Assembly: GCA_913777615.1 (NCBI GenBank)
Contig: CAJYTK010000005.1
Location: 96,184 to 160,183 of the forward strand
Reading direction: 5' to 3'
Length of the DNA: 64,000 nt
Source: an uncultured Agrobacterium sp.
GTDB taxonomy: Bacteria > Pseudomonadota > Alphaproteobacteria > Rhizobiales > Rhizobiaceae
Every line of letters begins with the position of its first letter. The first letter of the stretch is position 1. The position numbers and the translations under genes were made by a program. The notes under the pieces are model-generated. The model was not told where the DNA came from, did no database searches, and worked only from the letters and a program-made list of their open reading frames with translations. Positions 1 to 64,000 of this stretch are shown here, one piece after another.

Positions 1-283
1 GCTTGCGTATCTGCTCGCATTCCTTGAGAATCCACATGGCGATGGAAATAAGGTTGGCTTTCAGTTCGACCGGCAGTTCATTCTCGGGTTGCCGGAGATC
101 GTCAATGAAACGTGTCCAAACCCGCCTTGTGTAGAAAATGGCCTCAATGCCGTCCTTGCCATATCTGTCCTGCTGCTTGGCAATCTCCAAGAGTTCGATA
201 GATCGCTCAAGGACCTGTCTTTCCCGGTCGCGGGCAATATGGGGGTCATCCTCCATGATCTCCGCATATGAAAACTGGAACAT
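1..283 (-). CDS. flaF: Flagellar biosynthesis regulator FlaF (N-terminal 94 codons, cut by window edge)
   Basis: Reading the minus strand from the ATG at 283 gives an open frame of 94 codons that runs off the left edge. It begins MFQFSYAEIMEDD and contains YGKDGIEAIFYTRRVW and IDDLRQPENELP, which match FlaF of alphaproteobacteria. FlaF is a small cytoplasmic protein (about 115 residues) that works with FlbT to set flagellin synthesis and secretion. It lies 54 nt after flgL in the same direction, the usual rhizobial order flgE-flgK-flgL-flaF-flbT, so flbT is expected just outside the window. The C-terminus is missing only because of the edge. Confidence 0.88.
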   Translation of the reverse strand, partial: MFQFSYAEIMEDDPHIARDRERQVLERSIELLEIAKQQDRYGKDGIEAIFYTRRVWTRFIDDLRQPENELPVELKANLISIAMWILKECEQIRK

Positions 284-337
284 TTATTTTTCCTTCATGG
301 CCCAATGCGCCGCCCGTCATCGGCGGAATAGTTCCTG

Positions 338-1351
338 TTAAATGAAGTTCACGAGGCTAAGCCCCTGAATTTTCGAAGTGATTTTGTAAGACGTCTCGAC
401 CTGGTTCAAAAGCGTGGTGAGCCGCGTCGATGCTTCATAGGTGTCGATGCCCACAAGATCGGAAAGCTGAGTGTCGATGATGGTCTTTTGCGCACTCATA
501 TAGGTGTTCGCCTTTTCCACTCGCTCCTGAGACAAGCCGATCTTGGCACGCTGAGTATCGATGTTGGCAATGGCGGCGCCTGCAAGCTTGGTCGTGGTTT
601 CATTCACCACTGACAGCGCGCTCGCGCCCAAACCATGATTGACCAGCTGAGAGGATATCACACTGGCGAGCACCAGGTTCTTGAAACCGTCAGCGTTGGC
701 GCTGGTGGATGTCGATACGGTTTCCGAAGTGCTAATGCGGCTGCTCATCGTGGTATCGGACGCATTGGTCCAGGACGACCAGTCGAAATTGTCCTGATAG
801 TCCTGCAAGAAGCTCGCGACATCGGTTGGCGAGGCCGCAGACGGATCCGGAAAGCGAGTGTCGAACGCCGTTTTCAGATCGCTGCCGATATCGGCGATGA
901 AGCTATCGTTCAACGTCTGCGCGTCGGTATTGATGCCCGAGAACAGGTACTCCCCGTTGACGGCGGTGTTCGCATAGCTGGTGAAATTCTCCAGCACCGA
1001 GTTCGCAGTCGTCGCCGCCACTCCAAGGCTGCTGGAGTCCGTGTTGCCGCTGAGCGCGATAACCGAATTGAGCAGGGTCTGTGCCGAATCCGACATGTTC
1101 TTCATCGCAAGTTGCGATGCATCCATGCGCTGCTGTGCGACCGAGTTCGAATCGACGATCGACTGAAGCCGCTTGCTTTCGCGGGTGTAATCGAGACTCG
1201 TCGAGGTGCGCGTCCCAAGTACCACGCCGGCATCAGAATAGGTGCCGGTAACGGCTTCCTTCTGCAGCTTGCTGATTTCGGCCTGAGCGTTGGTCACCGT
1301 CAATTGCATGGCCGTGCTGACGGTTTGTGAGGAGATCGCCGTTGTTTTCAT
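338..1351 (-). CDS. flgL: Flagellar hook-filament junction protein FlgL (HAP3)
   Basis: A 337-residue protein starting MKTTAISSQTVSTAMQ. It has flagellin-like heptad-rich N- and C-terminal segments and a variable middle, the plan of FlgL, which is exported through the flagellar apparatus and joins hook to filament. The N-terminal segment (about residues 1-140) carries the YTRESKRLQSIVDSNSVAQQ coiled coil, and the C-terminal segment ends in a long helix (VEKANTYMSAQKTIID onwards). The start is one base after the flgK stop, so translation is probably coupled. It is shorter than enteric FlgL orthologues plus insertions but typical for rhizobia. No oddities seen. Confidence 0.93.
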   Translation of the reverse strand: MKTTAISSQTVSTAMQLTVTNAQAEISKLQKEAVTGTYSDAGVVLGTRTSTSLDYTRESKRLQSIVDSNSVAQQRMDASQLAMKNMSDSAQTLLNSVIALSGNTDSSSLGVAATTANSVLENFTSYANTAVNGEYLFSGINTDAQTLNDSFIADIGSDLKTAFDTRFPDPSAASPTDVASFLQDYQDNFDWSSWTNASDTTMSSRISTSETVSTSTSANADGFKNLVLASVISSQLVNHGLGASALSVVNETTTKLAGAAIANIDTQRAKIGLSQERVEKANTYMSAQKTIIDTQLSDLVGIDTYEASTRLTTLLNQVETSYKITSKIQGLSLVNFI

Positions 1352-1352
1352 A

Positions 1353-2795
1353 TTAGTTCGCTGCCTCCAACAGTGTCTTCAGAAGATCGTCTACCGTCGA
1401 CATGAGCTTTGCGGCTGCCTTGTAGGACTGCTCGATATCGAGAAGCTGAATAAGCTCCTCATCGAGATTGACGCCGGTTGCGTTGGAATAGGCTTCCTTC
1501 GATTTGGTCAGCATGACGGAGGTGTTATCGGCTGCCGACGTGGCGTTGCTGCGATATTCCTCGATGAAGCCGACAGAGTCCGTCGCAAAGCTGAGAAGCG
1601 TCGTATTGGTGGAGAGGCCGACAGCTGGATCGAAATCCATCTGCGTGTTGAGACCCGCGGTGTATTTGTAGAGAAGATCCGAATAACCGCTCGATCCTGC
1701 CGTGTTCGGGCTCGTTCCGGCAATGCTGCCGTCGCGCAGTTTTGTCGGCGCTGCGACCGCATTGGGAGCCACGGAGATCAATCCGGCGAGGCCCGGGATA
1801 ACCTGGGGCGTCTCGAAATCCACTGTCGATGCGTCGCGGGTAGTGAAGAGACCGGCGACAGGATTGCCCGCGCCGTCATCTTCGGCAAAGGTCTTCATCA
1901 GTCCACGGGCGATTTCATCCAGTTGCGACTGATAGCTCGGATAAACCTCGTCACGCAATTGAAGCAGGGCCGGAAGTCTGCCCTTCGCCGTGGTATTGCT
2001 TCCCGAACCAGGCTTGACCGCCACGCCGTCGATGAAGATCGAGGAGCCGGTGGTGGATGCGTCATAGGCGGCGCGAGGCTCGAAGGATATTTTTCGAGGT
2101 GTGGTCTCAAACAGCGTCGTGCCATCGGACGTGTAGATCGCAATGTCGTTGCCCGAACGGACAGCCGTCGAAATACCGATGATACCGGAGATTTCCTTCA
2201 GCAGGCCTTCGCGCTTGTCGAGCGCGTTGTTCGGATCGCGTCCAACCGACGTTGCGTATTTGACCGAATCGTTTGCCTGTTCGAAATCGGACAGCAGTTG
2301 ATTGAGCTTGGCGACGGTGTTTTGAATGTCGCTATCGGCATCGGCGCGCAACTGCTGGACCGAGTTGGTCGACGTATTGAGGGCATTGGCAACGTCCGTC
2401 GACGCGCTGACGACAGCGGACGCCAGCGTCACGTCGCTTGGCGAGGCTGCATAGGTCTGCAAGGCGTTCTGTAGCGCTGCCAGATAGGTAGAGGGTGCTG
2501 CCGTATATTCTTCTCCGCCTAGAACGACGCTCAGCGACTTCATTCCATCCAGGAACTTTTGCTTACCGGCATCGTCGGAAGAGGCAGAAAGGTTCTGCTT
2601 GAGAAGAGCGGTGTCTTCAACTCGCTCGATCTTGACGGTGATGGCACCGGTTGACAAGCTTGTGCTGGTGACTGCCGCCCGGCGATTGTAATCCGAAGAG
2701 CTTGCATTCGAAATATTATTCGAAACGACGGCGCTCTGGAGCGACGTATTGCTCAGAGTGGCCTTAGCCGTATTCAGTGCCGAACCAAGCGACAT
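1353..2795 (-). CDS. flgK: Flagellar hook-associated protein FlgK (HAP1)
   Basis: A 480-residue protein opening MSLGSALNTAKATLSNTSLQ and followed by the rod/hook/HAP signature VVSNNISNASSSDYNRR (about residues 23-39). The C-terminal hook-filament helix includes NLDEELIQLLDIEQSYKAAA, the conserved end of FlgK. FlgK is exported through the flagellar type III system and forms the first junction ring on the hook. It sits 18 nt after flgE and one base before flgL, so the three form one transcription unit read from the flgE promoter. Length is at the short end for FlgK, as is usual in Rhizobiales. Confidence 0.95.
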   Translation of the reverse strand: MSLGSALNTAKATLSNTSLQSAVVSNNISNASSSDYNRRAAVTSTSLSTGAITVKIERVEDTALLKQNLSASSDDAGKQKFLDGMKSLSVVLGGEEYTAAPSTYLAALQNALQTYAASPSDVTLASAVVSASTDVANALNTSTNSVQQLRADADSDIQNTVAKLNQLLSDFEQANDSVKYATSVGRDPNNALDKREGLLKEISGIIGISTAVRSGNDIAIYTSDGTTLFETTPRKISFEPRAAYDASTTGSSIFIDGVAVKPGSGSNTTAKGRLPALLQLRDEVYPSYQSQLDEIARGLMKTFAEDDGAGNPVAGLFTTRDASTVDFETPQVIPGLAGLISVAPNAVAAPTKLRDGSIAGTSPNTAGSSGYSDLLYKYTAGLNTQMDFDPAVGLSTNTTLLSFATDSVGFIEEYRSNATSAADNTSVMLTKSKEAYSNATGVNLDEELIQLLDIEQSYKAAAKLMSTVDDLLKTLLEAAN

Positions 2796-2813
2796 TCACT
2801 CGTCCTCTAAACG

Positions 2814-4085
2814 TTATCTTACCAGATTGATGAGTACGTCCATCAGATCGGAACCCGTCTGGAAGACCTTGGAATTTGCCGTGTAGCTGCGCTGAGCCTG
2901 GATCATTTCAGTCAGTTCGTTGGCGATATCGACGTTCGACTGCTCCAACTGCTTGGAGGCGATCGTTCCAAACCCGGTCTGACCGGCAAATCCAAGCGTT
3001 ACGACGCCAGAGTCGGCAGTAGTCTGGAAGACGTTGCCGGAGAGTACCTTCAGATTGTTCGGGCTTGCCACATCGGCCAGCGGGATCTGAAACAGCGGGC
3101 GGGGCGAGGATTTGGCATAGGTCGCGTAGACCGTTCCGTCTGCATTGATGGAAACGGACTGAACTTCCTCGGCCGGGTTACCGTTGACCGAGCCCTTGGA
3201 GATCGTCGACTTTTCCGCGCCGAGTTGCGACATGCCGGAAAGATCGACGGTGATCGAAGTGCTGTTATTCGTGTCGTCGATCAGGATCGTTGCGGGATCG
3301 TTCGTCAGCTTGCCGAGATCGTCGTAGCTCATGGTTTCAGTGGTCAACGCTGGCTGCGAGTAAGGGAAGCCGCCAGTGGCCGATGCAAACGCCGAGTCGT
3401 AGACAGATACTTCCCATTCGCCATCTCCGGTTTTGGAGAAGTAGAAATCGTACTTCACTGCATTGCCAAGAGGATCGTAACCCGTCACCGAGGTCTTCAA
3501 GGTGCTGACCTGATCGACATTGACAGTGGATGAGTTCGTGCTCGGCAGGTTGGCTGCTGCCACGATCGGCGCGGAATCTGTCAGGTTGCCGGTCAGAGCA
3601 CCGGATGTAGAGGCCGTAGCCGTCATGCCATCGGCTGAAATATTGACCGGGACCAGCCCGTCGTAACTATTGATCACGGTGGTCGGCGTCGTACCGGTGT
3701 ATTTGTAGCCGAGCAGCTTGAAGCCACCATCATTGACCAGAAAGCCTTCATCGTCTGGCTTGAAGGAACCGGCCCGCGTCAGGAACGTGTTTCCTGCCGT
3801 ATCCTGTACGACGAAGAAGCCGTCGCCCTGAATGGCGATGTCGGTCGCTGATTGGGTCGACTGCAGTGGTCCATTCTGCGAGATGGAGTAATTGACGTTG
3901 GTCATGACGCCACCTGAATTGTAATTACCGCCACCGGAGCCCAGCACCAGCGTCGAAAAGGATGTCGACGCACTCTTGTAGCCAGTGGTGCTGGCGTTCG
4001 CGATGTTGTCACCGACCGTCCCGAGCTTGTTGGCCTGAGCGCCCATGCCGGATACAGCAGTTTTCATCGTTCCAAAAAGGCTCAT
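2814..4085 (-). CDS. flgE: Flagellar hook protein FlgE
   Basis: A 423-residue protein from the ATG at 4085, preceded by AGAGGATTCGAC as ribosome binding site. A longer open frame exists upstream but it overlaps rem and has no hook-like sequence. The N-terminus has MSLFGTMKTAVSGMGAQANK and the signature GDNIANASTTGYKS (about residues 28-41). The FlgE central domain follows, and the C-terminal signature ends SNVDIANELTEMIQAQRSYTAN. FlgE is the main hook subunit, exported by the flagellar system and length-controlled by FliK, encoded nearby at 5750-7192. A TCACGCAAG-N9-CTAA promoter motif lies 32 nt upstream. Confidence 0.95.
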   Translation of the reverse strand: MSLFGTMKTAVSGMGAQANKLGTVGDNIANASTTGYKSASTSFSTLVLGSGGGNYNSGGVMTNVNYSISQNGPLQSTQSATDIAIQGDGFFVVQDTAGNTFLTRAGSFKPDDEGFLVNDGGFKLLGYKYTGTTPTTVINSYDGLVPVNISADGMTATASTSGALTGNLTDSAPIVAAANLPSTNSSTVNVDQVSTLKTSVTGYDPLGNAVKYDFYFSKTGDGEWEVSVYDSAFASATGGFPYSQPALTTETMSYDDLGKLTNDPATILIDDTNNSTSITVDLSGMSQLGAEKSTISKGSVNGNPAEEVQSVSINADGTVYATYAKSSPRPLFQIPLADVASPNNLKVLSGNVFQTTADSGVVTLGFAGQTGFGTIASKQLEQSNVDIANELTEMIQAQRSYTANSKVFQTGSDLMDVLINLVR

Positions 4086-4116
4086 GTCGAATCCTCTATT
4101 CCTGTTCTTGCTGACG

Positions 4117-4139
4117 TTAGGATGCGGGCCTTGCGTGAG
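4117..4139 (-). promoter_or_regulatory. Flagellar-type promoter motif for the flgE operon
   Basis: On the minus strand the sequence reads TCACGCAAG, nine bases, then CTAA, ending 32 nt before the flgE ATG. It matches the bipartite motif TCGCRCAAG-N9-CTA found before motA, fliF, flgF, the FliH-like gene and two accessory genes, with one mismatch in the first half. Rem binding is a reasonable guess because Rem activates such operons in Sinorhizobium, but nothing here proves it. Confidence 0.6.
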
Positions 4140-4199
4140 GCTGTCTGTTTTTGTCAGCCTGGAAAATTTCGTTGCGCCGGACATGCGGCAGCCTGAAAA

Positions 4200-4226
4200 C
4201 GAAAAAGACCGGCAAGGACCGGTCTT
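4200..4226 (-). terminator. Rho-independent terminator 2 after rem
   Basis: An 8-bp perfect stem (arms 4205-4212 and 4219-4226) is followed on the minus strand by five T residues. It is the second of two tandem terminators that separate rem from the flgE promoter. Confidence 0.75.
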
Positions 4227-4253
4227 CGCAAAAGATGTTATTGAAATGTAAAA

Positions 4254-4281
4254 ACAAAATCGCGGGCTCTTATACCCGCGA
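4254..4281 (-). terminator. Rho-independent terminator 1 after rem
   Basis: A 7-bp GC-rich stem (arms 4260-4266 and 4275-4281) begins 7 nt after the rem stop codon. On the minus strand it is followed by TTTTGTTTTT. Confidence 0.75.
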
Positions 4282-4287
4282 TGACAT

Positions 4288-4959
4288 TCATGACCAATCG
4301 ATGCAGTATCCGAGGAACCGCTTGGAGTCGATCGGATCGAAGCCGAGCTTCTTGCGCAGCTTCTTGCGCAGCTTGCTGATGTGGCTTTCAACAACGTTCT
4401 CTTCGACCTCTTCGTCGAAGATGCCGTAAATGGCGTTGAAGATCTGCGCCTTGGAAACGCGGCGACCACGATTGGCGATTAGATATTCCAGAATGCGACG
4501 CTCGCGGCGCGGAAGCGGGAACACTTCGCCACTCACTTCCGGGTCACGGCCGTCGGAAAAAACCCGGATTGGACCGACATCGGTAAACTGGGTGATGACA
4601 TTGAGCCTGCGGCGAATAGCTGCCGCACGTGCGAGGATTTCGCGCGGATGAACCGGCTTTCTGACTACGTCGTCAACGCCACAATCGAACAGCGCGAGCG
4701 TCGCGTCCAGCGAATGCTGGTCGCTGACAGCAATCACAGGTGCCTGGGAACGATCACGGATCGTTCTTGGCAACTCGTGAGAGGTCTCGGCCTGCCCAAT
4801 CAGAAACGCTTCGATCGCAGCAATGTCCGAGTCCGCTGCGGTGTTTACCCACTCTCCAAATTCTGCTGGATCAAATCCAGTCGAGGGAATTCCCTCTCGG
4901 CCAAACAGGGCCGTATATCCTTCTTTAACGAGCTTGCGCTCATCAACTACCACGATCAT
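4288..4959 (-). CDS. rem: Flagellar transcriptional regulator Rem (OmpR family)
   Basis: A 223-residue response-regulator-like protein. It has a receiver-like domain (about residues 1-115) and a C-terminal winged helix with [21 protein letters not shown] and [15 protein letters not shown], typical of OmpR/PhoB DNA binding. Its position before flgE, length and sequence match Rem of Sinorhizobium (FtcR in Brucella), which is switched on by VisNR and activates later flagellar operons. The receiver is atypical: the start reads VVVDERK instead of a paired acidic pocket, and the phospho-acceptor position appears to be Glu50 (SDIAAIEAF). Control by phosphorylation is therefore doubtful. The SD GGAGGCG precedes the ATG. 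It is followed by two tandem terminators. Confidence 0.93.
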
Positions 4960-4994
4960 TCGTCCGCCTCCGAATCAGTGTAGCCAACCTACGT

Positions 4995-5017
4995 CTAGGG
5001 TGTACGAATCGGGCGAA
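4995..5017 (-). promoter_or_regulatory. Divergent copy of the flagellar promoter motif upstream of rem
   Basis: On the minus strand the sequence reads TCGCCCGAT, nine bases, then CTAG, ending 36 nt before the rem ATG. Spacing and the CTAG half agree with the motif of the flagellar operons, but the first half matches at only six of nine positions. It may be a weak or autoregulatory site, or chance. The rest of 5020-5160 is AT-rich and may hold the VisNR-dependent promoter. Confidence 0.35.
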
Positions 5018-5238
5018 TCTCTCACAATTATAGGAAAATACAGGTAATAATTAATAGTTGATTAACCATACTGTGCCGATTTGAACTATATATAGTATGT
5101 CTTTTCAAAAAATGGGATATTTTTTCGTGGGAAAAGCTTGTGGAAAAAATTGCAGGGATTGACTCATAAAATTTGACCAATTCTCGCCGCATTTCAAAAC
5201 GTGCAGAATTCAGCATAGCTAATACAATCAGTGATTGC

Positions 5239-5820
5239 TTATCCCTGGCAAAATTTGCGGGCATTCGCGGTCCATTGACCATAACCCGTTGCGACCAGAT
5301 TACTGATCACGCGGCAGACATAACGCTGCTGCGCGGGGTCGTTGTTCGGCCCGGCGTGGTACCTTGCTACCGCCATCGTCCAGGTCTCATGCCTGTCGTG
5401 CAGCTGCTTGAGAAAGCGTGCAGCATAAGCGACGTTCTTTGAAGGCTCGAACATATCGCCAATAGACCGGAACTCCGCTCCGTGAAAATAGACGTTGATC
5501 TGCATGCAGCCGACATCAATCAGCTTGGCTCCTCGCTGTCGGGCCTCCTCAACCATGCGGTAAGCCTCCCCGCGGTTCTCTGGGAAAAAGGCCTTGCCTT
5601 CGATATTGATTGCGTAGGGGCTGAGCGACCCCTTGCGTCCGGTTTCCGTCAAGCCGACGGAATAGAGAATTCCTTCGGGAATACCGTACTGGCTTGCGGC
5701 GTCATGAATTTGCCGCTCGCACTCCACTGCGGCTACGGGCTGTGATGCCTCACAGGTAGACGTGGCCAGGACGAGCGCCAGCAGCGCGAGGAGGTGTTTC
5801 AGGCTGTACCGTGATATCAT
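5239..5820 (-). CDS. Lytic transglycosylase, flagellum-associated peptidoglycan hydrolase
   Basis: 193 residues from the ATG at 5820, chosen because a signal peptide follows directly (positive start, hydrophobic HLLALLALVLATSTC, then EASQ). The mature part has the SLT-type lytic transglycosylase fold: catalytic Glu in YSVGLTETGRKG, the VGCMQINVYFHG motif and SKNVAYAARFLKQLHDR. Such enzymes cleave peptidoglycan in the periplasm, and beside fliK and rem the likely job is opening a gap for the rod. The gene starts inside the 3' end of fliK (71-nt overlap), so it is the last gene of the motB-motC-fliK unit. Whether it serves only the flagellum is inference from position. Confidence 0.88.
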   Translation of the reverse strand: MISRYSLKHLLALLALVLATSTCEASQPVAAVECERQIHDAASQYGIPEGILYSVGLTETGRKGSLSPYAINIEGKAFFPENRGEAYRMVEEARQRGAKLIDVGCMQINVYFHGAEFRSIGDMFEPSKNVAYAARFLKQLHDRHETWTMAVARYHAGPNNDPAQQRYVCRVISNLVATGYGQWTANARKFCQG

Positions 5821-7192
5821 TGCCGTTGGCCTCCTCGGGACCATTGGAGCGCCCCTGGCGATAGAATTGAGGCTGCGCCTGCGATCTCTCATCATTGCCG
5901 CGATGGCTGCCCTGCTGCGCGCCGTGCTGGCCAGGATCGCCGGACTGGCGGTTATTGGTGGAATTGTCCTGGCGGTCCGTACCGGTTGCCAGCGAAACGG
6001 TCACGTTTTCGACACTGAAACCCTGGGACTTCAATGCATCGACAATTGCGGAGCCGTCTTTTTGAAGCTCGGCGTACCCCTTCAACGTATGCGCGGTCAG
6101 ATGGACACTGAGCTCATCGCCAACGAGCTTCAAGGCCGCTGTCACGTGACCGAGATCGACCGGGCTCATCTGGATCTTCAGCGTATGAACCACCTGGCCG
6201 GTGCTGGTCACCAGTGGCGCGCCCGCTGTCTGCCCGGCCATGGCCGTTGCCCAGTCGGGATCAGATGTCATGGCCGCCGTGATATTGGTTGTGTTGGCTG
6301 TGGGCGCGAGCGCAAGAAAGCGCCTGCTGTCGAGCACCTGAACGACGTCGAGATTTGCGGTCGATGCGAGCGTCGCATCGATCTTGGTCGAGCCATCCTC
6401 ATGAGACGCTATGTGAAGGTCGATTGCTGACACGTCTGCCTTGGAAACACGCACGACCGTTGCCGGTACGGCATCCTCACCTTCTATGGACGGCTCAACC
6501 GGCAGCAGAGCCCCGCCCTCGGAAGACTTGGACTGAGGACCTGTCTGGACGGGGTTCACCGGCTCGCTTGTCGGCGCTGCCGCCACGGCAAGAAGCGACA
6601 TCAAATCCGGACCATTGCCCGCGGGCGCTGTCGCTACATCGGCCTCGTCACCATCTGCCGGTTTCTCACTGTCGGTATCCGTCGTCTCGTCTTCGACAGG
6701 CGCTTCCGCTTTGCCTACGGCCTTGGTCATTGCTTCGATGAAAGTCACCAGATCCGCGAGTGACCCGGCCGTCTCGTCGGCGCTAGCCTGTTCTGCGGGC
6801 GCGCCGGGCATAGTTTGAGTGGTCTTAGGCAGGTCGACAAGATTAAGCAGGATAGCGGGCTTGCCCGTCGGCGCTTGTTCGTCGTTGGTAGGGGCTTGCC
6901 CTTGCCCGTCATTTGAAGCGGCCACGGGTGCCTTGTCATCGGATTGACGCGCCTGGCTCTGAGCGCCCGTGTCGCCGGAGGCCGATGACGGAGCGGGCTC
7001 TCTCGATGTCGCACCAGACGCGCGCGGTTCTGCCTGATCCGTGGATGCAGGTCGTTGTGCTCGCTCGTCAACGGCGCCAAGCACATCGGAGAAGCCGGAT
7101 CCATTCTGTTTGGATGCTCCCCCGCGATCACGTTTGTCAGCAAGCTTGACGGTGTCGGCATTGGCCGGCACGAGATTGGTCAGGACATTCAT
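5750..7192 (-). CDS. fliK: Flagellar hook-length control protein FliK (formerly MotD in rhizobia)
   Basis: A 480-residue protein. The long N-terminal half is low-complexity (Ala, Asp, Glu, Pro, Gln) and fits an exported ruler. The conserved FliK C-terminal domain lies at about residues 320-400, with LKIQMSPVDLGHVTAALKL and GYAELQKDGSAIVDALKSQGF. FliK is secreted during hook growth and switches the FlhB gate to filament substrates. The motility gene at this place was first named motD in Sinorhizobium. The start lies one base after the motC stop. The tail is Asn/Gln-rich. No truncation seen. Confidence 0.9.
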   Translation of the reverse strand: MNVLTNLVPANADTVKLADKRDRGGASKQNGSGFSDVLGAVDERAQRPASTDQAEPRASGATSREPAPSSASGDTGAQSQARQSDDKAPVAASNDGQGQAPTNDEQAPTGKPAILLNLVDLPKTTQTMPGAPAEQASADETAGSLADLVTFIEAMTKAVGKAEAPVEDETTDTDSEKPADGDEADVATAPAGNGPDLMSLLAVAAAPTSEPVNPVQTGPQSKSSEGGALLPVEPSIEGEDAVPATVVRVSKADVSAIDLHIASHEDGSTKIDATLASTANLDVVQVLDSRRFLALAPTANTTNITAAMTSDPDWATAMAGQTAGAPLVTSTGQVVHTLKIQMSPVDLGHVTAALKLVGDELSVHLTAHTLKGYAELQKDGSAIVDALKSQGFSVENVTVSLATGTDRQDNSTNNRQSGDPGQHGAQQGSHRGNDERSQAQPQFYRQGRSNGPEEANGNDITVQPETPPRAAGARPGHVYL

Positions 7193-7193
7193 G

Positions 7194-8489
7194 TCATCCT
7201 CCTTCTTGCTTCAGCATGGAGTCGATTTCGTTCAACCGCGCCCGGTTCTTGTCGAAAAAAGTCTTTAGTGGAGCGCTATCATCCGTATGCACGGCAGCCT
7301 CTTGTGGTGCCTTTGCAGCGGGCTCGGCTTCAGTCTTGTCACCGACGCTGGTGCCAGAGGCCACACCGGCGGCGGCGGCGCTGCTGCCTTGCGCGGCATT
7401 GGCTGCCACCGGGCTACCGCCGCCCTCAGCTTGAATACTCGGTGAAGCCGGCGGCCGCATAATCTGCTCCGCGACAGCTTTTGCAGCATCGCGCAAGGCA
7501 AGGTCGCGTGGGGAGAGTTCATCTGCCGGAATGGTGGCAAGAGAATCGCTAGCATTGACGACGTCTCGACCCGATACGCTGGTCAAACCAGAATAGAGCT
7601 TTGAGAGGGGTTCACGCGCCGTGTCTCCGGTCTCATCGGTCAGCGCGTTGGCTCTGTCCGCAGCAAATTTGGCAAGTTCCATCCGACCTTGCAGGGAGGC
7701 CTGCCGGGCGATGCGCAGATAAATCTCCTGCGCCCTTTCCGCATCCATCAGTTCCGCGATGTCGCCGATATCCTCGGTGCTCACCGGACCGTAATTATCG
7801 ATTGCGAAGCTGACGAAGAGATCGGCAAACTGCGAGGCGTAGGGCGAATGGAGAAACCGAAGCGCATATTTCCGGACATAGAGCAGCCCCTTCTCGGGCT
7901 GCTTCAACTGTAGCGTCGCCATGATCGAGCGGCGCAAAGCCGCTTCCTCGATGATCGTGCCGGGAGCGCTCAGTCTAGCATCGTCGAAGAAGGGCAGTGA
8001 GCCCGCCGGGTCCTTTGAAAAGGCAATATTTCCAGCGATCAGCATGAGATAGGGACCCATGCGGTTGTTCCGATATTCCGGGATCAGGTCGGCGACGATC
8101 TTGTCCACCATCCCACCACGGCCGCTCAAATACTTTTGCAGGACGTTGACCACGCGGGAATCGAAATATCCCTGCACATCCTTGGCAACGAGATAGTTCA
8201 GCGTCGCCGGATTGCCGCCGCTCATGATGTAGATCAGAGCCGCGTCGGCGTTCTTTACGTCCGAGAACACCGACATGTTCGATGTGCGCAACGTCGTATC
8301 GAAGGTCGCGAGCAGAAACTTCTGCATGTCGCGCGCGGAATGATCTCCCATCACGACCGAGTCCTGCACGAATTGCAGCGAACGGAGAATTTTTGCAGGC
8401 GGAAGGTCGCTCTGCGCCTGCCCATGGCACGGCGCAAGAAGCCAGGAGACGCCCATCAACAATCCAGCAATATGAGTGGCTCTCATCAT
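7194..8489 (-). CDS. motC: Periplasmic motility protein MotC
   Basis: 431 residues with a clear Sec signal (MMRATHIAGLLMGVSWLLAP then CHGQAQSDLPP). The body is helical, and an Ala/Ser/Pro-rich linker at about residues 345-400 precedes a short conserved tail (TFFDKNRARLNEIDSMLKQ). MotC is a rhizobial periplasmic protein needed for motor rotation, where it binds the long periplasmic part of MotB. The gene follows motB by 9 nt and precedes fliK by one base, the order known from Sinorhizobium. Proteins of this family have no counterpart in enteric bacteria. Confidence 0.92.
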   Translation of the reverse strand: MMRATHIAGLLMGVSWLLAPCHGQAQSDLPPAKILRSLQFVQDSVVMGDHSARDMQKFLLATFDTTLRTSNMSVFSDVKNADAALIYIMSGGNPATLNYLVAKDVQGYFDSRVVNVLQKYLSGRGGMVDKIVADLIPEYRNNRMGPYLMLIAGNIAFSKDPAGSLPFFDDARLSAPGTIIEEAALRRSIMATLQLKQPEKGLLYVRKYALRFLHSPYASQFADLFVSFAIDNYGPVSTEDIGDIAELMDAERAQEIYLRIARQASLQGRMELAKFAADRANALTDETGDTAREPLSKLYSGLTSVSGRDVVNASDSLATIPADELSPRDLALRDAAKAVAEQIMRPPASPSIQAEGGGSPVAANAAQGSSAAAAGVASGTSVGDKTEAEPAAKAPQEAAVHTDDSAPLKTFFDKNRARLNEIDSMLKQEGG

Positions 8490-8498
8490 CCGCTGGCC

Positions 8499-9869
8499 TC
8501 AACCGTCCTCAAGCAATATCTCGATACGGCGATTGGCGCCGTTGAGCGGGTCATCTGCGCTTTGCAAACGACGGTCAGCAAAGCCCGACAATTGTTTGAT
8601 GCGGCCTTCATCCAGCCCGCCGCGCACCAGCATGTAATAGGCTGCATGGGCGCGATCCATCGACAATGTCCAGTTGTCTTTACCGCCGCTATTGTAAGCC
8701 CGACCGTCGGTATGTCCGCGAATGACGACTGCGCCTTTCTGCTTGCTTAAAACCTCGCCGATCTTGCCCATGGCCACCACAAGGTCGCGCTGAGGCACGG
8801 CAGACCCTACGCCGAACATCGCCGAACTTGTCTTCTCCGAAATGGTAATCAGCGTTCCGCCTTCAGCAGGGGTCACGACAATGCCCTCCGCAAGCTTGCC
8901 CGCGACGCCGGAAACCTGTTGCGCGATTTCCTTGCGCAGTTCATCGGCAGCCTTTTCATCGGCCTGGGAGACCTTCACCGGCGTGGCAGGCGTGGACTGC
9001 GCATCTTGCGTGCCAGCAGCCGGATCGGCTTTCTGACCTTGGTCAGGTTTAGGGGTGGGGCGAGGGATCGCCATCGCCACGTCCTGCGGCTTTTCCGCCT
9101 CCGGGTCCAGTTCATCTTCTGAAGCCTGGACGGCTTTTACCGCTTTCGCATCGACGGGAGAGCCCAGCGTGTCCGGATCGCCAATGATGCCTGCGACATC
9201 CTGCTTCGGCGGCTCGGATTTCTCACTATCAGGCTTCTGTGCCTTTTCCGGCAGCTTGGTATCCTGGATCGTCACGGACGGGTTCTGCTGCGCAGTGTCC
9301 ATCTGCTTGCTCCAGAAATCCGGGTCGAAGGGGTCGCGATAAGCCTCGCCGCCCGACGCACCGGTGGAGGGGCCGGATTCGCTTGCGCCGCCCTCACCCT
9401 TGGCACTGACATTGGCTTGCTGCCCGACTTCTTGAGCGATTTCGGCCAGGACGGCGTAAGGATTTTCGAAGAAAGCCGCCTCGGAGAAATTGACATTCTG
9501 CCCAGCGGTGGTGGTCGAATCCTCCCCGCTTGCCGCAGCGCTTCCCTCGGTCGTTTTGTCCGATTTCGTATCGGACTTCGCGCTCGTTTCCTCGCCTTGT
9601 TCCTTCTTGGCAGGCTGTTTCAATCCGCGCGCAGCAGGCTGCTCATCGGTCAGCTTGATCGGGTTGAAATAGCTTGCGACCGAAGCCGTCGTCTTTTCGT
9701 TCGACGCATTGACGAGCCACATGACGAGAAAGAAAGCCATCATCGCCGTCATGAAGTCGGCAAAGGCGATTTTCCAGGCACCACCATGCGCGCCGTCATG
9801 ACCACCCTTGTGCCGCTTGACGATAATGATTTCGTTCTTGCCGTGATGGTGATTTTCGCTTTCACTCAT
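8499..9869 (-). CDS. motB: Flagellar stator protein MotB (long rhizobial form)
   Basis: A 456-residue inner-membrane protein. A His- and Lys-rich cytosolic start leads into one membrane segment containing [19 protein letters not shown], with the proton-binding Asp at residue 38. A long disordered periplasmic stretch follows (about residues 60-330, rich in Glu, Ala, Lys and Asp). The C-terminal OmpA-type peptidoglycan-binding domain has [10 protein letters not shown] and [11 protein letters not shown]. With MotA (20859-21731, elsewhere in the window) it forms the proton-driven stator. The periplasmic insert is much larger than in enteric MotB and is the likely MotC docking region. It overlaps the upstream FliH-like gene by 8 nt. 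Confidence 0.95.
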
Positions 9870-10506
9870 CCGACAGGCCTCTCAAGCTCTGAAAAAACTC
9901 CGACAATCTCGTCATCAAAACTGAATTATCCATCTGAACCTGAATATCGATGTCGTCGGACGTATCGAAGTCGATATGGTTGTCGACATCGTCCAAGTCC
10001 TTGCGCAGCCTTGAGAGCAGATGCTCCGGCCCGCTGATCCTTATCGTTCCCGCATACCCGTCTTTTATGTCCTGCATGATCTGGGCGGAAATCTCCGCCG
10101 CGGTCTTGCGAGCCAGTTCCTCCTCCACGAAGTGGCTCAAGACCTTGAGGCAGGCATCTTCGACGTGCTGGTTCACGGCCTGCTTCATCGTGACGACCGA
10201 GGTCGCGAGGTGACCGGCAATTTCTTCTTCGAAGCGGATGCGCTGGGCTTCCAGTTCTTCGTCATGGCGCGCCTTCAGAGCCTCAAGCTCTGCCTGATGC
10301 TCGTCCTCGAGACGTTGTCTTGCAGCCTGCTCTCCCTCTTCGAAAGCCTTGCGCTTCTCCTCTTCCAGATCGACGGTCGGCTCGACCGAAGGAGCCCACT
10401 CGCTTTCAAAGGCTAGCGCCGGCATATCGAGCTCAAGCGTAACCGGCTCCTCTGCCGGCACAAACTGGCTGAAGTCCTTCAAGTATTTAGTCAGCGCTGC
10501 ACTCAT
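9862..10506 (-). CDS. FliH-like coiled-coil protein, candidate regulator of export ATPase FliI
   Basis: 214 residues from the ATG at 10506. The centre (about residues 50-100) is a highly charged coiled coil with [20 protein letters not shown]. The C-terminal half ([26 protein letters not shown] onwards) resembles the FliH/V-ATPase E-subunit fold that binds the N-terminus of the ATPase. FliH is otherwise not recognisable near fliI in this window, so this is the best candidate, but the assignment rests on architecture, not on a strong sequence signature. It heads the motB-motC-fliK-transglycosylase unit and has its own flagellar-type promoter motif at 10638-10660. Confidence 0.65.
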
Positions 10507-10864
10507 CCACGCACCTGGCACCAGACATGACATCCGGCTTTATCAATCCGAAAGGCCTTGCGCCGTAAGCGCAAGGTGTTGGCAGCTGCGATGCAAAGAC
10601 CAAGGGCCTGAACAGGGACAGCTTTTCATCTTGCAGGGTAGAGAGCCAAACTTGTGCGAGGATGAACCTCTCCGGCCTTCGTGTCGCAGCGCGACAATAT
10701 TGTTGGCGGGGCCAGCTTGCAGATGACAAAACATCGAGGCCGCGCCCAGTCATAGACCGGCAAGTCGGATGGGCTGGCTGAACCTGACCGCCCTGCCCTT
10801 CCTCAATTGTCCGGCTTAAGCCTATCGCGCTGGTATTTCCGGCCAGACGCGCAAAGCGGCAGCG
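10507..10864. other. Intergenic region between flaD-type flagellin and the FliH-like gene
   Basis: 358 bases with no convincing gene. Both flanking genes run on the minus strand. It carries the promoter motif of the FliH-like/motB operon at 10638-10660. I see no clear terminator for the flagellin gene ending at 10865. Confidence 0.5.
10638..10660 (-). promoter_or_regulatory. Flagellar-type promoter motif for the FliH-like/motB operon
   Basis: On the minus strand CTCGCACAAG is followed after nine bases by CTAC. The core TCGCACAAG is a perfect match to the motif seen before fliF, motA, flgF and the two accessory genes, and the 9-nt gap is kept. It lies 132 nt before the first start codon. Confidence 0.6.
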
Positions 10865-11830
10865 TCAACCAAACAGACTGGCAAGGCTCTTTCGGAAGCT
10901 ATTGGCCATCGAAACGACTTCTACCGCCAAATCGCGTTGCGATTTATAGGCTGCCAGCCGGGTCGATTCTTCTTCCATATCCGCATCGACCAGACGGCTG
11001 ACGCTCTTGTCCAATGAATCGCCAAGTGCGCCCACGAAGGACTGCTGCTGGTCGATACGGTTGGACATGGTGCCGAAGGAGCTACCGAGACCCTTCAATT
11101 TAGCGGAAATTTCTCCAACGACGGCAACCATGTCGTCGAGCTCTTCCTTCGTCGTGTCCGCCGAAATCGCGATTTCCTGGCCACCCGGCGGCGTCGTTCC
11201 ATCGGGGCTCATCAGGTAGTAGTCACGGGACGCAGCCGTACCGTCGGGGTTGAGCGGGGATGCATCGATCACCCTGCTGAACAGACCGCGCGCCGGGTCG
11301 TTCGTGTCGATGAGCACCGTTTCAGATGTCTTGATGCTGAGATATTGCAGACTGATCGACCCGTCAGGACCCTTTTTGTAAGAGAAGGGAACAGACTTGG
11401 TGTCGGTCAATTGGGGGGCGGTGTTGTACAGCCAGTTGTCGCCCGAAAACGATGCGGCCTGAGCCACGGACGCCAGGTTCTTCTTGAGTGCCGATATCGA
11501 CCCATTGATCATCTCGCGATTGGTGCTCGGGTCATAGGCGGTGATCAACTGCGTCATGATCTTGTCGAGAACTTCAATCGACGAAGAGACGGCCTCATAG
11601 GCAGTATCCACCTTGGACGCGCCAAGACTTAAAGCATCGCCGACGCTGCTTAAAACGCTACCCTCGGACTTCAGGTTCTTGGCGGTGGACCAGTACCCGG
11701 CATTGTCCGCAGCCTCGCCGATTTTCAACCCGCTGCTGGTGACCTTCTGAACCTTGTCCAGATTTTCATTGCTGAAAAGCAGTGTTTGAAGAGCGCTCTG
11801 CACATAGCCAGAGGTCATGATTTTCGTCAT
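10865..11830 (-). CDS. Flagellin, divergent fourth copy (FlaD-like)
   Basis: 321 residues from the ATG at 11830 (MTKIMTSGYVQSALQTLL). The terminal domains are flagellin-like: an N-terminal helix with NAGYWSTAKNLKSEGSVLSS and a C-terminal DADMEEESTRLAAYKSQRDLAVEVVSMANSFRK ending in LFG. It is the most divergent of the four: the first 30 residues lack the MTSIxTN start, and the surface region contains a longer insert. It is probably a minor filament subunit. A partial promoter motif (TCGCACAAG, 12019-12027) lies upstream without the CTA half. FlaD of Sinorhizobium/Agrobacterium is the likely counterpart, but paralogue naming is uncertain. Confidence 0.85.
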   Translation of the reverse strand: MTKIMTSGYVQSALQTLLFSNENLDKVQKVTSSGLKIGEAADNAGYWSTAKNLKSEGSVLSSVGDALSLGASKVDTAYEAVSSSIEVLDKIMTQLITAYDPSTNREMINGSISALKKNLASVAQAASFSGDNWLYNTAPQLTDTKSVPFSYKKGPDGSISLQYLSIKTSETVLIDTNDPARGLFSRVIDASPLNPDGTAASRDYYLMSPDGTTPPGGQEIAISADTTKEELDDMVAVVGEISAKLKGLGSSFGTMSNRIDQQQSFVGALGDSLDKSVSRLVDADMEEESTRLAAYKSQRDLAVEVVSMANSFRKSLASLFG

Positions 11831-12018
11831 GTCAGCAGTCTCGAGGCGAGTAAAACACATGCCATTTCTGGCGGATCGACCCCGTCGTCATGACAAGGCA
11901 AATAGCGGACCGGCTGCGGCATTCCAGGCAGAGCCTCTGACGGCTTGCGTGTAAAGACGGTTAAAAAAGCCAAGGCGAATCAAAAGATTGCCCAGTAGAC
12001 CATCAAGCCATGATGAAA

Positions 12019-12028
12019 CTTGTGCGAA
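12019..12028 (-). promoter_or_regulatory. Partial flagellar promoter motif upstream of the flaD-like gene
   Basis: The minus strand reads TTCGCACAAG, a perfect first half of the flagellar motif, 188 nt before the flagellin start. The second half is not present at the 9-nt spacing (GGCT instead of CTA). Confidence 0.35.
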
Positions 12029-12070
12029 GCTGGAGACGTGGCCTTCGACCGATCTTGCCGCTTCAATAAC

Positions 12071-12102
12071 AAAGGCCGCGCTTTCCAGAAAACGCGGCCT
12101 TT
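12071..12102 (-). terminator. Terminator after the third flagellin gene
   Basis: A 10-bp stem (arms 12071-12080 and 12093-12102) with a 12-nt loop, starting 22 nt after the stop codon. It is followed on the minus strand by a short T-rich stretch. Confidence 0.7.
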
Positions 12103-12123
12103 GTTCTGTTCTGGCGAAAGACT

Positions 12124-12999
12124 TTACTGGCGGAACAGGGTCATCAGGTTCTGCGAGCTGGAATTGGCGATCGACAGAGACTGGATTGCCAACTGTTGCT
12201 GTGTCTGGATGGCGGAGAGTTTTGCGGACTCTTCTTCCATATCAGCATCGACGAGGCGGCTAACGCCCGCCTCGATCGCATCCGACAGCTTGGCGGAATA
12301 CTTGTCCTGGAGATCGACGCGGATCTGCAGAGCGCCGAGTGCGGCGGCAGAGTCGGTCATTCTGCTGATCGCGGTTTCGACCGTGTCCATGAAGGTGTCG
12401 ATCTGACCCTGCGTGGTGATGCTGGTCAACTGAATGGTCATGACGGCGCTGAGAATGCCGCCGCTGCCGACATTGTTGGCGATCGTTGCGAACAGGGCAT
12501 AGGTTTCGACGTTGAATGTCGCCGTCGTCACCTTGACCGTTCCGTCAGCTTCGCGAATGAAGCCGTCGACGACGCTGGCCTCCGTATTGGTCGATACCAT
12601 CCAGTTTTCGCCGGAGAAGGAGGCACCTTGTGCGATGGCCGAAAGCTGCTCCTGAAGCTTGCCGATTTCGAGCTGGATCTGACCTTTGTCCGTCGACTTT
12701 TCACTGGCTGTTACCAGCTTTGCCTTGATTTCGTTGACCGCGCTAATGGCGCTTTCCATGGCCGCATAAGCCGTATCAACCTTCGCTGCGCCCACGCCAA
12801 GTGCGTCGGAGGCGGCGTTCAGGGCCTTATTGTCGGAATTCATCGTGGTTGAGATCGACCAATAGGCCACATTGTCCTTGGCCTGCGCGACCTTGTAACC
12901 TGAAGAAACACGGTCCTGCGTGTTGGACAGGGTGGTATTGATGTTGCGCAACGTCTCCAATGCGGACATAGCGGAGGTGTTGGTCAGAATGCTGGTCAT
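12124..12999 (-). CDS. Flagellin
   Basis: 291 residues from the ATG at 12999, with the strong site AAAGGGGCC upstream. It begins MTSILTNTSAMSALETLRN and ends with DADMEEESAKLSAIQTQQQLAIQSLSIANSSSQNLMTLFRQ split over the usual flagellin_C helix. The variable surface domain (about residues 100-190) is short, as in rhizobial complex flagella. It is related to the two flagellins upstream but clearly diverged from them. It is a separate unit: a leader hairpin at 13033-13077 and its own terminator. Confidence 0.95.
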   Translation of the reverse strand: MTSILTNTSAMSALETLRNINTTLSNTQDRVSSGYKVAQAKDNVAYWSISTTMNSDNKALNAASDALGVGAAKVDTAYAAMESAISAVNEIKAKLVTASEKSTDKGQIQLEIGKLQEQLSAIAQGASFSGENWMVSTNTEASVVDGFIREADGTVKVTTATFNVETYALFATIANNVGSGGILSAVMTIQLTSITTQGQIDTFMDTVETAISRMTDSAAALGALQIRVDLQDKYSAKLSDAIEAGVSRLVDADMEEESAKLSAIQTQQQLAIQSLSIANSSSQNLMTLFRQ

Positions 13000-13032
13000 C
13001 TTAAGTGGCCCCTTTGGCAATCTCTGGAAGAA

Positions 13033-13077
13033 GGGACATTCCGGTCAAGCCGGGAAACGCGTCGGATAGCTTCATGC
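13033..13077 (-). promoter_or_regulatory. Conserved flagellin leader element (copy 1)
   Basis: Minus-strand block shared with the leaders at 14208-14250 and 15352-15398: GCATGA-n-GC, then CGTTT, a small CCGG hairpin (arms 13041-13044 and 13050-13053), then AATGTCCC, about 35 nt before the start codon. Position in the untranslated leader suggests post-transcriptional control, for example by FlbT, which acts on flagellin mRNA leaders in Caulobacter. That link is inference. Confidence 0.55.
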
Positions 13078-13259
13078 CTACCGAACTGTGGGTTCGGTGC
13101 GCTGTTTCGATGAGCACAGAAAACAGCTTTATGGTTAACAAACGTTTAAATGTAGGGAAGTTTTTACTTCAATGAACGCTACGTTAATGTGGGAGATCGA
13201 CGTTAACTATCCCTAATTATCTGATAATAATGGATATTTTTGTTTTTGACCAAAACGAA

Positions 13260-13285
13260 AAAAGCCGCGCTGACGCGCGGCTTTT
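13260..13285 (-). terminator. Terminator after the second flagellin gene
   Basis: An 11-bp perfect stem (arms 13260-13270 and 13275-13285) with a 4-nt loop. The minus strand continues TTCGTTTTGG, so the hairpin closes in a T-run. It starts 17 nt after the stop codon. Confidence 0.85.
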
Positions 13286-13302
13286 CATTAAAACGGAAGC
13301 GA

Positions 13303-14175
13303 TTAGCCTCTGAACAGCGACATGATGTTCTGCGAGCTGGAGTTCGCAATCGAGAGCGACTGGATCGCCAACTGCTGCTGGGTCTGCAATGCCGACAGGC
13401 GCGCGGACTCTTCTTCCATGTTCGCATCCACCAGGCGGCTGACGCCAGATTCGATGGCATCCGACAGCTTGCTGGAGAACTTGTCCTGCATGTCGATACG
13501 TGTCTTCAGCGCGCCGAGGGCTGCCGCACCATTGGTCATCTTGCCAAGCGCCGTCTCGACGGTGTCGAGGAAGGTGTCGATCTTGCCTTGCGTGGTTACG
13601 CTGGTGAGTTCGATGGTCATGACAGCGCCAAGGATACCGCCACTGCCAACGCCGCCGTCGATGGTGGAGAACATGGCGTAGCTGCCAGCCTTGAAGCTTG
13701 CCGTATTGATCTTAACGGTACCGTCGCTTTCACGGATGAAGCCGTCGACAACTGTCGTGTTGGTGGTGTTCACCATCCAGTTTTCGCCGTTGAAGGATGC
13801 TGCCTGGCCGATTGCCGAGAGCTGTTCCTGAAGCTTTTTGACTTCAAGTTGGATCTGTTCCTTGTCGACCGAGGTTTCACTCGATGTGACGAGCTTCGCC
13901 TTGATTTCGTTGACGACGTCAATAGCGCTGTCCATGGCGGCATATGCCGTATCGACTTTTGCAGCACCAACGCCCAGTGCGTCAGTCGCAGCGCCGAGGG
14001 CCTTGTTGTCGGACTTCATGCTGGTGGAGATCGACCAGTAGGCAACGTTGTCCGACGCCTGCTCTACGCGCATGCCGGAGGAAACGCGATTCTGAGTGTC
14101 GGTCAGGTTGGAGTTGATCGAGCGCAACGTCTGCAGTGCGGACATCGCGGATGAATTGGTCAGAATGCTCGTCAT
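13303..14175 (-). CDS. Flagellin
   Basis: 290 residues from the ATG at 14175, with AGAGGGGCAG as ribosome binding site. It starts MTSILTNSSAMSALQTLRS and ends NSSSQNIMSLFRG. The N-terminal stretch from YWSISTSMKSDNKAL to NEIKAKLVT is identical to that of the next flagellin (14453-15322), although the flanks differ, which suggests recent gene conversion. It is a filament subunit exported by the flagellar system. It is monocistronic by its terminator (13260-13285) and leader. Confidence 0.95.
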   Translation of the reverse strand: MTSILTNSSAMSALQTLRSINSNLTDTQNRVSSGMRVEQASDNVAYWSISTSMKSDNKALGAATDALGVGAAKVDTAYAAMDSAIDVVNEIKAKLVTSSETSVDKEQIQLEVKKLQEQLSAIGQAASFNGENWMVNTTNTTVVDGFIRESDGTVKINTASFKAGSYAMFSTIDGGVGSGGILGAVMTIELTSVTTQGKIDTFLDTVETALGKMTNGAAALGALKTRIDMQDKFSSKLSDAIESGVSRLVDANMEEESARLSALQTQQQLAIQSLSIANSSSQNIMSLFRG

Positions 14176-14207
14176 TAAAACTGCCCCTCTGGCAAGTATA
14201 AAAGAAA

Positions 14208-14250
14208 GGGACATTCCGGTTTTACCGGTAAACGACGTACAGCGTCATGC
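14208..14250 (-). promoter_or_regulatory. Conserved flagellin leader element (copy 2)
   Basis: Same layout as copies 1 and 3: GCATGACGC, CGTTTA, a CCGG-TTTTA-type hairpin around 14216-14227, then AATGTCCC. It lies about 35 nt before the start codon. Confidence 0.55.
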
Positions 14251-14403
14251 TCGCTGAGTGAACCTATTAACACTTCAGCCGTCGTTCTGATGAATTCATC
14301 TAACAACGTTAGGGTTAACAACGGAATAATATATAATTAAAATAGGGTAAAAATAGAAATTAATCAGTTAATACGTTTTTAACTTGGGTTAATAAAAAGA
14401 AAA

Positions 14404-14425
14404 GGCCAAGTCTTGCGACCTGGCC
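14404..14425 (-). terminator. Terminator after the first flagellin gene
   Basis: A 9-bp stem with one G-U pair (arms 14404-14412 and 14417-14425) and a 4-nt loop. The minus strand continues TTTTCTTTTTATT. Confidence 0.8.
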
Positions 14426-14452
14426 TCTTTAATATTCTCTTTACGGCTGAGC

Positions 14453-15322
14453 TTAACGGAAGAGCGAGAGAATGCTCTGCGAGCTGGAATTGGCAATCGA
14501 CAGCGACTGGACCGCGAGCTGCTGCTGGGTCTGCAGTGCAGACAGACGAGCAGACTCTTCTTCCATGTTTGCGTCTACCAGGCGGCTGATGCCAGCGTCC
14601 ATGGCATCGCTGATCTTGCCCGCGAACTTTTGCTGCAGGTCGATGCGGGTGGACAATGCACCGAGAGCAGCAGCGCCCTTGGTCAGGCTCTTCAGAGCGG
14701 TTTCGACAGTCGTCAGGAAGCCGTCGATTTTGCCCTGCGTTGCAGCGCTGGTGAGTGCAATGGTCATCACGGCGCTCAAGATGCCGCCGCTGCCAACACC
14801 GCCGGCGATCGTCGAGAACATGGCATAGCTTGCAGCCTCGAAGTTCGCCGTGTTGATCTTGACGGTGCCATCGTCCTTGCGGATGAAGCCGTCGACAACC
14901 GTCGTCTTGGTGGCCGTGACCATCCAGTTTTCGCCGTTGAAGGATGCTGCCTGGCCGATAGCCGAGAGCTGTTCCTGCAGCTTCTTGACTTCAAGGTTAA
15001 CCTGATCCTTGTCGACAGAGCTTTCGCTCGCCGTAACCAGCTTCGCCTTGATTTCGTTGACGACGTCGATGGCGCTGTCCATCGCAGCGTAAGCCGTATC
15101 GACCTTTGCAGCACCGACGCCCAGCGCGTCAGTCGCGGCGCCGAGCGCCTTGTTGTCCGACTTCATGCTGGTGGAGATCGACCAGTAGGCAACGTTGTCC
15201 TTGGCAGATCCGACCTTGAGGCCAGAGGAAACGGCGTTCTGGGTAGTGTTCAGTTTGCTGCTGACGTCACGCAGGGTCTGAAGTGCAGCTGTAGCGTTTG
15301 CATTGAAGTTGATGCTAGACAT
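14453..15322 (-). CDS. Flagellin
   Basis: 289 residues from the ATG at 15322, preceded by AAAAGGGGCAATC. It starts MSSINFNANATAALQTLRD and ends ANSSSQSILSLFR. Terminal coiled-coil domains flank a short variable domain with WMVTATKTTVVDGFIRKDDG. It shares a long identical N-terminal block with the neighbouring flagellin. As the first of the series it may be the principal subunit (FlaA in Agrobacterium and Sinorhizobium, where FlaA is essential for a normal filament), but paralogue identity cannot be settled from order alone. Confidence 0.95.
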   Translation of the reverse strand: MSSINFNANATAALQTLRDVSSKLNTTQNAVSSGLKVGSAKDNVAYWSISTSMKSDNKALGAATDALGVGAAKVDTAYAAMDSAIDVVNEIKAKLVTASESSVDKDQVNLEVKKLQEQLSAIGQAASFNGENWMVTATKTTVVDGFIRKDDGTVKINTANFEAASYAMFSTIAGGVGSGGILSAVMTIALTSAATQGKIDGFLTTVETALKSLTKGAAALGALSTRIDLQQKFAGKISDAMDAGISRLVDANMEEESARLSALQTQQQLAVQSLSIANSSSQSILSLFR

Positions 15323-15351
15323 GATTGCCCCTTTTTTACGAAATACATGAG

Positions 15352-15398
15352 AGGGACATGCCGGATTTCACCGGCGTAAACGGTTCGGCATCATGCCA
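15352..15398 (-). promoter_or_regulatory. Conserved flagellin leader element (copy 3)
   Basis: Minus-strand GGCATGATGCC, CGTTTACG, a CCGG hairpin (arms 15361-15364 and 15371-15374) and CATGTCCC, about 30 nt before the start codon. It lies in a 359-base gap between divergent genes (15323-15681) where I see no other feature. Confidence 0.55.
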
Positions 15399-15681
15399 CT
15401 CGGGTCCATTTTCTGAAGGACACCAAACCCGTCACGTGACGATGAAAATGGCCCCCAAGCATTTCGAACTTCTTAATTTGACCCGTTGAATGCCCAGTTC
15501 CGGGGGCTACAGTTAACGTTGTGTGAACGGCTTGAAACGGATCTCGGGGCAGCACTCACGCTTTCCCGTTTCGAGCAAGGTTCATCCTGTAGGGTCGGTT
15601 GAATTTTCTATTCGCCGCAGATCGGTCAGCACCCCGGGTGGTGCCTTCCGAGATGTCGAGCAAGAGGACGCAACGGACCCA

Positions 15682-17604
15682 ATGTTAAACGAAATCAGCT
15701 ATTCGGCCGCTTCCAAGCATTTCAAGACGGGACGCTACACAGAAGCGCTGACGACGTTGAACCGGCTGATGGACACGAACCGGGATGCCCGCACCTATGC
15801 ATTGCTGGCGAAAACGCTGCTTCAGCTTGGACTGAAGGAACAGGCCGCCACGTCCTACGAACTTGCCTACCAGCAAAACGGTCTCGATGCCGAAACCTAC
15901 CTGGTCGAGAGCATCAAGCTGTTTTACGAATGCGGCGAGAAAGACAAGGCTCTGGCCCTTTCCAACCGGCTCATTCACCGGTTCCACAAACATCTGGACG
16001 TGGCCTACATCGTAGGATCGCTGCTGCTGGAGCGTGGCGAAAACCGCATTGCCCGGACGTTGAAGACGATCCTGATGAAGAGCGAGAATATCGAGCATAT
16101 CAAGCTCGGCGCCCGCATCGCGATCACCACTTGGGATCTTTTCGATCCAAGCGATATCGACACCGCCCGCGTTCTCCTGTCGAGATTGCCGCACAACAAT
16201 CCCGTGCGCCTGATGTATCTGGTGTTTAGCCGCGAACACAGCAGGTTCGACAATATCGAGAAACATCAGCCGATCATCGATGCGGCCGTGGCAGCAGGCG
16301 ATACGTCTTTCGTTTCGCTCGACGGCACCTTCTTCAATCTACACTGGAGCGGAGACGAGTATATCAACCAGCTGGCGCGCTCCAACACGCCAGACTTCAG
16401 CCCCGATATGACCGCAAGGCGTCGGGCAATGCCACATGAGTGGGGCAAGAAGATCCGCGTCGGTTACCTATCGTCGGACTTCTTCGACAAGCACGCCACG
16501 ATGAAGTTGATCCGCCGCGTTCTGGAACTGCATGACCGCGATCGTTTCGAAATCACGCTCTTTTGCCACTCCGACGAGGCATTGCTGAAGACAAACGAGG
16601 CCGACCGAAGCCTGTGGGGCGACGTCGTGACCATTCGCGATATGACGAACGAGGAAGCGCACGCAGAAATGCGCGCACGCAACATCGATATCATGGTCGA
16701 CCTGAAGGGACATACGGCCGGCAACCGGACCTCTATCCTCAATATGGGCGCTGCACCCATTCAGGTGGCGTGGATCGGTTTTCCCGGGTCGGTCGTCAAT
16801 ATCGATCTGGATTACGCCATCGGCGACCATTATGTGCTGCCGGAAAGCTCCAAGCCCTTCTATCATGAAAAGTTCGTTCGCCTCCCGGAAACCTATCAAC
16901 CGAATGATCCGCTCAACCGTCCGTTGGCAAAGCAGGTCAGCCGTGCGGATGTCGGCCTACCGGAAGATGCCTTCGTCTTCGCCTCTTTCAACGCCAACCG
17001 CAAGATCACGCCACGCGTCATCGAACTGTGGTGCGATATCCTGAAGAAGACGCCGAACAGCGTGATCTGGGTGTTGCATAATAGCCAGGTGAGTGCGGTC
17101 AACATCATGAAGAAGTTCACCGAAAGCGGCATTTCTGCCAAGCGCGTGTTCCTCATGGGCAAGCTGGATTTCGAACTCCATCTCAACCGTATTACGGCAG
17201 CGGATCTCGGTCTCGACACCTTCCCGGTCAATGGCCACACGACGACGTCCGAACAGCTTTGGTCCGGCTTGCCTGTCCTGACAGTCAAGGGCACGAATTT
17301 CGCCTCGCGGGTCAGCGAAAGCCTGCTGAATGCCATCGGCACGCCCGAACTCATTGCCAGCGACGAAGAAGAGTATGTGAGACAGGCCGTATTCTACGCG
17401 CAGAACCCGGACAAGCTGAAGGAGGTGCGCGACCGTATCGCGGACAACCGTTTCGTCACGCCGCTCTTCGACGCTGAACGCTTCTGCCGTCATCTGGAGA
17501 CCGCCTATGAAATGATGGTGGAACGGGCCAAGCAGGGCGACGAGCCGGATCATTTCGATGTGCCGGCACTGCCAAAACGCGAAACTCCCTTCCTCGATCG
17601 GTAA
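15682..17604 (+). CDS. TPR/GT41 (SPINDLY/O-GlcNAc-transferase-like) glycosyltransferase, candidate flagellin glycosyltransferase
   Basis: 640 residues from the ATG at 15682 (MLNEISYSAASKHFKTGRY). An in-frame GTG at 15523 would add 53 poorly conserved-looking residues. The N-terminal third is TPR-like (YTEALTTLNRLMDTNRDARTY; LGLKEQAATSYELAY). From about residue 255 the GT41 fold follows: RVGYLSSDFFDKHATMKLI, an FNANRKITP loop, and the donor-site HTTTSEQLWSGLPVLTVKG with ASRVSES. GT41 enzymes move a sugar from a UDP-sugar or other activated sugar onto protein Ser/Thr. In Caulobacter FlmG, a TPR plus GT41-type protein, glycosylates flagellin. Being next to four flagellin genes suggests the same role, inferred from context. 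A bidirectional terminator follows. Confidence 0.85.
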   Translation: MLNEISYSAASKHFKTGRYTEALTTLNRLMDTNRDARTYALLAKTLLQLGLKEQAATSYELAYQQNGLDAETYLVESIKLFYECGEKDKALALSNRLIHRFHKHLDVAYIVGSLLLERGENRIARTLKTILMKSENIEHIKLGARIAITTWDLFDPSDIDTARVLLSRLPHNNPVRLMYLVFSREHSRFDNIEKHQPIIDAAVAAGDTSFVSLDGTFFNLHWSGDEYINQLARSNTPDFSPDMTARRRAMPHEWGKKIRVGYLSSDFFDKHATMKLIRRVLELHDRDRFEITLFCHSDEALLKTNEADRSLWGDVVTIRDMTNEEAHAEMRARNIDIMVDLKGHTAGNRTSILNMGAAPIQVAWIGFPGSVVNIDLDYAIGDHYVLPESSKPFYHEKFVRLPETYQPNDPLNRPLAKQVSRADVGLPEDAFVFASFNANRKITPRVIELWCDILKKTPNSVIWVLHNSQVSAVNIMKKFTESGISAKRVFLMGKLDFELHLNRITAADLGLDTFPVNGHTTTSEQLWSGLPVLTVKGTNFASRVSESLLNAIGTPELIASDEEEYVRQAVFYAQNPDKLKEVRDRIADNRFVTPLFDAERFCRHLETAYEMMVERAKQGDEPDHFDVPALPKRETPFLDR

Positions 17605-17646
17605 GAAGCATCCAGGAAGGCTCCCCCATGAGGAGCAAAGTTCAAA

Positions 17647-17682
17647 GCAGAAAGGCCGCTTCGGAAGAGGCGGCCTTTCTGC
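17647..17682. terminator. Bidirectional terminator between the glycosyltransferase and the fliI operon
   Basis: A 13-bp perfect stem (arms 17647-17659 and 17670-17682), located between two convergent genes that end at 17604 and 17749. The stem contains AAAGG/CCTTT, so each direction ends in a short T-run. Confidence 0.8.
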
Positions 17683-17748
17683 TTTACGATCAATATCTTC
17701 ATCGCCAGGCCACGCGGTCCACGCGTAGGGAGACGGTATTATAGCTCT

Positions 17749-18288
17749 CTATTCGGAGTAGAGTTCTCCGGCCGACGTCACGATCTTCCATCGTCCGCCA
17801 TCTCTCGTCATCGAAATCAGCCGGCTCTCATCAGGCAGGACAGACCCAATCTGGACGAGGAACATGCCGGACTTATCTTCGATCAGCGCGCGCCCGTTGG
17901 AGACATGCAACAGCTTGAACTGCACTCCGCCCGGGAAGGGTTGCGGATTCATGGGGTTGTCGGCATTCAGGTCGCTGGTCCCGTTAGCCGGAACCGTCGC
18001 CGTAATGACCGAGTCCAGTGCCGTGTCTGCGGCGTCCTTGCTTTCACTGCCTGCAAGGGTATCGTCGGCATGCGGCATGACTGCATCGCCACCGCCACCG
18101 CCGCGCTGCGGGACATTCATCAACGCTTCCCAGCCACGACCGCTCATGCCGAATTTTTCCGGATTGAGGAAGACGTACCACGGCAAGGCGGCAGCGGCCG
18201 CTGCGACGGCGATCAATCCACCGGTGAGCATTCTGTCGAATTGGGTGGTTGACTGCGCCTCGGTGGTCTTGCGCTTTCTAAGTTTCAT
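17749..18288 (-). CDS. Single-pass membrane protein of the fliI operon, function unknown
   Basis: 179 residues. A basic cytosolic start (MKLRKRKTTEAQS), one membrane segment (about residues 22-42, GGLIAVAAAAAALPWYVFL), a Gly/Ala/Asp-rich linker, and a C-terminal domain of beta type with VSNGRALIEDKSGMFLVQIGSVLPDESRL. It follows fliI by 2 nt. FliJ often occupies this place in other bacteria, but this protein has a membrane anchor and no long coiled coil, so it is not FliJ. A gene of this kind follows fliI in Sinorhizobium as I recall, so it is probably a rhizobial flagellar accessory protein. Confidence 0.8.
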   Translation of the reverse strand: MKLRKRKTTEAQSTTQFDRMLTGGLIAVAAAAAALPWYVFLNPEKFGMSGRGWEALMNVPQRGGGGGDAVMPHADDTLAGSESKDAADTALDSVITATVPANGTSDLNADNPMNPQPFPGGVQFKLLHVSNGRALIEDKSGMFLVQIGSVLPDESRLISMTRDGGRWKIVTSAGELYSE

Positions 18289-18290
18289 GA

Positions 18291-19688
18291 TCAGGGTCCC
18301 CGACGCTGTGCGGCTGCCATCTGGCTGTTCACCGGCGCGTTTCTCAGCGCATTTGCCAATTCTGCATAGGCGTCGATCACCGTTGGATCGCCCGGCGATT
18401 GTTTGAGAACTTCATAGACGAAGGGAACCTGCTTGACGGCCATATCAAGCTCCGCATCGACGCCCGGACGATACCCGCCGATCAGACGCAGGTCTTTGGT
18501 TTCCTCGTAATTGTGAATGAGCGACTTCAGTCGCGAGACCAGCTTGTGCTGGTCGGGTGTCCAGGCCTTGTGGGACAGACGCGAAATGGAGGCCAACGGA
18601 TTGATCGGGGGATAACGCCCCTCATCTGCCAGGGACCGATCGAGCACGATGTGACCGTCGAGAATGCCGCGGGTCGAATCCGCGATCGGATCGTTATGAT
18701 TGTCGCCATCGACAAGGATCGATATGATGGCCGTGACCGTACCGGTCCCCTCCTCGCCGGGCCCTGCCCGTTCCAGAAGCTTGGGAAGTTCGGTAAAGAC
18801 GGATGCGGGGTAGCCGCGCGCAATCGGCGGCTCACCGGCGGCAATCGCAACTTCGCGAATGGCATGGGCAAAACGCGTGATGCTGTCGGCGATGAAGAGG
18901 ACGTTTTCCCCCTTATGGCGGAAATGCTCGGCAATGGTCATGGCAACCAGAGGCGCCATCTTTCGCAGCATCGGGCTCTCGTCGCTGGTGGCGACGACGG
19001 CAATCGACTTCTTCATATTGTCGCCGAGCGTGTCCTCGATGAATTCGCGGACTTCGCGACCACGTTCGCCGACGAGCGCAATGACCACCCTGTCGAAGGC
19101 ATCTGCTCTGGCGAGCATCGACAGAAGCGTCGATTTGCCAACACCCGAGCCCGCGAACACCCCGAGACGCTGACCCAGGCAAAGCGGCGTGAAGATATCG
19201 ATCGCTTTCACGCCGGTACGGAAACCGGAGACGACGCGGCTGCGGCTCATGGATGGCGGCGGCAATGTCATCACCGAGCGCTTTTTCGTGCCTTTCAAGA
19301 GCGGCCCGTTGCCGTCTATCGGTTTGCACAGCGAATTGATGGTACGCCCGCACCAGCTATCATCGGGCTGGACACGAAACTCTCCATCACGCAGCACAAC
19401 GTCGTTCACGCCGATCGGATCGCCGGGTTCAATGGGGCAGACATAGATGAGGTCCGGCTCAACACGCACCACCTCGCCGAGATGCAGACCGGTTGCGCTT
19501 TTATGGACGACGAACTCACCGAGCCGCACACGTTCCGAAAGGCCACTGACCGTATAGTGGCCAGCCGCTATGGTGCGCACGCGCCCCCCGCGTGAGACGG
19601 GCACGCCCGACGCCAGTTGCGAGGCCGCGATATGCGCAAGCGCATCGAGTTTATGAAACGGCGAAGGCTGCGGCTGAATATCCATCAT
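18291..19688 (-). CDS. fliI: Flagellum-specific export ATPase FliI
   Basis: 465 residues. A beta-barrel N-terminal domain is followed by the F1-beta-like ATPase core with Walker A GSGVGKSTLL, the substrate-export signature ARGYPASVFTELPKLLERAGPG, and the Walker B region IISILVDGDNHNDPIAD. FliI hydrolyses ATP at the cytosolic face to feed substrates into the flagellar export gate. It lies 12 nt after flgF and 2 nt before the membrane protein gene, in an operon read from 20435 downward. The length is usual for the family. No defect seen. Confidence 0.96.
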   Translation of the reverse strand: MMDIQPQPSPFHKLDALAHIAASQLASGVPVSRGGRVRTIAAGHYTVSGLSERVRLGEFVVHKSATGLHLGEVVRVEPDLIYVCPIEPGDPIGVNDVVLRDGEFRVQPDDSWCGRTINSLCKPIDGNGPLLKGTKKRSVMTLPPPSMSRSRVVSGFRTGVKAIDIFTPLCLGQRLGVFAGSGVGKSTLLSMLARADAFDRVVIALVGERGREVREFIEDTLGDNMKKSIAVVATSDESPMLRKMAPLVAMTIAEHFRHKGENVLFIADSITRFAHAIREVAIAAGEPPIARGYPASVFTELPKLLERAGPGEEGTGTVTAIISILVDGDNHNDPIADSTRGILDGHIVLDRSLADEGRYPPINPLASISRLSHKAWTPDQHKLVSRLKSLIHNYEETKDLRLIGGYRPGVDAELDMAVKQVPFVYEVLKQSPGDPTVIDAYAELANALRNAPVNSQMAAAQRRGP

Positions 19689-19700
19689 GGTCTATGCCGG

Positions 19701-20435
19701 TTACTGACCGCCTCCAAGCGTGCGGATCGCCTGGGAGAAATTGTCCTCTGTCGACTTCATCATCGACGAAATGCCCTCGAATGCGCGGTTGACCTGGATC
19801 AGCTGCGTCATTTGTGAAATGCCGTTGATGTTGGATTGCTCGACATAGCCCTGGACAATGCCGACATCACCTTGATCCACCACCGGCTGCGGCGCCTGGG
19901 AAAAGATCACGCCACTATTCTCATAGCGCATGAAACCCTTGCTCGGATCGGCGGTGAACAGCCCGATCTGTCCCATGGTCCGACCATCCTGAATGATACG
20001 TCCATCCGCACCGACGCTCGGTTCTCCCGCAGCGGGATTGAGCTGGATCGGCGCACCGCCGGAATCGAGAACCGGAAAGCCCTTGGTCGAAATCAATTGC
20101 CCGGTGGTCGACATCGAGAAGCGGCCATCTCGGGTGAGAACCTGTCCCGACGGCGTGTTGATGGCAAACCAGGCATCGCCCTTGACCGCAAAGTCGAAGG
20201 AGTTGCCTGTGCGCTCCAGCTCGCCGTTCTGCGTCGAAAGGTAGTCGTTGCCCTGTGTTACGAAGGCAATATTGGCACGCAGATCGTTCTTCGTCTGCGC
20301 CATGACCTGATTGAATTTCACCTCAGTGCCACGAAAGCCAACGGTATTCATATTGGCGATGTTGTCCGCGATGGTCGTCAGGCGGCGTTCCAAGGCGATC
20401 TGGGACGAGATACCCACGTATAAACCAGATTGCAT
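19701..20435 (-). CDS. flgF: Flagellar basal-body rod protein FlgF
   Basis: 244 residues from the ATG at 20435; the longer open frame upstream runs through the promoter region and is not coding-like. It has the rod/hook signature in IADNIANMNTVGFRGTEVKFN and the C-terminal VEQSNINGISQMTQLIQVNRAFEG. FlgF forms part of the proximal rod. It heads the flgF-fliI-membrane protein unit. A flagellar-type promoter motif (20504-20526) lies 69 nt upstream, back to back with motA. Confidence 0.93.
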   Translation of the reverse strand: MQSGLYVGISSQIALERRLTTIADNIANMNTVGFRGTEVKFNQVMAQTKNDLRANIAFVTQGNDYLSTQNGELERTGNSFDFAVKGDAWFAINTPSGQVLTRDGRFSMSTTGQLISTKGFPVLDSGGAPIQLNPAAGEPSVGADGRIIQDGRTMGQIGLFTADPSKGFMRYENSGVIFSQAPQPVVDQGDVGIVQGYVEQSNINGISQMTQLIQVNRAFEGISSMMKSTEDNFSQAIRTLGGGQ

Positions 20436-20503
20436 GCTCTTCTCCTGTTTGGACTTCAGACCAAGGACGTGCGGCAGAATGCGCCACATCATGGCCTCAA
20501 GGC

Positions 20504-20526
20504 CTAGAGGCGTTTGCTTGCGCGAA
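20504..20526 (-). promoter_or_regulatory. Flagellar-type promoter motif for the flgF-fliI operon
   Basis: On the minus strand TTCGCGCAAG is followed after exactly nine bases by CTAG. This is a perfect match to the bipartite motif, 69 nt before the flgF start. Confidence 0.65.
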
Positions 20527-20797
20527 ACTTTTGGTCCGCGGCACCCGGGGGTCAGAACCCAGCCAAAATAGGCGATCGCAAATCGACAAGCCGTACATGA
20601 GAAAAGAAACGACGAGACGTCGTGAAGTGCCTGACGGAAGATCCGGCCCAGTGCGATCTGGCGATGCCTTCTCTCCTCTTCCATCTCAAGCAACTGACCG
20701 ATCTCTGCCGGCAGCGCCTACGATCTTCTTTCCGAGAGACAGAAAAATCATTCCCCTGACCAGCGCCGTCGAATGTCCAAACGGACACCAAGCCAGC

Positions 20798-20820
20798 CTC
20801 GCGCAAGGCATGATGCCTAA
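20798..20820 (+). promoter_or_regulatory. Flagellar-type promoter motif for the motA-fliM-fliN-fliG operon
   Basis: Plus-strand CTCGCGCAAG, nine bases, then CTAA at 20817-20820, 38 nt before the motA ATG. It is the only plus-strand copy, and it is correctly oriented for a plus-strand operon. Confidence 0.65.
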
Positions 20821-20858
20821 CCATTCGGGAGAAAAATTGGCTGAGGTGTGAGCGTCAG

Positions 20859-21731
20859 ATGAATATCGTTATTGGACTGGTTATTACTTTCGGCTGTATT
20901 CTCGGCGGCTTCATGGCCATGGGCGGCCATCTGGACGTTCTGGTTCAGCCGTTCGAACTTGTCATCATCGGTGGTGCCGGTCTCGGTGGCTTCATCATGT
21001 CCAACCCGATGAAGGTGGTGAAGGATTCCGGCAAAGCGCTGGGCGAAGCCTTCAAGTTCGCCGTGCCGAAGGAACGTCACTATCTCGACGTGCTGGGTGT
21101 CCTCTACTCGCTGATGCGCGACCTGCGAACAAAGTCCCGAAACGAGATCGAAGCCCATATCGACAATCCCGAAGAATCCTCGATCTTCCAGACCGCGCCG
21201 TCGGTCTTGAAGAACAAGGAGCTGACGTCCTTCATCTGCGACTATGTCCGCCTGATCATCATCGGCAACGCCCGCAGCCATGAAATCGAAGCGCTGATGG
21301 ACGAGGAAATCGAAACGATCCTCTACGACAAGCTGAAGCCTTATAACGCGATCACCGCGATGGGCGATTCCTTCCCGGCTATCGGTATCGTCGCGGCCGT
21401 TCTCGGCGTTATCAAGGCCATGGGTAAGATCAACGAGCCCCCTGCCGTTCTCGGCGGCCTTATCGGCGCGGCCCTCGTCGGAACCATGCTTGGTATTCTT
21501 CTTTCCTATTCGATCTGCAACCCGCTGGCATCCCAGGTCAAGATCGTGCGCTCGAAGCAGCACAGGCTTTACGTCATCGTGAAGCAGACGCTGATCGCCT
21601 ATATGAACGGCTCCGTGCCGCAGGTCGCACTGGAATATGGACGCAAGACCATCTCCGGCTACGAGCGCCCATCAATCGACGCCGTCGAGCAGGAAATGAT
21701 GAACCCCGGTGGCGACCAGAAGGCGGCTTGA
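20859..21731 (+). CDS. motA: Flagellar stator protein MotA
   Basis: 290 residues with four membrane segments, opening [23 protein letters not shown]. The conserved MotA pattern includes [23 protein letters not shown], which carries the proline of the proton path, and a large cytosolic loop with acidic and basic residues that contacts FliG. With MotB (8499-9869) it makes the proton channel. The gene starts an operon with fliM one base after its stop. Site GAGGTGTGAG precedes the ATG. Confidence 0.96.
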
Positions 21732-21732
21732 T

Positions 21733-22689
21733 ATGGCGGACGTTGCTGAACAGACCCCGATTGCTCCAATGGACCCCGCTCTGCTGGCCAAGCTGACCGG
21801 TGGTCTTGGCGACAACAAGAAAATCGGAAAGATCGGTGCCGACATCGGTCAGATCTATACCGCGTTTCTTCCCGATGTTTTTCATAGCCAGACGAGCCTC
21901 TCCATCGAAGTCGATTATGAGGGTTGCGAATCCGGACTGATGACCGATCTCGTGGCCAAGCTCGGCAAGGATTACGCCGTTTCGGACTGCTCGCTTCGCA
22001 ACTGGTGCAACAATTTCATGATCGGTATCGGCAACGGTTTCGTCATGGCGTTGATGGAGCGCATGCTGGGCGCGGCACCCGATACGATCATGGAGCCGGA
22101 AGTGCGCCCTCTGTCACAGATCGAACTCGATCTTGCCGCGCTGGTGCTCGACCGAATCGCTGGTGTGCTGCGTTCTTCCGTCAATGCGCCCGGCGGCTTC
22201 GAGGCCATCATAGAACCGCCCTTCAACGCAACCGGAAAGAGTGCCTACGAAGAGGCCATGTTCGGCCAGTTCGGCATGCTGATCCGGCTGAAGATCCTAA
22301 TCGGCAAGGTTGCTTCCGACTTTGCGCTGATCGTGCCTCAGCGCACGCTTCTCAAGACGACGATCGTTGCGCCGAAGCCTTCGGCCGGCGCATTGAAGAA
22401 GCAGGAAGAGTGGATGGAAATGATTTCCGAGCAGGTCAAGCGTTCACAAGTGACGCTTGAGGCGAAAATCAGGCTCCAGACACTGACACTGAAGACTATC
22501 TCACGCCTCGTGGAAGGAGACGTCATTCCTTTCCGGGACGCGAAGCAGGATGATATCTGCGTCGAAGTAAGCGCAAACGGTGCAAAAATGTATAATTGCG
22601 AGTTTGGGCGAGCCGGGGACCGCTACATGGTTCGGGTCAAGAACAACGTCTCGACGGATGACGAAATCCTAAGACATCTGATGGGTTGA
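21733..22689 (+). CDS. fliM: Flagellar motor switch protein FliM
   Basis: 318 residues from the ATG at 21733, one base after motA. The central CheC-like domain includes [22 protein letters not shown], and the C-terminal SpoA domain ends at about residues 250-318 ([25 protein letters not shown]). FliM is the C-ring subunit that binds phosphorylated CheY. The short N-terminal CheY-binding peptide of enteric FliM (LSQAEID type) is not obvious here, which is also the case in other rhizobia as far as I recall. Confidence 0.92.
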
Positions 22690-22754
22690 TCGCTCGCGAT
22701 ACAATCAGAGGTTTTAGGCAGGCTGACGCAAGTTTCAAAAGGAATAATTATCGC

Positions 22755-23267
22755 ATGGCTACGAAAAAGACCCCTTTAACCGACGACGACCTGATGCCTT
22801 CGCTTGATGACGCGGGCGATCTGGACAACGCTATCGGTGGGCTGCGCGACGTGTTGAAAAGCGACGCTGAGGGTTCGCTCTCCAGCTTTGGAGACTTCGG
22901 CGATTTCGACGCCGCCGATGAAAGCCCGATGGCGATGGGGGCCGATCTCGGTGCCTTCGGTGGCGCAGCCGAGATGTCTTTTTCCGCAGCGCCGCCGCTT
23001 GGTAGCGGCCTGTCGGATAACATGGATCTGATCATGGACATCCCGATCGATGTCCAGATCGTTTTGGGAACCAGCCGCATGCTGGTATCGGGTCTGATGG
23101 GCCTGGAAGAGGGAGCAACAATTGCGCTCGATCGACGAATCGGCGAACCTGTTGAGATCATGGTGAACGGTCGTTGCATCGCACGCGGTGAAATTACCGT
23201 TCTCGAGAACGACGAAACGCGTTTTGGCGTCAAGCTTATTGAAGTACTGAGTACCAAGAAGACCTGA
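22755..23267 (+). CDS. fliN: Flagellar motor switch protein FliN
   Basis: 170 residues from the ATG at 22755. An acidic, low-complexity N-terminal half ([18 protein letters not shown]) is followed by the SpoA domain at about residues 92-168: [20 protein letters not shown], the [15 protein letters not shown] core and [10 protein letters not shown]. FliN forms the base of the C ring and interacts with FliH at the export site. The N-terminal extension is longer than in enteric FliN. Confidence 0.94.
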
Positions 23268-23294
23268 TCCCTGTGGGGACGGAGAGGAAAGACC

Positions 23295-24341
23295 ATGATG
23301 GACTTTGAGGATTTCGGTAACCCGGTGTTAGGGAAACCGTTGTCTCAGGCTGAAAAAGCCGCCGCCGTTCTTCTGGCGATGGGCAAGGGCGTGGCTGGAA
23401 AACTGTTGAAGTTTTTCACCCAGGCCGAGCTGCAGACCATCATCAATTCCGCTCAGACTCTCCGTGTCATCCCCCCGGACGAACTGGCCCAGATCGTCGC
23501 TGAATTCGAAGACCTCTTCACCGAGGGCACCGGACTGATGGACAACGCCAAGGCCATCGAAGCGATTCTCGAAGAAGGCCTCACTCCGGAAGAAGTGGAC
23601 GGCCTTCTCGGTCGCCGTGCAACCTTCCAGGCCTATGAAACCTCAATCTGGGATCAGCTTCAGGATTCCGACCCGCAATTCATCGGCAAGTATCTGATGC
23701 GAGAACATCCGCAGACGATCGCCTATATTCTTTCCATGCTTCCTTCGTCCTTCGGCGCCAAGGTACTTCTGACCATCCCCGACGAACAGCGCGCGGATAT
23801 CATGAACCGCACGGTGAACATGAAGGAAGTCAGCCCCACCGCCGCGCAGATCATCGAAAAGCGCGTTTTGGCACTGATTGCCGAGGTCGAGGCGGAGCGC
23901 AACGCAGTGGGTTCCATCAAGGTCGCGGACCTGATGAACGAACTGGAGAAGCCGCAGGTCGACACCCTGCTCAGCTCGCTGGAGACGCTGAGCCGCGAAT
24001 CGGCCAACAAGGTCAAGCCGAAGATCTTCCTTTTCGAAGACCTGCTCTATATGCCGCAGCGCAGCCGAGTGGCACTGCTCAACGACATTGCCGGCGATGT
24101 TCTCACCATGGCGCTACGTGGCGCCACGGCGGAGATCAAGGAATGTGTGCTGTCGAGCATCAGTCCGCGCCAGCGCCGCATGATCGAGTCCGATCTGGCC
24201 GTGCCATCAGCCTCAATCAATACGCGCGAAGTCGCAGTGGCCCGCCGCGCTGTCGCACAGGAAGCCATCCGTCTGGCCAACTCCGGCCAGATCGTCCTCA
24301 AGGAAGTGGCAACAGAAGGCGGCGAGCCCGCAGCCGCATAG
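23295..24341 (+). CDS. fliG: Flagellar motor switch protein FliG
   Basis: 348 residues. The N-terminal domain (about residues 15-110) holds QAEKAAAVLLAMGKGVAGKL. The middle domain carries the EHPQ motif in LMREHPQTIAYILSML, and the C-terminal torque domain contains FLFEDLLYMPQRSRVALLNDI and RGATAEIKECVLSSISPRQ. FliG joins the MS ring (FliF) to the C ring and meets MotA. The site GGAGAGGAAAGACC lies just before the ATG. It is the last gene before a strong terminator at 24426-24449. Confidence 0.95.
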   Translation: MMDFEDFGNPVLGKPLSQAEKAAAVLLAMGKGVAGKLLKFFTQAELQTIINSAQTLRVIPPDELAQIVAEFEDLFTEGTGLMDNAKAIEAILEEGLTPEEVDGLLGRRATFQAYETSIWDQLQDSDPQFIGKYLMREHPQTIAYILSMLPSSFGAKVLLTIPDEQRADIMNRTVNMKEVSPTAAQIIEKRVLALIAEVEAERNAVGSIKVADLMNELEKPQVDTLLSSLETLSRESANKVKPKIFLFEDLLYMPQRSRVALLNDIAGDVLTMALRGATAEIKECVLSSISPRQRRMIESDLAVPSASINTREVAVARRAVAQEAIRLANSGQIVLKEVATEGGEPAAA

Positions 24342-24425
24342 AACCTTCCCGGTTGATAACACCTGCCGCATGACCACGCCGTCTTGCGGGCTGCGCATCA
24401 AGACTGTAGCCTCTGTCCGTGTTGA

Positions 24426-24449
24426 CCTGCCTGAGAAGGCGGGTTTTTT
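24426..24449 (+). terminator. Terminator of the motA-fliM-fliN-fliG operon
   Basis: A 6-bp GC-rich stem with one G-T pair (arms 24426-24431 and 24438-24443) followed directly by six T residues, 85 nt after the fliG stop. It suggests that flhB is transcribed separately. Confidence 0.75.
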
Positions 24450-24560
24450 CACTTGAAGCGCATGGCGATGTTTTCAACTCTGCCGTTGATGCCTCAGGTG
24501 TTTTTCTACGTATCTCGCTTTCGCAAAATCACTGAACGGTCTTGCGCGACGTGCCCACAG

Positions 24561-24602
24561 CATCGGCCTGAAAATCTGAACTGATTTTCGCAAAGCACGA
24601 TG
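24561..24602. repeat. Degenerate copy of an intergenic palindromic repeat
   Basis: GAAAATC (24570-24576) and GATTTTC (24583-24589) pair, and the right arm continues GCAAAGCACGATG. This arm resembles the arm GGAAAGCACGGTG at 26316-26326. The left arm has decayed. It is probably a family of short rhizobial intergenic repeats. Confidence 0.45.
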
Positions 24603-24618
24603 TGGAGATTCAAGAAGA

Positions 24619-24658
24619 AGAGCGTCCTTCGCGCGTCTTGAAAGACGTGCGGCGCTCT
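24619..24658. repeat. Imperfect palindrome directly upstream of flhB
   Basis: AGAGCG (24619-24624) pairs with CGCTCT (24653-24658), and an inner CGCGCGTC pairs with GACGTGCG around a GAAA-type loop. It ends 14 nt before the flhB start, so it could fold in the mRNA leader. It looks like a short dispersed rhizobial repeat. Confidence 0.45.
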
Positions 24659-24672
24659 AGGGGGATCTTGCC

Positions 24673-25752
24673 TTGGCAGACGAGGACAAGGACAGTAAAA
24701 CAGAAGATCCATCAGAGAAAAAACTTCGCGACGCCGTCGAGAAGGGTAATATCCCTGCGTCTACCGAAGCCTCGCTCTTTGCATCCTCGCTCGCCTTTTA
24801 TGTCTATCTCGTTTTCTTCGCACCGGACGGCGCAAAACGCCTTGGCGAATCCCTAAAGGATGTGATCGAACGGCCGGAACAATGGCGGCTCAACACTGCG
24901 GGAGATCTCGTTTCTCTGGGCCTTCATCTGGCCAAGGAAGCGGGTGCGCTGCTTTTGCCCGCAGCGATCATGTTCATCATCTTCGGGCTGGGTCAGTCCT
25001 TTGCACAGAACATGCCGCAATTCGTTCTCGATCGTATAACCCCCAAGGCCGAACGTATCTCGCCGGTCAAAGGTTTTCAGCGCATCTACAGCGTGAACGG
25101 TCTCGTCAACTTCGGCAAATCCCTCTTCAAGGTGGTCGTCGTCGCCATCATCATGGGGATTGTGCTGAAGAACGATTATTTCAAGCTGCTGACAGCTCTG
25201 ATCTCCGATCCGCAGCTGATCGTTCCGACCGGCTATGAAATCTTGAAGAAAATGATGATCGTCATTCTCTTCTCTACCGGTATTCTTGCGGTGGCCGACT
25301 ACTTCTGGAGCCATCATCGCTGGTACAGCGAACTGAAGATGACCAAGCAGGAAGTCAAGGACGAACACAAGCAGTCCCAGGGCGACCCCGTGGTCAAAGC
25401 CCGCCAGCGCTCGATTGCGCGCGATCGCGCCCGCCGCCGCATGATGGATGCCGTTCCAAGAGCGACGTTGATCATCACCAACCCGACTCACTACGCGGTG
25501 GCGCTGCGTTACGTGCGTGAGGAAAGCGATGCTCCGATCGTGGTTGCCAAGGGACAGGATCTGATTGCGCTGCGCATCAGGGAAATCGCCACCCAAAACA
25601 ACATTCCTATTTTTGAGGATCCGCCACTCGCCCGCTCCATGTTTGCGCAAGTCTCAGTCGATAGCGTCATCCCGTCAGTATTTTATAAGGCTGTGGCGGA
25701 ACTCATTCACAAGGTTTACGCCGCACGTCAGAACAAAAGACGGGTAAACTGA
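24673..25752 (+). CDS. flhB: Flagellar export gate protein FlhB
   Basis: 359 residues, probably from the TTG at 24673 with AGGGGGATC upstream. The N-terminus is [25 protein letters not shown], typical of FlhB. Four membrane segments lie between about residues 30 and 215. The cytosolic domain has the self-cleavage motif NPTH in [17 protein letters not shown] (about residue 271). FlhB switches export from hook to filament proteins in response to FliK. It is separated from fliG by a terminator and two small repeats. I see no flagellar promoter motif before it. Confidence 0.95.
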
Positions 25753-25757
25753 TCGAC

Positions 25758-26207
25758 ATGAAAAAATGCCCATATTCGGCTCAACGAGAAGAAATAGTTG
25801 CACGCGCAATCGGTCCCGTAGCGGCCGAGCTTCGCCTTATCGACGCAGCTGATCTAATATCTCTTTTAAAGTTTGAATATTACAACAGCTTGTCGGATCT
25901 CGTAGATTCGGCGGCAGAACTTTACTTCCATCCAGGTACCGTTCATTTCGGGATCGGTGGGGACTATACGCTGGACTGGGACACCTATCCTTCGATCACG
26001 CTCGATCTTGAGATCAAGCCGAAAGGTGTCACGATCTACGCGCAATTGATGCTTGGCAAAGACCATGCCGGCGTCAACATCAACTACATCAACTTCCAGA
26101 ACCCTTCCAACGACCCGAACGAGAACACCGCATTCCTGGCCGATAGCCTGCGCTACGCCACTTTCTACAAGAATGTGGACTCCGCTGCGATGAACGCAGC
26201 GCACTAG
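25758..26207 (+). CDS. Conserved hypothetical protein downstream of flhB
   Basis: 149 residues, no membrane segment or signal peptide. The first 60 residues are helical (ARAIGPVAAELRLIDAADLISL). The rest is a beta-rich domain with PSITLDLEIKPKGVTIYAQL and ADSLRYATFYKNVDS. It starts 5 nt after flhB and is probably cotranscribed. A small conserved gene at this place beside flhB is known in Sinorhizobium as I recall, so a flagellar link is plausible, but no function can be read from the sequence. The frame ends 197 nt before a convergent gene. Confidence 0.8.
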   Translation: MKKCPYSAQREEIVARAIGPVAAELRLIDAADLISLLKFEYYNSLSDLVDSAAELYFHPGTVHFGIGGDYTLDWDTYPSITLDLEIKPKGVTIYAQLMLGKDHAGVNINYINFQNPSNDPNENTAFLADSLRYATFYKNVDSAAMNAAH

Positions 26208-26283
26208 ATCCTGATCGTTTCTCCCGTATAGTTTGGCTCTGAGCGCGCCCTTTGCGTCCTCGAAGCCTTTGAAACTACAGCAT

Positions 26284-26324
26284 CGTGCTTTCCGAAAATC
26301 ATTGCTGATCTTTCGGAAAGCACG
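26284..26324. repeat. Intergenic palindrome (14-bp arms)
   Basis: Perfect inverted repeat (arms 26284-26297 and 26311-26324, 13-nt loop) between two convergent genes. The right arm shares AAAGCACG with the element at 24561-24602 and with 45363-45370. It may act as a transcription stop, but no T-run follows. Confidence 0.6.
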
Positions 26325-26337
26325 GTGTTGTTCAACG

Positions 26338-26376
26338 ACGTGGAGCGTTTCCGTCTTGAGCGGAAACGCTCCACGT
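26338..26376. repeat. Intergenic palindrome (16-bp arms), possible bidirectional terminator
   Basis: Perfect inverted repeat (arms 26338-26353 and 26361-26376, 7-nt loop) containing GAGCGTTTCC, which recurs at 63876-63885. It sits between convergent genes ending at 26207 and 26405. It is stable enough to stop transcription in both directions, though no T-run follows. Confidence 0.6.
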
Positions 26377-26404
26377 TGTCGTTACGCAGAAAAATGAAAA
26401 CCCG

Positions 26405-27577
26405 TCAGGCGGATTTCCGCAGGATGTAATCCGACAGTCTGTCTGCCGCATCTGCTATCTGTGCCGGGTCGCGCAGGAAACAGGCGCGCAAAAACAATTC
26501 TCCGCCCGCGCCGAACGCTGTTCCCGGCGCCAGTCCAACGCCGACCTTGTCAACGATATCGAAGGCTGCTGCGCGGGTATCCGTGATGCCATCTATTTTC
26601 AGGAATGCATAAAGAGCGCCATCCGGCTTCAAGGTCTCGACGCGATTGGTCGCAATCAGCGCTTCGCAGAGAATATCGCGAGACTGCGCTGCTCGGGCAA
26701 AATTCTGCGCCAGGAAATCATCGCCTTCGTCCAATGCGGCAACCGCTCCGCGCTGCATGAACTGCGCCACGCCAGAGGTCGAATACTGGATCAGATTCTC
26801 GATCACCTGGCCTATTTCCGGAGGGGCAACCAGCCAGCCGACACGCCATCCCGTCATAGACCAGTTCTTGGAGAAGGAATTGGCAAAGACGATTCGGTCG
26901 CCCTCCTCCATCACGTCGAGGAAGGACGGCGCGCGTGCTGCGCCGTAATAATAAAGCGCGTAGATCTCGTCGGCGACGATCCAAAGCCCGTGCTTGCGCG
27001 CTAGTGCAAGAATGTTGCGAAGATCGTCTTTCGTGGCCGTCCAGCCGGTTGGATTGGACGGCGTATTGATGAAGAGGGCCTTGGTCTTCGGCGTAATAGC
27101 GCTTTCAAGCTTGCCGATATCGATCTCCCACTTGCCCTGGATAAAATCGATCCCAACGGGGACCGCGTTCGCGCCGGCAACGCCAATGGCGGCGACGATA
27201 TTCGGCCATGTCGGCGTGAGGTAAATCATTTCATCGCCAGGTGACGTCAATGCCTGGACCGCGAGAGCGATGGCCTGCATGCCGGAGCCCGTCACGTAGA
27301 AGTGGTCCGTTGAAAGAGTTGCGCTGAAATGTCTTTGATAATAGCGCACAAGCGCTTCGCGAAGACCTGGAATGCCGCGCTGCCATGTATAGAAAGTCTC
27401 ACCCGCATTCAGCGCATCTGCCGCCGCTTTGGAGATGAAGGCTGGCGTCGGTAGATCGCCTTCGCCAACCCATAAAGGAAGAAGATTTTCCCGATCGTGG
27501 GCGTATTTTTTGACCTCGACGATACCACTTTCCGGCGCTGCCAGAGAGCGTGCGCTGAGACTGTTCAAAACCGACAT
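26405..27577 (-). CDS. Class I/II pyridoxal-phosphate aminotransferase
   Basis: 390 residues from the ATG at 27577 (MSVLNSLSARSLAAPESG); an ATG 18 nt earlier is also possible. It has the fold-type I pattern: GEGDLPTPAFISKAA, the NTPSNPTGW loop, VADEIYALYYYG and the PLP lysine in FANSFSKNWSMTGWRVGW. The substrate cannot be told; aspartate or aromatic amino acids are usual for this group. No role in motility is evident, and it lies in a segment of general genes between the flhB and visR groups. It is probably monocistronic. Confidence 0.88.
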   Translation of the reverse strand: MSVLNSLSARSLAAPESGIVEVKKYAHDRENLLPLWVGEGDLPTPAFISKAAADALNAGETFYTWQRGIPGLREALVRYYQRHFSATLSTDHFYVTGSGMQAIALAVQALTSPGDEMIYLTPTWPNIVAAIGVAGANAVPVGIDFIQGKWEIDIGKLESAITPKTKALFINTPSNPTGWTATKDDLRNILALARKHGLWIVADEIYALYYYGAARAPSFLDVMEEGDRIVFANSFSKNWSMTGWRVGWLVAPPEIGQVIENLIQYSTSGVAQFMQRGAVAALDEGDDFLAQNFARAAQSRDILCEALIATNRVETLKPDGALYAFLKIDGITDTRAAAFDIVDKVGVGLAPGTAFGAGGELFLRACFLRDPAQIADAADRLSDYILRKSA

Positions 27578-27700
27578 AGAAGGCACTCCGTTCAAGTGCC
27601 TTCTTAGCGCATTGCGTACCAGCCTGGCATGATATTCCGTGAAGAAATCACGGATTTTGCTGATGAGTCAGAGATCGATCTGACGAGAAACCCTTCCGCT

Positions 27701-28129
27701 TCAGCGGGTTTTCAACAGGTCGCGGATTTCGGTCAGCAGTTTGACGTCTTCTGGCGGCGGGGCTGGAGCCTTCTTTTCTTCCACCTTTTCGCGTTCCACC
27801 GAAGCACGGATTTTGTTCACGCCCTTGACCATCAGGAAGATGATCCATGCAAGGATGAGGAAGTTGATAACGATGGTGATGAAATTGCCGTAGGCGATGA
27901 CCGCACCCTGCTCGCGGGCAGCAGCAAGGGAGGGCGCAGTGACGGTTGAACTCAGCGGGATGAAGTAGTTCGAGAAGTCAAACCCGCCGAAGATTGCGCC
28001 GACGATTGGCATGATGAGATCGTTGACGACCGAATCGACGATCTTGCTGAACGCCGCTCCGATGATGACGCCCACGGCCAGATCCATGACGTTGCCGCGC
28101 GCGATGAATGTCTTGAATTCATTAAGCAT
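27701..28129 (-). CDS. mscL: Large-conductance mechanosensitive channel MscL
   Basis: 142 residues from the ATG at 28129 ([27 protein letters not shown]); an upstream extension in the same frame lacks MscL sequence. Two membrane helices (about residues 15-45 and 70-95, [20 protein letters not shown]) and a C-terminal charged helix with [23 protein letters not shown] are all characteristic. MscL opens under membrane tension to release solutes during osmotic downshock. It is divergent from the sensor kinase gene. Unrelated to the flagellar genes around it. Confidence 0.96.
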
Positions 28130-28348
28130 AAAGATGTCCCTCTTTGAAGCCCTCTTACCTGTCGGGACTGGACGCCACCGACCGCCGCACAATAGCACTC
28201 CGGTTGCCAATGCGCAGTATTATGACGCGGCATTAGTCTATTCGGTTCCACCGTCTGAAGCTCAGGTCGCAGACGCAACCGCTCTCACGTTGAACTTTAT
28301 GCCAATACGGGGCCAATTCTCATTTCCCCAGAAGTGTCATAAGCTTGC

Positions 28349-31300
28349 ATGCAACGCGTGGAGGGGACCCTATTGCTGCCCGGGTGGATCATATTCGTCT
28401 CGGCTTTCGCCTATATCCTGCTGCTGTTTGCAGTGGCGAGTTACGGCGACCGCAAGAGCCGGCAGAAGACCGCTCCCAACACCGGGCGACCGGTGGTCTA
28501 TGCTCTCAGCCTTGCGATCTACTGTACCTCATGGACATACTTTGGCGGGGTCGGCCTTGCCTCGGAAAAAGGGCTCGAATTTCTCGGCATCTACATCGGT
28601 CCGATCCTGGCCTTCACTCTCGGAATGCCGGTGATCCGCCGGATCGTGGAATTGGCCAAGGCGGAAAAGTTGACCTCGGTCGCGGATTTCATCGCCGCAC
28701 GTTACGGCAAGAACCCGACGGTGGCCATGATCGTCTCCGTCATCGCTCTGGTTGGCGCCATCCCCTATATTGCTCTGCAGTTGAAAGCCGTGTCGAGTTC
28801 AGTGGCCACCATGGTGGACCCGCGCGACTACGGTATCGGCAGCGGAAATCTCTACTTCCTCGATCTACCGCTGATCGTAACGGTGGTGATGTCTGGATTT
28901 GCGATCATGTTCGGCACGCGCCACACCGACGCGACAGAACATCAGGACGGGCTGATCCTCGCCATCTCGATGGAATCGGTCGTCAAGCTTCTGGCAATCT
29001 GCACGGCCGGTATTTATGTCGTTTTCTTTCTGTTCGACGGGCCAGCACAGCTCTGGCGGCTTGCCTCTGAAAACGCGCAGGTGATGGAGGCGGTCTCGTA
29101 CCAGACGCCAATCAGCCGCTGGATCATTCTCACCCTCCTGTCGGGCTTCGCCATCATCCTTCTGCCACGTCAGTTCCATGTCACGGTGGTCGAGAACCGA
29201 ACGGCAAAGGAACTGCGAACGGCGGGATTTCTTTTGCCGCTCTATCTGGTGGCAATCAACATTTTCGTACTGCCCATTGCAATCGCCGGTCTACTGACAT
29301 TGGGGAGCAATGGCGACGCGGATCTTTATGTTCTTCAACTGCCGCTGTTCCATGGTGTGCCGATCGTTTCGCTGATCACATTCATCGGTGGTTTTTCCGC
29401 AGCTACCGCCATGGTGATCGTCGCCTCCGTGGCGCTGTCGATCATGGTGTCCAACGACATCCTGATGCCGATTTTTCTGCGGCAAAAACTCCTGACCCGC
29501 TCGCCTCACAGCGATGATTTTGCCAAGACACTATTGAATATCCGCCGAACCGCGATCTTCATCGTGCTGCTGCTCGGCTATTGCTATTACCGGGCAGCCG
29601 ACAGCACATCAGGTTTGTCATCCATCGGGCTGCTTGCCTTTGCCGCAATCGCGCAAATGGCGCCTTCCCTGTTTGGCGGTCTGCTCTGGCGGCGGGCAAA
29701 CGCACGTGGAGCTATTGCCGGACTTAGTTCAGGCTTCATCGTTTGGGCCTATCTCCTCTTCCTGCCAAGCCTGGGAGGACCCGACTACGCCTATGTTGCA
29801 TCCGGGGTCTTGAGTTTCATTTTCCCGGGAACAGAAATATTCAGCGGCCCCGGCGCCGATCCGCTGGTCAATGCGGTGACGCTTAGCCTGCTCATCAATT
29901 CGCTGACGTTCGTGCTTGGCTCCCTCTCGCGCAATCCGCGTCCTGTGGAACGCATCCAGTCTGGCATTTTCGTCAAGCGCCACTCCAAGTCTCAATTCGC
30001 CACACGAGGCTGGAAGACGCGTGTGAGTGTCGGCGACCTGAAGAGTGCGGTGGCGCGCTATCTCGGCGAAGAGCGGATGTTGCGCTCGCTTTCAGCCTAC
30101 GAGAAGACGGCCGGGCGAAAGCTGGAGGACGATCAGCCTGCCGATATGGCGCTAATTCATTTCTCCGAGCAGTTGCTTGGCAGCGCGATCGGCTCTTCCT
30201 CTGCCCGGCTGGTGTTGTCGCTCATTCTGCAGAAAGCGGAAGATACCAGCGCCGATACCGCCTGGCTGCTCGATCAGGCCAGCGAAGCGCTGCAATACAA
30301 TCAGGACATGCTGCAGACCGCTCTTGCACAGATGGATCAGGGCATCGCCGTCTTCGACAGTTCGTTGCAACTGACGATATGGAACCGGCGCTTCCGCACG
30401 CTTTTGGAATTGCCGGAGCATTTCGGCCGGGTTGGACTGCCGCTCGGAGAGATCGTTGCACTACTGGAAGAGCGTGGGGATATTACACCCGGCGATCATA
30501 GTGAGCGTATCGACCAGTTTCTCGCCATGGACCGGCCTTTTTCACTGGAACTGAGCGGGGGAGCGCGCATCATCGAAGTTCGTTCCAACGCAATGCCGGA
30601 CAAGGGTGTGGTCGCGACCTTTACCGATATTACACAGCGCGTGGAAAGCGACCAGGCGCTGAAGCAGGCCAATGAAACCCTGGAACAGCGCGTTGCGGAG
30701 CGCACTGCAGAGCTGTTGCGGGTCAATCGCGAACTGGTGGAGGCGCGTGCGGCAGCAGATGAGGCCAACATCGGCAAGACCCGGTTCTTTGCCGCTGCCG
30801 GCCACGATATCCTGCAGCCACTCAACGCCGCCCGTCTCTACTCTTCCGCACTGGTCGAGCGCATCGGCAATTCGGACAACAGCAACCTCGTTCAAAATAT
30901 CGATTCGGCGCTGGAATCGGTGGAAACGATCCTGGGCGCGGTGCTGGATATATCGCGTCTCGATACAGGCGCGATGAAACCGCGCATGGCAGCGGTGCCT
31001 TTGAACGATCTGCTGAAACGGATCGAGACAGACTTCGCCCCGATGGCGCGCGAGAAGAACCTTGAATTCGTAGTGATGCCCACATCCTTGATGGTGCGCT
31101 CAGACATCAATCTGTTGCGGCGGCTCATCCAGAACCTGGTGTCCAACGCCATCAAATATACCAGCTCGGGCAAGGTGCTCGTCGGAGCGCGGCGGCGCGG
31201 CGGCGATGTGATGATCCAGGTGATCGATTCCGGCATGGGAATTCCGGCATCCAAGTTTCGGACGATCTTCAAGGAGTTCACACGGCTCGACGCAGGAATG

Positions 31301-31879
31301 AGGGCTGCGGCAGGTCTTGGTCTTGGTCTGTCCATCGTGGACCGCCTGTCGCGGGTTCTGCACCATCCCGTTCAACTGTCATCGGTCGTGGGCAAAGGCA
31401 CGTCCTTTGTCGTGCAGGTGCAGAGGGAAGCGCAGCATGGGAAACAAAGCAGGCAGGCGGAGCATACGGTGTCTCAACTCCAACAGACGCAGCTCGCAGG
31501 CTTTCGCATTCTGTGCATCGACAACGAGCCGAAAATACTCGAAGGCATGGCCGTTCTACTGACAGGCTGGGGCTGCACGGTGACGCAGGCTGCCTGCGTC
31601 GATGACCTCGATGATGCTTTGAGCAGAGGTGGCATTCCCGACATGATCATTGCCGACTATCATCTCGCCGAGGGTACAGGGATCGATGCGATCCTGCATC
31701 TGCGCGAAACATCGAAAGCGCAGCTTCCCGCTCTCCTCGTCACTGCCGATCGGACACCGGAGGTTCGCACCGAAGCGGAACGCCACGGCATCGGGGTTCA
31801 GCACAAGCCGGTTCGACCGGCTGCTTTGCGCGCGTACGTCACACAGGTCTTCAACACCCGGCAGGCGGCCGCGGAATAA
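28349..31879 (+). CDS. Hybrid sensor histidine kinase with sodium/solute symporter-like input domain
   Basis: Up to 1176 residues. The ATG at 28349 has no ribosome site, whereas the in-frame TTG at 28373 has GGAGGGG at good spacing and may be the true start. Domains: about 12 membrane segments of the SSF sodium/proline symporter family (residues 10-560), a PAS-like domain (about 640-750), a coiled coil (LEQRVAERTAELLRVN), and a HisKA box with the acceptor His near residue 818 in GHDILQPLNAARLY. Then the ATPase boxes NLVSNAIKYT, DSGMGIP and GLGLGLSIV, and a receiver with acceptor Asp near 1103 (IIADYH). NahK- and CbrA-like kinases share parts of this plan. The input solute is unknown. Confidence 0.9.
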   Translation: MQRVEGTLLLPGWIIFVSAFAYILLLFAVASYGDRKSRQKTAPNTGRPVVYALSLAIYCTSWTYFGGVGLASEKGLEFLGIYIGPILAFTLGMPVIRRIVELAKAEKLTSVADFIAARYGKNPTVAMIVSVIALVGAIPYIALQLKAVSSSVATMVDPRDYGIGSGNLYFLDLPLIVTVVMSGFAIMFGTRHTDATEHQDGLILAISMESVVKLLAICTAGIYVVFFLFDGPAQLWRLASENAQVMEAVSYQTPISRWIILTLLSGFAIILLPRQFHVTVVENRTAKELRTAGFLLPLYLVAINIFVLPIAIAGLLTLGSNGDADLYVLQLPLFHGVPIVSLITFIGGFSAATAMVIVASVALSIMVSNDILMPIFLRQKLLTRSPHSDDFAKTLLNIRRTAIFIVLLLGYCYYRAADSTSGLSSIGLLAFAAIAQMAPSLFGGLLWRRANARGAIAGLSSGFIVWAYLLFLPSLGGPDYAYVASGVLSFIFPGTEIFSGPGADPLVNAVTLSLLINSLTFVLGSLSRNPRPVERIQSGIFVKRHSKSQFATRGWKTRVSVGDLKSAVARYLGEERMLRSLSAYEKTAGRKLEDDQPADMALIHFSEQLLGSAIGSSSARLVLSLILQKAEDTSADTAWLLDQASEALQYNQDMLQTALAQMDQGIAVFDSSLQLTIWNRRFRTLLELPEHFGRVGLPLGEIVALLEERGDITPGDHSERIDQFLAMDRPFSLELSGGARIIEVRSNAMPDKGVVATFTDITQRVESDQALKQANETLEQRVAERTAELLRVNRELVEARAAADEANIGKTRFFAAAGHDILQPLNAARLYSSALVERIGNSDNSNLVQNIDSALESVETILGAVLDISRLDTGAMKPRMAAVPLNDLLKRIETDFAPMAREKNLEFVVMPTSLMVRSDINLLRRLIQNLVSNAIKYTSSGKVLVGARRRGGDVMIQVIDSGMGIPASKFRTIFKEFTRLDAGMRAAAGLGLGLSIVDRLSRVLHHPVQLSSVVGKGTSFVVQVQREAQHGKQSRQAEHTVSQLQQTQLAGFRILCIDNEPKILEGMAVLLTGWGCTVTQAACVDDLDDALSRGGIPDMIIADYHLAEGTGIDAILHLRETSKAQLPALLVTADRTPEVRTEAERHGIGVQHKPVRPAALRAYVTQVFNTRQAAAE

Positions 31880-31919
31880 GCATCTTCACTCGATGGATAA
31901 GGCGTCCTGACGCTCATAG

Positions 31920-31948
31920 AAAAACCGCCCTTCGAGATGAAGAGCGGT
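31920..31948 (-). terminator. Terminator after the transmembrane chemoreceptor gene
   Basis: A 10-bp stem with one wobble pair (arms 31924-31933 and 31939-31948), followed on the minus strand by TTTTTC, 20 nt after the stop. It lies between convergent genes. Confidence 0.75.
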
Positions 31949-31968
31949 CTTCAATTGTGATGCTTCGA

Positions 31969-33822
31969 TCAGGCCGCGCGGCCATAGTGGTTTTGCCGAC
32001 CACCTGTCGCATTGGACTGCTCCATGCGGAAGCGCTGAAGAAGGCCCAGAAGCGCCTCGACTTCGTCTGCGAGCATCTGGCTTGCAGCGCTCGATTCTTC
32101 CGCCATAGCCGCATTCTGCTGAGTCATGTGGTCCATCTGGTTTACCGAGCCGTTGACTTCCTGCAACGCGGATGCCTGGTCCTGGGTCGCCGTAGCGATG
32201 GTTTCCACGTGTTGGCTGACAGTGACGATCTGCTGGCTGATCGATGAGAGAACCTGGCCGGCCTCCTGCACGAGAAGCGAGCCTGTGCTGACTTCCTGTG
32301 TCGACTGGTTGATCAGCGCCTTGATCTCATGGGCCGCGTCGGCGGAGCGTTGGGCGAGTTCTCGCACTTCCTGGGCGACCACAGCAAATCCCTTGCCAGC
32401 CTCTCCTGCGCGTGCAGCCTCGATACCGGCATTGAGGGCAAGGAGGTTCGTCTGGAAGGCGATGTCGTCGATGACTTCAATGATCTGTTCGATCTTCTGG
32501 GATGCGTCCTCGATGCGGCTCATCGCATCGACAGCATTTTTCACGACGGTTCCGGAGCTGTCGGCGCTCTGCTGCGTTGCGCGAACGGCCTTATTGGCTT
32601 CGCGAGCACGCTCGGCAGAAGACTTGACAGTCACAGTGATTTCCTCGACCGCAGCGGCCGTCTGTTCCAGCGATGCAGCCTGAGATTCTGTGCGACGTGA
32701 CAACTCGTCGGACGATTTGCGCATCTCCAAACCATTGTTCTGGATAACGAAGGTCCGCTCGCGCACCTGCTGCAGCACATCTTTCAGATTGGCAAGCGAG
32801 GTGTTGAAGTCGACCCGCAACTGCTCAAGCCTGCCTGAGAACGGCACATCGAGGGTCTGGGTCAGGTCTCCATTTGAGAGAAGAGCCAGGCCCCCGGCCA
32901 GTTGGTTGACGGCAAATTCGATCTCGCGATCGGTATTCTGTTTCTCGACATCGTTTTGCGCCCGTTCGGCTTCAGCCTGCGCCCGCTCTTCGGCGCTCTG
33001 GCCCTCGATGCGGAGCTTCTCACGGGCGTTCTCGCGGAAGACCTCCAACGCGCGCGCAATATCGCCGAACTCGTTCTTGCGTTCCGCGTAGGGAATGTTT
33101 GTGTCGAGCCTGCCCTGAGACAGGAATGTGATGGCGCTCGTCAGGTTACCGAGTGGACGCATGCTGCGCTTGATGATGAGGTATCCAAGAACGCTGAATA
33201 TGACGATGACCGCTCCGCCGACAATCAGCATCATGTTGCGAAGACCGTCTATATGTCCTTGATAGAACTCCATAGGTACACCAACGAAAAGGATGCCAAC
33301 GGCATCTCCCTTCTTGGAAAGAACAGGCATGTATCCCGCCATGTAATCCCTGCCGAACAGCTTCGCCGGGCCGATATATGACTGGCCCTTGGTGATGCTC
33401 TGGTAGGCGGGACTGTCGACAGCAAGCTTTGTCCCGACAGCGCGCTCGCCCTTCTCGTTTTTGAGACTGGTCGAGATTCTGAGGAAGTCCGTGCCCTGTG
33501 CCTGAAATACGGTTGCCACGCCACCGATAGCCATGCCGGTGCGGTCGACGAGATCGAAATCGAGGAGCGTGCCGATGCTAGGACGGCTTACAGATTTAAG
33601 CTCGTCATTATCGATAGCGAGCGTCGTGCCTCCGACCTTCAGCTGGTAGAGGATCGCCATGCTGCGAATTCCTCTTTCCGTATCCATAATCGCGGTCTGC
33701 ATGACATCCTGCTTCAACCGCATATAGGTTGAGGCACCGACGGCTATGATACCAAGAATCACAAGACCGAGGGTCAGGCATACTATCTGGACCACAATTG
33801 ATCTCGATACAAAACGCGACAT
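31969..33822 (-). CDS. Methyl-accepting chemotaxis protein with periplasmic Cache domain
   Basis: 617 residues. A membrane segment at about 9-31 ([21 protein letters not shown]) is followed by a periplasmic Cache-type ligand domain (about 32-190, with [25 protein letters not shown]), a second membrane segment near 195-215 and two HAMP-like stretches. The signalling hairpin contains [39 protein letters not shown], given here only as the recognisable family core split over residues 450-490. No C-terminal CheR-binding pentapeptide is present (the end is NHYGRAA). It senses an unknown ligand and signals to CheA. A single-gene unit ahead of visR, with its own terminator. Confidence 0.92.
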
Positions 33823-34071
33823 TGCTTGTCCTCAAAATTAACCACTCCCGCAACGTGACGTAAAAATGTTAAAATTCAGGGAATATTACAAAAGCCAAAT
33901 TCTTGATGACGAACGACAGGCATGTAAGTCTTGAATACTAAAAGAAAAATACTTTGGGCGAGCGAAACGCAGCACCTGAACTGAGCTTCAGTCCAGCCCT
34001 CTCTCGCCGAAAACAATGCCTCTACGGGAGGTGGCAATGGTGCCGCCACGCGGCATCACCTGCCAAAACCA

Positions 34072-34818
34072 TCAATGAATGAAACCGAGGCGAATGGCTT
34101 TGGCTATTGCCTGGATGCGGTTGACGGAATCGAGTTTGATGGTAGCGGATCCGAGATAGGCATTGACGGTATGAACCGAGAGGCCGAGCTTGGTCGCAAT
34201 CTCTTCGCTGATCCGGCCATCACCTGCCAATTGAAGGCACGCAACTTCTCGCTCGCTCAAAGCTTCTGAAGGGGACACGCGGCGCTCGTCCATTGCCAGA
34301 AGATCGACCATGATCTGCGTGCATTTAACGTGCTGTTCAAGCATCAATTCGTTGTCAAGCAGCAGGTTTCCGCCACAGAAGATGACGAACCCATTCCCCA
34401 TCGTGCCAAGTCGCACCGGAAAACCAACGCCGCAATAGCCAAGGCTGGCATTATCCAGCCGGACGAGAAGCGCTGGAACGTCGGGAAGATCCGCGAAGCC
34501 AGTTTCGCTGTCGCTCATCCATGCCACCGGCAGGAGAGAGGATTCAAGGTGATCTAGCAGCCTTTCGCCAAGCACCTGAACCAGCTGCGTGCTTTGCTCG
34601 CCTGCCGATAAACCCAGATTTTCGAGTTCGCACGACAGTTTCCTCTTGTTTGGAAACCCCGCCGCGACCGCGCGCAGAACCATGAAGTTCTTTGCACCGA
34701 GGCTTCTCTGCATAGCGACCAGTTTTGGGAAAAGATCGGACCGCGTCACCGAGGGAGCAGCCTTCGAGCCCATGGACTGACCATAGGCTGCGTTTTCCAT
34801 ATCCTTGACGACAACCAT
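34072..34818 (-). CDS. visR: LuxR-family master regulator of motility VisR
   Basis: 248 residues from the ATG at 34818 (MVVVKDMENAAYG), with AAAGGCG at good distance. The N-terminal ligand-binding-like domain has unknown effector. The C-terminal LuxR helix-turn-helix is at about residues 185-245 (SEREVACLQLAGDGRISEEIATKLGLSVHTVNAYL). It follows visN by 10 nt. VisN and VisR form a heterodimer at the top of the rhizobial flagellar cascade and activate rem. The assignment rests on pair structure, order after fliF, and family sequence. Confidence 0.92.
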   Translation of the reverse strand: MVVVKDMENAAYGQSMGSKAAPSVTRSDLFPKLVAMQRSLGAKNFMVLRAVAAGFPNKRKLSCELENLGLSAGEQSTQLVQVLGERLLDHLESSLLPVAWMSDSETGFADLPDVPALLVRLDNASLGYCGVGFPVRLGTMGNGFVIFCGGNLLLDNELMLEQHVKCTQIMVDLLAMDERRVSPSEALSEREVACLQLAGDGRISEEIATKLGLSVHTVNAYLGSATIKLDSVNRIQAIAKAIRLGFIH

Positions 34819-34828
34819 GATACGCCTT

Positions 34829-35560
34829 TCAGACGAGATTGTTACGGACCGCGTAGGCAATGGCCTCCGAACGGGTCTTGGTTGCTGTCTTGCGCATGAC
34901 GCTGGTGATATAGTTGTTGATGGTGTTTCGCGAGATGCCGAGTATCATCGCCATTTCGTCACTGGTCTTGCCTTCGGCGATCCAGAACAAGCATTCCAGC
35001 TCTCTTTCGGTCAGATCGATATCTCGCTCCGTCTTGGCGCCTTCGACGATACCGAAGCTGGCAAAGTAGCCAGCGAGCATACCTGCCTCACGAAGCCTCT
35101 CCTCAGGAGGAAGAATTCCTTCGGAAAACATCAACAAAAGCGAAAAACGCAAACGCCCGACGCAGAAAGTCAGCGTCCAGTATTGGCGATCTGTCCCTTC
35201 CGGCACGACCGCGTCATCGGGAAGCGTCAACAAGCGGGGCCGAAGCAAAGCAAGGCACTTTTCCATCTCGCTCGAACGGCTTTGAGTGCCGGTCAACTCG
35301 TTGGCGAGTTTGCGCACCAGATCGAAAGGCCAGTCTGATGTCACAATGAAGCTGAGGCTGGCCTCCTGCAACAAATCTTCCCGGGACAGGAGATAATGCG
35401 AAGCGCCGACATAAGATGTCAGATGCTCCATCGCAGCCGTCACATCACCCTCAGCCGCCGCAGCAGCGATCTTGCGAACGAGCTGGCTGCGCGGCAAGGG
35501 CCTTGCCGCCGTTTCAGCAGGCGTAGCCGACAGCCTGCGAATATCGACATCCACTTTCAA
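34829..35560 (-). CDS. visN: LuxR-family master regulator of motility VisN
   Basis: 243 residues, start uncertain: the TTG at 35560 or a GTG two codons later (AGG upstream fits either). The N-terminal domain is presumed to bind an effector. The C-terminal helix-turn-helix has TERELECLFWIAEGKTSDEMAMILGISRNTINNYI. It is paired with visR in one unit and sits directly downstream of fliF, the rhizobial order. VisNR links growth state to flagellar expression. The fliF terminator (35879-35904) lies between them, so visNR has its own promoter. Confidence 0.92.
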   Translation of the reverse strand: MKVDVDIRRLSATPAETAARPLPRSQLVRKIAAAAAEGDVTAAMEHLTSYVGASHYLLSREDLLQEASLSFIVTSDWPFDLVRKLANELTGTQSRSSEMEKCLALLRPRLLTLPDDAVVPEGTDRQYWTLTFCVGRLRFSLLLMFSEGILPPEERLREAGMLAGYFASFGIVEGAKTERDIDLTERELECLFWIAEGKTSDEMAMILGISRNTINNYITSVMRKTATKTRSEAIAYAVRNNLV

Positions 35561-35907
35561 TAGCCTACGCCCTTTCGTTCCCCTGATGGAGATGCTTAAA
35601 CGGGATGGAACTCATTTCCATACAGCACCGTCGTCATCGAAGACAAAACGGCGCTGGCGACCGAATCATTACACTCTAGGAGACGCAAAAGGAAATGCCA
35701 TCGGTCCGATACGACCTATCCACTCTTTTTAGCACCCTAGGACAACTTTGAGCATATACGCGTTTGCATTCGCACACATCCGCCTTTTCAGCATCCCACG
35801 ACTGAATCAAACGATTTGATGAACAGATACTAAACCATCTGGGTCGATGGCCCATAGCAAGAATGTGCGAATAAACAAAAAAGGCCGGTTTGACCCGGCC
35901 TTTTCTA
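35561..35907. other. Intergenic region between fliF and visN
   Basis: 347 bases with no convincing gene. It contains the fliF terminator at one end and must hold the visNR promoter. Two CTAG-containing stretches (35675-35678 and 35737-35740) occur without the TCGCRCAAG half, so the flagellar motif is absent, as expected for a top-level regulator. Confidence 0.5.
35879..35904 (-). terminator. Terminator after fliF
   Basis: A 10-bp perfect stem (arms 35879-35888 and 35895-35904) with a 6-nt loop. The minus strand continues with a T-run (TTTTTTGTTT, partly in the stem). It starts 4 nt after the stop codon. Confidence 0.85.
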
Positions 35908-37596
35908 TCATGCAGCTTTTTCCACAGCCCATTTGCGGAGAATCTTGGCGGCGCGTTCCTCGCTGATTTCCACCATGCGAGAGAGCCTGCGTTCCGGCCC
36001 TTCGCGAACCCGGCGATTGAAATCGCCACCGTCGTCGCCTCCGGCAAGAAGATCGTCCGTGCTGTCGAAACCGAAGTCCGCACCGAAGCCTTCCATGAGA
36101 CCACCTGCCGCGCCACCGCCAATGGCAGGAGAGAAGTCGGGTAGTTCCAGACCGGCTGCATCCTGCGCCAGCTCTGCCGAGGCCGGAGCGCCAGCACCCG
36201 ACATAGAGCGGACGACGGGACGGACACCAAGCCAAACGACCAGGAAGGCGACCGCGACGAATGCGAGCGAGTTGATGATGCCTGCGGAGTTACGGCTCAG
36301 CACTTCCGTGAAACCTGGACCTGCGACGGCCTCGTCAAGCAGCTGCGTTTCCAAGAAGTCCATCGCGGTGATGGTCACGACGTCGCCACGGTCGGCGGAG
36401 GTACCGGCAGCAGATGTGACGATCTTCTGCATTTCCGCCAGATAAGCGTCGATCTTGGCCTGATCGGCAGGCTCGCCGATCATCTTGGCAAGCCGTCCCT
36501 TGTTGACAACGACAGCCACGGAAATCTTATCGATCGTGTATCCGTTACGTACCGTCGCAACTGTCTTGGAGTTGATTTCGTAGTTGGTCTGCTCTTCCTT
36601 CTTGGCAGACTCGTCGGAAGATTTGGGACCGCCGCCACCACTCTGCGGTGCGGCCTGTGGCACGTTCTGCTCGACTGTTGCAGCGGAATCGGGCGTCGTT
36701 TCCTGAGACTTCTGATCTTCCTTGGTGGTTCTGACCGACCGCTCGACGCGCGATTCGGGATCGTAAACCGTCTCCTGGATCTGCTGGCTGTCAGTATTGA
36801 GCGAGGCAGTAACGCTTGAACGGAAGTTGTCCATTCCCAGGAACGGAGCCAGCGCCTTGTCGATCTTGGTTTCGAGTTCCTGCTGCACGTTCTGGGCAAG
36901 CGTCAGCGATCTGCTCATCGCACCGTTGCTGACATCGTCGCCGGAAGCAAGCAACTGCCCGGTCGAATCGAGAAGGGTTACGTCATCCACCTCAAGCCCC
37001 GGCACTGCAGAGGCAACCAGATGGCGAATGGATGCGGCGGCCTTGCGGCCCGCAGATGCGCTTGCCCGGATCATCACGGAGGCAGTCGGCTTTTGCTCTC
37101 CACGGCGGAAGTTGCCGACATCAGGCATCACGATATGGACGCGAGCGGCAGCAATGCCATCGATCTGCTGGATGGAGCGGCCGATTTCGCCTTCGAGCGC
37201 ACGGACCCGCGTTACTTCCTGCATGAAGGAGGTGAGGCCGAGAGAGCCGACATTGTCGAACAACTCGTAACCGGCGTTCGCGCTGTTGGGCAGGCCACGT
37301 TCAGCCAGGAGCAAACGAGCCTTGCTCGTCATTCCTACGGGAACCTGAACGCTCGTGCCGTCGGCACCGACCTGGAAATCGACATTGGCTTCGGCCAGCG
37401 CAATGCTGATCTTGTTCATGTCCATGGTTTCAAGGCCGACATACAGCGTTTCGTAAGCAGGTTTGTTCACATAAAGAGCAGCAGCGAGAATGATTGCCAT
37501 GGACAGAACGCCCACACCACCCAGCACCAAAAGCCGCGTCTGGCCTAAGGCCGCGAAGTTTTTAAAAACCTGAGGGAGTTGATTTAACAGATTCAT
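35908..37596 (-). CDS. fliF: Flagellar MS-ring protein FliF
   Basis: 562 residues from the ATG at 37596 (MNLLNQLPQVFKNFAALGQ), with GGAAC upstream. Two membrane segments lie near residues 25-45 (LVLGGVGVLSMAIILAAALYV) and 440-460. Between them are the ring-building motifs (YETLYVGLETMDMNKISIALAEA; VRALEGEIGRSIQQIDGIAAARVHIVMP), and the C-terminal FliG-binding tail has ERAAKILRKWAVEKAA. FliF is the first structure of basal-body assembly. It is monocistronic by its terminator, with a perfect flagellar promoter motif 54 nt upstream. Confidence 0.96.
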   Translation of the reverse strand: MNLLNQLPQVFKNFAALGQTRLLVLGGVGVLSMAIILAAALYVNKPAYETLYVGLETMDMNKISIALAEANVDFQVGADGTSVQVPVGMTSKARLLLAERGLPNSANAGYELFDNVGSLGLTSFMQEVTRVRALEGEIGRSIQQIDGIAAARVHIVMPDVGNFRRGEQKPTASVMIRASASAGRKAAASIRHLVASAVPGLEVDDVTLLDSTGQLLASGDDVSNGAMSRSLTLAQNVQQELETKIDKALAPFLGMDNFRSSVTASLNTDSQQIQETVYDPESRVERSVRTTKEDQKSQETTPDSAATVEQNVPQAAPQSGGGGPKSSDESAKKEEQTNYEINSKTVATVRNGYTIDKISVAVVVNKGRLAKMIGEPADQAKIDAYLAEMQKIVTSAAGTSADRGDVVTITAMDFLETQLLDEAVAGPGFTEVLSRNSAGIINSLAFVAVAFLVVWLGVRPVVRSMSGAGAPASAELAQDAAGLELPDFSPAIGGGAAGGLMEGFGADFGFDSTDDLLAGGDDGGDFNRRVREGPERRLSRMVEISEERAAKILRKWAVEKAA

Positions 37597-37649
37597 TCTG
37601 TTCCGCACCGTCATTCATGGGTCCGAGACCTTCTGGTCCCGATGCCACC

Positions 37650-37672
37650 CTAGAGAACGAAGCTTGCGCGAG
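37650..37672 (-). promoter_or_regulatory. Flagellar-type promoter motif for fliF
   Basis: On the minus strand CTCGCGCAAG is followed after nine bases by CTAG, 54 nt before the fliF start. Perfect match to the bipartite motif. Confidence 0.65.
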
Positions 37673-37841
37673 GATTTCCCCAATCGAGCGGGGTGCGTCC
37701 TACTGGACACACGAAGGAGGATATGTCCTCTTCAACCTGCGCATCGTGTTTTCCCCCACTCGGTTCCGATTTTTGAGCCGATCCTCCAGCTTACTTCGCC
37801 CCTGGTAAGAGGGAGCGAAGCAAACAACCGAAACGCAGCTT

Positions 37842-40800
37842 TCAGGCGGCAAGGTAAGTGGAGATCACGGCTGCGACCTGAGCGGATGTCAGCGCACCCA
37901 TGTGAGTGTTGAGCAAGGTGGCAACCTGCGCACTGGAGAGGCTGACCAGCGTATCGGTAGAAAGTCCCGCAACGCCGCTGGTACTGAAGGCGGCTATATC
38001 CGCGGTCGAAAACTTGGCGATGTTCTCCTTGGAAATGGAAGCGACCTGCGCCGCTGTCAGTGCGCCGACCTGCGCTGGCGACAATGCCTCGCTTTGCGCG
38101 GTGGTGAGAGCCGAGATCACGCCTGTCGTCAGTCCGGAAATCGCGGACGTGCCCAACGCGGCGATCTTGTCGGTGGACAGAAGGGCGATATCGCCAGTGT
38201 CGAGTGCAGCCGCCTGGATCAGACTCAATCCCTGCAACTGCGCCGTCGTCAACGCTGCAATCTGCCCCGTGCTCATCGCCACGATCTGGTTATAGCCGAG
38301 ATTGCCGATATGGCTTGGACCGAGAACTGCAATTTCCTCTGTCGTCAGAGACGCGATGATGCCGGTGGAAAGGCCACGGATGGCCGCAGTGCTGATCGCT
38401 GCAATGTCTGCCGTCGAGAAGGTATCCATGGCGGCGGTCGAGAGCCCCGCGAGACCATCGGCGCTCAGCGCCGCGATCTGCCCGGTCGATAAGATATCGA
38501 TCTGGCCGGGCGTCATGGCGGCAATCTGGCTGCTCGTCAGTCCAGCGATCACAGATGTCGCAAGACTTGCAACTTCCCCGGTCGACAAAGCGGCGATGAA
38601 GCCGGTCGAAAGGCCCGGAATGGCCGATGAGTTGATCGCGGCGATCTTGTCTGGCGTGAACGTATCGAGGACCTGCGACGTCAAACCTGCGACGCCGCCT
38701 GAAGACAGCGCGTTGATCTGCCCGGTCGAAAGCGCATTCACCTGTTCGAGGCTGAGTGCGCCTACGTGTTGAGAGGTCATAGCTGACAGCGCGCCGGTAC
38801 TAAGGGCAAGGATCTGAGCGGTGGAAAGGGCCAGGAGATCGCCACTTCTCAAACCGACGATCTGCGTGGAGGACAGCGCCCCTATCTGCGCCGTGGAAAG
38901 GCCTGCGAACTTATCTGGCGAGAGCACCGCAAGCTGGCCGGTCGAAAGACCGGATATGCCGAGCGTACTCAGTGCTGCAATCGTCTCCATCGAAAGGGAC
39001 TTAAGGGTTACAGTCGATAACCCCGCGATGCCTGCAGCGCTGATGGCCCCGATATCGGCCTTCGAAAAGGCCTGGAACTGCTCTGCAGTGAGCGCACCGA
39101 TCTGCCGCGATCCGAGCCCTGCGACCTGTGCCGGCGTGAAGGCCTCGACCTGATCCACGGTCATCGTTGATATCTGAAGCGTCGTCAGTCCGGCAATCCC
39201 TGAAGCGCTCAGCGCAGTCATCTTCTCAGGAGACAGGATCGCGATGGCATCCGTCGAAAGGCCTGCAATGGCGCTGGAGGTCAACGCAGCGAGATCCTCC
39301 TTCGAGAAGCGGTCTATATCGTCCGCTCCCAATGCTGCGACCTGTGAGGAGGTCAGCGCCGCAACCTGCGCAGGCGTGAGTGCCTCCACCTGCGCGACCG
39401 ACAGGGAGGCGATACTGTTCGACGAAAGGCCGGCAACGGCCGCGGGATTGATGGAAGCAATCTGCGCAGCGGTGAGCACACCAAGCGCAGCAGTGCTTAA
39501 GACGGCCAACTGCCGCGATCCAAGAGCGCCGACTTGGGAGGACGTTAGTGCTTCCAACTGAGACGAGGTCAAGGCCGCGACCTGATCTGTCGACAGGCCT
39601 GCAATGCTGCCCGGCGCAAGCGCTGAGACCCGGTCTGCCGAGAGAGCGGCCAGCGTGACGGTTGAAAGACCCGCGAGTGCAGCTGAGGGCAGAGCAGCAA
39701 GTTCTGCCGTCGAAAATGCGCCGAGAGCATCGGTCCCGAGGCCACTGACTTGAATGGAAGTGAAGGCCGCGACCTGCGTGGCGTTGAACGCCTCGATCTG
39801 GCTTATGCTCAATTTGGCGATCTGCGCCGAAGATAATCCGGCCACACCGGCGGTGCTGAGAGCTGCGATCTGCGCTGTCGTCAGCGCTGCCACATTGGCC
39901 GTGGAGATGGCGGAAACCTGCCTGGAGCCAAGCGAGGCGATCTGCGCCGTCGTCAGGCTCGCAAGTTGCGCACTTGTCAGGGCGGCGATCTGGCTTGTCG
40001 AGAGACCCTGTATACCGCCTGCCGTGCCGAGGACGGCGATGCGATCCGCCGACAGACTGCCAAGTGCCTCTGTTGAAAGCCCTAAAATCGCGCTTGAGCT
40101 CAGAGCGGCGAGTTCTGCGGTAGAAAAGACCGCAAGATCGTCCGCCTCGAGGGCGGCCAGTTGTGTCGAGCTCAACACGGCCACCTGCGACGTCTTGAGA
40201 GCTTCGACCTGTGACGTAGTCAGTTTGGCAACCTGCTCTGCGCTCAAACCTGGGATACCGGCCTCACTCAAGGCGGCAATTTGCGAGGTTGTGAGCTCGG
40301 CAACGCCAGCCGTTCCGAGTGCGGCGACCTGACGCGAGCCAAGCGCAGCCACTTGCGATGTCGTGAGGCTGCTGATCTGGGCTGCACCAAGTGCCGCGAC
40401 CTGCGCTGTGGTCAGGCCAGCGATGCCGGTCGCGGAAAGCGCCGCAATCGTCTCCGTCGGCAGGAGCGCAATCTTTGCGGTCGACAGCCCTATAATCGCG
40501 CTTGCCGACAAGGCTGCGACGTCCTTGGAGGAGAAAACCTTGATCTGATCAACCGAGAGCGCCGCGACCTGTGCGGATGTCAATGCCCCGACCTGCTCGC
40601 TCGTCAGCGCTTCCACCTCGGTGGCCAGTGTCACGATCTGGTCCGTCGACAGACCGATGATACTCCCCTTATCCAGGGCAGCAATCTGATGGACGTCGAG
40701 CGCGGCTATGCCCGCCGTGCCCAAGGCCGCGATCTGTCTGGAAGTCAGTCCGGCTACCTGGCGGATCGAGAGCGATTTCAACTGCTCGGTCTTCAGCGCA

Positions 40801-43800
40801 GCGATCTGGGCCGTCGTCAGTCCGGAGATTCCCGACGGGCTGATCGACGCGAGATCTTCTGTCGACATCGCGGCAACCGTCGCAGTGGCAAGGCCAGCAA
40901 CCGCCGATGCGTTGATTGCGCCGATGGCGGCAGGAGACAACGCTGCCAGATCGTCGGTACCAAGGGCTGAAACCTGCTGCGAGGTCAATGCCGCAACCTG
41001 CCTGGTGGACAGAGCGGCAATCAAGCCTGTCGAAAGTGCTTCAATCTGACCCTTCGTCAGTGCAGCCACGGCCACCGTGCCGAGTGCTGCGATCTGACCG
41101 GTGCTAAGGGCTGCGACAGTCGCGGTTGGCAACGCGCCGATCATACCGGGCGCGATCGCACCGATATCAGCGGTGGAAAAGGTCTTGATGCTGTCTGCGC
41201 TCAGAGCTGCGAGTTGCGCGGAGGTCAGGGCGGCGACCTGAACGGCAGTCAGCGCTTCTGCCTGAGCAGAGGTCAGCTTGCCAATCTGAGCGGCGGTCAG
41301 CCCCGAGACGCCGCCTGTGCTGAACGCGGAAACCTGAGCCGCAGAAAGCGCCGCGATGTTATCGGTACCGAGCGCATTGGCCTGATCGGCCGAAAGAGCG
41401 GCGATCTGCCGGGTGGTCAGCGCGCTCGCGTGGAGGGTGGAAAGCGCGGAAATCTGCTTCGTCGTCAGACCGCCAAACGCCGTAGCGCTGAGGGATGCGA
41501 CCTGATCGGTCGTGAGCGAGCCTATTACCAGTGTGGAAAGGCCGCCAATCGCGCTCGCTCCGATCGCTGCCACGTCGCTGGTGGAAAACAGAGCGAGATC
41601 ATCGGTACCGAACGCCTCGAGCTGGTCGGCAGAGAGTGCTGCGACCTGAAGGGAGGTCAGCGCCTGCGCCTGTCCGGTCGTGAGGGCATTGACCTGTCTT
41701 GTGGATAGGCCACCGATGCCCGCCGTGCTGATCGCGGCGATTTGATCTGTCGAAAGTGACGCGATCTGCAATGTTCCCAAGGCGGCGATCTGGGATGGCG
41801 TCAGCGCAGCGATCTGGGCTGTCGACAACACATCGAGCTGCGCACTCGTCAGTGCGGAGATGTGATCGCCCGGGAGATTGGTAATGGCGCCCGCTTTCAA
41901 CGCCGCTATCTGAGCTGTCGAAAGGGCTGCAAGGCCTGCCGAGCTCAATGCGGCGGTTTGCACGGACGTGAGCGCTGCAATCTGCGAGATCGTCAGCTCT
42001 GCCAGCTGGGTGGGCTTGAGCGCTTCGATCTGGTCTGCGGTCAATGCTGCGACAGCTGAGGTGGGGAGGGCGGAAATCTGCGCGCTCGTCAGCGATGCGA
42101 TGATCCCTGTCGACAAGCCAGTGACGCCATTTGCCGACAGCGCAGCCACATCGACCGCGTCGAAGGTCGCAATGTCATCGGGGCCGAAAGCCGCTAACTG
42201 CGCGGAACTGAGCGCAGAAAGCTGCCGTGTCGTTAAAGCATCCACTTGAGCCGTGGACAGTGCAGCGATCTGCTCTGCCGTCAATGTCGCGATTGCCCCG
42301 GTGCTCAAAGCCGCAAGCTTTTGCGACGACATCACCGCGATCACGTCCTTGGAAAGCCCGGCGGTCGATGCAAGGGCCTGTATGCTCGCAACTGACATGA
42401 CTGCCATATCTTCCGGACCAAGGCCCGCCAGCTGGGTCGACGTCAGCGCCGAAATCTGGCCCGTTGACAGGGCTGATATCTGGACTGTCGACAAAGCGGC
42501 AATCTGCTCCGAGCTGAGCCCCTTGATTGCAGCGCCGCTGAGCGATCCAATCTGCTCTCCCGTAAGCTTCGCCACCGAGGCTGGTGTCAAGGCTCCGATC
42601 TGGCTGGAACCCAGAGCCTTGATCTGGCCGTTCGACAAAGCGTGTATCTGCTCGCTCGACAAGCTCACAATCTGATCGGTCGTCAGCTTCGAAACCGTGC
42701 TCGTGCTCAAAGCTGCCACTTGTTGCGTGGTCAATGCTGCGATCACACCCGTCGAAAGTCCCGCGACCGCTCTGGTGCTCAAGGCGGCAAGTGCGGATGT
42801 AGAGAGACCTGCCACCTGAACCGGCTTTTCGTTGACGGTCTTCCAGACGCCCGTCACCTGTTCCGGCTTCAGCGCGGCAAGCTGATCCGACCCAAATGCT
42901 GCAAGTTGCGCGGAGGACAAGCTGACGAGTTGCGTTGCTGAAAGCGCTTCCATCTGACCTGTGGTTAGCGCAGACACAACCGATGTCGCCAATGCGGCAA
43001 TTTTTTCCGGCGTCAATCCGGACAGGGCGCTGGTGCTCAAGCCCCGAATGGCCTGGGTGCTGATTGCATTCATATCGGCTGTTGAAAAGACATTGATATC
43101 CGCTGAACCTAGAACCGACAGTTGCTCAGAGGTCATGGCCCTGACCTGAACGGAGGTCAGAGCCTCAAGCTGGTTGGTCGTCAGGCTGCCGATCTGAGCA
43201 GTCGTCAGATTTGCAACGCCCGCCGTGCTGAGCGCGGCAACCTGCGCGGTCGTCAGGGAGGCGATATAGTCGGTGGATAGCGACTTGATCTGTGGCGCCT
43301 TCAAGGCATTGAGCTGGGCGACCGTCAGCGACGCAAGCTGGTCCGATGTCAAGACATCCAGCTGATCGTTGGAAAGAGCCGAGAAAGACGTGGTGGACAA
43401 GGCGGCGACCTGCGCAGGCGATAAGCCCTTTATCGCTGCTGTGCTCAGCCCCGACATCGCTTTGGATGAGATCGAGGCGATTTCCTCTGTCGTAAAAGTC
43501 TGGATGCCCTTCTCATCGAGCGCTGTCATCTGACTGGCGTTTAGCATCTTGATTTGTGCCGAGGTCAGGGCTTCCACCTGATCGACCGTAAGGACTCCGA
43601 TCTGGTCGGATGTCAAACGCGAGATGATCGTCGTGCTCAGGCTTGCAATCTGATCAGGGGTCAAGGCTGCGATGACGTCCGCGCCAAGACCAGGCATTGC
43701 CTTGGCGGAGAGAGAACCGATCGCAGACGCGTCGAGCGCCTTGATCTTTTCGGCCCCAAGGACGGCCACCTGACTGGACGTCAGCGCTGCTATCTGGCTG

Positions 43801-45197
43801 CTTGTGATCGCTTTCAGCTGTGCCGAGGTAAAGGCTAGGACCTGGTCTGTACCGAGCTTGGCGAATGTTGCCGTGCTAAAGGCGGCGACGTTGGACGTCG
43901 ACAGTGCTGCGATGATATCCGTGCTCAACCCAGCAGCGGCGGCGCTGGTCATCGCCGCCATATCGGCTGTGGAGAATGTATTGATCTGCTCCGCCGTCAG
44001 CGTGGCGATCTGATCCGAACGGAGTGCCTTGACCTGCTGCGGCGCCAAAGCCTCGACCTGCCGCGTTGACAGCGAGGTGATCTGCTCGCTGGTCAAGCCC
44101 GTGATCGCCCGCGTTCCCAAGGTGGCAATCTGCTCCTTGGTGAAGGCAGCGATAGCCTCCGTGCCCAAAGCCGCGACCTGGATCGAGGTCAGAACCTTGA
44201 CCTGCTTGGTCGTAAGAGCGGCAAGTTGGGCGGTCGAGAATGTCGCAATCTGTTCCGTAGAAAGCGAGGCGACGGACGCCGTTGCAAGTCCTGCAATTGC
44301 CGAGGCCGTCAGGTGGGCGATCTTGTCCGCGTCGATCGCCGCAAGTTGCGAGGGTTTCAACGCCGCAGCTTGCGCCGATGTCAGAACGCCGATCTGCGTC
44401 GCCTCAAGAGCCTCAAGCTGATCTGGACTGAGGCCACCGATAGACTTCTCGCTGATGGCCGCAATCTGTTGGACGGACAAAGCCTTCACAGCCTCCGTGC
44501 TCAGGCCCGAGAGAGCGCTGACGCTCAGCGCATTCATTGCTTCAGTCGTAAGCCCCTTGACGGCTGAGACACCAAGAGAACTGGTTTGCGAGGCCCTGAG
44601 GGCCGAAACCTGCGCTCTCGTCAGCGCCGCGATCTGCGCGTCCGAAAGAGCGGCCACCTGCTCCGGAGTCAGCGCAGACACGGCACTAGTGCTGATCGAG
44701 GCAATCTTATCGGACGAAAGCGCGGCGAGCGCGCTCGTCGTGAGGCCGACAATCGCGCGACGGGAAATGGCGGCGACGTCCGCCGACGAAAATGTACTGA
44801 TATCATCCGGGCTCATCATGGCGAGCTGGTCGGATGTCATTGCGCTGACCTGAGACGAGGTCAGCGCCTCAGACTGGGCGGTTGTCAAAGCCTCGACCTG
44901 GACGGTTGTCAACGCTCCGACCTGGTTCTTTGTCAGGCTTGAGATCGAAACGCTTTCGAGCACCGCCAATTGTTCGAGCGTGAGACCGACGACCGCGCTC
45001 GTGGAAATGGCACTAAGCTGCTTGGTGTTGAACTGCTTGAAATCTTCCACCTCCAGCGCAGCGACCTGTTCAGACGACAGGGCCTTGATCTGCTGCGTGG
45101 TCAGAAAGGGAATATCCTCCGTCGTCCAGGCGGCGATATCGGCGTTCGTGAGTGTTCTGATCTGGTTGACGCTCAGCGACGATACGATGGATGTCAT
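37842..45197 (-). CDS. Giant octapeptide-repeat protein (2451 aa), function unknown
   Basis: An uninterrupted frame made almost wholly of about 300 tandem octapeptides of consensus [ST][ST]-x-[QA]-[IV]-x-[AS]-L, for example TTAQIAAL. Residues 5 and 8 are hydrophobic, and each unit opens with Ser/Thr. Every 7-11 units one ends in GL (AIxGL type), and a unit pair of the form FSTAD-xAAI recurs, giving a second-order repeat. I find no Cys and almost no Trp. There is no Sec signal, membrane segment, RTX motif or anchor. It starts MTSI, as two flagellins do. Length predicts about 250 kDa. An AGG site precedes the ATG. The flagellar promoter motif lies 92 nt upstream, and a GT41 enzyme and glf are just upstream. 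A secreted or surface repeat protein is my guess; a structural cytosolic one is possible. Confidence 0.85.
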   Translation of the reverse strand: MTSIVSSLSVNQIRTLTNADIAAWTTEDIPFLTTQQIKALSSEQVAALEVEDFKQFNTKQLSAISTSAVVGLTLEQLAVLESVSISSLTKNQVGALTTVQVEALTTAQSEALTSSQVSAMTSDQLAMMSPDDISTFSSADVAAISRRAIVGLTTSALAALSSDKIASISTSAVSALTPEQVAALSDAQIAALTRAQVSALRASQTSSLGVSAVKGLTTEAMNALSVSALSGLSTEAVKALSVQQIAAISEKSIGGLSPDQLEALEATQIGVLTSAQAAALKPSQLAAIDADKIAHLTASAIAGLATASVASLSTEQIATFSTAQLAALTTKQVKVLTSIQVAALGTEAIAAFTKEQIATLGTRAITGLTSEQITSLSTRQVEALAPQQVKALRSDQIATLTAEQINTFSTADMAAMTSAAAAGLSTDIIAALSTSNVAAFSTATFAKLGTDQVLAFTSAQLKAITSSQIAALTSSQVAVLGAEKIKALDASAIGSLSAKAMPGLGADVIAALTPDQIASLSTTIISRLTSDQIGVLTVDQVEALTSAQIKMLNASQMTALDEKGIQTFTTEEIASISSKAMSGLSTAAIKGLSPAQVAALSTTSFSALSNDQLDVLTSDQLASLTVAQLNALKAPQIKSLSTDYIASLTTAQVAALSTAGVANLTTAQIGSLTTNQLEALTSVQVRAMTSEQLSVLGSADINVFSTADMNAISTQAIRGLSTSALSGLTPEKIAALATSVVSALTTGQMEALSATQLVSLSSAQLAAFGSDQLAALKPEQVTGVWKTVNEKPVQVAGLSTSALAALSTRAVAGLSTGVIAALTTQQVAALSTSTVSKLTTDQIVSLSSEQIHALSNGQIKALGSSQIGALTPASVAKLTGEQIGSLSGAAIKGLSSEQIAALSTVQISALSTGQISALTSTQLAGLGPEDMAVMSVASIQALASTAGLSKDVIAVMSSQKLAALSTGAIATLTAEQIAALSTAQVDALTTRQLSALSSAQLAAFGPDDIATFDAVDVAALSANGVTGLSTGIIASLTSAQISALPTSAVAALTADQIEALKPTQLAELTISQIAALTSVQTAALSSAGLAALSTAQIAALKAGAITNLPGDHISALTSAQLDVLSTAQIAALTPSQIAALGTLQIASLSTDQIAAISTAGIGGLSTRQVNALTTGQAQALTSLQVAALSADQLEAFGTDDLALFSTSDVAAIGASAIGGLSTLVIGSLTTDQVASLSATAFGGLTTKQISALSTLHASALTTRQIAALSADQANALGTDNIAALSAAQVSAFSTGGVSGLTAAQIGKLTSAQAEALTAVQVAALTSAQLAALSADSIKTFSTADIGAIAPGMIGALPTATVAALSTGQIAALGTVAVAALTKGQIEALSTGLIAALSTRQVAALTSQQVSALGTDDLAALSPAAIGAINASAVAGLATATVAAMSTEDLASISPSGISGLTTAQIAALKTEQLKSLSIRQVAGLTSRQIAALGTAGIAALDVHQIAALDKGSIIGLSTDQIVTLATEVEALTSEQVGALTSAQVAALSVDQIKVFSSKDVAALSASAIIGLSTAKIALLPTETIAALSATGIAGLTTAQVAALGAAQISSLTTSQVAALGSRQVAALGTAGVAELTTSQIAALSEAGIPGLSAEQVAKLTTSQVEALKTSQVAVLSSTQLAALEADDLAVFSTAELAALSSSAILGLSTEALGSLSADRIAVLGTAGGIQGLSTSQIAALTSAQLASLTTAQIASLGSRQVSAISTANVAALTTAQIAALSTAGVAGLSSAQIAKLSISQIEAFNATQVAAFTSIQVSGLGTDALGAFSTAELAALPSAALAGLSTVTLAALSADRVSALAPGSIAGLSTDQVAALTSSQLEALTSSQVGALGSRQLAVLSTAALGVLTAAQIASINPAAVAGLSSNSIASLSVAQVEALTPAQVAALTSSQVAALGADDIDRFSKEDLAALTSSAIAGLSTDAIAILSPEKMTALSASGIAGLTTLQISTMTVDQVEAFTPAQVAGLGSRQIGALTAEQFQAFSKADIGAISAAGIAGLSTVTLKSLSMETIAALSTLGISGLSTGQLAVLSPDKFAGLSTAQIGALSSTQIVGLRSGDLLALSTAQILALSTGALSAMTSQHVGALSLEQVNALSTGQINALSSGGVAGLTSQVLDTFTPDKIAAINSSAIPGLSTGFIAALSTGEVASLATSVIAGLTSSQIAAMTPGQIDILSTGQIAALSADGLAGLSTAAMDTFSTADIAAISTAAIRGLSTGIIASLTTEEIAVLGPSHIGNLGYNQIVAMSTGQIAALTTAQLQGLSLIQAAALDTGDIALLSTDKIAALGTSAISGLTTGVISALTTAQSEALSPAQVGALTAAQVASISKENIAKFSTADIAAFSTSGVAGLSTDTLVSLSSAQVATLLNTHMGALTSAQVAAVISTYLAA
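37866..45174 (-). repeat. Tandem 24-bp repeat array coding for octapeptides
   Basis: The coding repeats follow a 24-bp period throughout, with about 300 diverged units and a higher-order grouping of roughly 170-260 bp. The copies differ strongly at DNA level, so the array is old or under selection for divergence, not a recent slippage product. Small indels shift the octad phase at about 42820-42860 (the WKTVNEKPVQ insert) and at a few other places. Confidence 0.85.
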
Positions 45198-45288
45198 TTA
45201 CAAACCTGACCAAAGCTCAAAAGGGCGACATGCCTCTGTCCGACCAAAGGAAGTATCCACTCGACGGATACGTCCGGACTTAGCAATC

Positions 45289-45311
45289 CTAGGTGTAGTT
45301 GCTTGTGCGAA
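45289..45311 (-). promoter_or_regulatory. Flagellar-type promoter motif for the giant repeat gene
   Basis: On the minus strand TTCGCACAAG, nine bases, then CTAG, 92 nt before the start. It matches perfectly the motif of fliF, flgF and motA. The first half is embedded in a 15-bp palindrome (45298-45336). Confidence 0.6.
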
Positions 45312-45336
45312 ACTGTCAGCTTTTCGCACAAGCAAC
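45298..45336. repeat. Perfect 15-bp inverted repeat overlapping the giant-gene promoter
   Basis: Arms 45298-45312 and 45322-45336 with a 9-nt loop. Each arm contains CGCACAAGC, so the promoter half-site appears in both orientations. No T-run follows on either strand, so it is more likely an operator for a dimer, or an attenuator, than a terminator for glf. Confidence 0.65.
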
Positions 45337-45398
45337 GACTCTCAATCCGGATGCAATTTTTGGAAAGCACGGTGCTTCGATCGAAGCCGACACAGCCA

Positions 45399-46571
<1,173 letters not shown>

Positions 46572-48626
46572 TCAAGCGATATTGGATGCCTGTTTCGTCC
46601 ACAAGCGGTTGTCATGCTGGATGGGCGAGAACGCGTGCCATTCCTGCAACTTCTCGCGGTATCGGCTGCGGTAGGCTGCCTCGTCGACATATTCCAGATT
46701 TTCCGCAACCAGTTCGGCGCCAATCTCGTAATAAACATCAAGATTGCGCAGATCGGGAACCGGCGTTTCACCGCGTTCGGCCTCTTCCTGCATCTGCCAA
46801 AAGAGATCTTCCAGCCTGCGCGCCGTGCCGGGAATATCACGCAGAACACTATTTTCGCGCCCGGCCTCAAGCTTTGCCCTGAGCTTTTTCAGGGTACCCG
46901 GCTTCTTCGCAAAGGCGATGGCCTTGGCGACGTAATCGTCCGGGCCGGAGCAGATGAGTTCCGAAACGCCCGTCGCCGCCACCACGCTGCTGCAGAACCG
47001 CGCCGCAAAGGATTTGCCGGGGAAAGTGAGAACGGGCAGCCCCACGGTCAGTGCGTCGGCGGCCGTTGAATGGGCGCCGTAAGGATAGGTATCCAAGAAC
47101 AGATCCGCCAGGGCAATGCGAGCAAGGTGGGCGGGATTACCGGCCTTAGGCGCAAAGAAGAGCCGCTCGGGTGCGATACCCGCTGCCTGCGCCAACTCAC
47201 GCAATCGCTGATCGGTCTTGTCCCCGCCGGTGAGCAGCCAAAGAATGCTTCCCGGCGTTTCGTTCAGTATTTGCATCCACTGCGCAAATGTGGCGGCGGT
47301 AATCTTCTGCATGCCGTTGAAGCAGGCAAAGACGAAGGTGTTTTCCGGCAGGCCGGCTTCCTGGCGTGTAGGACGCGGCGCGATTACCCTCTTTCGATCA
47401 AGCGGCTGATTGCACGCGATCCTAAGGACCTTTTCCGAATAATAGATTTCGCTGTCCGGCGGAACGATCACCTCGTCGGCAATCATATAGTGATGGAATG
47501 GCGTTCCCATGGTACCGGGAAAGCCGCAGAAATTGACAATGACAGGCGCCGGTCGATAGGCGAAAATCTTCGTGCGCGCATGTTTGGTGTAGCCGTTGAC
47601 GTCGATCAGTATATCGATCTCATCGCTTGCGATCTGGCGTGCGGCGGCTTCATCGGGGAGTGCACCGATCTCTCGCCAGCAATCCACCACGGCCTTCATT
47701 CGGATTTGCGTCGGGTCGTTAATCACCGGATCGCCACAGTAATAGGCGTAGATTTCGACGCGCGCCTTGTCGTGCAGTTCCAGCACTTCTCTCAATGCAA
47801 AACCGACGGCGTGATCGCGCAGGTCCGATGACACGTAGCCGACGCGCAGAGGTTTGTCGGTTCCTGTTTTGCGCCGAACGCTAGGGCGCGGGAAATTGCG
47901 GATGTCCGGTCGTCCCGCAAGGAATTTTGCGTACTGGCTTGCTTTGGCCAGTTGGAACATCGGATCGTCGGCGTAGCAGCCAAGGGTCAAAGGCGGCATG
48001 GCGTCGATGATCTGCCGGGCGGAGACGTGAACGGACGGCTGCAGGATCGGCCATTTGCATTGGCGCTGGCGAAGCGCGCTCCAATGCTGACCCGATTCCG
48101 GCTTGTCGGGGCGAAGCTCCATCGCGGCCCAAAGGGCCTCCTCCGCCTCTTCCATCAAGCCGGCATTTTCCATGACGCGACCGATATGCTGCAACGCCAT
48201 GTGCCGATAGGTGTGCCGGTCCGGTGTCGTTTCCGCCGTCTTGCCGACAAAGCTCTGCCATTGCTGGATCGCAAGAGGGGCCATGCCCGCGTCTTCAAAG
48301 GCCCGACCAAGATTGATATGAGCAGGCCCAAACAGCGGATCGTTTTTCAACGCAGCCTGCATGGCAGTGATCGCGCCTGCGAGGTCATCCATCTGGCGCA
48401 ACAAGACAGAGAAGTTGAAATAAACCATATGAGCGCCAGGATGGGCGTCGTTGAAGGCGAGCCAGGATTTATAGAGCTCGATCGCCTCCTGCGGTTTGCC
48501 TTCAGCGGTAAGGCTTTCTGCAAATTTCAGGAGATCGACAAGGGCAAGGCGCTGCGTTCTCGCAAGCTCCAGCAAGGTTGGAAGTATGGAATTCTGGACT
48601 GTGCCGCCAATCGATGCATTCATCGC
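46572..48626 (-). CDS. TPR/GT41 (SPINDLY/OGT-like) glycosyltransferase, second copy
   Basis: 684 residues from the ATG at 48626 (MNASIGGTVQN), with GAGGG upstream; an ATG at 48671 would add 15 residues. TPR-like repeats fill about residues 40-200 (AIELYKSWLAFNDAHPGAHMVY; GPAHINLGRAFEDAGMAPLA). The GT41 domain starts near residue 260 with RVGYVSSDLRDHAVGFALREV, has the FNGMQKIT loop and the donor-binding GAHSTAADALTVGLPVLTFPGK. It differs clearly from the copy beside the flagellins. The neighbouring repeat protein is rich in Ser/Thr and could be its substrate, as HMW1C (GT41) modifies the adhesin encoded next to it in Haemophilus. That is inference; flagellin is the alternative substrate. Confidence 0.88.
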   Translation of the reverse strand, partial: AMNASIGGTVQNSILPTLLELARTQRLALVDLLKFAESLTAEGKPQEAIELYKSWLAFNDAHPGAHMVYFNFSVLLRQMDDLAGAITAMQAALKNDPLFGPAHINLGRAFEDAGMAPLAIQQWQSFVGKTAETTPDRHTYRHMALQHIGRVMENAGLMEEAEEALWAAMELRPDKPESGQHWSALRQRQCKWPILQPSVHVSARQIIDAMPPLTLGCYADDPMFQLAKASQYAKFLAGRPDIRNFPRPSVRRKTGTDKPLRVGYVSSDLRDHAVGFALREVLELHDKARVEIYAYYCGDPVINDPTQIRMKAVVDCWREIGALPDEAAARQIASDEIDILIDVNGYTKHARTKIFAYRPAPVIVNFCGFPGTMGTPFHHYMIADEVIVPPDSEIYYSEKVLRIACNQPLDRKRVIAPRPTRQEAGLPENTFVFACFNGMQKITAATFAQWMQILNETPGSILWLLTGGDKTDQRLRELAQAAGIAPERLFFAPKAGNPAHLARIALADLFLDTYPYGAHSTAADALTVGLPVLTFPGKSFAARFCSSVVAATGVSELICSGPDDYVAKAIAFAKKPGTLKKLRAKLEAGRENSVLRDIPGTARRLEDLFWQMQEEAERGETPVPDLRNLDVYYEIGAELVAENLEYVDEAAYRSRYREKLQEWHAFSPIQHDNRLWTKQASNIA

Positions 48627-48972
48627 ATTCAAACCCTCATGCCGGCCGCGCCGCGTGGGAGCGAGCATCATGGCCGTGGTAGACTGAGGGAAAGACTAGA
48701 CATTGAAGCTTGTGCGGCGCTTTACGCGTGCGGATCGTCAGGCGAAGCGATGCATCGTGCCTTCCCGAAACCAGGGTTCGGTTTTCAGGTCAAGCGCCGA
48801 CGGACGCTCCCATTTCGGGCCCGTGTGTCCTGGGGTGAGATCAAAGGTCAAGATCCGGCAGGGTCGAAGCGCTGAGGACCATCGGCTCCGGCAGGTCAAT
48901 CACGTCGAGCGTGAAGACCGCCATCGCCTTCGGGCATCCTGCCGGGAGGTCCGGCGCTCTTGGCTTTTCAGG
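48627..48972. other. Intergenic region between the che operon and the accessory block
   Basis: 346 bases with no convincing gene. It holds the flagellar-type promoter motif of the second glycosyltransferase (48696-48718). I see only a 5-bp hairpin near 48950 and no clear terminator for the che operon. Confidence 0.5.
48696..48718 (-). promoter_or_regulatory. Flagellar-type promoter motif for the second GT41/glf operon
   Basis: On the minus strand GCCGCACAAG, nine bases, then CTAG, with one mismatch in the first half (CCGCACAAG). It lies 70 nt before the preferred start at 48626. Confidence 0.6.
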
Positions 48973-49374
48973 CTAAAACAGATCGAAGTCGCCCGATGCC
49001 TTGTCGATCGGCTGTGAATGACCGTGACGCAAGCCGGCACCCAGCGCCTTCTGCATCTCTGCAAGCTTGACGAGGCTGAGCGCCGTCGTCACATCCACAG
49101 CCCATTCGAGCGGGATGGATCCGGTGATGGTGTCGATGAACTCTGCCAGACCCCTTGCCTTCTGAACGGCAAGGTCGATTCCCTGCAAAAGCTTCAATCC
49201 ATCGTCGGAGACCGCACCATCAGTGGCCTCCAGCAATTGCGGCTCGATGCGCTCGATCAGATAGGCAACGTCATGGAGCTCCGAGACAACCCGCATCAGG
49301 ATGGTTGGCAGCGCCTCTTCAAAAATGTCGTTTCCAGCGCGCTCAGCGATAGTCATATGCAACTCCGTTGTCAA
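48973..49374 (-). CDS. cheT: CheT-like chemotaxis phosphatase
   Basis: 133 residues, all-helical, no membrane segment. It contains DLAVQ (Asp67 to Gln71), the D-x-x-x-Q motif that CheZ and CheX-type phosphatases insert into phospho-CheY. The last gene of the rhizobial che operon, once called orf10, has been described in Sinorhizobium as CheT, a phosphatase for the sink regulator CheY1. Position directly after cheD with an ATGA overlap and the motif support the same identity here. Confidence 0.8.
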
Positions 49375-49916
49375 AAAAACTCGATATCGCTTGCGGCCGG
49401 CTTGGCTGCCGGAACCGGACGTGTTTCCAGCGCGACCGTTTTCTGGGTTTCGGCACCACTGAGCGGGTGCTGGCGCGCCCTGCCCGATACCGGCCAGAAC
49501 TCCACCTTTCGGCCATGCTCTCCGCCCGTTGAGCTGCCGACCACCCTAATGCCTTCATCCCTCAGGAACTGCATCGCGAAGATTGCATTCTGCTCTCCTA
49601 CATTGGAGAAGCTGGCAATGGTTTTTGCGCCACCAAAAACCTTTGCCTCCAGACGATCACGGCGTGCGCCCTGCTTGAGCAGACCGTTGATCAGAAGTTC
49701 CATGAGATGCACCCCGTAACGGGTTGCATCACCACCCCCCATACCCCCCGTACCCGGCAGCAGAAAATGATTCATGCCGCCGACGCCCGCAACGGGGTCT
49801 CTGAGACACGCAGCCACGCACGAGCCCAGGATGGTCGACAGGACCACGTCGGGATCATTGGCGATCTTATATTCGCCCTGAATAATATGTACGCGCTTGG
49901 CTGCGGTTTCGATCAT
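49371..49916 (-). CDS. cheD: Chemoreceptor glutamine deamidase CheD
   Basis: 181 residues. The CheD core is present: the catalytic Cys in [28 protein letters not shown], the His in the same stretch and [15 protein letters not shown]-like sequence later. It deamidates glutamines of receptors so they can be methylated by CheR. It overlaps cheT at its end by 4 nt, and its start overlaps the end of cheY2. The C-terminal 25 residues are less conserved. Confidence 0.94.
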
Positions 49917-50302
49917 TTCAGCGATCCAAATACGGCTTCGATAGCCGCCCTCATTTTTTCAATCGAGAATGGCTTGGCCAGCACGTTATTGGCGCCAAGC
50001 TGGGCCGCCTTCTGCACCAGAGCACGGTCTCCCTGTGCGGTCAGAATGATAAAGGCTGCCTTCTTCGTCGAAGGATTGGTGCGAACCGCCTGCAGGAATC
50101 CAAGACCGTCCATCTTCGGCATGTTGAAGTCGGAGATCACCAGATGGTGCGGCTGTTGCTCCATGATCTTCATGCCCTGCTCACCGTCACCGGCGGCAGT
50201 GATCTGCTTGAAGCCGAGCTGCGTGAGCGCGTCGCTCAGCAACAATCGGCTGGTGACCTGATCGTCAACGATCAACACTTTTATCTTTTCTGCGAGAGAC
50301 AT
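49913..50302 (-). CDS. cheY2: Chemotaxis response regulator CheY2
   Basis: 129 residues, a single receiver domain: acidic pair in [14 protein letters not shown], acceptor Asp in [18 protein letters not shown], Thr in FIILTAQGD and Lys in [11 protein letters not shown]. In rhizobia with two CheY proteins CheY2 slows the motor and CheY1 drains phosphate. The second-cheY place between cheB and cheD identifies it as CheY2. It is translationally coupled on both sides. Confidence 0.92.
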
Positions 50303-51357
50303 TAGTCAGAACCTTCTTTTCGGGCAGCAGTTAGTTTCAGAATTTCTTCGCCGATGGCGTTCAGCGGAAGTTGGTGTTCGACCGCGCCGAGCTCGTAGGC
50401 CACGCGCGGCATTCCATAGACCACACAGGTTTTCTCGTTCTGTCCGACAGTGCGGGCACCCGCATGACGCATCTTCAAAAGGCCTGCCGCTCCATCGCGG
50501 CCCATCCCGGTCAGAATAGCCCCAACGGCGTTGCGACCTGCAAGTTCGGCCACTGAATCGAACAGAACATCGACCGATGGCCGATGACCATTAACAGGAT
50601 CTCGTTCGACAAGCCTGCAGCATGGCGCGGCGTGATTAACAACCTGCAAATGCCGGTCGCCGCCAGGCGCCAGATAGACCTTACCGGTCTGGAGGCGCGC
50701 ACCATCCGTTGCCTCCTCCACCACCGGCGCGCATAAGCGGTTCAACCGCTCGGCAAAGCTCTTGGTGAACGTCGGCGGCATGTGCTGGGTGATGACCGTC
50801 GGTGGGCAATTGATCGGGAACTTCTGCAAGACGGCGATCAGCGCTTCCACGCCACCGGTCGAGGAGCCGATGGCGACGATCTTGCGCCCGACGCTGTAGT
50901 TGGTCACCGCTGTGGGCTGCGGCGCGGCAGGCTTTTCGGCAATAGCGCCGCGATATGTCCGATGCTGAGAGCGAGCCGCCGCCTTCACCTTGTCCGCGAG
51001 GTCGGGAAATGGAAGGGCATCGCCCGGCACCGGCTTGCCGACGCAATCGAACGCACCGATTTCCAGCGCAGCCAGAGAGGCGTCGGCTCCGCGATGGGTA
51101 AGCGTCGAGACCATGATGACGGGCATCGGCCGCAGGCGCATGATCTTGTCGAGAAACTCAAGCCCGTTCATCTCGGGCATCTCGATATCCAGCGTCACGA
51201 CGTCCGGATTGAGCTCCTTGATCGCGGCGCGCGCTTCCATGGCGTTGCCAGCCTGACCGATGACCTCGACATCCGGGTCGGATTGGAGGACGGCGGAGAT
51301 CAGGCCACGCATGGTGGGAGAGTCATCGACGACGAGAACGCGGGCGGGCATGCTCAT
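50302..51357 (-). CDS. cheB: Protein-glutamate methylesterase/response regulator CheB
   Basis: 351 residues from the ATG at 51357, which has GGAGGAG as ribosome site; the open frame continues upstream inside cheR but is not coding-like there. The receiver domain has [13 protein letters not shown] and [17 protein letters not shown]. The esterase domain has the Ser of [13 protein letters not shown], the His in [14 protein letters not shown] and the Asp in [15 protein letters not shown]. It removes methyl groups from receptors. An ATGA overlap couples it to cheR. Confidence 0.95.
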
Positions 51358-52262
51358 GCTCTCCTCCCGGCGGACTTGCCGATGTATTTGTAGGTGGTGA
51401 TGCCGGTATTGTCGAACTGATCCTTGGCTTCGCCGGAAACGCGTTCGGAATGACCGATATAGAGGTGACCGCCCTGCGGCAGCAGGCCGGCAAAGCGCGA
51501 CCAAATCTTTACCTGAGTCGGCTCGTCGAAATAGATGACGACGTTGCGGCAGAAGATCACGTCGAAGCCGCCCTTGAACGGCCACTGCGCCATCAGGTTC
51601 AGCTCGTTGAAGGTGATCAGACGCTTGACCTTGTCGCTGATCTGGTGCTTGCGGCGTCCGCCGGCATCCACTTCCTGGAACCATTGCTTGCGCATGGCGG
51701 GCGATACGGTTTCGAGAGCGCCGTCGTCGTAAAGACCGGCCCTCGCCTGAGCGAGAATCTTGGGGTCGATATCGGTTGCCAAGATCTTGAAGTCGTAATC
51801 GGTGGCGTTCGGGAAGAGACCGAGCACGGTCAGCGCAATCGAATAGGGTTCCTGACCATCCGAACAGGCGGCGGACCAGATGCGGACTCGTCCGCCGCTC
51901 TTTGCCCGTGCGATCAGGCCTGGCAGAACCTCATCACGCAGATGATCGAAGTGATGGTTTTCACGGAAGAAGCGCGTAAAGTTGGTGGTCAGATGCGACA
52001 GCATCTCACGGCGGGCGGCTGCACCGTGCTCGGACGACACCAGCGCGCAATAATCCTTGAAGCCGGAGAGGCCAAGGTTGCGGATATGTTTGGACAGTCG
52101 CGAATAGACGAGCGAGGCCTTGGTATCGTTGAGATAGATACCCGCATCAGCATAGATCATTGCGGCGATATCGGCCAGGTCGCGACGCGTCAGGGGATAT
52201 TCTCCGCTGACGAGCACCTCATCCTGTGGTCCACGCTGTTCGTTGAACTTAAGCGCTGTCAT
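51354..52262 (-). CDS. cheR: Chemotaxis protein methyltransferase CheR
   Basis: 302 residues. The N-terminal helical domain holds [22 protein letters not shown]. The SAM-binding domain has [40 protein letters not shown] and [15 protein letters not shown]. It methylates receptor glutamates. It follows cheA by 14 nt; cheW, which lies between cheA and cheR in Sinorhizobium, is absent. Confidence 0.95.
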
Positions 52263-52276
52263 TCATCACCAACTTT

Positions 52277-54565
52277 TCAGCCTGTTGCCGCGAGCGACAT
52301 TTCTTGTTTCAGCGACTGGCCGCGGGATGCGCCGACAACGGCATCCACGTCCAGAATGAGCGCCACGCGACCGTCGCCGAGGATGGTCGCGGCGGCGATA
52401 CCGGGAACATGGGTGTAGTTTGCCTCAAGCGACTTGATGACGACTTGGCGCTGACCCTGGATGGCATCAACCATCAGAGCGCGCTGGCCGCCGCCTTCCG
52501 ATTCCACCAGAAGCGCTACACCTTCGACAGGATTGGCCTGGGTGCCACGGAAGTTTAGGATGCGACCAACGTCCACCAGCGGGCAGAAAGAGTTGCGGAT
52601 GGAGATGAGGCGCTGATTGGCTCCGAAGGAGTGGATGTTCTGCGCTTCCGGCTGAAGCGTTTCGACAATCGCGGTCAACGGTACGACCAACGTCTGACCG
52701 GCAACGGTGACCACCATGCCGTCAAGCACGGCCAGCGTCAGCGGCAGGCTCATCGTAAAGGTCGAGCCAAGACCCGGACGCGAGGAAATGCTGATGCGAC
52801 CGCCAAGTGCCTGGATCGAACGCTTGACCACGTCCATGCCGACGCCACGGCCGGAAATGTCCGAAATCTTGTCGGCGGTGGAGAAGCCAGGCGCAAAGAT
52901 CAGATTGTCGATTTCCTCATCCGTCAGATTTGCATCGGCGGAAATCAGATCGTTGTCGATCGCCTTCTGGCGAACGCGCTCGCGGTTGATACCGGCCCCA
53001 TCGTCTTGCAGTTCGATCAGGATGCGGCCCGAGCGGTGCTTGGCCGTCAGCTTGACGGTGCCTTCGGGGTTCTTGCCGGCGGCTTCACGCTTTTCCGGAG
53101 TCTCGATACCGTGGTCGACGGCATTGCGGATCATGTGGGTTAACGGCTCGGCCAGTTTGTCGATGACCGTCTTGTCCACTTCGGTGTTTTCACCTTCTGT
53201 GATCAGGCGGATCTGCTTGCCGATCATATCGGCGACTTCGCGGACGATACGCGACATGCGCTGGAAGACCGGCTTAACCGGCTGCGCACGGATCGCCATA
53301 ACGCTATCCTGGATTTCGCGCGTCAATTGCTGGAGTTCTTCCAGGCCCATATTGACGGCAGATGTGCCAGTCGTGTCGTTTTCGATGACGCTCTGCGACA
53401 GCATCGCCTGATTGATGACGAGCTCGCCCACAAGGTTGATCAGGCGGTCGACACGATCGAGATCGACGCGGATCGTCTGGCCGGCGCTCGCATTGTTGGC
53501 GGCAGCAGCGGCATTCGCGTTGTTCGATGCGGCAGCGGGAGACGCCGCTTCGCGCTTTTCCACGGCTGCGGCAACGGCCTGGGTAACTTCGGATGCCACC
53601 GATGCTGCGGCAACGGCCTTGGCAACCACCGGTTCATCGCTCGACGCGGACTGAACGGCGGGCTCGTCATGCACCTCTTCTTCCAGAGCAGAAAGATCGA
53701 AGGGCACCGGGATCATTGGCAGTTCTTCATCGGACGACGAGGCGTCTTCCACTACGGTAACATCAAGTTCGCAATCCCATTCCGCAAATTCGAAAACCTG
53801 GCGGATGCCTTCCTCGCCCTTTTCCGTCTTGATCGAGATGTTCCAGACGAAATAAGAGCCTTCGGGATTGATATCGTCGAGCGATGGCAGCGCGCTCATA
53901 TCGCAGTTGACACTCATCTCGCCGATGCGGGCAAGGTCACGCAGCAGAAGCGCAGCTTCATTGCCCTTGGAGTAGAGGGCTTCCGAAGGCTTGAAGGTAA
54001 TGTTGTAGGTCGGCGTTTCCATCAGCGGAATGGCCGCGTCCTCGAAGTCGCCGAAGGAGAAAGCGATCGGCTGGAAGCCGCTCTCATCCGTCGGCGCTGG
54101 TGCAGGCGCAGGCGGCGGCACGACGGCTGCCTTGACTGCCGGTTTGGCGGCTGCCGGCTCGGCTGCGGACGGCGTGATCGTCTCACCGTTGGCCAGAGCC
54201 TCGAGTTCCTTGACCAGACCGCGCGTGCGGCTTTCTTCGACGCTTCCGCCGTCGCGGGCAGCGTTCGTCAAGTCGGCGAGTACGTCCGCCGACTTCAGCA
54301 TGACTTTCAACACATCCTGATTAGGATCGAGCTTATTGGACCGAACGCAATCGAGCGTGGTTTCGAAGACATGCGCAAAGGCGACAAGTTCATCGAGACC
54401 GAATGCGCCTGCTCCACCCTTGATGGAATGAACGGCACGAAAGACAGCATTTACGGTTTCCGGGTCGCGGTCGCCGTCATTCAGTTTAAGAAGTCCCGAT
54501 TCCAGCTCTGCAAGTTGCTCCTCGCACTCCTGGAAGAAGATTTCTTTGATTTCGTTCATATCCAT
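52277..54565 (-). CDS. cheA: Chemotaxis histidine kinase CheA
   Basis: 762 residues. The HPt domain has the phosphorylated His46 in RAVHSIKGGAGAFGLDEL. A flexible Ala/Pro linker follows, then a P2-like region and a second Ala-rich linker. The dimerisation domain starts near residue 370. The kinase core has LTHMIRNAVDHGIETPEKR, LQDDGAGINRERVR and ISGRGVGMDVVKRSI, and the C-terminal CheW-like domain ends the protein. It is the central kinase of the pathway and feeds CheY1, CheY2 and CheB. The linkers are longer than in enteric CheA, as usual in rhizobia. Confidence 0.96.
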   Translation of the reverse strand: MDMNEIKEIFFQECEEQLAELESGLLKLNDGDRDPETVNAVFRAVHSIKGGAGAFGLDELVAFAHVFETTLDCVRSNKLDPNQDVLKVMLKSADVLADLTNAARDGGSVEESRTRGLVKELEALANGETITPSAAEPAAAKPAVKAAVVPPPAPAPAPTDESGFQPIAFSFGDFEDAAIPLMETPTYNITFKPSEALYSKGNEAALLLRDLARIGEMSVNCDMSALPSLDDINPEGSYFVWNISIKTEKGEEGIRQVFEFAEWDCELDVTVVEDASSSDEELPMIPVPFDLSALEEEVHDEPAVQSASSDEPVVAKAVAAASVASEVTQAVAAAVEKREAASPAAASNNANAAAAANNASAGQTIRVDLDRVDRLINLVGELVINQAMLSQSVIENDTTGTSAVNMGLEELQQLTREIQDSVMAIRAQPVKPVFQRMSRIVREVADMIGKQIRLITEGENTEVDKTVIDKLAEPLTHMIRNAVDHGIETPEKREAAGKNPEGTVKLTAKHRSGRILIELQDDGAGINRERVRQKAIDNDLISADANLTDEEIDNLIFAPGFSTADKISDISGRGVGMDVVKRSIQALGGRISISSRPGLGSTFTMSLPLTLAVLDGMVVTVAGQTLVVPLTAIVETLQPEAQNIHSFGANQRLISIRNSFCPLVDVGRILNFRGTQANPVEGVALLVESEGGGQRALMVDAIQGQRQVVIKSLEANYTHVPGIAAATILGDGRVALILDVDAVVGASRGQSLKQEMSLAATG

Positions 54566-54581
54566 CGTGAATGATCCCGTA

Positions 54582-54947
54582 TCAGGCAGTTACACGTTCA
54601 ATGGCATCGATCAGCTTTACGGGGTCGAACGGCTTGACGATCCAACCGGTCGCGCCAGCCTGACGGGCTCGGTTTTTCTTCTCGGCATCGCTTTCGGTGG
54701 TCAGCACCAGGATCGGAACCGCACGATATTTTTCGTTGCGGCGTACACCCTCGATGAAACCGAAGCCATCGAGACGCGGCATGTTGATATCCGTGACGAT
54801 GACGTCAGGATTGCAGCCTTCCAGAACTTCCAGACCTTCCACGCCGTCTTCGGCCTGAATGGTTTCGAAACCGGCATTGTTGAGCGTCACCAGCAACATG
54901 TTGCGGATCGTGCGGGAGTCGTCGACTGTGAGAACCTTTTTCTTCAT
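54582..54947 (-). CDS. cheY1: Chemotaxis response regulator CheY1
   Basis: 121 residues, a single receiver domain: VLTVDDSRTIRNML, acceptor Asp in VIVTDINMPRLDGFGF, Thr in ILVLTTESD and Lys in WIVKPFDPVKLI. The first cheY of the operon, upstream of cheA, corresponds to CheY1, which in Sinorhizobium acts as a phosphate sink. It lies 16 nt before cheA and 3 nt after the STAS gene. Confidence 0.92.
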   Translation of the reverse strand: MKKKVLTVDDSRTIRNMLLVTLNNAGFETIQAEDGVEGLEVLEGCNPDVIVTDINMPRLDGFGFIEGVRRNEKYRAVPILVLTTESDAEKKNRARQAGATGWIVKPFDPVKLIDAIERVTA

Positions 54948-54950
54948 TTC

Positions 54951-55247
54951 CTATATCTCCTTCGGGAGCATATGACCGATATCAACGCCGATCAGTTTAA
55001 GGGTTTTATCGAAGGCTTCAGAGGCCTTTGAAAATGTGAATTGCTTGCCATCTGCTTCCCAGGCTTTGATGCCAGCCATCAGAATCTGGACGCACTGTGC
55101 GCCCACGCGCTCGACCTCGGAGGCGTCTACCGTAACCGGCTTGCCCCGGAGCTCCTTCAGTTTGCCGTACAAGACGGATGCTTGAGTGAGGTCCAGCACA
55201 GGTGACAATTTCAGTGTCGAATGCGCTGCTGTCCTGCCTGCCATCAA
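54951..55247 (-). CDS. STAS-domain protein of the che operon
   Basis: 98 residues, one STAS domain of the anti-sigma-antagonist type ([42 protein letters not shown]). The Ser or Thr of antagonist proteins is replaced near VERVGAQ, so phospho-switching is unlikely. It overlaps the upstream receptor gene by ATGA. The gene is called orf2 in Agrobacterium che operons, and its role in chemotaxis is poorly defined. Confidence 0.88.
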
Positions 55248-56851
55248 ATGACTCCTTGGCGTTTATATTGTTGCTGCGCATGGCCGTAATCCATGCGCTC
55301 GGGTCGCATGGCGGTCGCATTGGCGTTTCTCGGCTGTGCGACGAACTCGTCGTCGGAATAAGCCTGCCGGGCAATACGGAATTCGCGCACCGTGCGGCCT
55401 AGCTCGAGAATGACTGTGTGCAGGTCGTCCGCTTCGGCAGCCGAGGAGGAAAGGCGCTCGGCGGCGCGATTGGCGTCCATGCCGATGGCATCCAGTTCCA
55501 CTGCAACATGATTGAGGTCGCCGGAATGTTCGCCAGTGCGTCGGGCGACATCACCGATCATATCGCTGATGCCTGTGACCTGCCGCACGACACCCTCTAT
55601 GGCCTCCTGCGTGCGATGAACCATCCGCACGCCTTCATCGACCTGCGTCTTCGTTCCATTGACGAGATTCTTGATTTCCCTTGCCGCGTCAGCGGAACGC
55701 TGCGCCAGGGCGCGCACTTCCTGTGCAACGACGGCGAAGCCCCTGCCGCTTTCACCAGCGCGAGCCGCTTCGATACCGGCGTTCAGCGCAAGCAGATTGG
55801 TCTGGAAGGCGATCTCGTCGATCGATCCGATGATGCGACCGATCTGTTCAGCCGACTGTTCGATGTCCGACATGGCGCTGATCGCCTCACCCACAGCCAT
55901 TCCGCTTTGTGTAGCCGCATTTCGGGCCTGCGAAACCGCACTCTCCGCCGCTGAAATCCGCTCGCTATTGTCGCGCACATTGTGAATGACGTCACCGAGG
56001 CGGTGCGAGGCATCGCTGAGGCGACGGAACTGCTCCGTGGAGGCGAAGGCAAGGCCGCCATTTTCGCGCGACATACGCTCAGCCACGCTATGCGCCTTTT
56101 CCACGCTCGCCCGCGTGGCGGACATGGAGCCACCAATGCGGGCCATGGCCGTATTGAAAGCGTCCGCGAGTTCGCGGTAGGCTTCGGGCACCTCGCCGCC
56201 AATGCGGGCGGTGAGATCTCCTGCGGCGAAGGCATTCAGCGCCTCGCCAAAAAGCTTCGTCACCTCTGCCTGATCATCTTCCCGCTGACGGGCAAGCTCC
56301 TGATTGTGGCGGATGCGCAATTCGTTGAAGCGTAGCGACACCGCAATTTCAGTATCGACCATCACCAGCCTGACGACCGACTTAACGGCCGCGGCCAGTT
56401 CCTGATGACGTTTGCGCGCACCTGGCAGCAGCGAGCGAGGCGGATGTTGTGCAATAAGTCCCGACAGCAGATTTTCCAGAACGACCGCGCGTCCGGCAAC
56501 GCTCCAGCGAGGATCGAGACCCATGCGGCTTTCAGTGTCGGACAAAACCTTGACGCGCTCGGCATAGACCGCATCGAAGCGTGCATCGGTCAGTACCGAC
56601 CAGTGCGCCGTCTGCATGTCGTGCAGCCGTTCGACCTGGTTGTCACTTTCGAAAGATGGTGAACAGTCCGGCATGGACTGGAAGCGCACCATCAGATCGC
56701 GAAGCCCAGCCTTCAGATGGGGTTCGAGCATAGTACGGTAGCGGCGCAACAGATCACACTGGTCCTGATCGAGACCAGCGAAACGCAAACGGCCACCCAG
56801 GCTACCGCCCGTGGTCCTTCGCGAATGATCTGTCGGCAGGTCCTGCCCCAA
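55244..56851 (-). CDS. Cytoplasmic globin-coupled methyl-accepting chemotaxis protein
   Basis: 535 residues if translation begins at the TTG at 56851 (GGGGG upstream); the open frame reaches 57145 but the extension is AT-rich and unlike the family. There are no membrane segments. The N-terminal sensor-globin fold (about 17-165) contains [11 protein letters not shown] and [21 protein letters not shown]. The signalling domain with [19 protein letters not shown] follows. In heme-binding sensors a proximal His sits four residues before GL. Here that residue is Glu107, so heme binding in the standard way is doubtful. It heads the che operon, like the internal receptor in Agrobacterium and Sinorhizobium. 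Confidence 0.88.
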
Positions 56852-57335
56852 GTGACGCCCCCAAAGCTTTGCCGGCACGACCGGCAGATAACGGTTTCGA
56901 GAATGCCAGTACCCTTGAGGGATGTTCACGACATGGGACGTCTCTGACGGACGCCGCACACATGTAAGCTGAGCCTTCTGCAACCAAACGGAATACCGGA
57001 TCGACCCGGTACGGCAGCGCGGCATCATGCCTGAAAGGAGAGAGTGTCTCCATTTCGCCGTGAAATACGTCACATCTTTATGGTTAATTCCTTGCCTGAA
57101 AGTTAAGAATAGTGGTTTGAGGCAACGAATATTAAAATTTGCCATTGATTTGCAGGAGCTACGCGGGAGTTACCGAGTCACGCATTGGACGCTGTCGAGT
57201 TCTCTGCCGGTTTTTTATCTTTTTTACACGTCACGCGCTGGACAAGCGTTCTACCATTACCCTAAGATAATCAATATGATATTTGCTTTACGGTGATGCT
57301 CTAGCGGACTCGACAGAAACAAGGAGGTTACGATT
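56852..57335. other. AT-rich upstream region of the che operon
   Basis: About 480 bases between divergent units. The part 57060-57300 is clearly richer in A and T than the flanks and probably holds the che operon promoter. The flagellar motif TCGCRCAAG-N9-CTA was not found here. No gene or RNA recognised. Confidence 0.45.
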
Positions 57336-57734
57336 TTGCCATGGATGGGACGACATCGCGGTGTTCCGCGACATCCTGTCAGGTTCGTCAACCTTCTCCT
57401 CGCAGGCATCCTCGTATTTATCGGCACGCCGGCAATGGCGATTTCAAGCTCGACCGTCAAGCTGCAAAGGCTGGAACGAGCCTGCCTTTCGGATGAAGCA
57501 CGCATTTTCTCGTCGCCGGAAAGGTTGCTCAACCAGCCGGAGATCAGCCCTTGCCGACATTTCGTACCCGTCAGCATTCACGACTTTGTTGATACATTTT
57601 TATCCGCCGCTGGGGTGGTAAGACCCTATCTCAAAACCCAGATTGGGTTCGAACCGGAGCGAACTCTTCTCCATCCGGTTCGTCACGTCCGCCAGGCCGC
57701 GCCGCGCGGGCCTCCCATCAACGATTTGTCCTAG
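57336..57734 (+). CDS. Small putative secreted protein, hypothetical
   Basis: 132 codons. After a basic start (MGRHRGVPRHPVRF) comes a signal-like stretch FVNLLLAGILVFIGTPAMA-ISSS, then a region with two Cys (RACLSDEARIFSS; EISPCRHFVPVSIHDFVD). The tail is Arg/Pro-rich and less gene-like, so the 3' end may be wrong. It stands alone before the antiporter operon. No family recognised; the signal peptide is the main reason to list it. Confidence 0.35.
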   Translation: MPWMGRHRGVPRHPVRFVNLLLAGILVFIGTPAMAISSSTVKLQRLERACLSDEARIFSSPERLLNQPEISPCRHFVPVSIHDFVDTFLSAAGVVRPYLKTQIGFEPERTLLHPVRHVRQAAPRGPPINDLS

Positions 57735-57827
57735 TCCGCTGGACCGCCTTTCCTCCATCAAAGGATTGGCATCTCTGGCGGAAGCAGCCACGGAATGTGT
57801 TAACGCCAGAGAAAACTGCCATTATTT

Positions 57828-60746
57828 ATGAGACTTGACGTCATCCTACCCATTTTGATCGCCCTTCCCTTTATTGGCAGTCTCGTGACCGCCATGATGC
57901 CGCGCAACGGCGCGGCGCGTGGACCAGCGGCCCTTGCAGGCGGCATTGCGCTTGTCGGTCTCGTCGCTACGGTTTTTCTTTATCCCAACGTCCGCAACGG
58001 CGCGGTTCTCAAATATGACGTAGAATGGCTGCCGCAACTCGGCCTGAACTTCACGCTGAGATTGGATGGTTTTGCGTGGATGTTCATGATGCTGATTACC
58101 GGGATCGGTTTTCTCGTCGTGCTCTACGCCCGTTATTACATGTCGGCGGAAGACCCGATCCCGCGTTTCTTCGCGTTTCTTCTGTCGTTCATGGGATCTA
58201 TGCTTGGCATCGTGCTGTCGGGCAACGTCATTCTCTTATCGATCTTCTGGGAGATGACCAGTATCTTCTCCTTCCTGCTGATCGGTTACTGGCACAATAA
58301 TGCCACCGCCCGAGACGGCGCCCGTATGGCACTGACGGTCACCGGTATTGGGGGCTTCTGCCTTCTCGCTGGGCTTTTGGTCTTGGGACACATTGCGGGA
58401 AGCTACGATCTCGACGCGATCATCGCGAAGGCGGCAGATGTCAAGGCACATCCGCTTTATCTGACGACACTCATCCTAATCCTGATGGGCGCGCTGACCA
58501 AGAGTGCGCAGTTTCCCTTCCATTTCTGGCTGCCTAACGCAATGGCCGCCCCGACACCCGTTTCGGCGTATCTCCACTCCGCCACCATGGTGAAGGCAGG
58601 CGTGTTCCTGCTGGCCAGGCTCTGGCCGGTTCTAGCCGGCACGCAGGAGTGGTTCTGGCTCGTAGGTTTCGCTGGCATTACCACGCTCCTGCTCGGCGCC
58701 TATTTCGCCATGTTTCAGCAGGATCTGAAAGGTCTGCTCGCCTATTCTACGATCAGCCATCTCGGCCTGATCACGACATTGTTGAGCCTTGGAAGTCCGC
58801 TTGCCGCCGTCGCGGCAATCTTCCACATGGCAAACCATGCCACCTTCAAGGCATCGCTCTTTATGGCAGCTGGCATTATCGACCATGAGACGGGCACGCG
58901 CGATATGCGGCGATTAAGCGGGCTCTATCGCTATCTACCGGCAACCGCGACGCTTGCTATGGCCGCCAGTGCCGCCATGGCAGGCGTACCGCTGTTCAAC
59001 GGCTTTCTCTCCAAGGAAATGTTCTTTGCCGAGGCGATTGAGACCCATGCGGACTCGCTGCTCGACAAGGCGCTTCCCTACGTAGCGACCCTGTCCGGCG
59101 CCTTCGCAGTCGCCTATTCGCTGCGCTTCATCCATACCGTCTTCTTCGGACCGCCGCCCAGCGACATTCCCAATCCGAACCCGCACGAGCCGCCGCGCTG
59201 GATGCGTTTTCCGATCGAGTTTTTGGTGCTCGCCTGCCTGATCGTCGGCGTGGTGCCAAGCCTATCCGTCGGTCCCTTCCTGCATTCGGCGGTGGTATCG
59301 GTTCTCGGTCCGCAAACGCCTTATTACAGCCTGGCGATCTGGCATGGTTTCAACCTGCCTCTCGTCATGAGCATCGTCGCACTGATCGGTGGCGTTGCGA
59401 TCTACGCGCTTCTCGGAGACTACTTCTCCAAGTGCGACGACGGCCCACCGATCTTCCGGCATCTCAGGGGCCAACGTATCTTCGAGCGGATAATCGTCAC
59501 CGTATCGTGGAAGTGGGCGCGCTGGCTGGAAAGCACGCTCGGCACAAGACGATTGCAGCCACAGCTGCGCATTCTGATCTTTGTCGCGCTCGTTGCCGGT
59601 TTTTCGCCGCTGGTGTCTTCGCAATTCTCACTCACCCTTCCGCGGGTCACGTCCTTCGATCCGATCTTCGCGATTCTCTGGGGCATCGGCATGATCGCGG
59701 CCATGGGCGCTGCCTGGCAGGCAAAATATCATCGCCTCGCCGCCCTGGTCATGCTGGGCGTTTCCGGTCTCGTGACCTGCCTGACATTTGTCTGGCTATC
59801 TGCGCCCGATCTCGCCATCACCCAATTGCTTGTCGAGATCGTCACGCTCGTGCTGATCCTGCTCGGTCTTCGCTGGCTACCCAAGCGCATGGTGAAGGTT
59901 GACAACAACAACGAGCTGCCGGCCCAACTCCGTCGCGGGCGCGACTTCCTGCTGGCTGTCTTCTGCGGCATCGGCATGACGGTGATCGCCTATGCGGTTA
60001 TGACGTTGCCTGTGCCGAACACCATCGCCAACTATTTCCTCGAGCGAGCCTATAGCGAAGGTGGCGGTACCAATGTGGTCAACGTCATCCTCGTCGATTT
60101 CCGCGGCTTCGACACGATGGGTGAGATCGCGGTTCTAGCGATCGTCGGTTTGACCGTCTTCGCGCTTTTGCGTCGTTTCCGTCCGGCGCAGGATAGTGTT
60201 GGGCTACCTGAGCAGCAATTGATCCAGAATGCTTTTGATGCCGAAAGCCCGGAGCGCAGCAAGGGCGATACGGTGCGCGACTATCTGCTCGTGCCTTCGG
60301 TTATCATGCAGTGGATGTTCCCGGTCATCGTTACCTTCTCGATCTTCCTCTTTATGCGCGGTCACGATCTCCCGGGCGGCGGGTTCGCCGCGGGCATCAC
60401 CATGGCGATCGCTTTCCTGCTGCAATATCTGGCAGGCGGTACGCGCTGGGCGGAAGATCGCATCCGTATTTTGCCCCTGCGGTGGATGGGCTTCGGCCTG
60501 CTGATGGCAGCCTCGACAGGGATGGGCTCGTGGTATTTCGGCTATCCGTTCCTGACCTCCTACTTCCAGTATACGGAAATTCCCTACATCGGGAAAATGC
60601 CGACGGCGTCGGCCCTGCTCTTCGATCTCGGTGTCTTCTCACTCGTGGTCGGCTCCACGGTTCTGATTTTGATAGCACTGGCGCACCAATCATTGCGTAA
60701 CTACAAGCTACGCACACCCGACGCCGCCAAAGCGGAGGATGTGTAA
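57828..60746 (+). CDS. mrpA: Mrp/Pha-type cation/proton antiporter subunit A (fused A-B)
   Basis: 972 residues, strongly hydrophobic with many membrane helices. The first 500 residues match the proton-pumping complex I family (NuoL-like: ISIFWEMTSIFSFLLIGYW; PVSAYLHSATMVKAG; LLAYSTISHLGLITTLLSLG). The C-terminal part (about 820-950, MFPVIVTFSIFLFMRGHDLPGGGF) is the MrpB domain, so A and B are fused, as in PhaAB of Sinorhizobium. The complex expels Na+ or K+ against protons for pH and salt tolerance. It overlaps the C subunit start by one base. Confidence 0.94.
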   Translation: MRLDVILPILIALPFIGSLVTAMMPRNGAARGPAALAGGIALVGLVATVFLYPNVRNGAVLKYDVEWLPQLGLNFTLRLDGFAWMFMMLITGIGFLVVLYARYYMSAEDPIPRFFAFLLSFMGSMLGIVLSGNVILLSIFWEMTSIFSFLLIGYWHNNATARDGARMALTVTGIGGFCLLAGLLVLGHIAGSYDLDAIIAKAADVKAHPLYLTTLILILMGALTKSAQFPFHFWLPNAMAAPTPVSAYLHSATMVKAGVFLLARLWPVLAGTQEWFWLVGFAGITTLLLGAYFAMFQQDLKGLLAYSTISHLGLITTLLSLGSPLAAVAAIFHMANHATFKASLFMAAGIIDHETGTRDMRRLSGLYRYLPATATLAMAASAAMAGVPLFNGFLSKEMFFAEAIETHADSLLDKALPYVATLSGAFAVAYSLRFIHTVFFGPPPSDIPNPNPHEPPRWMRFPIEFLVLACLIVGVVPSLSVGPFLHSAVVSVLGPQTPYYSLAIWHGFNLPLVMSIVALIGGVAIYALLGDYFSKCDDGPPIFRHLRGQRIFERIIVTVSWKWARWLESTLGTRRLQPQLRILIFVALVAGFSPLVSSQFSLTLPRVTSFDPIFAILWGIGMIAAMGAAWQAKYHRLAALVMLGVSGLVTCLTFVWLSAPDLAITQLLVEIVTLVLILLGLRWLPKRMVKVDNNNELPAQLRRGRDFLLAVFCGIGMTVIAYAVMTLPVPNTIANYFLERAYSEGGGTNVVNVILVDFRGFDTMGEIAVLAIVGLTVFALLRRFRPAQDSVGLPEQQLIQNAFDAESPERSKGDTVRDYLLVPSVIMQWMFPVIVTFSIFLFMRGHDLPGGGFAAGITMAIAFLLQYLAGGTRWAEDRIRILPLRWMGFGLLMAASTGMGSWYFGYPFLTSYFQYTEIPYIGKMPTASALLFDLGVFSLVVGSTVLILIALAHQSLRNYKLRTPDAAKAEDV

Positions 60747-61081
60747 TGGAACTTATTCTCGCCATCGGCATCGGCGTGATGACGGGATCGGGCGTCTGGC
60801 TCATCCTTCGTCCGCGCACCTATCAAGTCATTGTCGGCCTGTCTCTGCTGTCCTATGCCGTCAACCTCTTCATCTTCGGAGTGGGCGGCATCAAGACCAA
60901 CGCGCCGCCTGTCCTGCTTGACGGAGTTGCAACCTCACAGCTGGCCGACCCCGTGCCGCAGGCACTGGTATTGACGGCGATCGTGATTGGCTTTGCCACG
61001 ACTGCCCTCTTCCTCGTGGTGCTTCTTGCCGCGCGTGGTTTGACCGGCACTGACCATGTAGACGGGAGGGAGAGCAAGTGA
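60746..61081 (+). CDS. mrpC: Mrp/Pha-type cation/proton antiporter subunit C
   Basis: 111 residues with three membrane helices; NuoK-like (GIGVMTGSGVWLILRPRTYQVIVGLSLLSYAVNLFIFG split over residues 7-45) and a second helix pair with ALVLTAIVIGFATTALFLVVLL. It starts in the stop codon of the A subunit and ends 4 nt inside the D subunit start, typical tight coupling. Confidence 0.93.
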   Translation: MELILAIGIGVMTGSGVWLILRPRTYQVIVGLSLLSYAVNLFIFGVGGIKTNAPPVLLDGVATSQLADPVPQALVLTAIVIGFATTALFLVVLLAARGLTGTDHVDGRESK

Positions 61082-62724
61082 ACTCATTCCCATCACACAT
61101 CGTCATCGCACCCATTCTGGTGCCGTTGATCACCGGCGCGATCCTGCTCTTCATCGATGAGCGCAAGCGCAAAACCAAGGCAGCAATCAGCTTCATCTCG
61201 ACACTGGTGCTGCTCGCCGTTTCCATTGGGCTCTTCATCGAGGTCAATTCGACGGTGAACACCGAAATCGCCGCGATCATTTCCACCGGCGTCTATCTTC
61301 TCGGCAACTGGCCCGCCCCATTCGGCATCGTGCTGGTGGCGGACCGTCTTTCGGGGTTGATGGTGCTTCTGGTGTCACTATTGGCGATACCGTCGCTCGT
61401 CTATTCGCTGGCCAAGTGGCACAAGTCGGGTGCGCATTTCCATTCCCTCTTCCATCTGATGCTGATGGGCGTAAACGGCGCGTTTCTGACCGGCGACCTC
61501 TTTAACCTCTTCGTCTTCTTTGAAGTGATGCTGGCTGCATCCTACGGTCTGCTGCTGCACGGTTCCGGGCAGTTGAGGGTAAAAGCCGGTCTGCACTACG
61601 TGGCGATCAACCTCGTCGCAGCATTGTTCTTCCTGATCGGCGTCAGCTTGATCTACGGCGTGACCGGCACGCTCAACATGGGCGATCTGGCCCAGCGCAT
61701 TGCAGGCCTCAATCCCGACCAGCGCATGCTGCTGGAAACCGGTGCAGCGGTGCTCGGCATCGCCTTTCTCGTCAAGGCCGGCATGTGGCCGCTAAACTTC
61801 TGGCTACCTTCCGCTTACGGCGCGGCGTCTGCACCTATTGGCGGCATCTTCGCCATCATGAGCAAGGTCGGCATCTATGTGATCGCGCGTCTTTCCTTCC
61901 TGCTTTTCGGCCAGACAGCCGGAGATTCTGCCGGTTTTGGCCACGACGCGCTGTTGATCGGCGGGATCGCCACCATCGTCTTCGGTACGATCGGCGTACT
62001 TGCCTCGCAGGCACTTGGGCGCCTTGCAGGCTTTTCGGTTCTGGTTTCGTCGGGAACGCTGCTGGCCGCCATGGGCACCGGCAACCCGATGGTTGCCGCA
62101 GGCGCGCTTTATTATCTCGTCAGTTCCACACTCACCATCAGCGCCTTCTTCATGCTGATCGAACTGGTGGAACGTGGACAGGATGCGGGCGCCAACGTTC
62201 TTGCCGTCACCATGGAAGCCTATGGCGATGGCGACGACGATGACGAGGAAGACGAGGTCGGCGTCACCATGCCCGGCACGATGGCCGTGCTTGGAACCTG
62301 CTTTGCTGCATGCGGCATTTTGCTGGCCGGATTGCCGCCGCTCTCAGGTTTCATCGCAAAGTTCTCGATGCTCTCTGCCATCCTCAATCCGCAAGGATTG
62401 AGCGCCGACAATACGGTGTCGACGCTTTCGTGGTGGCTCGTCTTCCTTATTGTTTTCTCTGGGCTTGCAGCGCTGATCTCCATGACGCGTGCTGGTATTC
62501 GCACTTTCTGGGGATCGCTCGAAGGAACGGTACCTCGTGTATTCGTTATCGAAATCGCACCTGTCATGCTGCTTCTGGCCATGACGCTTGCCATGACCGT
62601 GCAGGCCGGTCCGATCATGCGATACATGCAGGAAACCGCACGCATCCTCGACCTGCCGGAAAGCTATATTCAGGGCGTAATGACGGCACCGCGTGCGGGT
62701 AACGCCGGGGAGTCCGCGCAATGA
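61078..62724 (+). CDS. mrpD: Mrp/Pha-type cation/proton antiporter subunit D
   Basis: 548 residues, likely GTG start, NuoN/NuoM-like proton-pumping fold with LFNLFVFFEVMLAASYGLLLHG, KAGMWPLNFWLPSAYGAASAP and ALYYLVSSTLTISAFFMLIEL. A run of Asp and Glu (about residues 382-396, DGDDDDEEDE) sits in the cytosolic or periplasmic loop after EAY. This acidic insert is unusual for MrpD. Overlaps with neighbours are 4 nt at each end. Confidence 0.94.
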   Translation: MNSFPSHIVIAPILVPLITGAILLFIDERKRKTKAAISFISTLVLLAVSIGLFIEVNSTVNTEIAAIISTGVYLLGNWPAPFGIVLVADRLSGLMVLLVSLLAIPSLVYSLAKWHKSGAHFHSLFHLMLMGVNGAFLTGDLFNLFVFFEVMLAASYGLLLHGSGQLRVKAGLHYVAINLVAALFFLIGVSLIYGVTGTLNMGDLAQRIAGLNPDQRMLLETGAAVLGIAFLVKAGMWPLNFWLPSAYGAASAPIGGIFAIMSKVGIYVIARLSFLLFGQTAGDSAGFGHDALLIGGIATIVFGTIGVLASQALGRLAGFSVLVSSGTLLAAMGTGNPMVAAGALYYLVSSTLTISAFFMLIELVERGQDAGANVLAVTMEAYGDGDDDDEEDEVGVTMPGTMAVLGTCFAACGILLAGLPPLSGFIAKFSMLSAILNPQGLSADNTVSTLSWWLVFLIVFSGLAALISMTRAGIRTFWGSLEGTVPRVFVIEIAPVMLLLAMTLAMTVQAGPIMRYMQETARILDLPESYIQGVMTAPRAGNAGESAQ

Positions 62725-63209
62725 TAAGCCGCATCCTCCCCTACCCGGTCCTGACTTTGTCGCTCATCGTCTTCTGGATGACGATCAACAGCTTCTCGCC
62801 GGGACATCTCCTCCTCGGAACAGCGGTGGCGCTTGTTGCCTCCTGGTCCATGGCCTCTCTTCGCCCTTCGAAGCCCCGCATCCGTAGCTGGACTGCGGTC
62901 ATCAAGCTCATCGCGATCGTGTTGTACGACATCATAAGGTCGAACATCTCGGTCGCTACACTCATTCTTTTCGGGCGGAAGAGAAACAGCAAGTCCGGCT
63001 TTCTGACGGTTCCACTCGACCTTCGCGATCCATTCGGTCTTGCGGTTCTGTCCATCATTCTGACGGCCACGCCGGGTAGCGCATGGCTGGAGTACAATTC
63101 CTCGCAAGGCACATTGCTGATCCACGTACTGGACAATGTCAGCGAGACGGCATGGATCAATCTCATCAAGAACCGATATGAAAAAATGCTGATGGAGATA
63201 TTCGAATGA
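62721..63209 (+). CDS. mrpE: Mrp/Pha-type cation/proton antiporter subunit E
   Basis: 162 residues with two or three N-terminal membrane helices and the MrpE pattern IVLYDIIRSNISVATLIL, then TATPGSAWLEY and VLDNVSETAWINLIKNRYEK. It is an accessory subunit needed for assembly. The gene is coupled by 4-nt overlaps to D and F. Confidence 0.93.
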   Translation: MISRILPYPVLTLSLIVFWMTINSFSPGHLLLGTAVALVASWSMASLRPSKPRIRSWTAVIKLIAIVLYDIIRSNISVATLILFGRKRNSKSGFLTVPLDLRDPFGLAVLSIILTATPGSAWLEYNSSQGTLLIHVLDNVSETAWINLIKNRYEKMLMEIFE

Positions 63210-63487
63210 GTTCGATTATCCTTTTCTGGTCCTTTTCTCTGGCCCAACTGTTTCTGGGAATTGCCATGGCAATCTCCGTTTATCGCATCGCGATCGGTCC
63301 ACGGGCTCAAGATCGCGTGCTTGGCGTCGACACGCTCTATGTCAGCTCCATGTTGCTTTTGATGACCTTTGGTCTGCGCACCGGCAATGACATCTATTTC
63401 GAGGCCGCACTTCTGATGTCCATCCTCGGCTTTGTGTCGACTGTGGCACTTTCCAAGTTCCTGATGCGTGGTGAGGTGATCGAATGA
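63206..63487 (+). CDS. mrpF: Mrp/Pha-type cation/proton antiporter subunit F
   Basis: 93 residues with three membrane helices. The MrpF core is YRIAIGPRAQDRVLGVDTLYV. ATGA overlaps link it to E and G. Confidence 0.93.
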   Translation: MSSIILFWSFSLAQLFLGIAMAISVYRIAIGPRAQDRVLGVDTLYVSSMLLLMTFGLRTGNDIYFEAALLMSILGFVSTVALSKFLMRGEVIE

Positions 63488-63837
63488 TCGACGCGGCAGA
63501 ATTTCCGCTCTGGGCAGCCATTCTCGTTGCCTTCTTCGTCCTGCTCGGCTCTTCACTGACGCTGGTCGGCACAATCGGCTTTGCCAAGCTGCAGAGCTTC
63601 TATGAAAGACTGCACGCCCCCACACTCGGCACGAGCTGGGGAACGGGCGGCATCGTCATGGCGTCCATCATCTATTTCTCTGTGTCCGGCGAACGCTTCG
63701 TCTTCCACGAAATCTTCATCGGCATCTTCATGACAGTGACGACGCCCGTTTCATTGATGCTTCTCGGTCGTGCTGCTCTCTATCGCGACCGCGCCGAGCA
63801 GAATCCAAGCAAGCCGAACCAGCCGGAAAAGCTGTGA
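63484..63837 (+). CDS. mrpG: Mrp/Pha-type cation/proton antiporter subunit G
   Basis: 117 residues with three membrane helices. The MrpG core is LVGTIGFAKLQSFYERLHAPTLG, followed by a polar tail. It ends the operon; no clear terminator is seen in the 163 bases to the window edge. Confidence 0.93.
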   Translation: MIDAAEFPLWAAILVAFFVLLGSSLTLVGTIGFAKLQSFYERLHAPTLGTSWGTGGIVMASIIYFSVSGERFVFHEIFIGIFMTVTTPVSLMLLGRAALYRDRAEQNPSKPNQPEKL

Positions 63838-63872
63838 CGCATCTGATCGGCAACAGGGTTGAACGCAGCTAA

Positions 63873-63925
63873 CTAGAGCGTTTCCTTGTTAAATAGAAAC
63901 AGTTCTGTTGGTTCAAACGGGATCG
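63873..63925. repeat. Short rhizobial intergenic repeat, related to 26338-26376
   Basis: It begins TAGAGCGTTTCC and continues TTGTTAAATAGAAAC, where GTTTC and GAAAC can pair. It shares GAGCGTTTCC with the palindrome at 26338-26376. It lies 36 nt after the antiporter operon. Confidence 0.4.
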
Positions 63926-64000
63926 ACTGATTGTCCGGGCGGCGCGTGCCGTAGCCAACGCATACGGCCAAGCCGTCCGGGCAAGCAGGTGGCCCGTTTC

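Follow-up and report, generated by a model that had tools for sequence, protein, structure and literature searches.

The window analysed here, 64,000 nucleotides from an uncultured Agrobacterium sp., carries a three-gene cassette between cheD (49371..49916) and fliF (35908..37614), the latter lying downstream in the direction of transcription; all five genes are on the minus strand. The cassette begins with a gene for a TPR-containing GT41 (OGT-like) glycosyltransferase of 699 aa (46572..48671), followed by one for a UDP-galactopyranose mutase (GLF) of 384 aa (45399..46553; PF03275, E 2e-77, with NAD_binding_8), and ends with a gene for an octapeptide-repeat protein of 2451 aa (37842..45197). 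An earlier, sequence-only reading had taken this last open reading frame alone and missed the linked GT41 and GLF genes, in which most of the information on function resides.

The cassette adjoins fliF in 11 of 25 genomes of the genus, that of the window included. The other 14 all have an empty site, at which cheD and fliF are adjacent and ~500 bp apart, and some of these empty-site genomes contain a related cassette elsewhere. The same arrangement is seen in named relatives, including Agrobacterium rosae, A. larrymoorei, and Rhizobium skierniewicense. A second repeat/GT41 cassette in the window genome runs off contig ends (L105 and L106, at the ends of contigs C19 and C17 of G000), where long repeats probably interrupt the assembly, and in genome G002 one repeat gene reads as two ORFs. 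At two loci a Methyltransf_FA-domain protein is encoded between the GT41 gene and glf (L110:18079-19332 and L111:18036-19322); relatives of this protein were found in 20 of the 84 loci searched (L129-L212). Window positions 55244-57145 encode a methyl-accepting chemotaxis protein with a protoglobin sensor domain.

The repeat gene starts with an ATG, a choice supported by relatives that begin with the same MTSI. The description of its product as an uninterrupted frame of about 300 octapeptides was confirmed by a register parse, in which 303 octads account for 2424 of the 2451 residues, with four insertions of 1–7 residues each. Self-identity is 0.334 at a lag of eight residues, compared with 0.047–0.105 at non-multiples of eight (lags 1–39). 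Within the octad, Ser or Thr occupies position 1 in 77% and position 2 in 63% of units, Gln is found at position 4 in 51%, and positions 5 and 8 are hydrophobic (I/V/L in 90% at position 5; L in 80% at position 8, the remainder being F, I, M, or V). The protein contains no cysteine, 602 Ser/Thr residues, and 5 N-x-S/T sequons. A second-order pattern, previously described as units ending in GL every 7–11 octads, is real and could be made sharper: identity peaks occur at octad lags of 7, 10, 17, 24, 27, 34, 44, and 51, which fit a super-repeat of 17 octads (136 residues) made up of 10 + 7. Repeat copies at the DNA level (63–88 nt) are 60–74% alike among those displayed by the repeat finder, for which 60% is the listing threshold. 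The C-terminal 350 residues (37845..38894) are the more conserved end, with a mean column identity of 73% in 16 rows, compared with 59% in 16 rows for the N-terminal 384 residues (44046..45197), where the MTSI start is held in common. Repeat lengths among relatives range from about 460 to 3230 residues.

In Pfam, the protein matches PF20080 (ALTTAQ repeat) with 1204 bits over 89 stretches, far exceeding the curated cut-off of 26.4 bits. The sequence-only reading had named no family with certainty, which was incomplete, as both this curated family and a matching solved structure (PDB 9zem) exist; a literature search retrieved no paper on the ALTTAQ repeat or PF20080 and no described function, and papers returned under "PF20080" were set aside as apparent catalogue-number matches, judged by title. 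The NCBIfam scan gave a single match (E 0.32), and the ice-nucleation repeat family was not listed by Pfam or NCBIfam at E values up to 10. Of the eight families that Pfam listed up to an E of 10, none is of the RTX type, in keeping with the earlier remark that no RTX motif is seen, and no signal peptide or anchor was seen by eye. Rfam reported nothing in the window at gathering thresholds, promoter and terminator predictions were no more frequent than in shuffled sequence, and among phages a single match was obtained, to a Mycobacterium phage present in two records (27% identity, E 4e-6). Among relatives, the annotations "ICE nucleation protein" (L212:7744-12429) and "heme utilization protein" (L211:11998-15096) occur, the former on Cereibacter proteins; both names are probably misleading. 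In Pseudomonas asturiensis, octads are found in three consecutive annotated ORFs (L211:11998-19289), the last of which ends in a different C-terminal sequence, and the gene looks to be split.

AlphaFold models of both protein ends were obtained with a pLDDT of 94.5, whereby each octad is predicted to form one short helix, mostly of 4–6 residues, with position 1 as the N-cap; the C-terminal model ends in two longer predicted helices. These models bear out the suggestion of one short helix per unit with an S/T N-cap, and neither contains a strand, contrary to the β-solenoid that had been offered as an alternative. The protein is accordingly predicted to be a long cysteine-free helical rod, or screw, with S/T caps at position 1. 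Among solved structures, HeliScrew4 (PDB 9zem, 120 aa), apparently a designed protein as judged from its name and sequence, matches the repeat protein with E 5.9e-17 (1.9e-23 for the C-terminal profile). The two share octad spacing and hydrophobic pattern but differ at position 2, which in HeliScrew4 is Pro in 83% of the 12 parsed units and never S/T. HeliScrew4 was absent among the 50 rows listed by Foldseek or VIA-align, which says nothing on the fold. The best Foldseek rows were mesothelin (E 1.8e-4); among the seven rows with E up to 0.001, those of mesothelin had TM-scores of 0.23–0.35 and an rmsd above 11 Å. What is held in common with the mesothelin superhelix and armadillo folds is a superhelix of short helices, an analogy of arrangement at most.

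The repeat protein is under purifying selection, as had been claimed from the divergence of its units. Values of dN/dS were 0.12–0.20 against ten genus orthologues, for which dS is saturated (1.35–3.2), so that most weight rests on two closer pairs with dN/dS of 0.10 and 0.11 at dS of 0.61 and 0.75. Length is kept at 2376–2462 residues in 11 orthologues, and octad positions 4 and 8 are the most conserved. Ser/Thr residues are retained as S or T in 86% of orthologue residues at position 1 and 79% at position 2, compared with 30–47% at positions 3–7. The simple, repetitive composition might be taken for a functionless low-complexity expansion, but the low dN/dS of both the closer and the saturated pairs, which speaks strongly against a junk frame, together with the kept length and the confidently predicted fold, makes such an origin very improbable.

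The cassette glycosyltransferase matches PF13844 above the cut-off and TPR_14 at 34 bits. A profile of the GT41 family matches a solved OGT chain (E 7.4e-100), with an alignment that spans the TPR region and the two catalytic parts, including FNxxxKI, and for this reason the enzyme is probably active. The GT41 enzyme and the repeats come and go together in the genus: 18 of 25 genomes have the enzyme (61–100% identity), exactly those with 52–132 PF20080 matches, and of the seven genomes lacking it six have no PF20080 match (Fisher 2e-6, ignoring relatedness and with the seventh genome, G017, counted as without repeats). G017 has five PF20080 matches in a 274-aa ORF (L086:9470-10294) with an MTSIL start. 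Its first 120 residues share 85% identity with the N-terminal end of one repeat paralogue, and its last 134 share 73% with the C-terminal end of another. The fusion is in frame, and the ORF is flanked by genes from both sides of intact cassettes in a genome from which GT41 has been lost. A single deletion between repeat genes, removing GT41 and GLF, explains both paralogue ends and both flanks, and G017 would thus represent a natural deletion scar.

Across the class, 6 of the 385 genomes sampled, among them that of the window, have PF20080 matches; within the genus the figure is 19 of 25, with one further genome outside it. The PF20080 profile also matches the Caulobacter vibrioides control genome, the organism of FlmG. 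A named scan was made of the best 80 of 238 GT41 relatives, nearly all from Rhizobiaceae. An octad-repeat ORF lies within 10 kb in 70 of these 80, in varied orientation, and GLF is found in 58, some of the other 22 loci ending at contig ends. The loci fall into 43 flanking groups; by hand count, a locus with repeats is present in 38 of them, although where flanking ORFs are few the number of separate groups may be too high. For each of the 10 loci left over, PF20080 matches lie elsewhere in the assembly. This result is weaker than adjacency, comes from a comparison that takes in Rhizobiaceae outside the genus only where GT41 is present, and is less striking than the class rate suggests because the repeat is frequent within the genus. 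Among 57 plasmid records with repeats, at least 26 have, by eye, a GT41 no more than about 10 kb away, with 60 of 98 GT41 records listed and the other 31 repeat records showing no listed GT41 within that distance. One plasmid record with a repeat gene directly next to a GT41 gene is that of the laboratory strain Cereibacter sphaeroides 2.4.1; the type I secretion genes that adjoin them were observed in a strain given as 2.4.1 in its source field. Repeats without a close GT41 are found in genomes G080 (best identity 35%) and G181 (none).

In a 40-row tree, 29 repeat-linked GT41s and four non-adjacent ones from repeat-bearing genomes form one group of two subclades, apart from three flagellin-linked GT41s and four controls without repeats nearby; support is 94/83, just under the tool's own threshold, and the tree takes in 15 of the best 80 loci, with hand-picked controls on long branches and a long-branch-join warning. 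At L092:1215-5187 and L114:11950-15752 there are tandem GT41 pairs, each pair with one member from each of the two repeat-linked subclades, and repeats as well as type I secretion genes adjoin them. The window itself encodes a second TPR-GT41 enzyme on the plus strand (15523..17604), which falls on a separate branch outside the repeat-linked group and adjoins four flagellin genes at 10865-15322; it probably glycosylates flagellin, as FlmG does.

The S/T content of octad positions 1 and 2 was compared between repeat proteins with and without an adjacent GT41 of the repeat-linked clade, leaving out pieces under 400 aa and rows with identical first 300 residues. At position 2 the median is 0.78 in 112 GT41-adjacent proteins and 0.59 in 16 non-adjacent proteins (p 4e-7), a comparison confounded by relatedness, as most of the 16 are Agrobacterium paralogues; position 1 is unchanged (0.76 versus 0.75, p 0.10). 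Natural repeat proteins range from 0.28 to 0.98 at position 2, with the window protein at 0.63. The lowest two values belong to L094, where the best GT41 of the genome is 35% identical, and L091, which is a second repeat gene in a genome whose GT41 lies elsewhere. Because helix capping alone explains Ser/Thr at position 1, these residues prove nothing on glycosylation; the position-2 correlation, uncorrected for relatedness, supports but does not prove acceptor sites.

From these results we propose, with a probability of roughly 0.6, that the repeat protein is a dedicated giant rod that is O-glycosylated in the cytoplasm by the adjacent TPR-GT41 enzyme and then exported as a surface-, matrix-, or flagellum-associated glycoprotein. 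The enzyme would modify many of the roughly 190 Ser/Thr residues at octad position 2 before export, and GLF would probably supply UDP-galactofuranose for the glycan or its extension. The presence of GLF points to galactofuranose as the sugar; near cassettes of other lineages a UDP-glucuronate decarboxylase or GDP-mannose dehydratase-like gene is found, suggesting that the sugar may differ among lineages. A more specific form of the proposal, which we hold only tentatively, is that position 2 is a built-in acceptor and the rod a regular carrier of up to about 190 sugars, possibly containing galactofuranose, that this GT41 clade evolved for one substrate, and that the whole is a portable "glyco-screw" cassette of plasmids and chromosomes with its export route, type I or flagellar, swapped by lineage.

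Gene adjacency alone cannot tell a substrate from a partner, and the repeat protein could instead scaffold or regulate the GT41 enzyme, whose TPR domain might bind the helical rod, while GT41 and GLF serve another glycan pathway and modify flagellin, polysaccharide, or some other target. This is improbable given that position-2 S/T tracks GT41 adjacency, that the wide span of repeat lengths suits an acceptor better than a stoichiometric partner, and that the window flagellins have their own GT41 alongside. Comparably small is the chance that in Agrobacterium the protein is a structural rod of the cytoplasm, neither exported nor glycosylated. The window cassette lacks export genes, with no linked ABC/HlyD/TolC-type secretion genes beside the repeat gene, and the protein has no signal peptide by eye. 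A dedicated type I system in Agrobacterium finds no support: in the 13 genus genomes searched HlyD does not follow the cassette, as several matches occur in genomes without it, and G009 has the cassette with no HlyD match at 1e-10. Against a cytoplasmic rod stand the type I secretion genes that adjoin GT41 and repeats in Cereibacter, P. asturiensis, Niveispirillum, and Pseudoroseomonas, and the precedent of FlmG, a cytoplasmic bacterial O-glycosyltransferase that modifies its protein before export (PMC7591256).

For the Agrobacterium clade, the leading rival is that in Rhizobiaceae the rod leaves by the flagellar type III apparatus and joins or coats the flagellum, which on gene neighbourhoods we regard as unlikely overall, though less so than either of the preceding two. 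Flagellar structural genes occur in the flanks of 5 of the 43 groups of the named scan, the cheD/fliF clade being one, compared with about 0.5–1.3 expected on a guessed background of 1.25–3% (p 0.0002–0.009); the count omits two weak matches (L147, fliI-like, 29–34%; L204, FliN-like, 35%). An FlgE homologue lies directly upstream on the same strand in R. rhizogenes and R. dioscoreae, flagellins are found in the flank in Ectorhizobium, a partial flagellin stands at the contig end in R. miluonense, and in R. deserti a repeat gene, GT41, and a second repeat gene are placed between fliG and flhB (L193:6807-21289). Outside the named scan, flagellins lie near repeats in G013 and Pseudorhizobium flavum, as do flhA/fliQ/fliE/flgC/fliI in Rhodovastum. 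However, 38 of the 43 groups lack a flagellar setting, type I genes occur instead in four other lineages, the panel of flagellar genes was picked after the first cases had been seen, and the cassette could have landed next to fliF by chance. A general partnership with FlgE was dismissed, as its gene is upstream of the repeat gene in two loci of one group only. Further flagellar neighbours are an flhB homologue (37%) in G243 (L088:17315-18337), at a distance of ~3 kb from its repeat gene, and flagellin-like matches about 4–6 kb from a repeat paralogue of G016 (L102:2209-3960).

Glycosylation of the rod by the adjacent GT41, followed by export, remains the preferred reading. PF20080 was already known, as a repeat name only; its partner, fold, and function are proposed in the present analysis, and a family with no described function found in print gains a testable one through the linked OGT-like enzyme. 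To our knowledge, the substrates of bacterial OGT-like enzymes are flagellins and adhesins, and the octad rod, if the proposal is true, would be a new substrate class. It would also provide plant-associated bacteria with a regularly spaced glycan carrier of 2,451 residues, a natural and glycosylatable counterpart of the apparently designed helical screw.

Among known glycosylation systems, one comparison is with glycosylated adhesins. HMW1C is a member of the GT41 family and acts in the cytoplasm. The cassette enzyme is closer to OGT, its profile matching an HMW1C-like entry at 3.2e-5 compared with 7.4e-100 for OGT. In the HMW1/HMW1C system of Haemophilus and EtpA/EtpC of enterotoxigenic E. 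coli, a large exported adhesin is encoded beside its own glycosyltransferase (PMC3983070), and the likeness here is that of a glycosyltransferase gene beside a large putative acceptor gene, by adjacency alone. HMW1 is exported by two-partner secretion and glycosylated at Asn sequons (PMC3012730). No TpsB-type gene was found among the window proteins scanned, which cover a part of the window and genome, and with few sequons relative to its Ser/Thr content the repeat protein is unlike an acceptor with many Asn sites. A second comparison is with FlmG of Caulobacter, which O-glycosylates flagellin in the cytoplasm before export and has an N-terminal substrate-binding domain (PMC7591256). The proposed cytoplasmic O-glycosylation before export resembles this system, likened by description rather than by FlmG sequence. 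The two differ in that FlmG places pseudaminic acid on flagellin, whereas here the linked enzyme is a UDP-galactopyranose mutase and the presumed substrate an octad rod.
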